Source: Streptomyces sp. Je 1-332
Lineage (GTDB): Bacteria; Actinomycetota; Actinomycetes; Streptomycetales; Streptomycetaceae
Direction of reading: 5' to 3'
DNA length: 64,000 bases
Assembly (NCBI RefSeq): GCF_040730185.1
Contig: NZ_CP160402.1
Span: 2,976,001 to 3,040,000 of the forward strand
Positions 1-64,000 of the stretch are shown piece after piece (positions within the stretch are counted from its first letter, which is position 1; each line of letters starts with the position of its first letter). The notes under the pieces are model-generated. The model was not told where the DNA came from and searched no databases. It was given only the letters and a program-made list of their open reading frames with translations. Both the position numbers and the translations under genes were made by a program.

Positions 1-18169
<18,169 letters not shown>

Positions 18170-18173
<4 letters not shown>

Positions 18174-21100
18174 TTCTGGCCCTCTTCTTCCTCGAACGCG
18201 TCGAAACCGTCGAACTCGTCGAACTCGTCGTCACTGAACTCGTCTTCGAATGCCTCGATCTCGTCCTGCGTGATCGAGGCAAGGGACACGTCGGAGGGGG
18301 TGAGGCCTCCGGCGTCGGGGCGCTCGGCGTGGGTCACGAGCGCTTCGAGGGCCTGGAACCACAGGGCGGCGAGTTCGCGTACTCCGCTCTCGTCGAGGAT
18401 TCCGTCGGCCCAGGTCCAGAACGCCACCAGCTGTGCGCCGTCGGGTCCGTCCTGGGTGCGGGCGTTGAGCTCCAGCGGGTGGGCCAGCGGCAGGTGCGCG
18501 GGGTCGCCCCCGACGCCGTCGATGCCGGTGAGCGGGGTCCAGTCGGCGGCCCGGCCGCTGTCGGCGGCGTTGAATCGGCCGAGGTAGTTGAACGCGACCT
18601 GGGGCGAGGGGAGTTCGTCGAAGCCCGGTGCCGTCTGCGGGTTGAGGTAGCGGACCAGGCCGTAGCCCATGCCCTTGTCGGGCACCGACCGCAGCTGTTC
18701 CTTGACCCGCTTGACCGCTTCACCGGCCGCGGGGCCGCCCGCGAAGGCGCCGGCGAGATCCGCGCCGCCCACGTCCAGACGTACGGGGTAGAGGTTGGTG
18801 AACCAGCCCACCGTCCGCGACAGGTCCGCGCCCTCGACGACCTGTTCCTCACGGCCGTGACCCTCCAGGTCCAGCAGCAGTCCGCTGCCGCTCCCCCGCC
18901 ACCGTGTCCAGGCGAGTGTGAACGCGGCGAGGAGCACGTCGTTCACCTCGGCGTTGAACACCGAGGGAACCCGCGTCAGGACCGCCTCCGTCACCGGCAC
19001 CGGCAGCGTCACCGTGGCCTGCCCCGCCGTGCCGTACGTGTCCCGGGCGGGGTCGAGCGGACGGTTGCCCAGGGTGGGTTCGGCGTCGCCGAGGACGCTC
19101 TGCCACCAGGCGGTGTCGGCCGCCCAGGCCGGCTTGACAGCTTCCTCCGTCAGGCGCTGGGACCAGCGGCGCAGCGAGGTGCCCACCGGCTGCAGCTCGG
19201 GCGTGCGGCCCGCGGCGAGCGCCTCGTAGGCCTCCGCCAGGTCGGGGACGAGGATCCGCCAGGACACGCCGTCGACCACCAGGTGGTGGATGACGACGAG
19301 CAGTACGCCGGGGTCGTCGGCGCCCCGGTCGAACCACACGGCCTCGGTGAGCGCACCCGCCGCCAGGTCGAGTCGGTCACGGGCGCGCTCGCCCTCCTCG
19401 CGTACGAGGGCGTCGAACCCGGCGCGGTCGAGTCCCTCCGCGGGCACCCGGCGCACGTGGGACGCGGCGTCCACCGTGCCCGGTTCGCGGATCTCAAGGC
19501 GCCACTCGGGCGCCGGCGTCAGCCGCGCCCGCAGCGCGTCGTGGTGGTCGAGCAGGGCCCGCACGGCTCCGGTCAGCGTGTCGACGTCCAGGTCGGCGGG
19601 GACTCGCAGGAGGGCGGACATGTTGAATCCGTCGAGGTCGTCGCTGCGCCGGGTCAGCCAGTGCTTGATCGGGGTGAGCGGTGCGTCACCGATGCCCGCG
19701 CCCGGCTCCTCCACGGTCGCCCCCGTCGTCTCCTGGACGACGTCGGCGAGCGCGGCCACCGTGCGGTGCTCGAAGATGTCCCGCACGGACAGTTCGAGTC
19801 CGGCCCTGCGGGCGCTGCTGACCAGCTGGATCGACATGATGCTGTCGCCGCCGAGGTCGAAGAACCCGTCGTCGATGCCGACGTCGGTGACGCCGAGTAC
19901 CGCCGCGAACAGGTCGCACAGGACCTTCTCGCGCTCGGTGCGCGGGCCCGCGCCCGATGCCCCGCTGAGCACTTCGGGGGCGGGGAGCGCGCGCCGGTCC
20001 AGCTTGCCGTTGGGGGTGAGCGGCAGTTCGTCGAGGACCATGACGGCCGACGGGACCATGTAGTGCGGCAGGTGCTGTTCGAGGTGGCCGCGCAGGGTGC
20101 GGGCGAGGTCGGTGTCCGTGGACGCGGCCGTCGGTCCCTCGGGGACCACGTACGCGACGAGGCGTGCGGGGCCCGAGGTGTCCTCGCGGGTGAGGACGGC
20201 GGCCGTACCGACGGCCGGGTGGTCCTCCAGGACGGCCTCGACCTCGCCTGGCTCCACGCGGAAGCCGCCGATCTTCACCTGGTTGTCGGCGCGGCCGAGG
20301 AACTCCAGCTCGCCCGCCCGGTGCCAGCGCACGATGTCGCCGGTGCGGTAGATCCTGCTGCCCGGCGTCCCGAACGGGGAGGCGACGAAGCGCTCCGCGG
20401 TGCGGTCCGGGCGGCCGAGGTAGCCGCGGGCCAGCTGGGCGCCGCCGATGTAGAGCTCGCCGCGGACCCCGGCGGCCACCGGCCGGAGCAGGTCGTCGAG
20501 GACGTACACGGAGGCGTTCCACAGGGGTTGGCCGATGGACGCGGACGAGGGCCACTCGTCGATGTCGTCGGGCAGGGTGGCGGTGGTGACGGCGTGGGTC
20601 TCGGCGGGGCCGTAGATGTTGTGCGCCATCCGCCGCCAGCCGCCCGAGCAGAAGTCGCGCAGCTCGGTGCTGAGCCGGAACTGCTCGCCGCCCTGGAAGA
20701 TGTCGGTGAGCGAGTCGAGCGGGTCGCCCCGGTCGGCGGCGGCCGCGAGGACCGCGTCTATCACCAGGGTGGGTGCGAACAGCTCGTTGACTCCGTAGCG
20801 GGTGATCCAGGCGGCCAGTTCGTAGGCGTCGCGCCGCACCTGGTCGTCGGGGATGACCAGGGTCTTGCCGACGACCAGGGCCTGCAGGATCTCCTGCACC
20901 GCGAAGTCGAAGGACACGGCGAGGAACTGCGCGGTGCGGGTGCCCACGCCGCCGCAGTAGGTCCCGGTGTGCCAGGCGAGGAGGTTGACGAGCGAACTCA
21001 TCGGCATCGTGACGCCCTTGGGCGTGCCCGTGGAGCCCGAGGTGTAGACGACGTACGCGGGGTGGCGCGGGTCGAGGGGGCGGGTCCGGTCCGCGTCGGT

Positions 21101-24100
21101 CAGGTCGGTGTCCGCGGCCGCGGCGAGCTCGGCGGCCGTGGCCGGGTCGTCGAGGACCGCCCAGGTGGTGTCGGCCTCGCCGAGCAGCGGCCGGGTGGCG
21201 CTGTCGGTCACGACGGCGCGGGGCGCGCAGTCGTCGAGGATGGCGCGCAGCCGCTGCTCGGGCGCGGAGGTGTCCAGGGTGAGGTAGGCGGCGCCGGTCT
21301 TGAGCACGGCGACCAGGGCGACCACAAGGTCGGGCGAGCGGGGCAGCCCGATGGCCACGACGTCCTCACCGCCGATGCCGGCGGCCACCAGGTGGCGGGC
21401 CAGGCGGTTGGCGCGGGCGTTGAGTTCGCCGTACGAGAGGCTGACGTCCTCGGCGATCAGGGCGGTCGCCTTCGGCACCTCGGCGACCTGCTGCTCGAAG
21501 AGCACCGGCACCGGCCGCGTCGGCACCTCGTGCGCGGTGTCGTTCCACTCGGTCAGGATGCGGTGGCGCTCGTCGGGCCCCAGCACGTCGATGCCGCCGA
21601 TGCGCTGTGCGGGGTCGGCGGCCACGCACCGCAGGATCCGCGACAGGCGGTCGGCGAACTCGCGCGCCGTCTGGCAGTCGAACAGGTCGCTGTTGTACTC
21701 GACGGCGCCGTGCAGGCCCGTGGGCTCGCCGTCCGGGCCGTACGTCTCGTCGAAGAAGAACGCCAGGTCGAACTTGGCGCGGCCGGTCTCCGGCGCGCTG
21801 ACGTCGACGGTCAGACCGGGGAGGCGCAGTACGTCGAGCGCGTCCTGGTTCTTGTCGAAGCCGAGGAGCACCTGGAAGAGCGGGTGCCTGGCCAGCGAGC
21901 GGGCGGGGCTGAGCACCTCCACGAGCCGCTCGAAGGGCACGTCCTGGTGGGCGTAGGCGCCGAGGTTCGTCTCGCGGACGCGGGCCACCAGGTCGGCGAA
22001 GGCCGGGTCGCCGGAGGTGTCGGTGCGCAGCACCAGCGTGTTCACGAAGAACCCGACGAGGTCCTCCACGGCCGCGTCGGTGCGGCCCGCCACGGGGCTG
22101 CCGATGGGTACGTCCGTGCCGGCGCCGAGGCGGGTGAGCAGGGTCGCCACGGCGGCCTGGACGACCATGAAGAGGCTGGAGCGGGTCTCGCGGGCCAGCG
22201 CTGCCAGGCCCGTGTGCAGGTCGGCGGGGATCTCGAAGGGGACGCGGCCGCCCTGGTAGGACTGCCGGGGCGGGCGTGGCCTGTCGACCGGGAGTTCCAG
22301 CTCCTCCGGGAGCCCGGCGAGCGCCTCCTTCCAGTAGGTGACCTGGCGGGTCAGCTCGCTGTCGGGGTCGTTCTCGGAGCCGAGGATCTCGCGCTGCCAC
22401 AGCGTGTAGTCGGCGTACTGGACCGGCAGCGGCTCCCAGGCGGGAGCGGACTCCTCGATGCGTGCCGCGTAGGCGACCGAGACGTCCCGGGCCAGCGGGC
22501 CCATCGACCAGCCGTCGCCCGCGATGTGGTGCACCACGAGCACAAGCACCTGCCGGCCGTCGTGCGCGCTGAACAGCCATGCCTTGACCGGCAGTTCGGT
22601 GGTGAGGTCGAACTCGTGGGACGCCGCCGCGAGCACCTGGCCGTCGAGCGCGTCGGGTGCGACCGTGACCTCGACGAGCTCGGGCCGGGCCTGGGCGGGT
22701 GGCAGGATGATCTGCCGCGCGCCTTCGGAGTCCTCGGTGAACAGGGTGCGCAGGCTCTCGTGCCGCTCGACGACGTCGGCGAGCGCCCGGCGCAGCGCGG
22801 CGCGGTCCACGGTGCCGGTGAGCCGCAGCTCCACCGGGATGTTGTAGGTGGCGCTCGGGCCCTCCAGGTGGTTGATGAACCACAGCCGCCGCTGGGCGTA
22901 CGAGAGCGGGATCCGCGGCGGCCTGGTCACGGGCACGACCGGTGGCCGGGCGCCGGAGGCCTCGTCGAGCACGGCCACGACACCGGCGACCGTGGGGTTC
23001 TCGAAGAGCCTGCGGATGGAGATCTCCGCGCCGAGCACCGAACGGATGCGGCTGAGCAGCCGCACGGCGGACAGCGAGTGGCCGCCGCGGTCGAAGAAGC
23101 TGTCGTCGATGCCCACGGAGGGCACCCCGAGCATCTCGGCGAAGATCGTGCACAGGATCTGTTCACGGGGGCTGCGCGGGGCGCGGGACCGCGCCGGCGC
23201 GACCGTCGTCCCGTGGTCCTCGTCGCCCGCGGCGATCCGGAGTTCGCCGTGCCGTGACCAGTGGCCCACGTGGTCCGTGCGGTACATCGGGCCGCCGCCC
23301 TCGAACGGGCACGGCACCCAACGGGCCGGGTCGGCGGCGAGGTCCTCGCCGCCCGCGACGTACACCTGTCCCGGTACGCCGGGGGCGACCGGGCGCAGCC
23401 CATCGTCGAGCACGTAGATCCTGGTGGCCCGCACCTCGTCGGGCAGGCCGAGCCGGGCGAGGGCGGCCGCGGCCCCCTCCCGGGCGAGGTCGCTCCACGT
23501 GCCGAGGACCATGGCGCGCTCGGCCTCGTCGAGGAGTTCGACGTCCGACAGCGTGCGGTCGGCGCTCTCGGCCATGCACGCGAGGAGACGCAGATAGCGC
23601 CCGGCGGTGGCACGCGCGGTGTCCTGGTCGAAGAGACCGGCGTTGAACTCCAGGGCGGCGGCGATGCCCGCGGGCCGCCCCAGCGCGTCGAACCGCTCGG
23701 TCAGTTCGAAGTTGAGGTCGAACTTGGCGTCCCCGACTTCCGACATCTCCAACGCCGCGTCGAGACCGGGAAGTTGGGCGACCTCGGCGAGGGTGGCACG
23801 CGGGTCGGTGTTGTGCAGGGTCAGACAGACCTGGAAGAGGGGGTGGCGGGAGAGGGAGCGCTCGGGGTTGACGGCCTCCACGAGCCGCTCGAAGGGCAGG
23901 TCCTGATGCGCGTACGCGGCAAGACCCCGCTCGCGCACCCGCCCGATCAGCTCGGTGAACGTCGGATCGCCGGAGGCGTCGGTGCGCAGCACCAGCGTGT
24001 TGGCGAAGAACCCGACCAGCTCCTCCACCGCCGCGTCCGTACGGCCCGCGACGGGCGTCCCGATGGGAATGTCGTGCCCTGCGCCCAGCCTGCTCAACAA

Positions 24101-27100
24101 CCCCGCGAGTCCGGCCTGGAGCACCATGAACAGACTGGAGCGGGTACGCCCCGCCAGCGCCCCGAGGGCCTGGTGCAGCCCGGCGGGGATGGCGAACTCG
24201 GTCCGCCCGCCACGCTCCCCGCTCTCCTCGCCGCGCGGCCGGTCGAAGGGCAGCGCGAGCTCGTCCGGGAGCCCCGCCAACGCGCCCTGCCAGTAGTCCA
24301 GTTGCCGTGCGATCTCGCTCTCGGGGTCGGTCTCGGAGCCGAGGACTTCGCGCTGCCAGATGCTGTAGTCGGCGTACTGGACGGGCAGCGGAACCCAATC
24401 GGGAACGGTCCGCTTGACGCGCGCCGCGTACGCCTGGGCCAGGTCGCGCGCCAGCGGACGCATGGACCAGCCGTCCCCCGCGATGTGGTGCAGCAGCAAC
24501 AGAAGCACGTGCTCCTCGTCGCCCAGCGCGAACAACGTGACGCGCAGGGGCAGTTCGGTGGTGAGCTCGAAGACGTGCCGGGCGCCGGCGGCCAGCTCGG
24601 CGGCGAGTTCGTCCTCCCGCACCGCCCGCACGGGCAGCTCGACCCCGGCGGACTCCGGAGCCAGGATCACCTGCCGGAAGCCTTCGTCATCCTCGGCGAA
24701 GAGGGTGCGCAGGCTCTCGTGCCGTCCGACGACGTCCGTCAGCGCCTGGTGCAGCGCGGCACGGTCGAGCGGTCCGGTCAGGCGGAGGGCGCCGGGGGCG
24801 TTGTAGGCGGTGCTGTCCTCGTCCAGGAGGTCGAGGAAGCGGAGGCGTTGCTGGGCGTAGGAGAGGGGGATGCGGTCGGGGCGGGGCCCGGCGGTGATCC
24901 CGCGGCGGGCTCCGGCCAGGCCGCCGTCCAGTGCCTTGGAGATGCCGGCGACGGTGGGGGTCTCGAAGAGCTGCCGGATGGGCAGCTCGGCGCCGAGCAC
25001 CGTACGGATACGGCTGACCAGACGGGTGGCGAGCAGCGAGTGACCGCCGAGACGGAAGAAGTCGTCGTCGATCCCTACGGTGTCGATGCGGAGCAACTCG
25101 GCGAAGAGCCCGCAGAGGATCTCCTCGCGGGGCGAGCGGGGCGAGCGGTGCTCGCTGGATTCGGTCCCGTATTCGGGGGCGGGCAGGGCTCGGCGGTCCA
25201 GCTTGCCGTTGGTGGTCAGCGGCAGGGCTTCGAGGGTGAGGAAGGCGGACGGGACCATGTAGTCGGGGAGCTGGGCGGCGGCGTGCTCGCGCAGGGCCTC
25301 GACGGGGAGGGCCTCCTGGCCGGCGTCGGGCACGAGGTAGGCGACCAGGCGCTGGTCACCGGGCTGGTCCTCACGGACGATGACGGCCGCCTGGGCGATG
25401 GCCGGCAGGGCCGTCAACACGGCCTGGATCTCGCCGAGTTCGATACGGAAACCGCGCAGCTTGACCTGATCGTCCACACGGCCCGCGTAGACCAACTGGC
25501 CGTCGGCGTTCCAGCGGGCCAAGTCACCCGTGCGATACATCCGAGACCCGGACGGACCGTAGGGATCGGCGGTGAAGCGTTCGGCCGTCAGGTCGGGACG
25601 CTGCCAGTAACCGCGAGCCAGGACGGCGCCCGCGATATACAGCTCGCCTGCCACGCCGACCGGGACCGGCTTCAGCCTCGCGTCCAGGACGTAGGCGCGG
25701 GTGTTCCAGAACGGGCGGCCGATCGGCACCGCACCCGCAGCGACCTCCTGCTCCGGCTCGATACGGAAGTCGGTGCAGTTGACCGTCGCCTCCGTCGGGC
25801 CATACGCGTTCACGACCGTCACACCCGGGTGCGCCGCACGCCACGCAGCAAGTGCCTCGCTGTTCAGGGCCTCACCACCGGTGATCAGCGTTCCCGAAGG
25901 CGAGACCTCCCCCGGAAGCGCCTCCAGCAAAGCCAGATGCGAGGGCGTCACCTTCATGAACGAAGGCCGACCCGCCTGCGCGGCCTGCTCATCCAGCTCG
26001 GCCAGCACCACACGCCCGCCGGACACCAACGGCGAGTACAAAGCCGTCACCGTCAGATCGAAAGCCACCGACGAATGCAGCAGAGCCGACCCAGCAGCAT
26101 CCCCATACACCTCACGCGCCCGCTCCAGGTAATGACCCACCGACGCGTGCTCGACCACCACACCCTTCGGACGCCCCGTCGAACCCGACGTATAGATCAC
26201 ATACACCGGGTGACGCAGCTCCAACGGCACCACACGATCCACGTCCGTCACCGGCGCATCCGAGAAGCTCTCGGCCCCGGCCAGGACAGCCGCATCATCG
26301 ATGACCAGCACCGGATCCGCATCCGCCAAGATGTGCGCGATCCGCTCCGCCGGATACTCCGGATCAACCGGCACATACGCACCACCGGCCTTCACCACAC
26401 CCAGCAACGCCACCACCAGATCCACCGACCGGGCCAGCTTCACACCCACAAACCGCTCAGCGCCCACACCCTGCGACACCAGCCACCGCGCCACCCGGTT
26501 CGACCGTGCGTCCAACTCCCTATACGTCAGGGAGACATCACCAGCAACAACAGCAACCGCATCCGGAGACTTCGCAGCCTGCTCCCCGAACAGCCCTGGC
26601 AACGACACACCCCGAACACCCCGGACAATGCCGTTCCACTCCACCAACAACCGCTCACGCTCAACGGCCTCAAGGATCTCCAACTCCCCGACAGCGAGCA
26701 GCGGATCCGCAGCCACCGCCTCAAGCAGCCGGACCAGGCGATCCTGGTGGGCGGCGAGGTCACGCTCGTCGTACAGCTCGGGGTCGGCGTCGAACTCGAC
26801 ACGGAGGCCCGCGTGGGAGTCGGCCGTGCCATAGAAGTTGACCTTCAGGTCGTTCACCGGGCCCGTGGACAGCGGGTGGGCGACCGAGGGGCTGTCGCCG
26901 AAGCGGGGCTCGTTGGCGAAGGCCATGACGTTGACCGTCGGGCCGAGGCGGGCCTGGCGGCCGCCGGACAGGCCGAGTTCCTGGACGAGTTGCTCGCCGC
27001 GGAACCGCTGGTGGCGCAGTACGTCGGCCAACGCACGGGAGACCTGGGCGGTGAGGTCCGAGAACGACATGTCCCCGGTCGGCGTGACCCGGATGGGCAG

Positions 27101-28027
27101 GACGTTGACCATCGCGCTGGGGGTGGCGATCGAGGCACGGCCCGTGCGGCCCGCGAGGGGCAACGCGAAGGTGAAGTCGGTCCGGCCCGTCATCCGGTGG
27201 AAGAACGCGGCGGTGGCGGCCATGGCGAGGGCGGGCCACTGCGCGTCGAGCCGCTCGGCCAGGCCGGTGAGGCCGCGTACCAGCGCCGGAGGCAGGGTGA
27301 TCACGCGGCGCAACCGGCTGTGGGTACTGCCTGCCTGACGCCCCGCCAGCGACAGCGGGTCCGGCAGGTCGGCGAAGGCCGCGAGCCAGTGGGTGCGGTC
27401 CCGGCCGTGGCGGCGCGACGAAGGGTAGGCGGCCTCGTCGGCGACGACCTCGTCGAGGGTGGCGAAGCTGGTCGTCCGGGGCTGCTCACCGGCGAGGAGC
27501 GCGGTGTAGATGGCGGCGACGCGGGCCGCGTACACGGAGTGGCCGAAGCCGTCCAGGACCGCGTGGTGGTAGCGGTGGAAGTAGAAGGACCGGTCGTCGG
27601 CCAGGGTCAGCAGCGTCTGGGCGCTCAGCGGTGCGCGGGAGAGGTCGAAGGGCTCCGCCATCTGCTCGCGCATCCACGCGTGGGCCGCCTTCTCCGGCTC
27701 CGCCTCGTCCCGCAGGTCGACCAGGCGCAGCGGCCAGGGGTCGAGCGGCTCGACGACCTGCCAGAGACCTCCTTCGCTCCCCTCGCCCTCGTTGCCCGCG
27801 GCGCCCCCGTCACCGTCGCCGTCCTCCGAGAAGTACGACCGCAGCGCCTCCGTCTCCTCGACGGCGCGCCGCACAGCGCGGTCGAGGGTGCCCACGTCGA
27901 CGGGACCGCTGATCTCGTAGTAGCCGCCGCAGTTGTAGAGAGGGCTGTCCGGCTGAAGTTGCTGGGCGACCCAGATGCCCAGTTGGGCGGCGGCGACCGG
28001 TCGACGGACCATACGGACGTCGGACAT
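18170..28027 (-). CDS. Three-module NRPS with starter C domain: Cs-A-T, C-(truncated A)-T, C-A-T-E
   Basis: First NRPS of the line, 3,285 aa. Domains: starter C (1-445, HHAVLDG) that should join the fatty acyl group from the free ACP; A1 (463-956) with YTSGSTG near 611; T1 (Ser997); C2 (HHIAGDG near 1181); an A remnant (1510-1612); T2 (Ser1651); C3 (HHIAGDG near 1835); A3 (2160-2680); T3 with GGDS (Ser2729); E domain (2780-3210) with HHLVVDG, EGHGRE and VGWFTNLYP motifs. My A1 code is DLTKIGAVN (Asp) and A3 is DFQLFGIAV, close to known pipecolate codes. Expected product: acyl-Asp-X-D-Pip, with X loaded in trans because module 2 has no working A domain. The C-terminal 30 residues are very acidic (DE/F-rich) and probably form a docking tail for the next NRPS. 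A GAGAGGA-like ribosome site precedes the ATG. Confidence 0.93.
23190..23500 (-). other. Degenerate adenylation domain of module 2
   Basis: Between C2 and T2 of the first NRPS only about 100 residues remain where a roughly 500-residue A domain is expected. What survives matches the A6 region ([17 protein letters not shown]) and an altered A7 ([10 protein letters not shown], normally YRTGD). The ATP-binding loop, the A4/A5 pocket and the A10 lysine are absent. The reading frame is intact and T2 keeps its phosphopantetheine Ser1651, so this looks like a fixed deletion in a module loaded in trans, not a broken gene. Confidence 0.9.
24843..26726 (-). repeat. Asp A-T cassette, copy 1 (module 1)
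   Basis: About 1.9 kb from the start of the A domain through the T domain into the start of the next C domain. It is nearly identical to 5491-7374, with about a dozen scattered differences by eye, and similar to 11818-13640. The match stops abruptly on both sides. The A-domain core uses many T-ending codons (GCT, GTT, GGT, GAT) that are rare in the flanking C domains. Confidence 0.88.
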
Positions 28028-28151
28028 GGGAATGCGGTCCTCTCTCGGTGCGGCTCTCGGTTCTGCGGGGTGACGAAACGCGGCGGCGTGTCCGCGGCCG
28101 GCGGCCGGGCGTCGTGGCGGTCAGGCGAGTGGCGGTCAGGCGACGTGGCGG

Positions 28152-28433
28152 TCAGGCGTTCTGGGCGAGTTCCTCGACCAGGGCCTTGCTGAGTCCGTCG
28201 ATGGTCGGGTTGTGCCACATGACGGTGGGGTCGAGGGAGATGTCGAGGTGGTCCTCCAGCTCGGCGGCGACCGCGAGGACGTACAGGGAGTCGAGTCCGT
28301 AGTCGGTGAGCGGCACGCTCGTGTCGATGGTGTCGGGGGTCCGCTCCAGGTGGGTGGCGATGCAGTCGGTCAGCCAGAGGCTGAGGCCCTCGGCGGTGTG
28401 CTCGGTGGGCTGCTCGACGCCGGTTTCCGGCAT
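28152..28433 (-). CDS. Free acyl carrier protein for lipid initiation
   Basis: Stand-alone carrier protein of 93 aa. The phosphopantetheine site is in YGLDSLYVL, with the Ser in the usual DSL setting, followed by the second and third helices of the ACP fold. It should receive the activated fatty acid from the acyl-AMP ligase encoded upstream and hand it to the starter C domain of the NRPS encoded just downstream (124 nt away). An AAGGAG ribosome site lies 8 nt before the ATG. Paired FAAL and ACP genes ahead of the first NRPS are the standard lipoinitiation set of daptomycin- and friulimicin-type lipopeptides. Confidence 0.92.
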   Translation of the reverse strand: MPETGVEQPTEHTAEGLSLWLTDCIATHLERTPDTIDTSVPLTDYGLDSLYVLAVAAELEDHLDISLDPTVMWHNPTIDGLSKALVEELAQNA

Positions 28434-28496
28434 GGGGGTGCTCCTTCGAGGCGTTTCGGTTTCAGGTGGTCTGCTGTGAAGCGGGTGAAGCGGAGT

Positions 28497-29438
28497 TCAG
28501 GGGCGGCCTGCGAACGGCCGGTCGGGAAGCTGACGTGCGGTGAGGCCGAAGGACCGGGAGGTCTCGTACCGGCAGGTCAGCTCCGCGTACAGGCGCTCCT
28601 CGACCGTGCCCGACGGCTGCGTGACGCGCCGCGCGGGCGCCGTGACGGCGCGACCGGGAGCGGCGTCGAGGAGCTCCGGGTCGGTGAGCTCCGCGACGGT
28701 GGGTGCGGCCAGGAAGGCGTCGAGGTCGACCGCCTCCGCCAGAGAGGCCGCTCCCTCGGCCTCTCCCGCACCGGCACCGGCACCGGCGCCGGCACCGGCG
28801 CCCACGCCCGCTGCCGTGTCCGGCGCGAAGAGCACCCGTTGGGTCTGGGCCAACAGCACCTGGAACACGGCCTGTTCGCCCTCTCTGATGTAGAAGCGCG
28901 AGCCCATCACCACGGACAGCCGGTCCATCGCACCCTGCAGGACGCGCGGCCCGAGGCTGCTCGCCGGCCGTGGGTCTTTGCCGCGCACGGCAAGGGTCGT
29001 GAGGGTGTCGCACAGGAGAAGGTCGGCGTAGGCACCGGCGAGCATGGAGCGGAGGTAGCGGATGTCGATGGCCGCGGCGCCGTAGAGACGGCGTGCGCGC
29101 AGGTGGCGCACGGTGATGCGGAGCGCGGAGTCCAGGGCCCCGGCCGCCGCGCCGATACGCACCGCGCCGGCGGTCTCCCCGGTCACGGGGCAGTCGGCGG
29201 CGACCAGGGGAGACCTGCGGCTCAGGGCGCGCAGGGCGTGCAGCAGTTCCTCGGAGCCGCGGTGTCCGACGGCGAGGCCGGTGTCGGCGAGGAGCGCGGC
29301 GCCCTCCGGGAGCGGCCGTCCGGCCTCGCTCGCGGCGAGGACGGCGCCGAAGCCGAGGGGGTTCGTCGCGTCGTAGGGGTCGCCGAGGCGTTCCTCGACG
29401 GTGTCGGCGAGGCCGGTGGCCGCGGTGGCCGTGGTCAT
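28497..29438 (-). CDS. Short acyl-CoA dehydrogenase-like protein
   Basis: Protein of 313 aa, shorter than the usual 380 or so of the acyl-CoA dehydrogenase family. The recognisable part is the C-terminal helical bundle (residues 85-190, RRLYGAAAIDIRYLRSMLAGAYADLLL-like pattern); a normal N-terminal helical domain and beta domain are not clear. Residues near 225-237 form a (GA)n linker encoded by a 6-nt repeat. ATGA overlap with the larger dehydrogenase encoded upstream suggests coupled translation and perhaps a heteromeric enzyme. Likely role: unsaturation of the carrier-bound or CoA-bound acyl chain with its partner. Whether it is catalytic alone is uncertain. Confidence 0.75.
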   Translation of the reverse strand: MTTATAATGLADTVEERLGDPYDATNPLGFGAVLAASEAGRPLPEGAALLADTGLAVGHRGSEELLHALRALSRRSPLVAADCPVTGETAGAVRIGAAAGALDSALRITVRHLRARRLYGAAAIDIRYLRSMLAGAYADLLLCDTLTTLAVRGKDPRPASSLGPRVLQGAMDRLSVVMGSRFYIREGEQAVFQVLLAQTQRVLFAPDTAAGVGAGAGAGAGAGAGEAEGAASLAEAVDLDAFLAAPTVAELTDPELLDAAPGRAVTAPARRVTQPSGTVEERLYAELTCRYETSRSFGLTARQLPDRPFAGRP

Positions 29439-31267
29439 GAGGCGCTCGCTTCCTGGGTGTCGGGAGCCGGTCCCGGTCGGTGGCCGCCGGGGGCCGCGGC
29501 CAGCCGGTCGAGCAGGGAGTACGGCGCGCCGGGCCCGGCGGGGCGGGCGAGCAGCGCGTCGGCGAGCTCGCCGTGGACGCGGCGTTCCGTCTCCTCGACG
29601 TGCTCGCCGAGGTCGGTGAGCGCCTTGACCAGGCAGCCGCGCAGCCAGGTGTCGTCCGCGCCGGCACCCGCGTGCTCCGCGCCGCGCAGCCACAGGTGCA
29701 GCGCGGCGGCCGCCCCGAAGCACAGCTCGAACCGCTCGGCGAGTTCGAAGCCGCGCACAGGCACGGCGCGCGGCGCGAACCGTGCCCCCGCCATGTCCTC
29801 GTGCAGCCGGCCGGCGGTGGCGTGCAGCCGCGCGGCGAGGTCGGCGAGGCCCTCGGAGGCGAGGCCCTCGTCCGCGAGGTGCCGGACCTCGGCGGCGGCC
29901 ACGGGCAGGCTCGCGACGACGGAGGCGCCACTGCTGGAGATCAGATTGAGGGAGTCGGTCCTGAACGGCCCCGGCGCGGTCCGCGCGGTGGTCGCGGCGG
30001 CGAGGCCCGCCGCGTCCCAGCGGCCCTTGCGGTAGGCGCGGGCCAGGCGGGGGAACTGGTCGATCAGGGCGTTGCGGTTGACGAGGCTGCTGCCGTCGAA
30101 GATGCCGATGATGCGGTGGTCCCGCTCCACCTTGGCGAACTCCCCGTGCGGGTCACCGGGCCCCGCGAGGCCGTGCGGGCCGAGCAGGTGGAACAGCCGG
30201 GCGATGAGATCGTCGACGTACGCGGGCACCGAGGCCTTGGCGACGGCGGAGACGACGCTCATCTCCCCCGTGAGGGCGTGCACGGAACGTACCGCCACCA
30301 CGCTCGTCGCCTCGGCGAGCAGCAGGGTCGCGGTCGCCTCACCCAGTTCGGCGCGTACGAGGGGTAGTTCGGCCAGGCTCCGGCCGCTCTGTGTGCGGGT
30401 GCGGGCCGCGAACCGCGCGGCGAGACCCAGGGCGTGGTCGCCCGCGCCGAGGGACATGGCGACGCATCCGGTGCGGGTCACGTGCAGCGACTTGAGGATG
30501 ATCTCGACGCCCTGCCCCGTCCTGCCGACGAGCGCTCCGTCGGCCAGCGGCGCGTCATGGAAGGCGATGCCTCCGATGGCCGCGCCGCGGATGCCGTACG
30601 TGGGCACCTTCGGCAGGTCGGTGTACTGGTCGGGCGCCAGTTGCTCCTTGTCGACGAGGAAGAGGCTGAAGCCGAGCGGGCCGCCGGCCTCGTCGGTGCG
30701 GGCGAGCACGGTGACCAGATCGGCCCTGGTGACGTTGTTGATCAGCCACTTCTCACCGGAGAGCCGCAGCCCCCCGGAGACGCCCGAGGACCCGGCGGTT
30801 CCCTCGGTCCGCGTCCCGACGACCTCGCCGGCCAGCAGGTCGCTGCCGTGGTGGCGTTCGGTCAGGGCGCACGACACGACCGCCCCGTCGATGATCCGCT
30901 GCCCGAGGCGCGCGGCCTGACCGGAGTCGCCCGCGATCCAGGTGGACACGGCGCCCAGGTAGGTCTTGCCGTGGGCGGCCGCGACGGTCAGGTCGACGCG
31001 TGAGACTCCCCGCAGGAGCTGCATGACGACACTGAAGTCGTCCAGGGCGCCGCCGTGTTCGACCGGGACGTAATAGCGGGGCAGGCCGAACGCGTCGAGC
31101 ACCCGGCACGCCTCGTCGGGGAAGGTCTCCGCACGGTCGAGCGCGGCGAGGGCCTCGACGGAGAACGGCTCCCCGGGCCCGGTGAGCCCGTCGAGCAGCG
31201 CCGTGAGCTCCTCGGCCGGGTCGGCCCCCGCCAGGTGCGCCGAACCGGGGCGAGCGGCCGTGGTCAT
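29435..31267 (-). CDS. Acyl-CoA dehydrogenase (acyl chain desaturation)
   Basis: Flavoprotein-type acyl-CoA dehydrogenase of 610 aa. The N-terminal helical domain runs to about 130. The FAD/substrate beta domain has SCALTERHHGSDL, the typical LTE-GSD signature, and GEKWLINN. A C-terminal helical domain follows, and the tail of about 200 residues is longer than in standard family members. It lies between the acyl-AMP ligase (ATGA overlap) and the short dehydrogenase (ATGA overlap). Friulimicin- and ramoplanin-type clusters also carry dehydrogenase pairs that introduce double bonds into the lipid tail. I infer an alpha,beta- or beta,gamma-unsaturated acyl group here; the exact position cannot be read from sequence. 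Confidence 0.85.
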   Translation of the reverse strand: MTTAARPGSAHLAGADPAEELTALLDGLTGPGEPFSVEALAALDRAETFPDEACRVLDAFGLPRYYVPVEHGGALDDFSVVMQLLRGVSRVDLTVAAAHGKTYLGAVSTWIAGDSGQAARLGQRIIDGAVVSCALTERHHGSDLLAGEVVGTRTEGTAGSSGVSGGLRLSGEKWLINNVTRADLVTVLARTDEAGGPLGFSLFLVDKEQLAPDQYTDLPKVPTYGIRGAAIGGIAFHDAPLADGALVGRTGQGVEIILKSLHVTRTGCVAMSLGAGDHALGLAARFAARTRTQSGRSLAELPLVRAELGEATATLLLAEATSVVAVRSVHALTGEMSVVSAVAKASVPAYVDDLIARLFHLLGPHGLAGPGDPHGEFAKVERDHRIIGIFDGSSLVNRNALIDQFPRLARAYRKGRWDAAGLAAATTARTAPGPFRTDSLNLISSSGASVVASLPVAAAEVRHLADEGLASEGLADLAARLHATAGRLHEDMAGARFAPRAVPVRGFELAERFELCFGAAAALHLWLRGAEHAGAGADDTWLRGCLVKALTDLGEHVEETERRVHGELADALLARPAGPGAPYSLLDRLAAAPGGHRPGPAPDTQEASAS

Positions 31268-33048
31268 GCCGAGGCCCCGGCGACCGCGGGCGCGACGGGC
31301 TCGCTGAGGAGGTTCTGCTCGTAGTCGGCGTAGGTGGGCTCCAGTGCCCCGGAGCGGAACAGCTCCCGCATCGCCGAGCGCTGGATCTTCCCGCTGGTGG
31401 TCCTGCGCACACCGCCGGGCCGCAGCAGCAGGACCGCGCCGACGGGGGCGCCGAACTCGCGGGCCACGGTGAGCCGCATCCCGGAGGCGAGTTCACGCAG
31501 CCGCTCGGGGTCCTTGATGCCGCGCACCTCGTGCGTGACGACGAGCACCTCGTCGCCGCCCCGCGCGCCCTGTCCGGGCACGGCGAAACAGGCACCGACG
31601 AGGTTTCCCAACTCCGGCTGCTGGGAGCGCAGTTCGTGCTCGATGTCCTGGGGGTAGAGATTGCGGCCGCGCAGGTTCAGTACGTCCTTGATGCGGCCGG
31701 TGATGTAGAGGTCGCCCTCGTGCAGGGCGCCGAGGTCGCCGGTGCGGAGGTAGCCGGTGTCGCCGTCGGCCGTGGTGGCACGGAACTCCGCCTCGTTGGT
31801 CGCGTCGCGGTTCCAGTAGCCCTGGCCGATGACGTCACCGCGCAGCCAGATCTCGCCGACGCCCCCGTCGGGCAGCACGCGGCGGGTGTCCGGCTCGACG
31901 ATGCGTACCTGCGCGCCGGTCGGCGGCCCGCAGTTGACCACCTCGCGGCCGGGCTCGCCGGGGGCGGCGACGCGGAACTCGTTGAGTTCGAGCTGCTCGG
32001 CACTGACGGTGCGGGCGCTCGGCGGGGTGTCGACGGCACCGGAGACGAAGAGGGTCGCCTCGGCCATGCCATAGCTGGGCGCGAGGGTCTCGGCGCGCAG
32101 GCCGGCCCCGGCGAAGCGCGCGTGGAAGCGCTCGAGGACGGCGGCACGCACCGGCTCCGAGCCGTCGACGGCGTGCCGCAGACGGGACAGGTCGAGGCCT
32201 TCCATGTGCGCGTCGGTGACGCGCCGCGTGCAGACCTCGTACGCGAAGTCGGGCGCGGCCGAGAAGAAGACATCGAAGCGGTCGATCATGCGCAGCCACA
32301 GGTGGGGGCGCTTGAGGAAGGTGCTGGGGCTCATCAGGACGGTGGCGGAGCCGAGCATCAGTGGCGGGATCATCAGGCCCATCAGGCCCATGTCGTGGAA
32401 GTGCGGGATCCAGCCGCCGCCGCGGGTGGTGGCGTCGAGCCCGAGCCGCCGCGCGATGTTGTCGGTGTTGTGCAGCAGATTGCCGTGGCTGATCATCACA
32501 CCCTTGGGATCGCCGGTGGACCCCGATGTGTACTGCAGGACGGCGAGCGTGTCGTGGTCGGCGTGCGGCGCTTCCCAGCCGTCCGGGCCCGGCCCGGCGC
32601 CGTCGTCGGTGGCCAGCAGGGGGAGCCGGCCGAGCCCCTCCTCGGTGATCCACTCCTCGACGGCCGGACGGGTACCGGTGTCGGTGAGGATCGCCGTGGC
32701 GCCCGCGTCGTCCGCGATGCGCTTCACCCGGTACCGCTCGTGGCGGTAGCGGCCGGGCAGGGAGGAGGGAACGGCGACGGCGCCGGCGTACAGGCAGCCG
32801 AAGAACGCGGTCAGAAAGGCGAGTCCGGCCGGGTACAGGAGCACCACCCGGTCACCGGGGGCGACGTGTTCCCGCAGCCGCGTCGCGATGGAGCGTGCCT
32901 CGCGGTCCAGCTCGGCGTACGTCAGCCACCGCGCTCCGTCCTCCTGATCGGGGTCGGTCACGAACACGGCCGCTTGCTGCTCCGCCCGCTCTTCGGCATG
33001 CCGCCGAAGTATCGCGACGACATTGGGGGCGGTGACTGTCTCCGCCAT
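31264..33048 (-). CDS. Fatty acyl-AMP ligase (FAAL)
   Basis: Adenylate-forming enzyme of 594 aa that activates a fatty acid as acyl-AMP and loads it on the free ACP. Motifs: LQYTSGSTGDPKGVM (P-loop), GGWIPHFHDMGLMG (typical of FAALs and not of CoA ligases), SYGMAEATLF, YLRTGDLG, and KDVLNLRGRNLYPQDIE near the C-terminal hinge. I chose the ATG at 33048 (MAETVTAP). An upstream ATG at 33090 in the same frame has no ribosome site. It is the first gene of the minus-strand biosynthetic operon, divergent from the glutamate mutase genes. Confidence 0.92.
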   Translation of the reverse strand: MAETVTAPNVVAILRRHAEERAEQQAAVFVTDPDQEDGARWLTYAELDREARSIATRLREHVAPGDRVVLLYPAGLAFLTAFFGCLYAGAVAVPSSLPGRYRHERYRVKRIADDAGATAILTDTGTRPAVEEWITEEGLGRLPLLATDDGAGPGPDGWEAPHADHDTLAVLQYTSGSTGDPKGVMISHGNLLHNTDNIARRLGLDATTRGGGWIPHFHDMGLMGLMIPPLMLGSATVLMSPSTFLKRPHLWLRMIDRFDVFFSAAPDFAYEVCTRRVTDAHMEGLDLSRLRHAVDGSEPVRAAVLERFHARFAGAGLRAETLAPSYGMAEATLFVSGAVDTPPSARTVSAEQLELNEFRVAAPGEPGREVVNCGPPTGAQVRIVEPDTRRVLPDGGVGEIWLRGDVIGQGYWNRDATNEAEFRATTADGDTGYLRTGDLGALHEGDLYITGRIKDVLNLRGRNLYPQDIEHELRSQQPELGNLVGACFAVPGQGARGGDEVLVVTHEVRGIKDPERLRELASGMRLTVAREFGAPVGAVLLLRPGGVRRTTSGKIQRSAMRELFRSGALEPTYADYEQNLLSEPVAPAVAGASA

Positions 33049-33355
33049 ATTCGAAGCCCTGCCCTTCGCGTTCTCGAATTTCCTGTTCATGCACCGGTCC
33101 GGCACCGTGAGACTTTCTACAGGGGGGTTCCTGAGCCGGGAAGCCGCATGACAGCAAACTGCACCACGTACCCCCGCCCCCGGCCGCAACCGGGTCAAAC
33201 CACCCGTACCGCATGGCCATTGAGGCTTCACGAGGCCAGTACCGGCCAGCGGGAACAGCGTTCGGGCGGCCTCGACGCCAGTAAAGTCGGAGCCCTGCCA
33301 CCTTTCTGGCACCCCCCTCCTTCTCGTGCCCCCTTTTCGTGAATCCGGGATTCCC
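33049..33355. promoter_or_regulatory. Divergent intergenic region between FAAL and glutamate mutase genes
   Basis: About 300 nt without a coding region, so both biosynthetic operons must start from here. I see no convincing -35/-10 pair, operator repeat or B12 riboswitch fold, although the plus-strand genes encode a B12 enzyme. A small TGCCA/TGGCA hairpin lies near 33297-33313. Confidence 0.5.
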
Positions 33356-33796
33356 ATGCATTCGATACAAGGCACCGAATCTCCCTCCGTTCTTGTGACG
33401 GGAACGTCCTCCGACTCGCACACCTGGAACCTCGTCTTCCTGCAATTGCTGCTCGAGGAAATGGGCCACACGGTCGCGAATCTCGGACCCTGCCCGCCCG
33501 ACGAGCTCGTGGTGCGGAGCGCCGTCGACGTACAGCCGGGCCTGATCGTCGTCAGCAGCGTCAACGGCCACGGCTTCAACGACGGTCTGCGCCTGATCCG
33601 TGCTCTGCGCGCCCGTCCCGAGCTGGCCCTGACCACCGTCGTCATCGGCGGCAAACTGAGCACCGACGGGCTGCGCAACGTCGGCCTCGTGCGCCAGTTG
33701 ACCGCGGCCGGCTACGACCGGGTGTTCGACGACGGCAGCCTCGACGAGTTCCAGGTACTGGCCGCCGCCCGGGTGCCCGCCCGAGCGGTGTCGTGA
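33356..33796 (+). CDS. glmS: Glutamate mutase small subunit (B12-binding)
   Basis: Cobalamin-binding component of 146 aa. Glutamate mutase rearranges L-glutamate to (2S,3S)-3-methylaspartate, the precursor for the MeAsp residue. The B12 base-off motif reads SDSHTWN, so the usual Gly of DxHxxG is Asn here; the S-x-L region is SSVNGHG and the later GG is IGGKL. I favour ATG 33356 (MHSIQG), because the fold starts at VLVTG. A GTG at 33326 is an in-frame alternative and neither has a clear ribosome site. It overlaps the large subunit gene by GTGA. Confidence 0.9.
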   Translation: MHSIQGTESPSVLVTGTSSDSHTWNLVFLQLLLEEMGHTVANLGPCPPDELVVRSAVDVQPGLIVVSSVNGHGFNDGLRLIRALRARPELALTTVVIGGKLSTDGLRNVGLVRQLTAAGYDRVFDDGSLDEFQVLAAARVPARAVS

Positions 33797-35049
33797 CGAC
33801 GGAGCCCTTGCGCCCGGTGTCCTTCGGCGACTTCGTGTCGCGGGCCCACGCGCGCGGCACACTCGTGGTGCAGCCGCGGATGGGCTTCAGCGATCCGCGG
33901 CTGATGCGCGAGGGGCTGGCCGCGACGCGTGCCGCCGACGCCCTCACCGTGGGCACCCTGACCCTCGACAGCTACACCCGCGTGCGGGACCTGGCCGCGG
34001 CGCGCAAGGCCGTCGACGAGGGTGTCCCCCTCAACGGCTATCCGCTCTGCACGCACCCCGCCGCCACCACCCACACACTCCTCGACGGCGTCCTCGACGC
34101 CGATTTCCCCGTCCAGGTCCGGCACGGCTCCCCCCGCCCCGAGCACATCGTGGCCCGGCTGCTCTCGCTGGGACTCGACGCCACCGAGGGCGGCCCGGTG
34201 TCTTACTGCCTGCCCTACGGCCGAACCAGCCTCGCCGACGCCGTGGCCGCGTGGCGTTCGGGCTGCACGATGCTCGCCGAGGCCACCACCACCGCGACCC
34301 CCCACCTGGAGAGCTTCGGCGGCTGCATGCTCGGGCAGCTGTGCCCGCCCTCGATGCTCATCGCCATCAGCGCGCTCGAAGGCGCCTTCTTCGCCCAACA
34401 CGGCCTGCTCAGCGTGTCCTTGAGCTACGCCCAACAGACGAGCCACGAGCAGGACCGCGAGGCGGTGGCCGCGCTGCGACGGCTGGCGGGCGAACTCCTG
34501 CCCGGCGTCGACTGGCACATCGTGCTCTACGCCTACATGGGCATGTACCCGCACTCGCGCCCCGGCGCACTGAGTCTGCTCTCGGCGGCGGCCCGCCTGG
34601 CCGTCGAGTCCGGCGCCGCCCGCCTGATCGTCAAGACCGCGGCCGAGGCCCACCACATCCCGAAGATCGCGGACAACGTGGAGGCCCTGGAGACGGCGGC
34701 GGCAGCCGCCGCGCGGGCCGCACCGCTGCCCGACATCGGCGACTCCGAGGTGTACGAGGAGGCCCGCGCCCTCGTCCACACCGTCCTCGGCCTGCACGAG
34801 GACATCGGTGAGGCGCTGCTCGCCGCCTTCCGCCGCGGACTGCTCGACATTCCCTTCTGTCTGCATCCCGACAACGCCGGGCGGACCAGGAGCTTCATCG
34901 ACGGCGACGGCCGGCTGCGCTGGTCGGACACCGGGGCGCTGCCCATCGGCGGTGCGCGGGCACCGTCCCGCCGCTCGCTGACGTCCGGCGACCTGCTCGC
35001 CGCGCTCTCCCATGTGCAGCGGACCTACGACTCCGGAGGAACCCCATGA
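33793..35049 (+). CDS. glmE: Glutamate mutase large (epsilon) subunit
   Basis: Catalytic TIM-barrel subunit of 418 aa, somewhat shorter than clostridial GlmE (about 480). Family features include VQPRMGFSDP near the N-terminus, PLNGYPLCTHP, VRHGSPRP and GGPVSYCLPYGR, which fit the glutamate and radical-control sites. With the small subunit it forms adenosylcobalamin-dependent glutamate mutase. The paired genes sit in the lipopeptide cluster opposite the FAAL. The Asp-like but non-identical code of module 4 is the natural consumer of its product. Its stop overlaps the permease start (ATGA). Confidence 0.92.
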   Translation: MTTEPLRPVSFGDFVSRAHARGTLVVQPRMGFSDPRLMREGLAATRAADALTVGTLTLDSYTRVRDLAAARKAVDEGVPLNGYPLCTHPAATTHTLLDGVLDADFPVQVRHGSPRPEHIVARLLSLGLDATEGGPVSYCLPYGRTSLADAVAAWRSGCTMLAEATTTATPHLESFGGCMLGQLCPPSMLIAISALEGAFFAQHGLLSVSLSYAQQTSHEQDREAVAALRRLAGELLPGVDWHIVLYAYMGMYPHSRPGALSLLSAAARLAVESGAARLIVKTAAEAHHIPKIADNVEALETAAAAAARAAPLPDIGDSEVYEEARALVHTVLGLHEDIGEALLAAFRRGLLDIPFCLHPDNAGRTRSFIDGDGRLRWSDTGALPIGGARAPSRRSLTSGDLLAALSHVQRTYDSGGTP

Positions 35050-35876
35050 CCAGCCCCCCGCCCCTGCCGGTCGCCGGAGCCCCCGAGCTCCGCTGGCGGG
35101 GCAGCAGCCCGCGGGCACAACTGCGGATCCTCACCGGGCGTTCGGTCAGGGCGCACTTCGCGAACCGCAAGGCCGTCGTGCTCAGCATGTTGCAACCGGT
35201 GTTCATGCTGGTCCTGCTCAGCCAGGTCTTCGGCGCGATCGTCGACCGGGACCAACTGCCGGACGGCATCACCTACATCGACTATCTGCTGCCCGCGCTC
35301 CTGGTGACCACCGGCATCGGTCCCGCCGTGGCCTCCGGCATCGGCCTGGTCCGCGACATGGACAACGGCGCCGTGTCCCGGCTGCGTACGCTGCCCATCC
35401 ACGCCTCACTGATGCTGTTCGCCCGCAGCTTCGCCGATCTGCTGCGCACAGCGGGGCAGTTGGCGATCCTCCTGCTCGTCGCCGTCGTCTTCCTCGGCGC
35501 CGACCCGGCGGGCGGCGTCCTCGGGATGCTGGCCGCGCTCGCCCTGACCTGTGTCGTGGTGTGGGCGATGACCTGGGTCTTCCTCGCGCTCGGTGCGTGG
35601 CTGCGGAACTCGGAGGCGATGCAGAGCGCGGGCTATCTGGTGACCTTCCCGCTGATGTTCGCCTCCAGCGCGTTCGTCCCCGCGGAGCGGCTGCCCGACT
35701 GGCTGCAGGTACTGGCCACCGTGAACCCCTTGTCGTACGCGATGGACGCGTCCCGCTGCCTCGCGCTGAACCAGCCCCTCGGCACCGAGGTGTGGTCCGC
35801 GCTCGCCGCGAGCCTGCTGGTCGCCGTCGTCGGTTCGACCCTGGCCGTCCGGGCCTTCCGCAGGCCGACGGCCTGA
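35046..35876 (+). CDS. ABC-2 type permease (DrrB-like)
   Basis: Membrane protein of 276 aa with about six hydrophobic segments: near 45-62 (VVLSMLQPVFMLVLLSQ), 85-105, 130-155, 160-185, 195-215 and 245-265. The order and the NPLSYAMDA motif fit the DrrB/ABC-2 export family. It probably exports the lipopeptide and gives self-resistance together with the DrrA-like ATPase at 45045-45998. That partner lies 9 kb away in another operon on the other strand, unusual because drrA and drrB are normally adjacent. A GGAGGA ribosome site precedes the ATG. Confidence 0.88.
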   Translation: MTSPPPLPVAGAPELRWRGSSPRAQLRILTGRSVRAHFANRKAVVLSMLQPVFMLVLLSQVFGAIVDRDQLPDGITYIDYLLPALLVTTGIGPAVASGIGLVRDMDNGAVSRLRTLPIHASLMLFARSFADLLRTAGQLAILLLVAVVFLGADPAGGVLGMLAALALTCVVVWAMTWVFLALGAWLRNSEAMQSAGYLVTFPLMFASSAFVPAERLPDWLQVLATVNPLSYAMDASRCLALNQPLGTEVWSALAASLLVAVVGSTLAVRAFRRPTA

Positions 35877-35949
35877 TCCCGGACCGCGCCCGCGCCCTCC
35901 CCCGGCGCGGGCGCTTTCCCGTTCCCTGCCGCAGAGTTGGAGACTCGCC

Positions 35950-36894
35950 ATGACCTCGCCCGTGACCACCTCACTCGCCCGTCTCGACGCCGGGCCGATC
36001 CCACCCGCCGACGCCGCGCAGTGGCTGGCCGGCCATCTGGACCAGATCCGCGCAGCGGTCGCCGGGCACGGCGCCGTCCTCGTCCGCGGTCTGGGCCTCG
36101 ACGGCCGCGCCGCCGCGGGTGCCGCGCTGCGCCAGGTCATCGGAGAGGCCGTCACCGAGCGCGAGGGCTTCGCCCCCCGCGACCGGTACGGCGACGGCGT
36201 GCACTCCTCGTCGCACTGGCCCGCCGACCAGCCCATGTGCATGCACAACGAGCTCAGTTACGCCGCGCAGGCCCCGAGCCTGATGGCCTTCGCCTGCCTC
36301 ACCCCGCCGACGCGGGGCGGCGTGACGGCGCTCGCCGGCACCCGGGCGGTCCTGCGCGGGCTGCCGGCCGAGCTGACCGAGCCCTTCCGGCGCGATGGCT
36401 GGCTCCTCACCCGGCACTTCAATCCGCTGGTGGGCCTGGCCTGGCAGGAGGCGTTCGGCACCGACGACCCGAAGGCTGTGGACGAGTACGCCGCGCGCCA
36501 CGCCATCGACGTGCGGTGGGACGCGGACGGCGGCCTGCACACCCGGCAGCTGCGGCCCGCCGTCGTCACCCACCCCGGCACCGGCGAGGACTGCTGGTTC
36601 AACCAGATCGCCTTCCTCAACGAGTGGACGATGGCCCCCGATGTCCGCGAGTTCCTCACGCAGGAATTCGGCCCGGAGGGGCTGCCGTTCAACACCTTCC
36701 ACGCCGACGGCACCCCGCTGGACCGGGAGACCGTCGATCTCATCAACGAGGTGTACGAGCAGCACACCGTCCGCGAGCCGTGGCAGCGCGGCGACCTGAT
36801 GGTGGTGGACAACATCCGCATGGCCCACAGCCGCGAGCCCTACCAGGGCGAGCGCGAGATCCTGGTGGGCCTCGGCGAACCCTTCCGCCCCTGA
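35950..36894 (+). CDS. Fe(II)/2-oxoglutarate dioxygenase, TauD/SyrP-like
   Basis: Dioxygenase of 314 aa. The iron facial triad is visible as His99 and Glu101 (MHNELS) and His293 (RMAHSREPY), with Arg302 or a neighbour for 2-oxoglutarate. The HxE form of the motif means it is a hydroxylase-type enzyme and not a halogenase, which would have Ala or Gly in place of the acid. SyrP-like enzymes beta-hydroxylate amino acids, often Asp, while bound to a carrier protein, so Asp, MeAsp, Pip or a later residue of this peptide is a candidate substrate. Classical amphomycin/friulimicin peptides are not hydroxylated as far as I know, so this gene may mark a variant product. A GGAG ribosome site precedes the ATG. 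Confidence 0.85.
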   Translation: MTSPVTTSLARLDAGPIPPADAAQWLAGHLDQIRAAVAGHGAVLVRGLGLDGRAAAGAALRQVIGEAVTEREGFAPRDRYGDGVHSSSHWPADQPMCMHNELSYAAQAPSLMAFACLTPPTRGGVTALAGTRAVLRGLPAELTEPFRRDGWLLTRHFNPLVGLAWQEAFGTDDPKAVDEYAARHAIDVRWDADGGLHTRQLRPAVVTHPGTGEDCWFNQIAFLNEWTMAPDVREFLTQEFGPEGLPFNTFHADGTPLDRETVDLINEVYEQHTVREPWQRGDLMVVDNIRMAHSREPYQGEREILVGLGEPFRP

Positions 36895-36907
36895 CCGTAC
36901 CCACGGG

Positions 36908-36953
36908 CCCACGTGCCCACGTGCCCACGTGCCCACGTGCCCACGTGCCCACG
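36908..36953. repeat. Tandem 8-bp repeat CCCACGTG
   Basis: Five perfect copies of CCCACGTG plus a six-base partial copy, starting 14 nt after the dioxygenase stop and ending directly beside the terminator hairpin. Each copy holds the palindrome CACGTG. No coding region covers it. It could be slippage debris or a cluster of protein-binding sites. Confidence 0.95.
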
Positions 36954-36954
36954 A

Positions 36955-36992
36955 AGAGGGGCCGCGTCCGGAAGTCCGGACGCGGCCCCTCT
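36955..36992. terminator. Bidirectional terminator between convergent operons
   Basis: Perfect 18-bp inverted repeat, arms 36955-36972 and 36975-36992, GC-rich core flanked by AGAG/CTCT. It separates the plus-strand glutamate mutase operon from the minus-strand kinase gene that ends at 37011. Confidence 0.9.
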
Positions 36993-37010
36993 GCCGTGCG
37001 TTGTGCTCCG

Positions 37011-37925
37011 TCAGTCGAAGCTCAGCGTGCGGTACACCGTGACGTTGCCCGCCAGTTCCTGGCACGCCTGCGCCGCCGCGGCCAGCTGGTTGTGGCAGTC
37101 CGGCGCCGCGGTGTCCAGGAGGACGCCGAGCGTCGTGCCGCTGTGCCCGACGACCACGCCGAGACCCCCCACCTCACGGCAGATGTCGATCATCGGCTCC
37201 AATGACCGTTTGTGGCGCAGGACTTGGTTCATCCGCGCGCTCGCGGTCGCGACCGCGCCGACCTCGGCCAGGTCACGGCGGGCCACGGCGCCCGAGACGC
37301 GGTCGAGGAGGCGTGCGTACTCCCGCCGGTCGGCCGTGGTGAACGGCTTGGGGATGCTGTTGAAGTCGACGGTGTCCACCGCTCCGCCCTCGTCGATGCT
37401 CACGACGGCCATCGAGGGCAGCGACCCGAGCTGGGCGCGCAGCCGCACGCTGCGGTGGTGGAAGGCGACGACGGACGGGTAGAGCACCCCGTCGGTGGGC
37501 TCGATCCTGGCGAGGTAGGACTCGATACGGCGCGGCGGCATCTCCTCGTCCAGGGCGTTGCCCACCGCCCGCGCGGTGGCCACCAGGTCCGCGGACGAGC
37601 TGGCGAGCCCCTTGCCCTCGGGGATCATGCTGTCGATGCGCAGCACTCCGCCGGCGGGCCGCGCCACATCCTCCATGATCATGGCCGTGAGTCGCTTGGC
37701 CTTCTTCTTGTGCGGCGGCCAGACCTCCAGGGTGTCGGAGTCCGGGTCCAGTTCGAACCTGGCCATGGCCCAGCGGGCGACGGGCAGGGTGACGAGGAAG
37801 TCCCCGTCCTCCTCGGGCAGTACGCCCTGGAGCAGTTCCCCGAAGGTCCCGAAGGCCGCACTGACCCCGGTCGCCCCGACGCGGCGGTAACCTGCGCCGG
37901 GTGCGAGCGTGCCGATCGTCCTCAC
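37011..37925 (-). CDS. GHMP kinase, L-threonine kinase (PduX-like)
   Basis: Kinase of 304 aa. The GHMP ATP loop is PEGKGLASSSAD, with the N-terminal substrate region GTFGELLQG and the C-terminal GGLGVVVGHSGTTLG. PduX-type enzymes make O-phospho-L-threonine. In friulimicin and pacidamycin clusters a threonine kinase works with a cysteine-synthase-like and an argininosuccinate-lyase-like enzyme to make 2,3-diaminobutyrate; all three types are in this operon. The GTG start at 37925 overlaps the stop of the A-T-TE gene (GTGA). It is the last gene before the terminator. Confidence 0.87.
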   Translation of the reverse strand: MRTIGTLAPGAGYRRVGATGVSAAFGTFGELLQGVLPEEDGDFLVTLPVARWAMARFELDPDSDTLEVWPPHKKKAKRLTAMIMEDVARPAGGVLRIDSMIPEGKGLASSSADLVATARAVGNALDEEMPPRRIESYLARIEPTDGVLYPSVVAFHHRSVRLRAQLGSLPSMAVVSIDEGGAVDTVDFNSIPKPFTTADRREYARLLDRVSGAVARRDLAEVGAVATASARMNQVLRHKRSLEPMIDICREVGGLGVVVGHSGTTLGVLLDTAAPDCHNQLAAAAQACQELAGNVTVYRTLSFD

Positions 37926-40900
37926 GCCGTTCCTCCTCGTATCAGCGCGGCGGTCTCCTGCGCGCGGGTGCTCACGAAATAGTGGCCGCCCTCGGCGAGA
38001 ACGTGCAGCGTGACCAGGTCGGACACCACCTTCCAGTCGCCGTAGGTGTCGGCGAATCCCGCCGTCGACGGGTCGTCCTGCGCGAGGACGACCTCCACCG
38101 GGGCGCCGATGCCGTACGGCTCGATGTCCTCGCGGATGCGGATCAGCCGGTTGTTCGTGGTGAGCACGTCGTGCCGGTATGCGCGGCCCACCACGTCGGC
38201 GCGCTCGGGCCGCAGCTCGTCCAGCTCCACGTAGGCGTTGTCGGCGCGCAGCCGGGACAGCAGGGCCCGGTTGTCGGCCGTCTCCACCTCGGCCGTCTCG
38301 GCGCGCAATGCCTCGGCGTCCTCGAGGAGCAGGGCGCCGATGAAGACCCGCTCGGCGGGCCGGCCCCTGTCCTGAAGGCGTCGCGCCGTCTCCAGGGCGG
38401 TGACGGCGCCCGCGCAGTGGCCCCACAGCAGGACCGGCGTGTTCACGCGCTCGCCGATCTCGTCCGCGACCCGGTCCGCGATCTCGTCGATGCCCGCGAG
38501 CGGCTCGTCGTCGCCCGCCAGGTCGTGGCCCGGCAGCTCGACGCCGAGGACGGCGATGCCGTCCCGCTCCAACGCCGCTGCGAGCGAGCGGAAGTTGACG
38601 GCGTTGCCGCCCGCGTACGGGAAGCAGACCAGTGTGTGGTGCGGGTTGCGGACGCCGGAGAGCGACTGCAGCAGGCCGGTGGTGCCGGCGGCGGCGCCGC
38701 CCGCGTTCTCGCGTTCGGCGAGTACCGCCGCGAGGTCGGAGAGGACCGGGTGTGCCACCAGGTCCTTGAGGGAGAGCGCCCGGTCCATGTTGACCAGGAG
38801 CCGCACCGCGGCGAGGGATGTGCCGCCGAGCTCGAAGAAGTTGTCGGCCCTGCCGATGCGTTCCAGGGGTGCGCCGAGGACCTCGGCCCACAGCATCGCC
38901 AGTCGCCGTTCGCCCGGCGTGTTCGGTGCGGCGTACGTCGCGCCGCCGTGGCCCAGGGTGCCCGCGAGGCGGATCAGGGCCTTCTTGTCGACCTTGCCGT
39001 TCTCGGTGAGGGGCAGCCGCTCCAGCTGGTGGAAGTAGGTGGGCACCATGTAGTCGGGCAGCAGTCCGGCGAGGAAGTCCCTGGCCCGCTCGGCGGGCAG
39101 CTCCTCGTTGCTGGCGAAGAACGCGACGAGGTTGCGCAGTTCGCCGGGTCCGCCGTCGATGACGACGGCCGCCTCGCGGATGCCCTCCAGGGTGAGCAGC
39201 TTGTTCTCGATCTCGCCGATCTCGATGCGGAAGCCGCGGATCTTGACCTGCTCGTCCCTGCGGCCGAGGTACTCGATGCGGCCCTCGGGCAGCCAGCGCC
39301 CGAAGTCGCCCGTGCGGTACATCCGGGTGTCGTCCCGGAACGGGTCGGGTACGAACGCCTGCCGGGTGCGCTCCTCGTCGTTGATGTAGCCGCGGCCCAC
39401 GGCGACCCCGGAGAAGGCGATCTCGCCCGGGGAGCCCAGCGGCGCGAGCCCCAGGTTCTCGTCGAGGATGTAGGTGTTGACGTTCCGCAGCGACCTGCCG
39501 ACGGTCACGAAGTCGCGCTCGGGCACGCCGTCCAGGACCTCGTGCATGGTGTCGTCGGACACCTCGGTCGCGCCGTAGGCGTTGACCAGCTTGATGTCGG
39601 GGAAGGCGGCGAACCAGCGCTGCACCAGGTCGTACTTGAGCGCCTCGCCGGTCACCGACAGGGTGTGCAGGGCGCCGAGCGGCCGCGGATGCTGTTCCAG
39701 GTGCGTGAGGAGCACCTCCAGGTACGAGGGGACGATCTGCGCGACGGTGACCGCGCCCTCGACGATCTCGTCCAGGAAGCCGCTGACGTCGAGCAGCAGC
39801 GCGGTGTCCACGATGCGTACGCTGCCGCCGGTGAGCAGCGGGGCCGCGAACTGCCACAAGGAGATGTCGAAGCACTGTGACGCGGTCTGGGTGACGACTT
39901 CGCCGGGTCCCTCCGCGATCTCCATGTCGTCGATCTTCATGTAGAGGTGGTTGAGCATGCCGACGTGCTCGCACAGGGCGCCCTTGGGGGCGCCGGTGGA
40001 GCCGGAGGTGAAGTAGATGTACGCGGCCTGCCCCGGGGCCACGGACACCCCGGGCGCCCCGGTGGAGACGCCGGACGCCTGGATCTCGGGCACGGAGAGC
40101 AGGACGGGCGGCGCGGGTACGGCGGCCGCCGCGTCCCGCATCAGGCCCGCGCTGCCGGGCTCGGTGAGCGCGAACCCGCAGGCACTGCGCTCCAGTTGGG
40201 CCGCGACGCGGTCGGCGGGGAAGTCGGGGCGCACCGGCAGATAGACGCCGCCCGCCTTGAGGACGCCGAGGGCTGCGGCGATCCAGTCGAGGGTGCGGTC
40301 CATGGCGACGGCGACCACGTCCTCGGTGCCGGCACCCGCGGTGAGGAGCGCGTGGGCGACACGGTTGGCGCGCTCGTCCAGCTCGCGGTACGTCAGGCGG
40401 GCGCTTGCGTGCACGGCGGCGACGGCGTCCGGAGCACTGCGCACCCGCTCTTCGAACAGGTCGACGAAGGTGCGCTCCCCCAGTTCGACCCGCGGGCCGG
40501 CAAGTCCGTGCAGCTGGGTCTCGACCTCGGGGGCGGAGAGCAGCTTCTGCCGGTGGTGCAGCTGGGCGGGGCCCGCCACGAGGTGCTGGAGCGCGGCCAG
40601 GTGGTAGCCGGCCAGACGGTGCGCGTACTCCTCGTTCAACTCGGCGCGGTCGTAGGCGACACCGAGGACGAGGCCGCCTCCGCTGTCCTGGGTGAAGCTG
40701 ACGCGCAGTACCTCACCTGGGGTTTTGCTTACGGCTTTGCTCACATCCGCACCTGCGGGATCGCCTGCGGCTTTGCTCATCGCGGCGCCCGCTTCGAGGC
40801 CGGACAGGTCGATCACGGCCTCGGGCGTCGCCTCGGCGGTGTGCGTGTCGGACAGGGCCCCGGCCGCGTGCGTCACGAGCTCCGCCCAGCTGGAGTCGTC

Positions 40901-41176
40901 GACGGCCAGGCGCAGCGGCGTGGCCGGGCGGCCCGCTTCGGCGACGTGCCCGATGAGCAGGCCCCGCTCGGCCGACACGCTCGCCAGGACCCTGGCGTGC
41001 GCGGCGAGGAGCAGTTCCCGCCGGGTCGCGCCCAGTTCGGCGGCGGTCCGGTCCAGGTCCCGCAGCAGTTCGTCGGGCAGTGGTGTCCGGTGCAGCCCGG
41101 TGCCCTCTTCGCGGGCGGTGGGCCAGGTCCACCGGGGAATTCTGGTGAAGGCCTGCTGTCCTGTCCTGTCTGTCAT
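37922..41176 (-). CDS. Free NRPS: half C domain, A, T and Cys-type thioesterase; probable in-trans loader for module 2
   Basis: Protein of 1,084 aa. Residues 1-230 resemble the C-terminal lobe of a condensation domain and lack HHxxxDG. A domain 235-735: YFTSGSTGAPKG, code DIWQSTADD, whose two acidic residues at the 330/331 positions would suit a basic amino acid such as DABA. T domain: GGTSL, Ser787. Alpha/beta-hydrolase domain about 820-1084: the nucleophile elbow is GHCAG with Cys921 in place of the usual Ser, and a His follows in EGGHYF. Cys enzymes of this fold (SyrC, CmaE) move aminoacyl groups between carrier proteins. Since module 2 lacks an A domain, I infer that this protein activates residue 2 and transfers it to T2 (Ser1651). 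ATGA and GTGA overlaps link it to the DABA genes. Confidence 0.88.
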   Translation of the reverse strand: MTDRTGQQAFTRIPRWTWPTAREEGTGLHRTPLPDELLRDLDRTAAELGATRRELLLAAHARVLASVSAERGLLIGHVAEAGRPATPLRLAVDDSSWAELVTHAAGALSDTHTAEATPEAVIDLSGLEAGAAMSKAAGDPAGADVSKAVSKTPGEVLRVSFTQDSGGGLVLGVAYDRAELNEEYAHRLAGYHLAALQHLVAGPAQLHHRQKLLSAPEVETQLHGLAGPRVELGERTFVDLFEERVRSAPDAVAAVHASARLTYRELDERANRVAHALLTAGAGTEDVVAVAMDRTLDWIAAALGVLKAGGVYLPVRPDFPADRVAAQLERSACGFALTEPGSAGLMRDAAAAVPAPPVLLSVPEIQASGVSTGAPGVSVAPGQAAYIYFTSGSTGAPKGALCEHVGMLNHLYMKIDDMEIAEGPGEVVTQTASQCFDISLWQFAAPLLTGGSVRIVDTALLLDVSGFLDEIVEGAVTVAQIVPSYLEVLLTHLEQHPRPLGALHTLSVTGEALKYDLVQRWFAAFPDIKLVNAYGATEVSDDTMHEVLDGVPERDFVTVGRSLRNVNTYILDENLGLAPLGSPGEIAFSGVAVGRGYINDEERTRQAFVPDPFRDDTRMYRTGDFGRWLPEGRIEYLGRRDEQVKIRGFRIEIGEIENKLLTLEGIREAAVVIDGGPGELRNLVAFFASNEELPAERARDFLAGLLPDYMVPTYFHQLERLPLTENGKVDKKALIRLAGTLGHGGATYAAPNTPGERRLAMLWAEVLGAPLERIGRADNFFELGGTSLAAVRLLVNMDRALSLKDLVAHPVLSDLAAVLAERENAGGAAAGTTGLLQSLSGVRNPHHTLVCFPYAGGNAVNFRSLAAALERDGIAVLGVELPGHDLAGDDEPLAGIDEIADRVADEIGERVNTPVLLWGHCAGAVTALETARRLQDRGRPAERVFIGALLLEDAEALRAETAEVETADNRALLSRLRADNAYVELDELRPERADVVGRAYRHDVLTTNNRLIRIREDIEPYGIGAPVEVVLAQDDPSTAGFADTYGDWKVVSDLVTLHVLAEGGHYFVSTRAQETAALIRGGTA

Positions 41177-42459
41177 CGTCCCCCGACCCCTTCGCTTTCC
41201 GATGCTTCGTGCGTCTGGTTCTCAAGCTCGATCCTGATCAGCCCAGCGGCGTCCAGCGCGTGCCGCTGTGCCTCGTCGCCGCTCGCCCCGGTGGCCACCA
41301 CGCAGCCCAGGCGGTCCTGGAACGAGTGCGTGATGCGCAGCGTCCTGCCGACCGTGGCGGTGCCCGTCGTGGCGGCCGTCACGACACCGGGTGCCTGGGC
41401 CGCCGCAGCGACTCCCTCGACGGCGGCGATGCGTCCCTCCCGGCCGTCGTCCTGCGCGAGGAGGAAGCGGATCGCCGCGTGGGACGCGCCGGGAGCGGCG
41501 GGCTGCGCGTCCTGGCCCGCCGCCTTGGCGATCACCTCGTCCACGAGGTCACGGCCGGTGGCGGCCCGCACCGCGACGGGGATCATGCCCCCCGCGAGGC
41601 GCGGGTTGACCTCGATGACCACGGGACCCTGGGCGGACATCCGCAGTTCGGTGTGGGCCGCGCCCCAGCCGAGGCCGAGGGCCGCGAGCGCCGCACGGGC
41701 CGTGTCACCGAGCGCGGCGACGGTGGCGGGAGCCACCGGCGCGGGCACGTCGTGCCCGGTCTCCACGAAGTACGGCTCGGGTCCGGTGTGTTTGCCGACG
41801 ACGGTGACAACGGTGTCGTCGAACGTCTCGACGGAGAACTCCGGCCCGACCACGGCTGCCTCGACCAGGATCCGCGAGGGCACCGGAGTGCCGCGCTCGT
41901 CCGTCGCCCGGCCGAGCAGCTCGCGGGCCCAGGCCTCGGTCTCCGCCGGGTCCCGGCACAGCTTCACGCCGACCGAGCCGGAGCCGCTGACCGGCTTGAG
42001 CACCACGGGGTGGCCGATGCCGGCGGCGGCCGCGACGGCCGCGTCCACCTCGCCGACCGCTTCGAAGCGGGGCACGGGAACGCCTGCCGCGGCGAGCGCC
42101 GCGCGCTGGACGTCCTTGGCCCGGCAGGCGGCGACGGCGTCACCGTCGGGTGCGGGCAGCCCCAGCTTGGCGGCGGTCCGCGCGGCGGTCGCCACGAAGT
42201 ACTCGGAGCTGGAGGCGATGCCCGCGAGGCCGGAGCCGTCGGCGAGCGCGGCACATCGCTCGTACACGGCGTCGGCGTCCGACGAGTCGAGCACCACGGT
42301 CTCCACGCCGTCCTCGGCGACGTACGGATACCGGCCCGGGTCCCGGGTCAGCAGCACAGGACGCAGTCCACGGGCGCGGGCGGCGGCGCAGAAGTCGCGC
42401 CCGGTACCGGTGGTGTTGCTCTCCAGAAACGCGAACCATCGCGGTCCGGTCGCGCTCAT
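41173..42459 (-). CDS. ATP-grasp carboxylate-amine ligase
   Basis: Protein of 428 aa with an ATP-grasp core: HPVVLKPVSGSGSVGVK for ATP binding, an ILVEAAVVGPEFSVE strand and VVIEVNPRLAGGMIP for the metal site. The C-terminal 90 residues resemble the small C-terminal domain of L-amino-acid ligases. It should join a carboxylate to an amine with ATP use. The simple three-enzyme DABA route does not need it, so its substrate is open: a protected DABA dipeptide, a tailoring amide or self-protection are all possible. ATGA overlaps with the lyase gene before it and the A-T-TE gene after it place it firmly in the operon. Confidence 0.82.
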   Translation of the reverse strand: MSATGPRWFAFLESNTTGTGRDFCAAARARGLRPVLLTRDPGRYPYVAEDGVETVVLDSSDADAVYERCAALADGSGLAGIASSSEYFVATAARTAAKLGLPAPDGDAVAACRAKDVQRAALAAAGVPVPRFEAVGEVDAAVAAAAGIGHPVVLKPVSGSGSVGVKLCRDPAETEAWARELLGRATDERGTPVPSRILVEAAVVGPEFSVETFDDTVVTVVGKHTGPEPYFVETGHDVPAPVAPATVAALGDTARAALAALGLGWGAAHTELRMSAQGPVVIEVNPRLAGGMIPVAVRAATGRDLVDEVIAKAAGQDAQPAAPGASHAAIRFLLAQDDGREGRIAAVEGVAAAAQAPGVVTAATTGTATVGRTLRITHSFQDRLGCVVATGASGDEAQRHALDAAGLIRIELENQTHEASESEGVGGR

Positions 42460-43943
42460 CGTCTCTCTCCCCTCGTCGCCCGGCGCGCCACGATGTCGCC
42501 GACGGCCGTGTCCAGTTGAAGCTCCGCGGCGCGCAGCCGGTCCCGGTGCGCGACGAGGCGTTCGCCGTGTGCGGCGAGCCGCTCGCGCAGGGTGTGGACC
42601 GTGTCCTCGCACGTGCCCGGGCCACCGCCGCGGTCATGGGCGTCGACCACGTCGGCCAGCGACGGGACCTCCGCGCTCACGTCGGCGGGCATCCCGTCGG
42701 GCAGGGTGATCTTCGTGAGTTCACTCTCGCCCGACTCGATGGCCTCGCGCACCGCCGCGCCCACGACGTGGTGGGCGGTGCGGAACGGAACGCCCTGGGT
42801 GACGAGGCGGTTGGCGATCACGGTGGCGGTCACGAAGCCCTCCCGCGCGCGCTGTGCCATCCGCTCGGACACCGGCCGGGCGCCGCTCACCAGGACCTGG
42901 GCGAGCAGCACGGAGTCGCGTACGGCCGCCAAGGCGGACCAGGCGCCGGAGACCGCTTCGGTGCCGACCTCGATGGAGTTGGTGAACGGGGTGGACTTCG
43001 TGGCCGACGCACAGGCCGTCCAGGCGCCGACGGCGTGGGCCGCCTTGGCCTTGACGTGCTCCAGGAGGAACGCGTTGCGCTTCTGCGGCATGGCCGAGCT
43101 GCCGCCCACGAGCCGCTCGGGGAACTCGATGAACCCGAACTCCTGCGTGCTCCACAGCTGGAGATCGGTGGCGAGCCTGCTCAGGGTCAGCCCCGCACCG
43201 GCGGCGGCGCCCAGGGCGCGCAGCACGGTGTCCCGGGCGGCCACGGCGTCCATCGCGTGCAGCGGAGGGCCGTCGAAGCCAAGCAGGGCGGCGGTGCGGG
43301 CAGGGTCGATGGGCAGGTCGGTGCCGGAGACGGCGCCCGCGCCCAGCGGGCAGCGGTCCAGCTCCTCCAGGGTCTGCCGCAGGGCGGTGATGTCGCGGTC
43401 GAGCGCGCTCGCGATGCCGGCCAGGTAGTAGCCGTAGCTGATCGGCATGGCCGGCTGAAAGTGCGTGTAGACGGGCATCGGCACGCCCCGGTGGGCGCGG
43501 GCGCGGGCGAGCAGGACGGCCTGCATGCGCTGCGTCTCGCCCAGGAGGTCGATGAGTTCACCGCGCAGCCGCATCGCGGTGATGGTCGCCTTGATGTCGT
43601 TGCGGGAGCGGCCGGTGTGCAGTTTGCCGCCGACCTCCGTACCCAGCTCGGCGACGAGATGACCCTCGTACATCAGATACAGGCCGCGCGGTGCGTCCAT
43701 CTCGTACAGCTCGGCGAACTCGTCGGCGCGCAGCCGGGTGATGCCGGCCAGGAGCGCGGCGGCTGCGTCCTCGGGCAGCAGTCCGCACTCGGTCAGCATG
43801 ACCACGTGTGCGAGGTCGATGGTGGTGGTGTGGTGCAGTTCGTCGCGGATCTCGGCGGGGCCCGGCGTCCCGTAGACGACGCGCCGCGTGCGCGCCCCGA
43901 GTGTGCGGGTGAGCCGGCCCGTCCCGGCCTCGGCGGCCGTCAT
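42456..43943 (-). CDS. Argininosuccinate lyase-like enzyme for 2,3-diaminobutyrate
   Basis: Protein of 495 aa of the fumarase/aspartase superfamily. Signatures: HTGRSRNDIKAT, YTHFQPAMPISYG, TEFGFIEFP-like region, and the GSSAMPQKRN loop that carries the catalytic Ser. Primary arginine biosynthesis enzymes share these, but the setting between a cysteine-synthase-like gene and an ATP-grasp gene indicates a pathway role. I infer that it removes fumarate from an aspartate adduct of phosphothreonine-derived aminocrotonate, releasing 2,3-diaminobutyrate. ATGA overlaps exist at both ends. Confidence 0.86.
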   Translation of the reverse strand: MTAAEAGTGRLTRTLGARTRRVVYGTPGPAEIRDELHHTTTIDLAHVVMLTECGLLPEDAAAALLAGITRLRADEFAELYEMDAPRGLYLMYEGHLVAELGTEVGGKLHTGRSRNDIKATITAMRLRGELIDLLGETQRMQAVLLARARAHRGVPMPVYTHFQPAMPISYGYYLAGIASALDRDITALRQTLEELDRCPLGAGAVSGTDLPIDPARTAALLGFDGPPLHAMDAVAARDTVLRALGAAAGAGLTLSRLATDLQLWSTQEFGFIEFPERLVGGSSAMPQKRNAFLLEHVKAKAAHAVGAWTACASATKSTPFTNSIEVGTEAVSGAWSALAAVRDSVLLAQVLVSGARPVSERMAQRAREGFVTATVIANRLVTQGVPFRTAHHVVGAAVREAIESGESELTKITLPDGMPADVSAEVPSLADVVDAHDRGGGPGTCEDTVHTLRERLAAHGERLVAHRDRLRAAELQLDTAVGDIVARRATRGERR

Positions 43944-45013
43944 GACCGGGCCGGTGCGGGCAGCGGCCGCGAGGAGCGGGGCACGGCGCCCGGCACGTCG
44001 TCGTAGGGGCGCCGGTCCCAGGCGAGCCGGGTCCAGCTGTCGCCCGCGTCCGCGAAGTCGGCGATCAGCGTGGGCTCTTGGGGCAGGGCGGGCAGGGTGT
44101 GGCCCTGCTCGGCGAGCCAGGCGTCGTCGTACACGGTCGCCTGGTAGCGGTAGCCCTCGTCGGGGAGCATGACCACGCACGTCCGGTCGGGGTTGCGCTC
44201 GGCCCACCACCGCGCGGCGAGGTAGGCGGCGCCGCTCGTGGGTCCCTGGAAGAGGGCGTGCCTGGCGTGCAGCGCGCGGGTGGAGGCGTAGGCCTCGGCC
44301 GCCGAGCACCAGTGCACCTCGTCGAAGACGGTGTGGTCGAGGTTGGCGGGCCACAGGCTGTTGCCGAGGCCGCGCAGCGAGCGCGGTCCGTCGGGCTGGC
44401 CGAACAGCACGCTGCGGTGCGTGTCGACGCCGATGGCGCGGGTGTGCGGGGTGACCTCGCGCAGGCCGCGCACGGTGCCGCACATGGAGCCGCCCGATCC
44501 GACAGGACCCACCACGCAGTCGACGCCGCCGAGCACCTTGGCGAGCTGCTGGGCGACCACTCCGTACGAACGCGGGTTGTCGGGGTTGGTGTACTGCTCG
44601 GGGCAGTACGAGGAGGGAAGTTCGGCGCGGATCTCGGCGAGCCTGCGCAGCCGGGCCTCCTGGAAGCCGCCGACGGGCGCGGGTTCCGGGCAGATCTCCA
44701 CCCGGGCGCCCAGGTCGGTGAGTCTGCGGTACAGGTTGGCGTCGATGGCCGGGTCGCTGACCAGGATCAGCTCCCGCTCCATCAGAGCGGCCTCCATCGC
44801 CAGGGCCAGCCCGAAGGTGCCCGACGTGGTCTCCACGATCACCGTGTCGTCCGTCAACTCACCGCGCTGGTCGGCGTGCTGGAGGATGTAGTGGGCGGGC
44901 AGCAGCTTCATCAGCGTGAAGGCCGCGCCGTACAGGTTGGGGGCCAGCCGGATGATGCGCGGCATCATCGTGGCCTCGGTGATCGAGTGGTACGCAGGCG
45001 TGGTTACCGCCAT
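43940..45013 (-). CDS. Cysteine synthase-like PLP enzyme (SbnA type) for 2,3-diaminobutyrate
   Basis: PLP-dependent beta-replacement enzyme of 357 aa. Lys in FTLMKLLPAHYIL is the likely Schiff-base residue; ETTSGTFGLALA corresponds to the TSGNTG substrate loop and GPVGSGGSMCG to the PLP phosphate loop. Relatives (SbnA, PacS-type) replace a phosphate on O-phospho-amino acids with an amine donor. Here O-phosphothreonine and aspartate are the probable partners, giving the adduct cleaved by the lyase encoded next. A GGGAG ribosome site precedes the ATG. Confidence 0.86.
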   Translation of the reverse strand: MAVTTPAYHSITEATMMPRIIRLAPNLYGAAFTLMKLLPAHYILQHADQRGELTDDTVIVETTSGTFGLALAMEAALMERELILVSDPAIDANLYRRLTDLGARVEICPEPAPVGGFQEARLRRLAEIRAELPSSYCPEQYTNPDNPRSYGVVAQQLAKVLGGVDCVVGPVGSGGSMCGTVRGLREVTPHTRAIGVDTHRSVLFGQPDGPRSLRGLGNSLWPANLDHTVFDEVHWCSAAEAYASTRALHARHALFQGPTSGAAYLAARWWAERNPDRTCVVMLPDEGYRYQATVYDDAWLAEQGHTLPALPQEPTLIADFADAGDSWTRLAWDRRPYDDVPGAVPRSSRPLPAPARS

Positions 45014-45044
45014 GGAAGAGCTCCCAGGTGATGAGGGGGGAAGG

Positions 45045-45998
45045 TCAGGAGTGCGCCGGAGCGACGGGGGACTGCTCGGCGAGGCTGACGTAGACGTCGT
45101 CGAGGGTCGGCTCGGCCAGGGAGATCTCGACGATGCCCACACCCGCGTCGTCCAGGGCCCTGACCACCGCGGCCAGACCGGTGGACGACTCCACGGGGAC
45201 GGCGACGAGACCGTCGGGCTCACCGGCCGCCGGCTCGAGTCCCGCGGCGCGCAGGGCGTCGAGCGCGACGGGGACGGACCCGGCGCGGGCCAGGGTGGCG
45301 CGGACGGTGCTGACACCCAGCTGCCCCTTGAGCTCCGCGACCGTGCCGTCGGCGATGATCGTGCCGTGCCCGAGGACGACGACCCGGTCCGCCAACTGCT
45401 CGGCCTCTTCGAGGTACTGGGTGGTGAGCAGCACCGTCGTGCCCTCGGCCACCAGTTGACGCACCAGCTCCCACAGGGCGTTGCGGCTGACGGGGTCGAG
45501 CCCGGTGGTCGGCTCATCGAGGAACAGCACCTGCGGGTGGCCGACGAAGCTGCCCGCGAGGTCGAGGCGGCGGCGCATTCCGCCGGAGTAGGAGCGCGCG
45601 GTTCTGTCCGCCGCCTTGGTCAGGTCGAACATTTCCAGCAACTCGTCGGCCCTGGTGCGTGCTTCGCTCTTGCTCGCACCGAGCAGCCGGGCCACAAGGA
45701 CGAGGTTCTCGCGCCCCGAGAGGCCTTCGTCCACGGCGGCGTACTGGCCGGTGAGGCCGATACGCCGTCGCACCTCGGCCGCCTCGCGCACCACGTCGAA
45801 CCCGGCGATGCGGGCCGTGCCGCTGGTGGGCGGCAGCGCCGTGGCAAGGATGCTCACCAAGGTGCTCTTGCCCGCGCCGTTATGTCCGAGCAGGCACAGG
45901 ACTTCCCCTTTCCCAATGCTGAGGCTGACACCGTCGAGGGCCTGCATGGAGCCGAAACTGCGGCTTATATCTCTCGCTTCGATCATCACGCTGCTCAC
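45045..45998 (-). CDS. ABC transporter ATP-binding protein (DrrA-like)
   Basis: ATPase of 317 aa. Walker A is GHNGAGKST, the signature is YSGGMRRR, Walker B is VLFLDEPTTGLDP, and the H-loop Thr/Gln stretch TTQYLEEAEQ is typical of daunorubicin-resistance ATPases. It probably powers the ABC-2 permease at 35046-35876 for lipopeptide export and self-resistance. I take the GTG at 45998 as start because an AGGA lies upstream; an ATG at 45986 lacks one. Only 31 nt separate it from the cysteine-synthase-like gene, so export and DABA synthesis are probably transcribed together. Confidence 0.92.
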   Translation of the reverse strand: MSSVMIEARDISRSFGSMQALDGVSLSIGKGEVLCLLGHNGAGKSTLVSILATALPPTSGTARIAGFDVVREAAEVRRRIGLTGQYAAVDEGLSGRENLVLVARLLGASKSEARTRADELLEMFDLTKAADRTARSYSGGMRRRLDLAGSFVGHPQVLFLDEPTTGLDPVSRNALWELVRQLVAEGTTVLLTTQYLEEAEQLADRVVVLGHGTIIADGTVAELKGQLGVSTVRATLARAGSVPVALDALRAAGLEPAAGEPDGLVAVPVESSTGLAAVVRALDDAGVGIVEISLAEPTLDDVYVSLAEQSPVAPAHS

Positions 45999-46011
45999 GG
46001 AATGTCATTCC
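45999..46011. promoter_or_regulatory. Short palindrome at the start of the ABC ATPase gene
   Basis: GGAATG-T-CATTCC, a perfect 6-bp inverted repeat with a one-base centre, touching the GTG start codon. It could be an operator or limit ribosome access. No second copy was noticed. Confidence 0.4.
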
Positions 46012-46151
46012 TCGCAAATTGCGGATCAGGGCACCCAAGGTGCAGGCAAACCATTCCTACATTCCCCGCACTTCGCGCCACAAGGACGGCTACAGCAAGC
46101 TGCCATGGGGTACTCGGGGCACCCGGAATTCCGGGCGTGCGTGACAAGTTC

Positions 46152-47000
46152 TTACCCGGCCCGCCGACGCCCGACGGCGGACCCTTCGGTCAGGGGGGCC
46201 AGCAGGCCGAGCTCGACGGCGCGTGCACCTGCCTGAAACCTGGAGTTGGCTCCGAGCTCACGCGTTATTTCTGCGACGTTCCTGCGATAGGTGCGCACGG
46301 ACATGCCGAGTTCGCGGGCGGCGACTTCGTCGGTACGGCCGGAATTGAGGGCGAGCAGGATCCGCCGGGCGAGGGCGCTGCGGGAGCGGTCGCTCAGGCC
46401 GCGGTAGTCCGAGAGCGCGGCGCTGGACGACCAGGAGACGCTGAAGAGCGTGCGCAGGTTGCGCAGGACGGCGGAGGCGTGGATGACGACGGCCTCGCGG
46501 ACGCTGATGCCGTTGCGGGACCACACCACGCCCGACACCCCGTCGGCGAGGACCATCTCCTGGAGCGGCGCGGTGACGAGCCGGGCCTCGACGCCAGGGG
46601 CGTACTTCTCGAGGTGCTCGGCAAGCGCACGGTCCTCCACCAGGCCGATGCGGCCCAGGAGTTCGACCTGGACGCCGCGCGCCGCGGCCCGGCCGAGGTG
46701 TCCGATCAACTGCAGGGTCTCTTCCTCGCCCTTGCCGGAGAGCACGACGGAGAGCGACCGTCCGGCCGAGGCGATCACGCGCTCGGTGGCGACCCCGACG
46801 GATCCCTCGTCCGGGTCGAGGGCGGCGATCAGACGCCCTTCGCTGCGATGACGGTCGACTGCGGATTCGACGAGCTTGCACGCTTCGAGCAGCATGCGTT
46901 CGACCTCGCCGCTGGAGGGTCCGGATGAACCAGATCTCAGCTCGGCGAGTATCGGGCCGGAATCCGATACATTGTCAGAATTGATAGACGTACGCGGCAC
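46152..47000 (-). CDS. LuxR-type HTH regulator of the cluster
   Basis: Protein of 282 aa. The C-terminal 65 residues form a helix-turn-helix (RSALARRILLALNSGRTDEVAARELGMSVRTYRRNVAEI pattern) like the LuxR/NarL family. Residues 85-190 resemble a TrmB-like sensor fold (VVLSGKGEEET, GVQVELLGRIG), with no receiver Asp or Walker A seen. It sits first in the minus-strand block ahead of the ABC ATPase, 153 nt upstream of it, at the right border of the cluster. A strong GGGGGAG ribosome site precedes the GTG start. It is probably the pathway-specific regulator; activator or repressor cannot be told. Confidence 0.82.
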   Translation of the reverse strand: MPRTSINSDNVSDSGPILAELRSGSSGPSSGEVERMLLEACKLVESAVDRHRSEGRLIAALDPDEGSVGVATERVIASAGRSLSVVLSGKGEEETLQLIGHLGRAAARGVQVELLGRIGLVEDRALAEHLEKYAPGVEARLVTAPLQEMVLADGVSGVVWSRNGISVREAVVIHASAVLRNLRTLFSVSWSSSAALSDYRGLSDRSRSALARRILLALNSGRTDEVAARELGMSVRTYRRNVAEITRELGANSRFQAGARAVELGLLAPLTEGSAVGRRRAG

Positions 47001-47503
47001 AGCTCCCCCTGAAGCTTAACCAACATGAGCCCGAAGACGACTAGTTCGAAATGTATTTTGAGTACTCTGCGGAATGAACGACGTCACAGAGAAACAGTTC
47101 AAGAACAGTCGGAATTAACCGGCGCCCGACACGAGGCATTCCTCACGTCGGCATGCTTGGCCGGACATCAACACCTACGAAACACTGGCAATGCCCCCGT
47201 CCCCCGTGGACACCCGATGCGCGAATCGCACATTTCGGATTCAAGACATCCGCACGGGACGTCAGTTGTTGCACAGTAACCAAAGCGGCCTCCCATAGTC
47301 AACGCGCCCCGGTCAATGCTCCACTCTCCAAATTACGGGAAACCTCATTGTATGATCGTGGGACGCCAGCTACGCGTGCGGCACATGGTTAGACACGGCG
47401 TAAACAGACTCACGGGTAACACACGCGAGCCTCCCGGCACACCGTCCTGTGAGGAATGGTGCGCCGGGAGGCCGCGGTGATCAACAAATCCTGGTGCTCA
47501 AGC
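47001..47503. other. AT-richer intergenic border between cluster and chromosome
   Basis: About 500 nt, visibly lower in GC than its surroundings. It holds no open frame with streptomycete codon bias. Its left part must carry the promoter of the regulator; its right part ends in a terminator hairpin (47429-47472). No tRNA, att-like repeat or insertion sequence was found, although this is the natural right border of the lipopeptide cluster. Confidence 0.6.
47429..47472 (-). terminator. Terminator of the HAD phosphatase gene
   Basis: 15-bp stem with one mismatch, arms 47429-47443 and 47458-47472, loop of 14 nt. It lies 31 nt downstream of the phosphatase stop on the minus strand. Confidence 0.8.
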
Positions 47504-48130
47504 CTAGGACAACTGGCCGTCATAGTCGGGCAACTTGAATGTACGCTCGGCGTGCCCGCCCTCGAAGTCCGTCCCGTTGTTACCGATATTGGCGATGATC
47601 GTGTAGCCGAGCCCTTCGATCTGGGCCCGCTTCGCGGCCTTGAACTCGGCCGGGCTGCCGAAGAGATCGCCGATGGAGCGCTGGTAGAGGCCGGCCACCG
47701 GGTAGCCCACGGACTTCAGGTTCGCCTTCGTCACGAACTCGATCAGGTCAGGGCGCGCGGTGACGAAGAACACAGCCACACCATGGTCGTTGGCGTACTG
47801 GGCCAGTTCGAGCACCGGCTCGACCTCGGGGGTCGGCGGGAACGGATGGAAGTGCGTCTCCAGGGAGGTGTTGTCGATGTCGAGGACGATCGCCTGCTTC
47901 TGGCCCGCGCCCTCTTCGATGCGCCTTTCCAGATACGGGCGGGCCTCGTCGGTCACCTCGAGCACATCGCGCTGCCAGGTGCCGTAGTCGACTCCGGCCG
48001 CCGCCGCCACCGTGGCCCGGGTGGTCTGCTGCGCGGCGGGCTGGTCGGCCTGCGCCCCGCCGACCACGCCGAAGCCCCATATGGTCGCCACCGCGACGGT
48101 GGTTCCCACACGCCGTCTCCACTGCGCCAT
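47504..48130 (-). CDS. Secreted HAD-family acid phosphatase
   Basis: Protein of 208 aa. The N-terminal MAQWRRRVGTTVAVATIWG segment and a site after GGAQA form a signal peptide. The HAD motifs are VLDIDNTSLE (nucleophile Asp and acid Asp), FFVTARPD (Thr of motif II) and IANIGNNGTDFEGG (late acidic motif). The family (class B-like acid phosphatases) hydrolyses phosphomonoesters outside the cell. AAGGGGA serves as ribosome site. It appears to be a single-gene unit outside the lipopeptide cluster. Confidence 0.88.
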   Translation of the reverse strand: MAQWRRRVGTTVAVATIWGFGVVGGAQADQPAAQQTTRATVAAAAGVDYGTWQRDVLEVTDEARPYLERRIEEGAGQKQAIVLDIDNTSLETHFHPFPPTPEVEPVLELAQYANDHGVAVFFVTARPDLIEFVTKANLKSVGYPVAGLYQRSIGDLFGSPAEFKAAKRAQIEGLGYTIIANIGNNGTDFEGGHAERTFKLPDYDGQLS

Positions 48131-48498
48131 CGTATGAACGTCCCCTTGTGAAGTGCTGCGAAGTGCGGCGCCCAGTGCCGCCCGATGACGTCAACCTAAG
48201 CCGCGCGAAAGGGAGTTGTCGCAGGTGCTGGCCACAACCGGAGGGGGGCCTCAGGTGGCACGTGTCATGTACCGAGCACGTCGTCCGGCTTGCGCCGAAG
48301 CGGCTTGATCCGTGGCAGGTTGCTGCCACGGGCTGCGGTCGTCGACGATGACGCTGCTCGGCCACCGTGCCCGCTGGGCGCGACGGCGGCTGCGGCTGCG
48401 GCTGCGGCTGCGGCTGCGGCTGCGGCTGCGGCTGCGGCTGCGGCTGAGCCATCAGCGGTACGGGGTGTGCGAGGCACCGTCCTTCGGCTCCGCACCGG
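48131..48498. other. Intergenic stretch holding a hexanucleotide repeat
   Basis: About 370 nt between the phosphatase and a small membrane protein gene. Apart from the GGCTGC repeat at 48388-48446 I see no convincing gene. Open frames across it consist of poly-Ala, poly-(PQ) or Leu/Arg runs made by the repeat itself. Confidence 0.6.
48388..48446. repeat. Tandem GGCTGC hexanucleotide repeat
   Basis: Almost ten uninterrupted copies of GGCTGC. It lies 52 nt downstream of the stop of the small membrane protein gene (minus strand). The repeat has the form of a slippage-prone microsatellite. Confidence 0.95.
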
Positions 48499-48780
48499 TC
48501 AGGCGAGCACGACCCAGTCCATGACCAGGGCGGCCACCAGGCCGACGGCGAGGAGATAGCTGCCGAGCCTGGTCCGACCGCGCCTGCTGAGTTCGATCAC
48601 CAGGCCGCAGAGGACGAGCAGCAGCCCGTACACCCCCACGACCAGCACGGACGACCGGCTCGCCAGGCGTACGGCGAGCACTACGGCCGCCGCGGCCATC
48701 AGCACCGAGGCCGCGGCGATCCGTATGCGCCGGGCCTGGCGCGGCGTGAGGCCTGCCCGTATCTGGTCTGACGTGCTCAT
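48499..48780 (-). CDS. Small membrane protein, unknown function
   Basis: Protein of 93 aa with three hydrophobic helices, about residues 20-40 (IRIAAASVLMAAAAVVLAV), 46-63 and 73-92. A short basic N-terminus, TPRQARRIR, probably stays in the cytoplasm. I do not recognise the family. It is separated from the response regulator gene by 77 nt and may be read from the same transcript. Confidence 0.7.
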   Translation of the reverse strand: MSTSDQIRAGLTPRQARRIRIAAASVLMAAAAVVLAVRLASRSSVLVVGVYGLLLVLCGLVIELSRRGRTRLGSYLLAVGLVAALVMDWVVLA

Positions 48781-48857
48781 GGTTCAGGATCGTAATCGAA
48801 TGGGACGGTGGCCGATGCATCATGCATGCTTCCGGCCGCCGCCCCGTGCGTCCGGGC

Positions 48858-49535
48858 TCACGAGCGCAGGTACGCGAGGACCGCGAGCACTCGGCGGTGG
48901 GTTCCGTCTCCGGGTGGCAGATCCAGCTTGCCGAGGATGTTGCCGATGTGTTTGCCCACCGCCGCCTCGCTGACGACGAGTTCGGCGGCGATCGACGCGT
49001 TCGACCTGCCCTCGGCCACCAGGCCGAGCACCTCGCGCTCGCGCGGCGTGAGTTGTTCCAGGGGGTCGCGGCGGCGCCTGATCAACTGCCGTACGACCTC
49101 CGGGTCCACGACCGTCCCGCCGTCCGCGACCCGCGTCACCGCGTCGGCGAACTGCTCGACCTGGCCCACCCGGTCCTTGAGCAGATATCCGACGCCGGTG
49201 CCGTCGCCGGTGTCCAGGAGCTCGGCGGCGTACGAACGTTGCACGTACTGGCTGAGCACCAGGACCGGAAGCGTCGGCCGCCAGGACCGCAGGGCGAGGG
49301 CCGCGCGCAGGCCCTCGTCCTGGAAGGTGGGCGGCATGCGTACGTCGGTCAGGACGAGGTCCGGTTCGTGCGCGTCGACGGCGGCGCGCAGCCCTTCCGC
49401 GTCGCCGAGCGCGGCCGGCACTTCATGACCGAAGCGGGCGAGCAGGCCGATGAGCCCCTCACGGAGCAGCACGCTGTCCTCGGCGACGACGACCCTCAGT
49501 CGGCGGTGAGGTCCTGCGGGTGCTGGGCTCGGCAC
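48858..49535 (-). CDS. NarL/FixJ-family response regulator
   Basis: Protein of 225 aa. The receiver domain has acidic residues AEDS, the phospho-acceptor Asp in LVLTDVRMPP and Lys in GYLLKDR. The C-terminal LuxR helix-turn-helix (LTPREREVLGLVAEGRSNASIAAELVVSEAAVGKHIGNIL) binds DNA. It overlaps the 3' end of the histidine kinase gene by 40 nt if the GTG at 49535 is used. The two form a two-component system; signal and targets are unknown. Confidence 0.92.
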   Translation of the reverse strand: MPSPAPAGPHRRLRVVVAEDSVLLREGLIGLLARFGHEVPAALGDAEGLRAAVDAHEPDLVLTDVRMPPTFQDEGLRAALALRSWRPTLPVLVLSQYVQRSYAAELLDTGDGTGVGYLLKDRVGQVEQFADAVTRVADGGTVVDPEVVRQLIRRRRDPLEQLTPREREVLGLVAEGRSNASIAAELVVSEAAVGKHIGNILGKLDLPPGDGTHRRVLAVLAYLRS

Positions 49536-50773
49536 GGTATCTCCACGGACAGTACGGTCGGGCCGCCGGGTGGGCTGGTGAGCGTCAGTGTGCCATCGAG
49601 CACCGCGAGCCGGTCGGCCAGGCCGGTGAGGCCGGTGCCGCGGCCGGGGTCCGCGCCGCCTTTCCCCTCGTCGCGCACGTCTATACGGAGAGTGCCCTGC
49701 TCGTGCCGTGCGCGGATGTGCGCACGGGGCGCGTCGCTGTGGCGGGCGATGTTGGTGAGTGCTTCCCGAGTGGCGAAGTACGCGGCGGACTCCACGGGTT
49801 CGGGGAGGCGCGGCAGACCGGCCAGGTCGGTGTCCACGGGGATCGGGGAGCGGTCGGCGGCGTCTTCGACGGCGGCGGCGAGGCCGTAGTCGACGAGGAC
49901 CTGGGGGTGGATGCCGCGGATGAGCTCACGCAGTTCCGTGAGCACGTTCCCCGCCTCGTCGTGGGCCGTGGCGAGCTGGTCCGCGAGGGGGCTGCCGGGG
50001 GCGGCGTCGAGCCTGGCGAGGCCCAGGGTCATGGTGAGCGCGACGAGCCGCTGCTGGGCACCGTCGTGCAAGTCCCTTTCAATGCGCCGCCGTTCGGCTT
50101 CGAAGGCGTCGACGAGACGGGCCCTGGAACGGGTGACTTCCGCCAGCTGGGCGGCCAGCTCGGCCTCGCGGGGCGCGAGGAGGAGGCGGACGAGGGAGGC
50201 TCGTGCGGTGGCGTAGGCGCCGAGGGGGTGGAGCAGCGCGGCGAGCAGGACGAGACCGAGGAGAGCGGTGGCGAAAGCGTGCGGGTAATCGCTGACGATC
50301 CACAGCTTGGCCGCGCGTATCTCCCCTCCATCGAGGGCGAGTTGGACAGGCGCGGCGATGAGGAGGGCGGGGGCGCCGACGGTGCAGGCGAGCACGAGCA
50401 GATCGAGGGGCCACAGCACGAGGGCGAACAGCACGGCGTACGCGAGCTCACGCCAGGTGGCCTGCTCCCTGAAACGCACCTTGAACCAGGCGAGGACGCC
50501 GGGGGCTTCGGGGGTGCGGTGGGGCGAGCGGGCGGTGGGGGCGGGGTCGACGATACGGAGCCGGCGGCGTTCGATGGCGGCGATGGGGATGCCGGTGAGG
50601 GCCAGGAGAGGAAGAAGGGGGAGCCCTACGAGAACGAGGGCGAGGCCAGCACTGACGACAAGAGCAAGCACCCCACCGACCAGAACCAGACTCCCGAGCA
50701 ACACACCCCCCAGAAGGTAGAAGACACCCCTCCAGGCCGCCCGACTCCCCACCCACACAGTTTCCCTGGCCAT
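49496..50773 (-). CDS. Sensor histidine kinase (HisKA_3 type)
   Basis: Kinase of 425 aa from ATG 50773 (MARETV). Membrane segments lie at about 16-50 and 110-195, with little extracellular sequence. The dimerization box ERRRIERDLHDGAQQRL carries the phosphorylated His, and the HATPase domain shows EALTNIARHS and GTGLTGLADR. It is the partner of the response regulator encoded directly downstream. An in-frame upstream extension to 51001 is Pro/Cys-rich and overlaps the acyl-CoA synthetase gene, so I do not use it. Confidence 0.9.
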   Translation of the reverse strand: MARETVWVGSRAAWRGVFYLLGGVLLGSLVLVGGVLALVVSAGLALVLVGLPLLPLLALTGIPIAAIERRRLRIVDPAPTARSPHRTPEAPGVLAWFKVRFREQATWRELAYAVLFALVLWPLDLLVLACTVGAPALLIAAPVQLALDGGEIRAAKLWIVSDYPHAFATALLGLVLLAALLHPLGAYATARASLVRLLLAPREAELAAQLAEVTRSRARLVDAFEAERRRIERDLHDGAQQRLVALTMTLGLARLDAAPGSPLADQLATAHDEAGNVLTELRELIRGIHPQVLVDYGLAAAVEDAADRSPIPVDTDLAGLPRLPEPVESAAYFATREALTNIARHSDAPRAHIRARHEQGTLRIDVRDEGKGGADPGRGTGLTGLADRLAVLDGTLTLTSPPGGPTVLSVEIPCRAQHPQDLTAD

Positions 50774-50939
50774 GGGGGCCACGGTAGGGCAGGTCTGGCA
50801 CAGGGCGGACGCGGGGCAATCTGTTCGTTCGCAGGTGAACGCGGGGCAATCGGGCGGGTGGGCGGGAAGGCCTGTTCGGCGCGAGGCGGATGCGGGGCAA
50901 TCGGGCGGGTGGGTGGGGGCCCCGGCAGGGGAAACACGC

Positions 50940-52622
50940 TCAGGCCGGCAGCAGGCCCTCGCGGCCCTGGGCGCGGTACAGCCCCAGCAGCACGGACTCA
51001 TCGGCGGAGGTGAACCGCCGGTAGACCCCCACCCCGGAGCCGAGGCCGGGGCCGGAGCCGGGGCGCCACCAGACAGACCCCCCGCAGCGGAAACCCTCCC
51101 GCCGCAGAACAGAGCGGGCCACCTTGTTGGTGGCCGTAACCGGCATACGCCCGACCACCCGCACGAACCGAGGCGCCATCTTCGTCCCCAGGTCCGGCTG
51201 GGCCAGGAGGAACTCGGCGAAGGCGAGGGGATCGAACTCCACCCCGGCCCGCGGACAGACCGCGGCCATCACCTGATCCCCCGCCACAGGATCAGGAACC
51301 GCGTACACCGCGACGGCGGCCGCCCCCTCCCACCGCGCAAGGATGTTCTCGATCATCGCCGCCGCCAGGTTCTCGCTGTCCACCCGCAGCCGGTCGTCCG
51401 TACGCCCCGCGAAGTAGAGGAACCCCTCCGCGTCCCTATAGAAGAGATCCCCCGTCCAGTACCAGCCGTCCCGAAGCCGCGCCGCATCCGCCTCGGAGTT
51501 CCGCCAGTACCCCTGGAACGGCGTGCGCCCCTTGTTCACCAACTCCCCTATCGCCGCCTCCCCGTTCAGCAGCCTGCCGTCCGCCGCGAAGACAGCGACC
51601 GGGCACTCCTCCCGCGTCCCGGGATCCACCACCGCCAGTTCGTCCCCCGGCGCCGGCCGCCCGATGGCCCCGGCCGGCGTGTCCGGCGTTCGCTGGATCG
51701 CGGCCCCGCCCTCCGAAGACCCGTACCCCTCGACAAGCCTCGCCCCGAACCGCTTCTCGAAGCGTGCCGCGTCCACCGCACCGGCCTCCGTGCCGAAGCC
51801 CATCAGGAGGGGGTTGTCCGTGTCGTCGGGGCGTTCGGGCGTGGCCAGGATGTACTGCACAGCCCTGCCCACGTACGTGAAGTACGTGACCCCGTGCGCC
51901 CGTACGTCGTCCAGGAACGCCGAGGCCGAGAAGCGCCGCCGCAGCGCCACCCCCGCCCCGGCCGCCAGCGCGGGCGCCCAGTCCGCGATCACCGCGTTGC
52001 CGTGGAACATGGGCATGCAGATGTAGTGGACGCCCTCCGGGCCGAGCCGGAAGTGGCCGGCCAGGGACTGCCCGGCCGCCGCGAGACGCCCCTGGGTGCA
52101 GATCGCGGCCTTGGGCGCGCCCGTCGACCCGGAGGTGAAGTAGAGCAGCATCCGCCTCGACGGGGTCGCCGTCCGCGAGATCTCCGGGCGCGCGTCCGCA
52201 TAAGGGGCAAGCAGCTCCCCGTACGCCTCCGTGTCCGTCACCAGGACGCGCACGCCCGGGAGTTGCAGGCCGTCGAGGAGGGCGAGATGCGCCCGTTCCG
52301 TGATCAGTACCCGGCAGTCTGTGTGCACGATGTCGCGGGCCAGTTCCGCGCCCCTGCGCGTGGGGTTGATGCCCGCTACCGCCGCGCCCGCGAGCGCCGC
52401 CGCGCTCAGCCACAGGGGGTACTCGGGGGTGTTGTCGAGCAGCACGCCGACGTGCGGCTCCACCCCTCTCGGCAGCAGGTCGGCCAGGAGCGCCGCCCTC
52501 ACCGCGGCGCCCGCCGCGACCTGGTGGTGCGTCATCTCCTGGTGCTCGAAGCGCACCCCGGGGCGGTGGTCGCCCCAGCGCGCCCGCACGAGTTCCGCGA
52601 CGGTGCTCCCGGTGGACTCCAT
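50940..52622 (-). CDS. Acyl-CoA synthetase (FadD-like AMP-dependent ligase)
   Basis: Protein of 560 aa from ATG 52622 (MESTGS). Motifs: YFTSGSTGAPKA (P-loop), EGYGSSEGG, WYWTGDLFYRD and RTDDRLRVDSENLA hinge. It activates a carboxylic acid as CoA thioester. The GTG at 52709 in the same frame would add 29 residues without a better ribosome site. The end of the protein is Gly/Pro-rich, WWRPGSGPGLGSG. It is distinct from the FAAL of the cluster and 17 kb away, so it is probably part of general fatty acid metabolism. Confidence 0.85.
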   Translation of the reverse strand: MESTGSTVAELVRARWGDHRPGVRFEHQEMTHHQVAAGAAVRAALLADLLPRGVEPHVGVLLDNTPEYPLWLSAAALAGAAVAGINPTRRGAELARDIVHTDCRVLITERAHLALLDGLQLPGVRVLVTDTEAYGELLAPYADARPEISRTATPSRRMLLYFTSGSTGAPKAAICTQGRLAAAGQSLAGHFRLGPEGVHYICMPMFHGNAVIADWAPALAAGAGVALRRRFSASAFLDDVRAHGVTYFTYVGRAVQYILATPERPDDTDNPLLMGFGTEAGAVDAARFEKRFGARLVEGYGSSEGGAAIQRTPDTPAGAIGRPAPGDELAVVDPGTREECPVAVFAADGRLLNGEAAIGELVNKGRTPFQGYWRNSEADAARLRDGWYWTGDLFYRDAEGFLYFAGRTDDRLRVDSENLAAAMIENILARWEGAAAVAVYAVPDPVAGDQVMAAVCPRAGVEFDPLAFAEFLLAQPDLGTKMAPRFVRVVGRMPVTATNKVARSVLRREGFRCGGSVWWRPGSGPGLGSGVGVYRRFTSADESVLLGLYRAQGREGLLPA

Positions 52623-52698
52623 GGCCGCGCACCATAACTGATGCGCCGTCAGATAGGGAGAGAGGGCTTCTCGGGTCACGGAGGGAACCGAGGAGGCA

Positions 52699-52742
52699 GG
52701 TCCGCGCACACCGTGCCGGTCATGGACGGCGTGCGCGGAACC
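52699..52742 (-). terminator. Hairpin downstream of the LPMO gene
   Basis: Imperfect GC-rich inverted repeat, arms about 52699-52717 and 52724-52742. It lies 37 nt after the LPMO stop and just inside the 5' region of the acyl-CoA synthetase gene. Confidence 0.65.
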
Positions 52743-52778
52743 AACCCGTGGGGAATACCGTGGCGCTTGAAGCCCTGC

Positions 52779-53381
52779 TCAGAACTTGACGTCGGAGCAG
52801 GCGTAGAACGCGTTCGCCGTGTCGTGGACCGTCCACACCGCGACGATCACGTGGTGACCGCTCCTGCCGCCGGGAATCGTTCCGGAGTGCGAGAGCGTGG
52901 CGGGCGGCTGCTGTCCGTTGTAGGGGACGTTGAGGAACGGGGCCGTGTCGAGGGCGGCGCGGGTGACCGGCTTGCTCTCGTCCCAACCCTGCTTGGTTAT
53001 GTAGTACTTGAAGTCGGTGGTGCGGTGACGTGCGGTGAACTGCCAGCGGAAGCTGTAGTTCTGACCTGCGCTGACACTGGTCGTCGGCCAGGCTCCGCCG
53101 CCCGGCGCCTTCGGCTGGTTGAGCGAGTCGAAGCCGCCGATGCCCGCCGAGCAGATCTTGCCGTCGGCCGGCCCTGACGCCGGGAAACCCTTGGGGCCCT
53201 CGACGCTCTGGGGTTCGTACTGGATGGAACCGCAGCCGCTCACCGTGCCGTTGGCACAGTTGATCTGGCGGCTGGCGGGCAGGTCGGTGTATCCGTGGCC
53301 GCTCGCGCCGCCGGACGAGAGCGCGAAGGCCCCGACCGTGGTGGCGCCGAGCAGGGCCGCGTACAACTTCTTGTTTCGCAT
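52779..53381 (-). CDS. Lytic polysaccharide monooxygenase, AA10 (chitin/cellulose binding)
   Basis: Secreted copper enzyme of 200 aa. The signal peptide ends at ASG, so His29 becomes the mature N-terminus (HGYTDLP). With His119 (TARHR) it forms the histidine brace for copper. Cys pairs and the YYITKQGWDE and HSGTIPGGRSGHHVIVAVW regions fit AA10. It oxidatively cleaves chitin or cellulose. In S. coelicolor an AA10 LPMO near cslA-glxA is linked to the hyphal glycan, and here too those genes lie 5 kb away. Upstream there is a DasR-like site and a set of 10-bp repeats. Confidence 0.93.
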   Translation of the reverse strand: MRNKKLYAALLGATTVGAFALSSGGASGHGYTDLPASRQINCANGTVSGCGSIQYEPQSVEGPKGFPASGPADGKICSAGIGGFDSLNQPKAPGGGAWPTTSVSAGQNYSFRWQFTARHRTTDFKYYITKQGWDESKPVTRAALDTAPFLNVPYNGQQPPATLSHSGTIPGGRSGHHVIVAVWTVHDTANAFYACSDVKF

Positions 53382-53441
53382 GCTGCCGCTCCAGGGGAAA
53401 CGTGGGGGTTCCGTGAGCCGTGCGCGCGCTGCGGCACTGCG

Positions 53442-53530
53442 GGTGCAGTGGGATGCAGTGAGTTGCTTTGAGTTGCTTTGAGTTGCAGTGAATTGCAGTG
53501 GCTTTGCGTTGAGTTGCGATGAACTGCAAT
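53442..53530. repeat. Degenerate 10-bp repeats upstream of the LPMO gene
   Basis: About nine imperfect direct copies of a GTTGCAGTGA-like unit at 10-bp spacing, roughly one helical turn each. They lie 60-150 nt upstream of the LPMO start, between it and the DasR-like site. The tract is much richer in A+T than its surroundings. Confidence 0.8.
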
Positions 53531-53536
53531 GAACAC

Positions 53537-53552
53537 TGCGGTCTAGACCAAG
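53537..53552. promoter_or_regulatory. DasR-responsive element-like site (dre)
   Basis: TGCGGTCTAGACCAAG matches the dre consensus ASTGGTCTAGACCAST at 12 of 16 positions, with the palindromic core GGTCTAGACC intact. DasR is the GntR repressor of N-acetylglucosamine and chitin use in streptomycetes. The site lies about 155 nt upstream of the LPMO start and just past the end of the kinase gene. Confidence 0.75.
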
Positions 53553-53558
53553 CCCAGA

Positions 53559-54272
53559 TTATGGGCGGTAGTTGAACATGTCCATACCAACCGTGGAGAC
53601 GATCCGATCGCAGCGGTGGCGCGACTTCTCCACGAGATCGCCGTTCGGGCTGTCGTTCGTCGCCACCCAGGCCGCCGCCCCGTCGACTGTCAGGCCACCC
53701 GCCAACTGCCTTTCGATCAGGCGCTGTTGGCGTACCTCCGCTGGTGCCGCCACATACCAGCACTCCCCCATCAGCTCCCGCGCCGCACGCCAGCCGGGCA
53801 GATCGCAGGCCAGATAGTTCCCCTCGGTGACGACGAGCCTGGCGTGCGGCGGGACCCGGTGCCGGGCGGCCACCGGTTCGTGGAGAGTGCGGTCGTAGTC
53901 GGGTACGTAGATGTCGTGGCCGGTGTCGGAGAGGACCCGGCCGAGCAGCGCTCCGTACCCCCGTACGTCGAAACTCGGCTCCGAGCCCTTGCGGGAGGTC
54001 AGGGAGAGGCGCTCCAGCTGATCGTTCGAGAGGTGGAAACCGTCGAGCGGCAGATACGCGGCTCCCTCGCCGATCTCCTCCACCAGCGCACGCGCGAACG
54101 TCGACTTGCCGGCGCCGGGCGGCCCCGCGATCCCGAGGAGGGTGCGGGGCCGGTCCGCGGTCAGCCGCCAGGCGTCCCGGGCCAGGGCCGCGAGGCCGGG
54201 GGCATCGGCGGTGGCTCGCTCAGGGGCGTGGCCAGGTACTACTTGCTCAGGGGCGTGGTCATCGTTCTCCAT
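53559..54272 (-). CDS. Nucleoside/nucleotide kinase family protein (uridine-kinase-like)
   Basis: P-loop kinase of 237 aa. Walker A is GIAGPPGAGKST, PLDGFHLSNDQL is the substrate-side Asp region, and VVTEGNYLACD corresponds to the VEGxxxL motif of the uridine/pantothenate kinase group. The actual substrate is not certain; a sugar or nucleoside is possible. It overlaps the 3' end of the band-7-like gene by 14 nt, suggesting one transcript. The region next to its stop holds the DasR-like site that serves the LPMO gene. Confidence 0.82.
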   Translation of the reverse strand: MENDDHAPEQVVPGHAPERATADAPGLAALARDAWRLTADRPRTLLGIAGPPGAGKSTFARALVEEIGEGAAYLPLDGFHLSNDQLERLSLTSRKGSEPSFDVRGYGALLGRVLSDTGHDIYVPDYDRTLHEPVAARHRVPPHARLVVTEGNYLACDLPGWRAARELMGECWYVAAPAEVRQQRLIERQLAGGLTVDGAAAWVATNDSPNGDLVEKSRHRCDRIVSTVGMDMFNYRP

Positions 54273-55449
54273 GCCCCGTATAGAACGCCACCGTCAGGTC
54301 CTTGACCAAGGCCTTGCGCTCGTAGTCGTCGAGCTCGACGAGACCGCGGGTGGTCAGCCGGGTCACCGTGTCCTCGACGGAGTCCACCACCGAGGTGAGC
54401 ACGCTGTCGCGATGCCGTGCGTCCAGGGCGGCGACCCGGCGCAGCCGCATGGTGTCGGCGATCTCGGGGGCGTACTCGATGCGGGTCGGCTGGGCGGAGA
54501 AGATCTCGACGCCGACCGGTTCGGCCTCCGCCGCGAGCATCCGGGTGAGCGCGTCGCCCACCGCGTCCGCGTCGCGCAGGGTCGGGGTGTCGTCGTGGAA
54601 GGCGTCGGCGGGCAGCCGGGACAGGACACGGGCGGTCGCCGCCTCGACGCACTCGCGCAGATACTCCTGGTGGTCGGCGACGCCGAGGGTCGCGCGCGCC
54701 GCGTCCTTGACCCGCCAGACCACGAGGACGACGACCCGCAGCGCGACCCCGCCCCGGTCCACCGCGGGCATCGGCTCGCTGCGCCAGTGCCGCAGGCGTA
54801 CGTCGACACGGCGGCGCAGGAGGAGTGGGTTGACCCACATCAGGCCGGTGCGGCGGACGCTGCCGCGGTAGCGCCCGAAGAGGGAGAGCACCCACGCCGA
54901 GCCGACCCGGCCGCGGGCGAGCCCGCCGAACCCGAACAGGGCGAGCGCGCCCGACCCGGCGAGGGAGGCCCACTGCGCGATGCCGAGCCCGGCGTTCGTG
55001 TCGTAGCCGCCGCGCCCGTCGGGCCAGGGCAGCCCGGCCGCTCGCGCCAGCGGCTCCGGCAGCACCCCCGCCCAGCACAGCGCGGCCGCGCACCCGGCGA
55101 CCCCGGCGCTCCCGCCGAGCACACCGACCGCCCCGGGCAGCACGCGGGCCGGCCGCTCGCCGAGCGCCGGATCCACCTCGGGCAGCGGGCGCGGGGCCAC
55201 CCTCGCCGGGGGCCGCCGGGCGGCGCGGGGCTGCTCACCCGTTCCGTGCCGCCGCCCCACCACGGCGGGCGACAGCGAGACCCCGGGGTCACCGGGATCG
55301 TCACGGAAGAGCAGATGGATGGGGATCTCGGTGGTGGCCTCGCTGTGAATCAGACGCGGCGGTCGCGCGGCGGGCGTATCCGGGGCGCCGGTGGCCCGCG
55401 GTTCCTCGGGCTGAGGGGCCTGTGACCGTGATGCCGCTGTCGCACTCAT
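54259..55449 (-). CDS. SPFH/band-7 domain membrane protein
   Basis: Protein of 396 aa from ATG 55449, which has a GGAGG ribosome site. Residues 1-90 are Pro/Arg-rich and probably cytoplasmic; two hydrophobic segments follow near 88-115 and 130-160. Then comes a band-7 fold: TGLMWVNPLLLRRRVDVRLRHW, VALRVVVLVVWRVKDA and EAEPVGVEIFSAQPTRIEYAPEIADTM. SPFH proteins form membrane scaffolds. A role in the cell envelope is likely but unspecified. Confidence 0.82.
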   Translation of the reverse strand: MSATAASRSQAPQPEEPRATGAPDTPAARPPRLIHSEATTEIPIHLLFRDDPGDPGVSLSPAVVGRRHGTGEQPRAARRPPARVAPRPLPEVDPALGERPARVLPGAVGVLGGSAGVAGCAAALCWAGVLPEPLARAAGLPWPDGRGGYDTNAGLGIAQWASLAGSGALALFGFGGLARGRVGSAWVLSLFGRYRGSVRRTGLMWVNPLLLRRRVDVRLRHWRSEPMPAVDRGGVALRVVVLVVWRVKDAARATLGVADHQEYLRECVEAATARVLSRLPADAFHDDTPTLRDADAVGDALTRMLAAEAEPVGVEIFSAQPTRIEYAPEIADTMRLRRVAALDARHRDSVLTSVVDSVEDTVTRLTTRGLVELDDYERKALVKDLTVAFYTGHGER

Positions 55450-55549
55450 CCTTGCCTCCACCTCATCGGTGCCTCGATCCCGTCCATGCCGCGGCCACTT
55501 CCGCTCTCCTGATCCGCACCCCTGGAGCGCGTGGCCCCGCACAGCTGGT

Positions 55550-56854
55550 TCATGCGAACAACCGCCGCCAGGTCTCGGGGCCGGGGAAGCCGTCCGCCGC
55601 CGCGCCCCGCCAGCCCTGCGCCCGCTGGAACGCCTCGACGTTGCGGCGGTCGCTCTCGCTCCAGAGCGGGCCAGGACCCTGTGCGTAGTGCTTGCCGTAG
55701 CCCTTCTTCACCAGCTGCCTGCCGAGCTTCTCCACCGACGGGCTCGGCCGGCCGGGGCGGAACACTCCCCTGCCGGGGTAGGCGGGCGCCCCGGCCTGGG
55801 GGGCCGCTCCCGCGCGGGGGATGTCACGGCCCTTGCCCGTCATCAGGTACGACCAGGTGGCGGGGCCCGGCAGGCCGTCCGCGTCACGGCCGGTCCAGCC
55901 CTGCGCCAGCTGGAACGCCTGCGTGGCCCTGCGATCGGCCTCGCCCCAGCGCGGGCCGGGCCCTGTCGTGTAGAAGCGCGCGCCGCCCCGCCCGATCAGC
56001 GCCTTGCCGAGCTGCGTGACGTACTTGTTGTCGGCGCCGGGGCCGAACGATCCCGCTCCGGGGTAGCGCGTCACGGTCGCCGGCCCCTTGCCGCCGGGCG
56101 TAGAGCTCGTCACCCGTTTGTAGCGGTACGCCAGATAGCGGTTCCCATTGCTCCAATAGGCATAGGGAGTCGTCTGCTTCCGGGCGTGCGGGCGGGCCTG
56201 TTCGTACGCGACGTACTGCGTGCCCGCCGTGTTCGCCCAGCCGCCGAAAATGGTGACGTGCGACCCCTTCTCGGGGTTCGCCGGATTATGGAAGAGAAGG
56301 ATGTCGCCGGGCTGCAGATCGCTCTTCGTAATGCGTACGGCGAACGAGGAGAGGCTGCCCGTCCATTCATTGGTGCCGAGATTCCAGGCCATGGACACAT
56401 AGCCCGAGCAGTCCTGCCGGTATCCGTCGGACCAGTACGAGGTCATGCTGTACGGCACCTTCGCCGCGACCCACTTCTTGGCGCGGGCCATGATCTCGGC
56501 CCGCGTCGTAGCCGGCGCCGCCGACGCCACGGGGCCCGGGGAGCCCGGCGCACCGTGCAGTGCGCTCGTGTGGCCCTGCGGGCTGTCGGGGGCGGGGCCT
56601 GTCGCCCCCGGGTCCTCGTCCGCCGGAGCGCCCTGGATGCCGGGAGCCGCCACCGCGGGAAGCGCCTGGCCGCCGCCGAGCACGGTGCCCGCCGCCGCTG
56701 CGATGACCAGGGCGCGCCGCGCGCCGTGCGCCGCCGGGTGACCGCCTTGCCGTACGGGGAGTGCGTGGGTCATGGTCCGTCGCCTGTGAATACATCCGGG
56801 GCAGTCGCAGTCGCTCTCCGGGTCGAATTCCTCGAATACCGGAGCAACGTCCAT
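55550..56854 (-). CDS. Secreted NlpC/P60-like protein with two peptidoglycan-binding repeats
   Basis: Protein of 434 aa from ATG 56854, with GAGGGG upstream. Residues 1-40 include DCDCPGC, then a hydrophobic signal (ALVIAAAAGTVLGGGQALPAVAA). The catalytic-like domain (about 120-265) has Cys149 in QDCSGYVSMAW and His in KGSHVTIFGGW, as in NlpC/P60 or amidase-type cysteine hydrolases. Two C-terminal repeats, about 290-355 and 370-434, share GPGP-W-E-DRR and AFQ-AQGW signatures of peptidoglycan-binding modules. It probably trims or binds cell-wall peptidoglycan. An N-terminal extension upstream is possible in frame but has no good start. Confidence 0.86.
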   Translation of the reverse strand: MDVAPVFEEFDPESDCDCPGCIHRRRTMTHALPVRQGGHPAAHGARRALVIAAAAGTVLGGGQALPAVAAPGIQGAPADEDPGATGPAPDSPQGHTSALHGAPGSPGPVASAAPATTRAEIMARAKKWVAAKVPYSMTSYWSDGYRQDCSGYVSMAWNLGTNEWTGSLSSFAVRITKSDLQPGDILLFHNPANPEKGSHVTIFGGWANTAGTQYVAYEQARPHARKQTTPYAYWSNGNRYLAYRYKRVTSSTPGGKGPATVTRYPGAGSFGPGADNKYVTQLGKALIGRGGARFYTTGPGPRWGEADRRATQAFQLAQGWTGRDADGLPGPATWSYLMTGKGRDIPRAGAAPQAGAPAYPGRGVFRPGRPSPSVEKLGRQLVKKGYGKHYAQGPGPLWSESDRRNVEAFQRAQGWRGAAADGFPGPETWRRLFA

Positions 56855-57086
56855 GCGATTCCCCTCACACTCCAGGAAAGAATGCCTGCGTCGCATCTGC
56901 ACAGTCGTCAGCTTCTCAACTGTCCGGTGATATCGCATGTTGACGGTCCGAATGATGGAGGCGTCCGTATTCAGGCTCCCGAACCCGCCTGAGGTCCGCC
57001 CCCGGGCAATGCCAGGGACGCCGGGCGCCGGGCCGCGGTGGTGCGGAGCACCCGTCGGCATCCGGTAGAGTTCTCCAGGTCAGCAG

Positions 57087-57160
57087 GCGCCGCTAGCTCA
57101 GTTGGTTAGAGCAGCTGACTCTTAATCAGCGGGTCCGGGGTTCGAGTCCCTGGCGGCGCA
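57087..57160 (+). tRNA. tRNA-Lys (CTT)
   Basis: 74-nt cloverleaf. The acceptor stem GCGCCGC/GCGGCGC pairs fully, the D-arm is CTAGCTCAGTTGGTTAGAG, the anticodon stem GCTGA/TCAGC encloses CTCTTAA with anticodon CTT, and the T-loop is GGTTCGAGTCC. CCA is not encoded. TAGAGT at 57066-57071 could be the -10 box. Confidence 0.97.
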
Positions 57161-57168
57161 CAGACAGC

Positions 57169-57198
57169 GAAAGCCCTCCGTTCACGCGGGGGGCTTTC
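57169..57198 (+). terminator. Terminator after tRNA-Lys
   Basis: 12-bp stem (one G-T pair), arms 57169-57180 and 57187-57198, loop TTCACG, beginning 9 nt after the tRNA. Confidence 0.8.
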
Positions 57199-57238
57199 GT
57201 CGTGCTGCCCCCGGCGGAGTTACCGCTACCGTTGCGCC

Positions 57239-57976
57239 ATGGCGCGCGACATTCAGGAGCGGATCAAGAAGCTCATCATCGACCAGCGACTGCCTTCCGG
57301 GGCCTCTCTGCCGACCGAGCCCGAACTGATGGAACGCCTCGGCGTCAGTCGGAACTCCGTGCGAGAAGCCCTCAAGGCGTTGCAGGCGATGGGCATCGTG
57401 GAGATCCGGCACGGTTTCGGCACCTATGTCGGACCCATGTCGATGGCGCCCATGATCGAGGGCCTGACCTTCCGCACGGTGGCCGGCCACTACCGCGGCG
57501 AGGACAGCCTGCTCCAGCTCCTGGAGCTCAGGGAGGCCGTGGAAACGGGGCTCATCGCGCGCCTCGCCGGTCGCATCCCGGCCGCGGACCTGGCCGAACT
57601 CGACGCCCTCGTGGACCGGATGGACTCCGAGACGGCGGCGGCGGCGGACGACGGCAGCGGCGGCCGGCCGGGCGCCGTGCGCACCGAGACCGACCGAGCG
57701 TTTCACGCCACTCTCTACCGCTGTCTGCGCAATCCACTGCTCGGCGAGGTCCTGGAGGCGTTCTGGGACGCCTTCCACAAGGTACGTACCGATCTGGTCG
57801 ACGTTCCGCAGGACCCCAAGGTCACCTGCCGCCAGCACCGGGAGATCCTCGACGCGGTCCGGTCCGGCGATGTGCTCCGTGCCGAGCGGGCGATACGGGA
57901 ACACTTCGGTAATATTCGAACGCGATTGAGCGCTCCTGTCCCAACAGGCAACTCAAATCGCTCGTATGACCGGTAA
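57239..57976 (+). CDS. GntR/FadR-family transcriptional regulator
   Basis: Regulator of 245 aa. The N-terminal winged helix (residues 1-68) shows LPTEPELMERLGVSRNSVREALKALQAMGIV and the wing RHGFGTYV. The C-terminal FCD helical domain contains Asp, His and Arg ligands (ETDRAFHATLYR, HREILDAV). The ligand is unknown. Start at ATG 57239 fits the family N-terminus (RDIQERIKKLI), though no strong ribosome site is visible. It lies between the tRNA and cslA on the same strand. Confidence 0.9.
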   Translation: MARDIQERIKKLIIDQRLPSGASLPTEPELMERLGVSRNSVREALKALQAMGIVEIRHGFGTYVGPMSMAPMIEGLTFRTVAGHYRGEDSLLQLLELREAVETGLIARLAGRIPAADLAELDALVDRMDSETAAAADDGSGGRPGAVRTETDRAFHATLYRCLRNPLLGEVLEAFWDAFHKVRTDLVDVPQDPKVTCRQHREILDAVRSGDVLRAERAIREHFGNIRTRLSAPVPTGNSNRSYDR

Positions 57977-58277
57977 ACCCCTTGTTTCGCTCTTGCGATC
58001 ATGGCAAAGGGCGTAGAACCTTGTGCTGGAGCCATTGGCTCACATGAGGCAGGCGGTGCGGGGCAGTTGGGGGCCCGCCCGAAGCCCGGACGGGGATGGG
58101 GACCGGGGGGTCCCGTTAACGATTGGATGCCGAGGGGGGCATCATGCAACCGGAAGGTAGCTGTTCCATGTCTAAGGGGACGGTGGCCTGCCACTGATGC
58201 GTCCGTGAAGGTCGGGGGACCGAGTCGGACGGAAGGACCAACGAACACGCGGACGACCGCGTGCGGGGGGATGACTC
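57977..58277 (+). promoter_or_regulatory. Upstream region of cslA
   Basis: About 300 nt without a supported gene. It must carry the promoter of cslA-glxA. A GGGGGA ribosome site precedes the cslA ATG. No clear operator was seen. Confidence 0.55.
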
Positions 58278-60263
58278 ATGACGTCGACGCCGACGGGCGC
58301 CCGGCCGAACGACCCGTCAGAGACGACTCAGCTGCGGGTGCCATCGCACCGGACAGGCGGGTTCCGGCGTATCAAGAAAGCCTTGCCGAGGTACGACTAC
58401 GAGCACTACAGCCGTCTCGCCGGGCCGCTGACGCAGCCGGATCCGACCAAGCCGTACAAGGTGCAGTACCGCTCCCTGCTCTCGCAGGAGCCGCACCGGA
58501 TCAGAGCCGCGCTGATGCTGGGAGCGGCGCCGCTGCTCTCCCTCGTGCTGCTGGCCTGGCTGCTGCAGCCGACGCACTGGACGAAGCGTGACTACGTCGC
58601 CAACGACTGGCTGCCCACGCTCGACATCGTCATGCTCATATCCATCGGCCTGATCGAGTTCTTCCGCTGCATGAACGTGCTGTCGAACGCGCACGCCACG
58701 CTCGTAGCCCGTGACCCGATACCCGTGGTGCCCGAGACCGGCACCCGCGTCGCCTTCCTCACCTCCTTCGTGCCCGGCAAGGAACCCCTTGAGATGGTGA
58801 CGAAGACGCTGGAGGCGGCGGTCAGGATCCGCCACCGCGGTCTGATGCACGTATGGCTCCTCGACGAGGGCGACGACCCCGCCGTCAAGGAGGTCTGCCA
58901 GCGGCTCGGCGTGCACCACTTCTCCCGCAAGGGCATAGCGAAGTGGAACATGAGCAAGGGCCCGCACCGCGCCAAGACCAAGCACGGCAACTACAACGCC
59001 TGGCTGGACGCGCACGGCGACGACTACGACTACTTCGCATCGGTCGACACCGACCACGTCCCGATGCCCAACTACCTCGAGCGGATGCTCGGCTTCTTCC
59101 GCGACGAGAACGTCGGCTTCGTCATCGGCCCGCAGGTCTACGGCAACTACGACAACTTCATCACCAAGGCCGCCGAGTCCCAGCAGTTCCTCTTCCACGC
59201 GCTGATCCAGCGCGCGGGCAACGCGTACGGCTCCCCCATGTTCGTCGGTACGAGCAACGCCGTACGCATCAGCGCCCTGAAGCAGATCGGTGGTCTGTAC
59301 GACTCGATCACCGAGGACATGGCGACCGGCTTCGAGATCCACCGCGCCACGAACCCGCGGACCGGCAAGAAGTGGAAGTCGGTCTACACCCCGGACGTGC
59401 TCGCGGTCGGTGAGGGCCCCAACGCCTGGACGGACTTCTTCACCCAGCAGCTGCGCTGGTCGCGCGGAACGTACGAGACCATCCTGAAGCAGTTCTGGAA
59501 GGCGCCGTTCTCGCTGCCGCCGGGCCGCCTCTTCAACTACACGATGATGGTCATCTTCTACCCGATGTCCGCCATGAACTGGATCCTGGCCGCGCTCTCC
59601 TGCGCGCTGTTCCTCGGCATGGGCGCATCGGGCGTGAACATCGACCCGACGATCTGGCTGATGCTGTACGGCAACGCGTCCGCGCTGCAGATCGGCCTCT
59701 ACATCTGGAACCGCCGCCACAACGTCTCGCCGCACGAGCCCGAGGGCTCCGGCGGTATCGCGGGCATGGTGATGTCGGCGCTCTCCGCTCCGGTCTACGC
59801 ACGTTCCCTGCTCGACGCCGTGCTGCGCCGCAAGAGCAAGTTCGTGGTGACCCCCAAGGGCGATTCGGCTAGCCCGGACACCCTGTTCGGCACGTTCCGC
59901 ATCCACCTGTTCTTCATCCTGGTCTTCGCCGGCTCGATGGCCGCCGCGTTCGTGTTCGACCACGTCCACCCGGCGATGATCATCTGGGCCACGTTCGCCC
60001 TGCTGATCACGGCCGCGCCGATCTTCGCCTGGCGCTGGGGGATGCGGCAGGACAAGAAGAAGCGCAAATCCCAGCACGGACCCGGAGCTTCGGGGCCGCC
60101 CTCGGGCGGCGGGGACCCGATGGTGCCGCAGCAGCGTGACGCCACGGCGCAGCTGCCCCAGGCACACCAGCCTCCGCAGGCGCCGCACGCGCCGCAGCAG
60201 AAGCCCAGCTGGGCAGCGAACGACCAGACCATGCAGATCGCCCTTGGGGGACGTAAGAAATGA
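58278..60263 (+). CDS. cslA: Cellulose synthase-like glycosyltransferase CslA
   Basis: Membrane GT2 enzyme of 661 aa. Two hydrophobic segments lie at about 77-96 and 112-128. The catalytic region follows: LLDEGDDPAVK, SVDTDHVPMP (DxD), SITEDMATGFEIH (TED base) and QQLRWSRG (QxxRW). Later membrane helices lie near 425-470, 490-515 and 545-590; the tail (600-661) is Pro/Gln-rich. In S. coelicolor and S. lividans CslA makes a beta-linked glycan at hyphal tips that is needed for morphology and attachment. Gene order here (cslA, glxA, convergent cslZ) is the same. Its stop overlaps the glxA start (ATGA). Confidence 0.95.
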   Translation: MTSTPTGARPNDPSETTQLRVPSHRTGGFRRIKKALPRYDYEHYSRLAGPLTQPDPTKPYKVQYRSLLSQEPHRIRAALMLGAAPLLSLVLLAWLLQPTHWTKRDYVANDWLPTLDIVMLISIGLIEFFRCMNVLSNAHATLVARDPIPVVPETGTRVAFLTSFVPGKEPLEMVTKTLEAAVRIRHRGLMHVWLLDEGDDPAVKEVCQRLGVHHFSRKGIAKWNMSKGPHRAKTKHGNYNAWLDAHGDDYDYFASVDTDHVPMPNYLERMLGFFRDENVGFVIGPQVYGNYDNFITKAAESQQFLFHALIQRAGNAYGSPMFVGTSNAVRISALKQIGGLYDSITEDMATGFEIHRATNPRTGKKWKSVYTPDVLAVGEGPNAWTDFFTQQLRWSRGTYETILKQFWKAPFSLPPGRLFNYTMMVIFYPMSAMNWILAALSCALFLGMGASGVNIDPTIWLMLYGNASALQIGLYIWNRRHNVSPHEPEGSGGIAGMVMSALSAPVYARSLLDAVLRRKSKFVVTPKGDSASPDTLFGTFRIHLFFILVFAGSMAAAFVFDHVHPAMIIWATFALLITAAPIFAWRWGMRQDKKKRKSQHGPGASGPPSGGGDPMVPQQRDATAQLPQAHQPPQAPHAPQQKPSWAANDQTMQIALGGRKK

Positions 60264-62200
60264 AGGACCGCTCCAGCCGCCGCCGCGCCCGACGCATCGC
60301 GATAGGCGCGGCGGTGGTCATAGCGCTGGCCGGGATGAACGGCCCGTGGCTGTGGCGCGTGGGCTCGGAGAAGTACCACGACTACAAGATCAACAAGCCG
60401 GAGTACAAGGCCGACAACGGCCACTGGCAGGTCGTGAACTTCCCCGAGGAGTACCGCCAGAACACGATCCACGCGGCGCTCCTGCACACCGGCAAGATCC
60501 TCCTGGTCGCCGGCTCCGGCAACAACCAGAAGAACTTCGACGCCAAGAAGTTCGACACCCGCCTGTGGGACCCGGTCAAGAACACGATCAAGAAGATCAA
60601 GACGCCCGTCGACCTCTTCTGCACCGGCCACACCCAGCTCGCGAACGGCAATCTCCTGATCGCGGGCGGCACCCAGCGCTACGAGAAGCTCAAGGGCGAC
60701 ATCACCAAGGCCGGCGGCCTGATGGTGGTGCACAACGAAGACCCGGACAAGCCGATCACGCTGCCCGCGGGCACGAAGTTCACCGGCAAGAAGAACGGCA
60801 AGACGTTCGTCTCCAAGGACCCGGTCGTCGTCGAGCGCGCCAAGAAGGTCTTCGACAAGCAGACCGGCGCCTTCGTCCGCAACGAACCGGGCCTCGGCCG
60901 GGTGTACGTGGAGGCGCAGAAGAGCGGCACGAAGTACGAGACGGGTACGCAGGACAACTACCGCGTGCAGGGCCTCAAGGGCGCCGCCACCCGCAACACG
61001 TACGGCATCGCGCAGAAGCTCGCCCTGGACAAGAAGGACTTCCAGGGGATCAAGGACTCCTTCGAGTTCGACCCGGTCGCCGAGAAGTACATCAAGGTCG
61101 ACCCGATGAACGAGGCCCGCTGGTACCCCACGCTGACGACGCTCTCGGACGGCAAGGTGCTCAGCCTCTCCGGCCTCGACGAGATCGGCCAGCTGGTCCC
61201 GGGCAAGAACGAGGTCTACGACCCCAAGACGAAGAAGTGGACCTACACCAAGCAGGTCCGCCAGTTCCCCACCTACCCCGCCGTGTTCCAGCTGGAGAGC
61301 GGCAGGCTCTTCTACTCGGGCTCGAACGCGGGCTACGGCCCCGATGACGTCGGCCGCAAGCCCGGCACCTGGGACCTGGAGAAGAAGGGCAGCTGGAAGG
61401 GGATCCCGGGGATGAGCGACCCCAACCTCCTGGAGACGTCCAACACGGTCGAGCTGCCGCCCGCGCAGGACCAGAAGTACATGGTCGTCGGCGGCGGCGG
61501 TGTCGGCGAGTCCAAGAAGTCCAGCAAGAAGACCCGCATCGTCGACCTCCTGGACGACAACCCGAAGTTCGTCGACGGCCCCGAACTGGAGAAGGGCACG
61601 CGTTACCCGCAGGCCTCGACCCTGCCCGACGACACGGTGCTCATATCCGGCGGCTCGGAGGACTACCGCGGCCGCAGTGACTCGAACATCAAGCAGGCGC
61701 GGATCTACGACGCCAAGACCGGCGACATGCGACGGGTGGCGGACCCGGAGGTCGGGCGCAACTACCACTCGGGCTCGATCCTGCTGCCCGACGGCCGCGT
61801 GATGTTCTTCGGCTCCGACTCGCTCTACTCCGACAAGGCCAACACCAAGCCCGGAGAGTTCGAGCAGCGCATCGAGATCTACACCCCGCCGTATCTCTAC
61901 CAGGGCTCGCAGCCCACGCTCACCGGCGGCCCGAAGGAGATCAAGCGGGGCGGGTCGGGCACCTACAAGACCCAGCACGCCTCGTCCATCAAGACGGCCC
62001 GCCTGATCAGGCCGAGCGCCTCGACGCACGTCACGGACATCGACCAGACGTCCGTCGCGCTGGACCTGAAGAAGTCCGCGGGCGGCGTCACGGTGACGAT
62101 CCCGAAGGAGAAGAGCCTGGTGGAGTCCGGCTGGTACATGCTGTTCGTCACGGACGACCAGGGGACACCGAGCAAGGCTCAGTGGGTCCACGTGCCGTAA
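60260..62200 (+). CDS. glxA: Mono-copper radical oxidase GlxA (galactose oxidase-like)
   Basis: Oxidase of 646 aa with an N-terminal membrane anchor (about 13-30). Cys121 (LFCTGH) and Tyr289 (ARWYP) should form the thioether-linked radical cofactor, with Trp288 stacked on it as known for S. lividans GlxA. NYHSGS at about 501-506 supplies Tyr and His copper ligands, and a late His in ASTHVTD completes the site. Kelch-like repeats (DGKVLSLSG, DDTVLISGG, DGRVMFFGS) and a C-terminal Ig-like domain follow the galactose oxidase layout. It acts on the CslA glycan at the cell surface. Coupled to cslA by ATGA. Confidence 0.95.
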   Translation: MKDRSSRRRARRIAIGAAVVIALAGMNGPWLWRVGSEKYHDYKINKPEYKADNGHWQVVNFPEEYRQNTIHAALLHTGKILLVAGSGNNQKNFDAKKFDTRLWDPVKNTIKKIKTPVDLFCTGHTQLANGNLLIAGGTQRYEKLKGDITKAGGLMVVHNEDPDKPITLPAGTKFTGKKNGKTFVSKDPVVVERAKKVFDKQTGAFVRNEPGLGRVYVEAQKSGTKYETGTQDNYRVQGLKGAATRNTYGIAQKLALDKKDFQGIKDSFEFDPVAEKYIKVDPMNEARWYPTLTTLSDGKVLSLSGLDEIGQLVPGKNEVYDPKTKKWTYTKQVRQFPTYPAVFQLESGRLFYSGSNAGYGPDDVGRKPGTWDLEKKGSWKGIPGMSDPNLLETSNTVELPPAQDQKYMVVGGGGVGESKKSSKKTRIVDLLDDNPKFVDGPELEKGTRYPQASTLPDDTVLISGGSEDYRGRSDSNIKQARIYDAKTGDMRRVADPEVGRNYHSGSILLPDGRVMFFGSDSLYSDKANTKPGEFEQRIEIYTPPYLYQGSQPTLTGGPKEIKRGGSGTYKTQHASSIKTARLIRPSASTHVTDIDQTSVALDLKKSAGGVTVTIPKEKSLVESGWYMLFVTDDQGTPSKAQWVHVP

Positions 62201-62245
62201 GTAGCGCCCCGTAAGGGGCGCGGGGAACTGCGCGAGCAACCAAAG

Positions 62246-62297
62246 AAAAGCCGCAGTCGCATCTGACGGAATCCCGGCAGATGCGACTGCGGCTTTT
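62246..62297. terminator. Bidirectional terminator between glxA and cslZ
   Basis: Perfect 20-bp stem with AAAAG/CTTTT ends, arms 62246-62265 and 62278-62297, 12-nt loop. It sits between two convergent genes, directly before the cslZ stop. Confidence 0.95.
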
Positions 62298-62299
62298 CG

Positions 62300-63334
62300 C
62301 TACTTCGCGCCCGCGGCCAGCTTCAGCGCGTACTCAGGCCACCACTCCCCCGCCTTGGGGCCGCCCCTGCACGTGCCGTCCGACTCTCCGGGTCGCTTGA
62401 CCCAGAGATACGCGTCCACCAAGGGATCACCCGTCTTGGTGGTCGGCGCCTCGCCCAACGCACGCCCCGGCGGGTTGCACCAGGTGTCCTTGCCCTTGGT
62501 GTACGGGCCGTTGCCGTTGCGCGCGGTGTCGATGACGAACGGCTTGTTGCCGATCTTCGCCGAGAGCTTCTTGCCGAACTCCGTGCTGGCCTCGGTGGTC
62601 TGGAAGTTCGAGACGTTCACCGAGAAGCCGTCGGCCTGCTCGACGCCCGACCACTTCAGGGGCTCCCAGAGCGAGTCGGGGTTCTTCCAGCCCGCGTTGC
62701 CCGCGTCCAGGTACACCTTGGTGTTCTTCAGGGACTTGAGCTTCTCGATGGCGCCCTTGAGGAGGTCGTAACGCTCCTCGTGGAACTCCTCGGGCGTGCA
62801 GTTGTCGACCATGTGGAGCACGGCGTCCGGCTCCAGGATGATCGTGGCCCTGCGGTCGCCGATGCCCTTGGCGACCTGGTCGATGAACTTCCTGTACTCG
62901 TTGCCGTCGGCCGCGCCGCCGCCCGAGTACTGACCGCAGTCGCGGTGCGGGATGTTGTAGAGAACCAACAGGGCGTCCCGGTCGGCCTTCTGAGCGGCCT
63001 CGGTGAAGCCGCGCGCCTGGTCCTCCGCGTTCTCCGGGACGATCCATTCGGCGACCGGCTGCTCGGCGATCTTCCGGATGAGCCCGGCGTCGTCCTTCTT
63101 GCCGTCCTTCTCGTACGTGGCGACCTGCTTGGCCGCGTTCCCCTCCGGGTTGACCCAGTACGGATCGGAGCCCTTGGGCTGCTGCTTGACCGGCTGCCCC
63201 GAAGACCCCTCCTCGCCCGAGCCGTCATCGGAGGAGCACCCCGACAGCAGCAGCGCAGCCCCCGCAAACGCCGCCGCAGCCTTCACCCCCCGGGACGCGG
63301 TCCGATGACCGCGGCCGGTGCCTTTGTGGTACAT
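62300..63334 (-). CDS. cslZ: GH6 endoglucanase-like lipoprotein CslZ
   Basis: Protein of 344 aa. The signal ends in the lipobox LLSGC (Cys about 33), so it is probably a membrane-anchored lipoprotein, followed by a Ser/Gly/Glu linker. The glycoside hydrolase family 6 barrel shows YNIPHRDCGQYSGGGA (catalytic acid region), IILEPDAVLHM and YLDAGNAGW, and ends with WCNPPGRALGE and LWVKRPGESDG. It likely cuts or releases the CslA-made glucan. GGGGGAG precedes the ATG. Convergent with glxA across a shared terminator. Confidence 0.93.
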   Translation of the reverse strand: MYHKGTGRGHRTASRGVKAAAAFAGAALLLSGCSSDDGSGEEGSSGQPVKQQPKGSDPYWVNPEGNAAKQVATYEKDGKKDDAGLIRKIAEQPVAEWIVPENAEDQARGFTEAAQKADRDALLVLYNIPHRDCGQYSGGGAADGNEYRKFIDQVAKGIGDRRATIILEPDAVLHMVDNCTPEEFHEERYDLLKGAIEKLKSLKNTKVYLDAGNAGWKNPDSLWEPLKWSGVEQADGFSVNVSNFQTTEASTEFGKKLSAKIGNKPFVIDTARNGNGPYTKGKDTWCNPPGRALGEAPTTKTGDPLVDAYLWVKRPGESDGTCRGGPKAGEWWPEYALKLAAGAK

Positions 63335-63495
63335 CCACTCCCCCTTGGGTGCACTGTCCGATTCTCAATCCTGACATACGCACTCCCCGCTCACGAGGCC
63401 CGCCCGTCGGCTGCGGAGACCTGTAGGAGACCTGTTACAGCACGGCGTCCGGGGGTAGGCGCAGTGCGCGGGGTGACGCTGTAGGGGAGGAGACC

Positions 63496-64000
63496 ATGCG
63501 GGATCGCATCTCTGAACTACGGCTGGCCCACGTGCTTGTGGAGACCACGAACACCCTGGACGACGACTTCGACCCGGAGCGCTACCTCGGCCGGGTCGCG
63601 GGCCACTGCGTGGAACTGCTCGACGCGTCCGCCGCCGCCGTCATCTTCGACGTCCCCGGCACCCCCGCGCTCGCCACCGGTGGGCACCCCCGCGACCTCG
63701 CACTCGGCCTGCTCGGGGCCCAGCAGAGCGGCGGGCCCTGCGTGGAGAGCCTCGGCACGGGGCGGCTCGTGGCGCCTGTGCGGCTCGCGGCGGCCGAACC
63801 CGCGCGGCGCTGGCCGGAGTTCACCGCCCTGGCCCGGCGCCACGGCATCGGTGTGACGTACGCGGTGCCGCTGCGTCAGCGCGAAGCCCTGCTCGGGGCG
63901 CTCAACGTCTTCGTGCCCGAGACCTCCCCGGGCCCGCACGCCGACGGTGAGTTGAGTCTCGCGCAGGCCATCGCCGACGCCACCGCGGTGGGGCTGCACA
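63496..64000 (+). CDS. GAF-domain protein, probably an ANTAR-type regulator (cut by right edge)
   Basis: ATG 63496 with a strong GGGGAGGAGA ribosome site; 168 codons are present before the window ends. The visible part is one GAF domain (about 10-165): LAHVLVETTNTLDDDFDPERYL, then PCVESLGTGRLVAPV, and AVPLRQREALLGALNVF. Streptomyces proteins starting this way usually end in an ANTAR RNA-binding domain, which would lie outside the window. Confidence 0.85.
   Translation, partial: MRDRISELRLAHVLVETTNTLDDDFDPERYLGRVAGHCVELLDASAAAVIFDVPGTPALATGGHPRDLALGLLGAQQSGGPCVESLGTGRLVAPVRLAAAEPARRWPEFTALARRHGIGVTYAVPLRQREALLGALNVFVPETSPGPHADGELSLAQAIADATAVGLH

What the first reader, a model, noticed from the sequence alone, without database searches (positions are those of the whole stretch)
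37922..41176. Cys-nucleophile thioesterase fused to a free A-T unit as an aminoacyl shuttle
The thioesterase domain has GHCAG with Cys921, not Ser. Standard type II thioesterases use Ser; Cys versions such as SyrC and CmaE transfer aminoacyl groups between carrier proteins. Those are separate proteins, while here activation (A), holding (T, Ser787) and transfer (Cys domain) are in one chain behind half a condensation domain. The operon also encodes the DABA route, so the chain looks like a dedicated DABA loading machine.
Basis: partly seen in the sequence, partly recalled or inferred. Interest (0 to 1): 0.8.

Follow-up and report, generated by a model that had tools for sequence, protein, structure and literature searches.

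The report
Trans amino-acid loader, replaceable catalytic cysteine
A Streptomyces lipopeptide-antibiotic gene cluster encodes one protein that is predicted to activate an unusual diamino acid and to hand it, likely through a cysteine, to an assembly-line module that has lost its own activation domain; the arrangement is already known from friulimicin-type clusters, but some close relatives carry glycine instead of the cysteine, so the cysteine is likely not indispensable across the family.

Summary
The 1084-aa protein (37922-41176, minus) is half-C, A, T (Ser787), TE with GHCAG (Cys921), Asp1035 and His1065. The neighbouring NRPS has an A-less module 2 (Ser1651). New here: among 136 best-hit homologues the nucleophile is Cys in 105, Gly in 16, Ser in 13; the Gly label needs 9 changes on a tree of the A-T part. 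Three readable Gly clusters (two lineages) keep an A-less acceptor, and the TE stays constrained (dN/dS 0.27 in TE and in A-T of one Gly pair), though 9 of 16 Gly forms also lost the His. The closest solved TE is ObiF1, a Cys TE. Most likely: A loads T0 and Cys921 relays the aminoacyl group to T2. If the Gly pathways work, the covalent relay cannot be compulsory family-wide, so TE-assisted direct transthiolation is a live rival.

The parts
37922..41176 (-). A-T-TE trans loader (PstA-type), 1084 aa
40472..41134 (-). half condensation-like domain (residues 15-235), no HHxxxDG
38993..40456 (-). adenylation domain (residues 241-728), code DIWQSTADDK (position ruler recalled)
38723..38914 (-). carrier domain T0, Ser787 at 38816-38818
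37949..38641 (-). thioesterase domain, Cys921 at 38414-38416, Asp1035, His1065
37011..37925 (-). GHMP kinase, predicted threonine kinase of the DABA route (NCBIfam hits are far below their cut-offs); GTG start overlaps the loader stop by 4 bases
41173..42459 (-). ATP-grasp ligase; matches positions 5-407 of NF002563 (below its whole-length cut-off)
42456..43943 (-). argininosuccinate lyase-like; above the argH cut-off; also positions 406-887 of NF002563
43940..45013 (-). PLP enzyme, best NCBIfam hit SbnA (2,3-diaminopropionate biosynthesis), below its cut-off
18170..28027 (-). NRPS C-A-T / C-T / C-A-T-C (last C probably E), PstB-type
22958..23182 (-). acceptor carrier T2 of the A-less module, Ser1651 at 23075-23077
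23231..23422 (-). relic of a lost A domain of module 2 (residues 1536-1599)
3..18173 (-). six-module NRPS, runs off the window; completed outside it
31264..33678 (-). predicted fatty acyl-AMP ligase (AMP-binding); the true start is probably downstream of the listed TTG
29435..31267 (-). acyl-CoA dehydrogenase
28152..28433 (-). small acyl carrier protein, predicted
33326..35049 (+). methylaspartate mutase subunits S and E-like (two ORFs, below the curated cut-offs)

Best explanation
The protein is a PstA-type trans loader that is predicted to activate 2,3-diaminobutyrate on its A domain, hold it on Ser787 and relay it, likely via a thioester on Cys921, to the phosphopantetheine on Ser1651 of an NRPS module that has no A domain of its own. 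Shown from sequence: domain order, A-less module 2 with an A-domain relic, the coupled five-gene run, triad residues, orthology to PstA/LpmA/MlcA. Inferred: the substrate, the transfer and its direction, and the covalent role of Cys921. The Cys probably speeds a T-to-T transfer that the TE scaffold can also carry by direct transthiolation, since Gly relatives persist.
For: 64% identity to the Actinoplanes friuliensis protein P0044 (taken as PstA; the record does not name it so), 66% over 87% to LpmA, 55% to MlcA; the position-2 partnership is in print. A C followed by T with no full A domain in 17 of 22 genomes read, window included. Ser787 kept in 135 of 136 (one gap), Lys728 in 136 of 136; the nine-letter A code DIWQSTADD is identical in 109 of 120. 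Asp and His kept in 105 of 105 Cys and 13 of 13 Ser rows. TE closest to ObiF1 by sequence and fold, SulM second by fold, both Cys TEs. Precedent: LgnA forms a Thr-enzyme and transfers from T0 to T1 (PMC8748450).
Against: Gly at the nucleophile in 16 of 136, with 9 label changes; three Gly clusters (two lineages) keep an A-less acceptor. PacP, an A-T-TE0, transfers spontaneously (introduction of PMC8748450). LgnA does it with Ser. No biochemistry was done here. The A code does not tell DABA from Dap: it is the same in loaders of the kinase-less type (P0033, P0037).
Confidence: 0.57

Rival explanations
1. The TE is a non-covalent platform: it docks T0 and T2 and its oxyanion hole promotes direct thiol-to-thioester exchange; Cys921 is an optional accelerator or not used.
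For: Gly in 16 of 136, the only non-nucleophilic residue seen in a TE that reads intact; TE dN/dS 0.27 equals A-T 0.27 in the Gly-Gly pair L102/L108; TE/A-T divergence of 14 Gly proteins to their nearest Cys relative 0.67-1.48, against a Cys-Cys nearest-neighbour median of 1.43.
Against: Cys is the majority state with Asp and His kept in all 105; His is lost in 9 of 16 Gly rows, as if catalysis were relaxed there; the recent pair L105/L109 has TE dN/dS 0.46 against 0.28 for A-T, and other Cys-Gly pairs are slightly higher in TE; one Gly-Gly pair, P0049/P0051, has a TE/A-T ratio of 2.08.
Confidence: 0.22
2. The TE edits: it hydrolyses misloaded residues (Thr, Ser) from T0, while T0-to-T2 transfer is spontaneous or driven by the C domain.
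Against: Closest solved relative is a ring-forming Cys TE, and ObiF1's pocket is described as keeping water out (PMC11298585, passages); one sub-clade with Gly and Cys loaders carries a separate Ser TEII gene (GHSMG in 7 of 7 loci read), so editing is available elsewhere there.
Confidence: 0.14
3. The A domain loads T2 directly in trans; T0 and TE are leftovers of an ancestral module.
For: An A-less module served by another module's A domain is reported for capreomycin (PMC12400406, start of abstract in search listings).
Against: T0 serine kept in 135 of 136 (one gap) and the TE under purifying selection in the pairs measured.
Confidence: 0.05

Closest known systems
PstA (friulimicin), LpmA (laspartomycin), MlcA (malacidin) trans ATTe proteins
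   Same: Domain order, A-less C-T partner at position 2, same cluster type; the A. friuliensis protein and MlcA have the same GHCAG.
   Different: Sequence differences only; the LpmA record is short (942 aa) with a damaged TE end and no readable nucleophile motif.
LgnA type II TE (legonmycin)
   Same: Moves an aminoacyl group between carrier domains of two subunits.
   Different: Stand-alone, Ser77, and tested biochemically (PMC8748450).
ObiF1 and SulM thioesterase domains
   Same: Cys nucleophile, triad Asp in the later position, closest fold; ObiF1 also closest by sequence.
   Different: They release a beta-lactone or beta-lactam product; here no product release is expected (inference).
PacP (pacidamycin), A-T-TE0
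   Same: A-T-TE chain handing its residue to another T.
   Different: TE reported as lacking the typical triad, transfer spontaneous; its sequence was not compared here.
SyrC and CmaE aminoacyltransferases
   Same: Shuttle between carriers (CmaE; SyrC recalled).
   Different: Separate proteins; not compared by sequence here.

Membership tests
PstA/LpmA/MlcA trans ATTe loader | A-T-TE order in one chain | tested here: met
PstA/LpmA/MlcA trans ATTe loader | A-less C-T module at position 2 of a trimodular NRPS | tested here: met
PstA/LpmA/MlcA trans ATTe loader | orthology by sequence | tested here: met
   64% to P0044 (A. friuliensis), 66% over 87% to LpmA, 55% to MlcA; tree
PstA/LpmA/MlcA trans ATTe loader | FAAL, ACP, acyl-CoA dehydrogenase in the cluster | tested here: met
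   (FAAL and ACP roles by domain and position)
PstA/LpmA/MlcA trans ATTe loader | dimodular CAT-CAT-TE terminator | tested here: inconclusive
   C-A-T-C-A-T outside the window; the final TE was not detected by the TE model used, though a match there runs to query residue 1010
PstA/LpmA/MlcA trans ATTe loader | transfer of the amino acid to T2 | not testable with these tools
   needs purified proteins
LgnA-like TEII aminoacyltransferase | stand-alone protein with Ser nucleophile | tested here: not met
   fused, Cys921
ObiF/SulM-type Cys TE | Cys nucleophile and Asp in the second position | tested here: met
ObiF/SulM-type Cys TE | beta-lactone or beta-lactam formation | not testable with these tools
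   no assay
SyrC/CmaE aminoacyltransferase | sequence relationship | not tested
   no sequence of either was fetched

The most novel reading that the evidence does not exclude
The TE domain of these loaders is a carrier-to-carrier transthiolation platform whose nucleophile is optional: Cys, Ser and Gly are interchangeable states, reached repeatedly, and the Gly forms move the aminoacyl group directly between two phosphopantetheines inside the TE without a covalent enzyme intermediate.
Probability: 0.28. Interest if true: 0.75.

Novelty: new member of a known kind. Interest (0 to 1): 0.47.

Why it matters
Trans loading lets an assembly line accept a new building block without rebuilding the module. 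This family offers natural Cys, Ser and Gly versions of one loader, and acceptor modules with graded relics of a lost A domain, so whether an aminoacyl-transferring TE must work covalently could be tested on matched natural pairs and not by mutagenesis alone.

Tried and rejected
Fusion as a novelty: rejected, in print. Gly variants as decaying pseudo-domains: not supported overall, though His loss in 9 of 16 Gly rows and the L105/L109 pair fit some relaxation. Gly tied to a restored A domain: not so in the 3 Gly clusters that could be read, of which two (L102, L108) are close kin; 2 other Gly clusters were unresolved (G439: in the 80 kb fetched, no NRPS domain on the loader's downstream side and one C-A-T about 33 kb off on the other; G460: fragmented frames). 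Gly tied to a separate TEII: the TEII occurs in 5 Cys and 2 Gly loci of one sub-clade; none was recognised in 78 kb around the Gly cluster G049, where a motif scan gave one GHSMG hydrolase that does not look like a TEII by eye and one GYSKG ORF. Co-change of other residues with Gly: Fisher hits could not reach significance in the independent-pairs test (8 pairs). Kinase and nucleophile: 5 of 5 kinase-less cassette loci lack Cys, but they are probably one clade, so not independent. The DABA route as a pathway, Dap in laspartomycin and the specificity positions are recalled. Printed notice of the Cys: the term 'cys' occurs 0 times in the main text of PMC9113097; ten library searches listed no paper that I recognised as treating it, seen as listings only; the original friulimicin and laspartomycin papers were not seen, so absence from print is not claimed.

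Full report
What is there. The ORF at 37922-41176 (minus) encodes 1084 aa with A, T and TE domains, Ser787, Cys921 in GHCAG and an N-terminal condensation-like half without HHxxxDG. It is the fourth of five genes joined by 4-base overlaps, with the starts chosen here: a PLP enzyme whose best NCBIfam hit is SbnA, an argininosuccinate lyase-like protein, an ATP-grasp ligase, the loader, a GHMP kinase. The lyase and the ATP-grasp protein each match one part of NF002563 (890 positions). The SbnA, NF002563 and kinase hits are below the curated cut-offs; argH is above. Beyond the kinase on the same strand lie FAAL-like, ACAD, ACP-like and NRPS genes; methylaspartate mutase-like subunits (below cut-off) lie on the other strand. 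The window's genome is labelled the same genus as G049, whose contig has the length of the S. cyaneochromogenes chromosome, so it is Streptomyces by inference.

The acceptor. The 3285-aa NRPS reads C-A-T, C-T, C-A-T-C. Between C2 and T2 lies a relic of an A domain (residues 1536-1599), and T2 carries Ser1651. Specificity codes, read with a recalled ruler, are Asp-like for module 1, absent for module 2, and Val- and Pro-like for the last two modules (assignment of codes recalled), which fits the amphomycin/friulimicin type. The loader's code is DIWQSTADDK; the ninth module has a different code, DAFFWGEVFK.

Known kind. Baltz 2021 (PMC9113097; passages and section 33 seen) describes PstA and LpmA as trans ATTe tri-domains that interact with the C-T module at position 2, and says malacidin uses the same mechanism. 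The window protein is 64% identical to the A. friuliensis protein P0044, 66% over 87% to LpmA, 55% to MlcA. The finding is therefore a member of a described kind; the fused shuttle is not new. 'Cys' does not occur in that paper's main text.

The nucleophile varies. The three homologue searches (best 120 listed each) gave 136 distinct proteins. In their alignment position 921 is Cys in 105, Gly in 16, Ser in 13, Asp in 1 (LpmA, a short record) and a gap in 1 (partial). These are best hits, not all members. Asp1034-Asp1035 and His1065 are kept in all Cys and Ser rows; of 16 Gly rows 7 keep His (6 Pro, 3 Arg) and 1 lacks Asp1035. Ser787 is kept in 135 (1 gap) and Lys728 in 136. On a tree of the A-T part alone, with the Asp and gap rows dropped (134 rows; quick search without the mixture model), the Gly label needs 9 changes, at least 8 forced by well-supported branches (7 and 6 with 118 rows and FastTree). 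The tree cannot tell gain from loss. In L105 and L109, close relatives (dS 0.07-0.08), the codon is TGT and GGT; in L121 it is AGT.

Is the Gly form dead? The nine-letter A code is DIWQSTADD in 109 of 120 proteins; in the Gly class it is so in 9 of 14, the other five differing at one position. For 14 Gly proteins the ratio of TE to A-T divergence from the nearest Cys relative is 0.67-1.48; Cys-Cys nearest neighbours have a median of 1.43 (10-90%: 1.02-1.82). Nearest Gly-Gly pairs range from 0.42 to 2.08. For the Gly-Gly pair L102/L108 dN/dS is 0.27 in both parts; a Cys-Cys pair (L092/L098) gives 0.29 in both; the recent Cys-Gly pair L105/L109 gives 0.46 in TE and 0.28 in A-T, on short branches; three further Cys-Gly pairs give 0.31-0.50 in TE and 0.27-0.46 in A-T. 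So the TE stays constrained without its nucleophile, with hints of relaxation.

Do Gly clusters keep the acceptor? I read the surroundings in 22 genomes including the window. A C followed by T with no full A domain was found in 17: 12 Cys, 2 Ser, 3 Gly. Two of the three Gly clusters (L102 and L108) are close kin, so they stand for two lineages. Five were not resolved: G439 (Gly), G460 (Gly), G456 (Cys), G451 (Cys), G037 (Ser). In G452 the A-less module is on another contig than the loader; in G446 it lies at the edge of the stretch. In the 12 loci measured besides the window the stretch between C and T is 42-76 residues in six (one, G438, keeps a short A-domain start), 124-147 in three of the window's type, and 280-365 in three with a broken A domain. 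This looks like successive decay of a cis A domain after trans loading took over (inference).

Substrate. Of 38 cassette loci (at least two of the PLP, lyase and ATP-grasp genes at 50% or more) among the 80 fetched (of 84 confirmed), 27 are Cys, all with the kinase; Gly 4 with and 1 without; Ser 1 with and 4 without; 1 unreadable, with. Loci without the kinase look like the laspartomycin type, which has Dap rather than DABA at position 2 (recalled); that makes DABA the likely substrate here. It is not proved.

Mechanism. The best reading is A to T0 to Cys921 to T2. LgnA is a tested precedent for an aminoacyl-TE relay with Ser (PMC8748450, parts 1-2 of the text and passages). The Gly relatives rule out a compulsory covalent relay for the whole family only if their pathways work, which was not tested. 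Direct transthiolation on the TE scaffold is the main rival and the most novel reading.

Noticed in passing
L110-L119, L122, L123, L125-L136, L138, L139, L143, L148, L150, L151: 30 of the 42 fetched loci outside the DABA cassette encode a related A-T-TE with Ser at the nucleophile; 20 of these 30 show a T-only ORF nearby, and many a PLP-enzyme gene at about 30-35% identity. Function not followed.
   Followed up: partly
L140, L141, L142, L144-L147, L149: Eight NRPS proteins ending C-T-TE with a Cys TE (GHCVG, one GHCGG), next to A-T proteins and in some ATP-grasp genes.
   Followed up: no
L152-L155 (S. varsoviensis, G439): The five-gene DABA cassette with a Gly TE stands apart: in 80 kb no NRPS domain on one side and one C-A-T about 33 kb off on the other.
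   Followed up: partly
window 23231-23422: Relic of a lost A domain inside module 2; three other loci show larger, still recognisable broken A domains.
   Followed up: yes
module 9 of the six-module NRPS (A domain begins near window position 923 and runs off the window): Its code DAFFWGEVFK differs from the loader code, so residue 9 may not be DABA.
   Followed up: no
L120, L104: Loader reading frame is split in these assemblies; L120 has no readable nucleophile, L104 was read in a separate short ORF.
   Followed up: no
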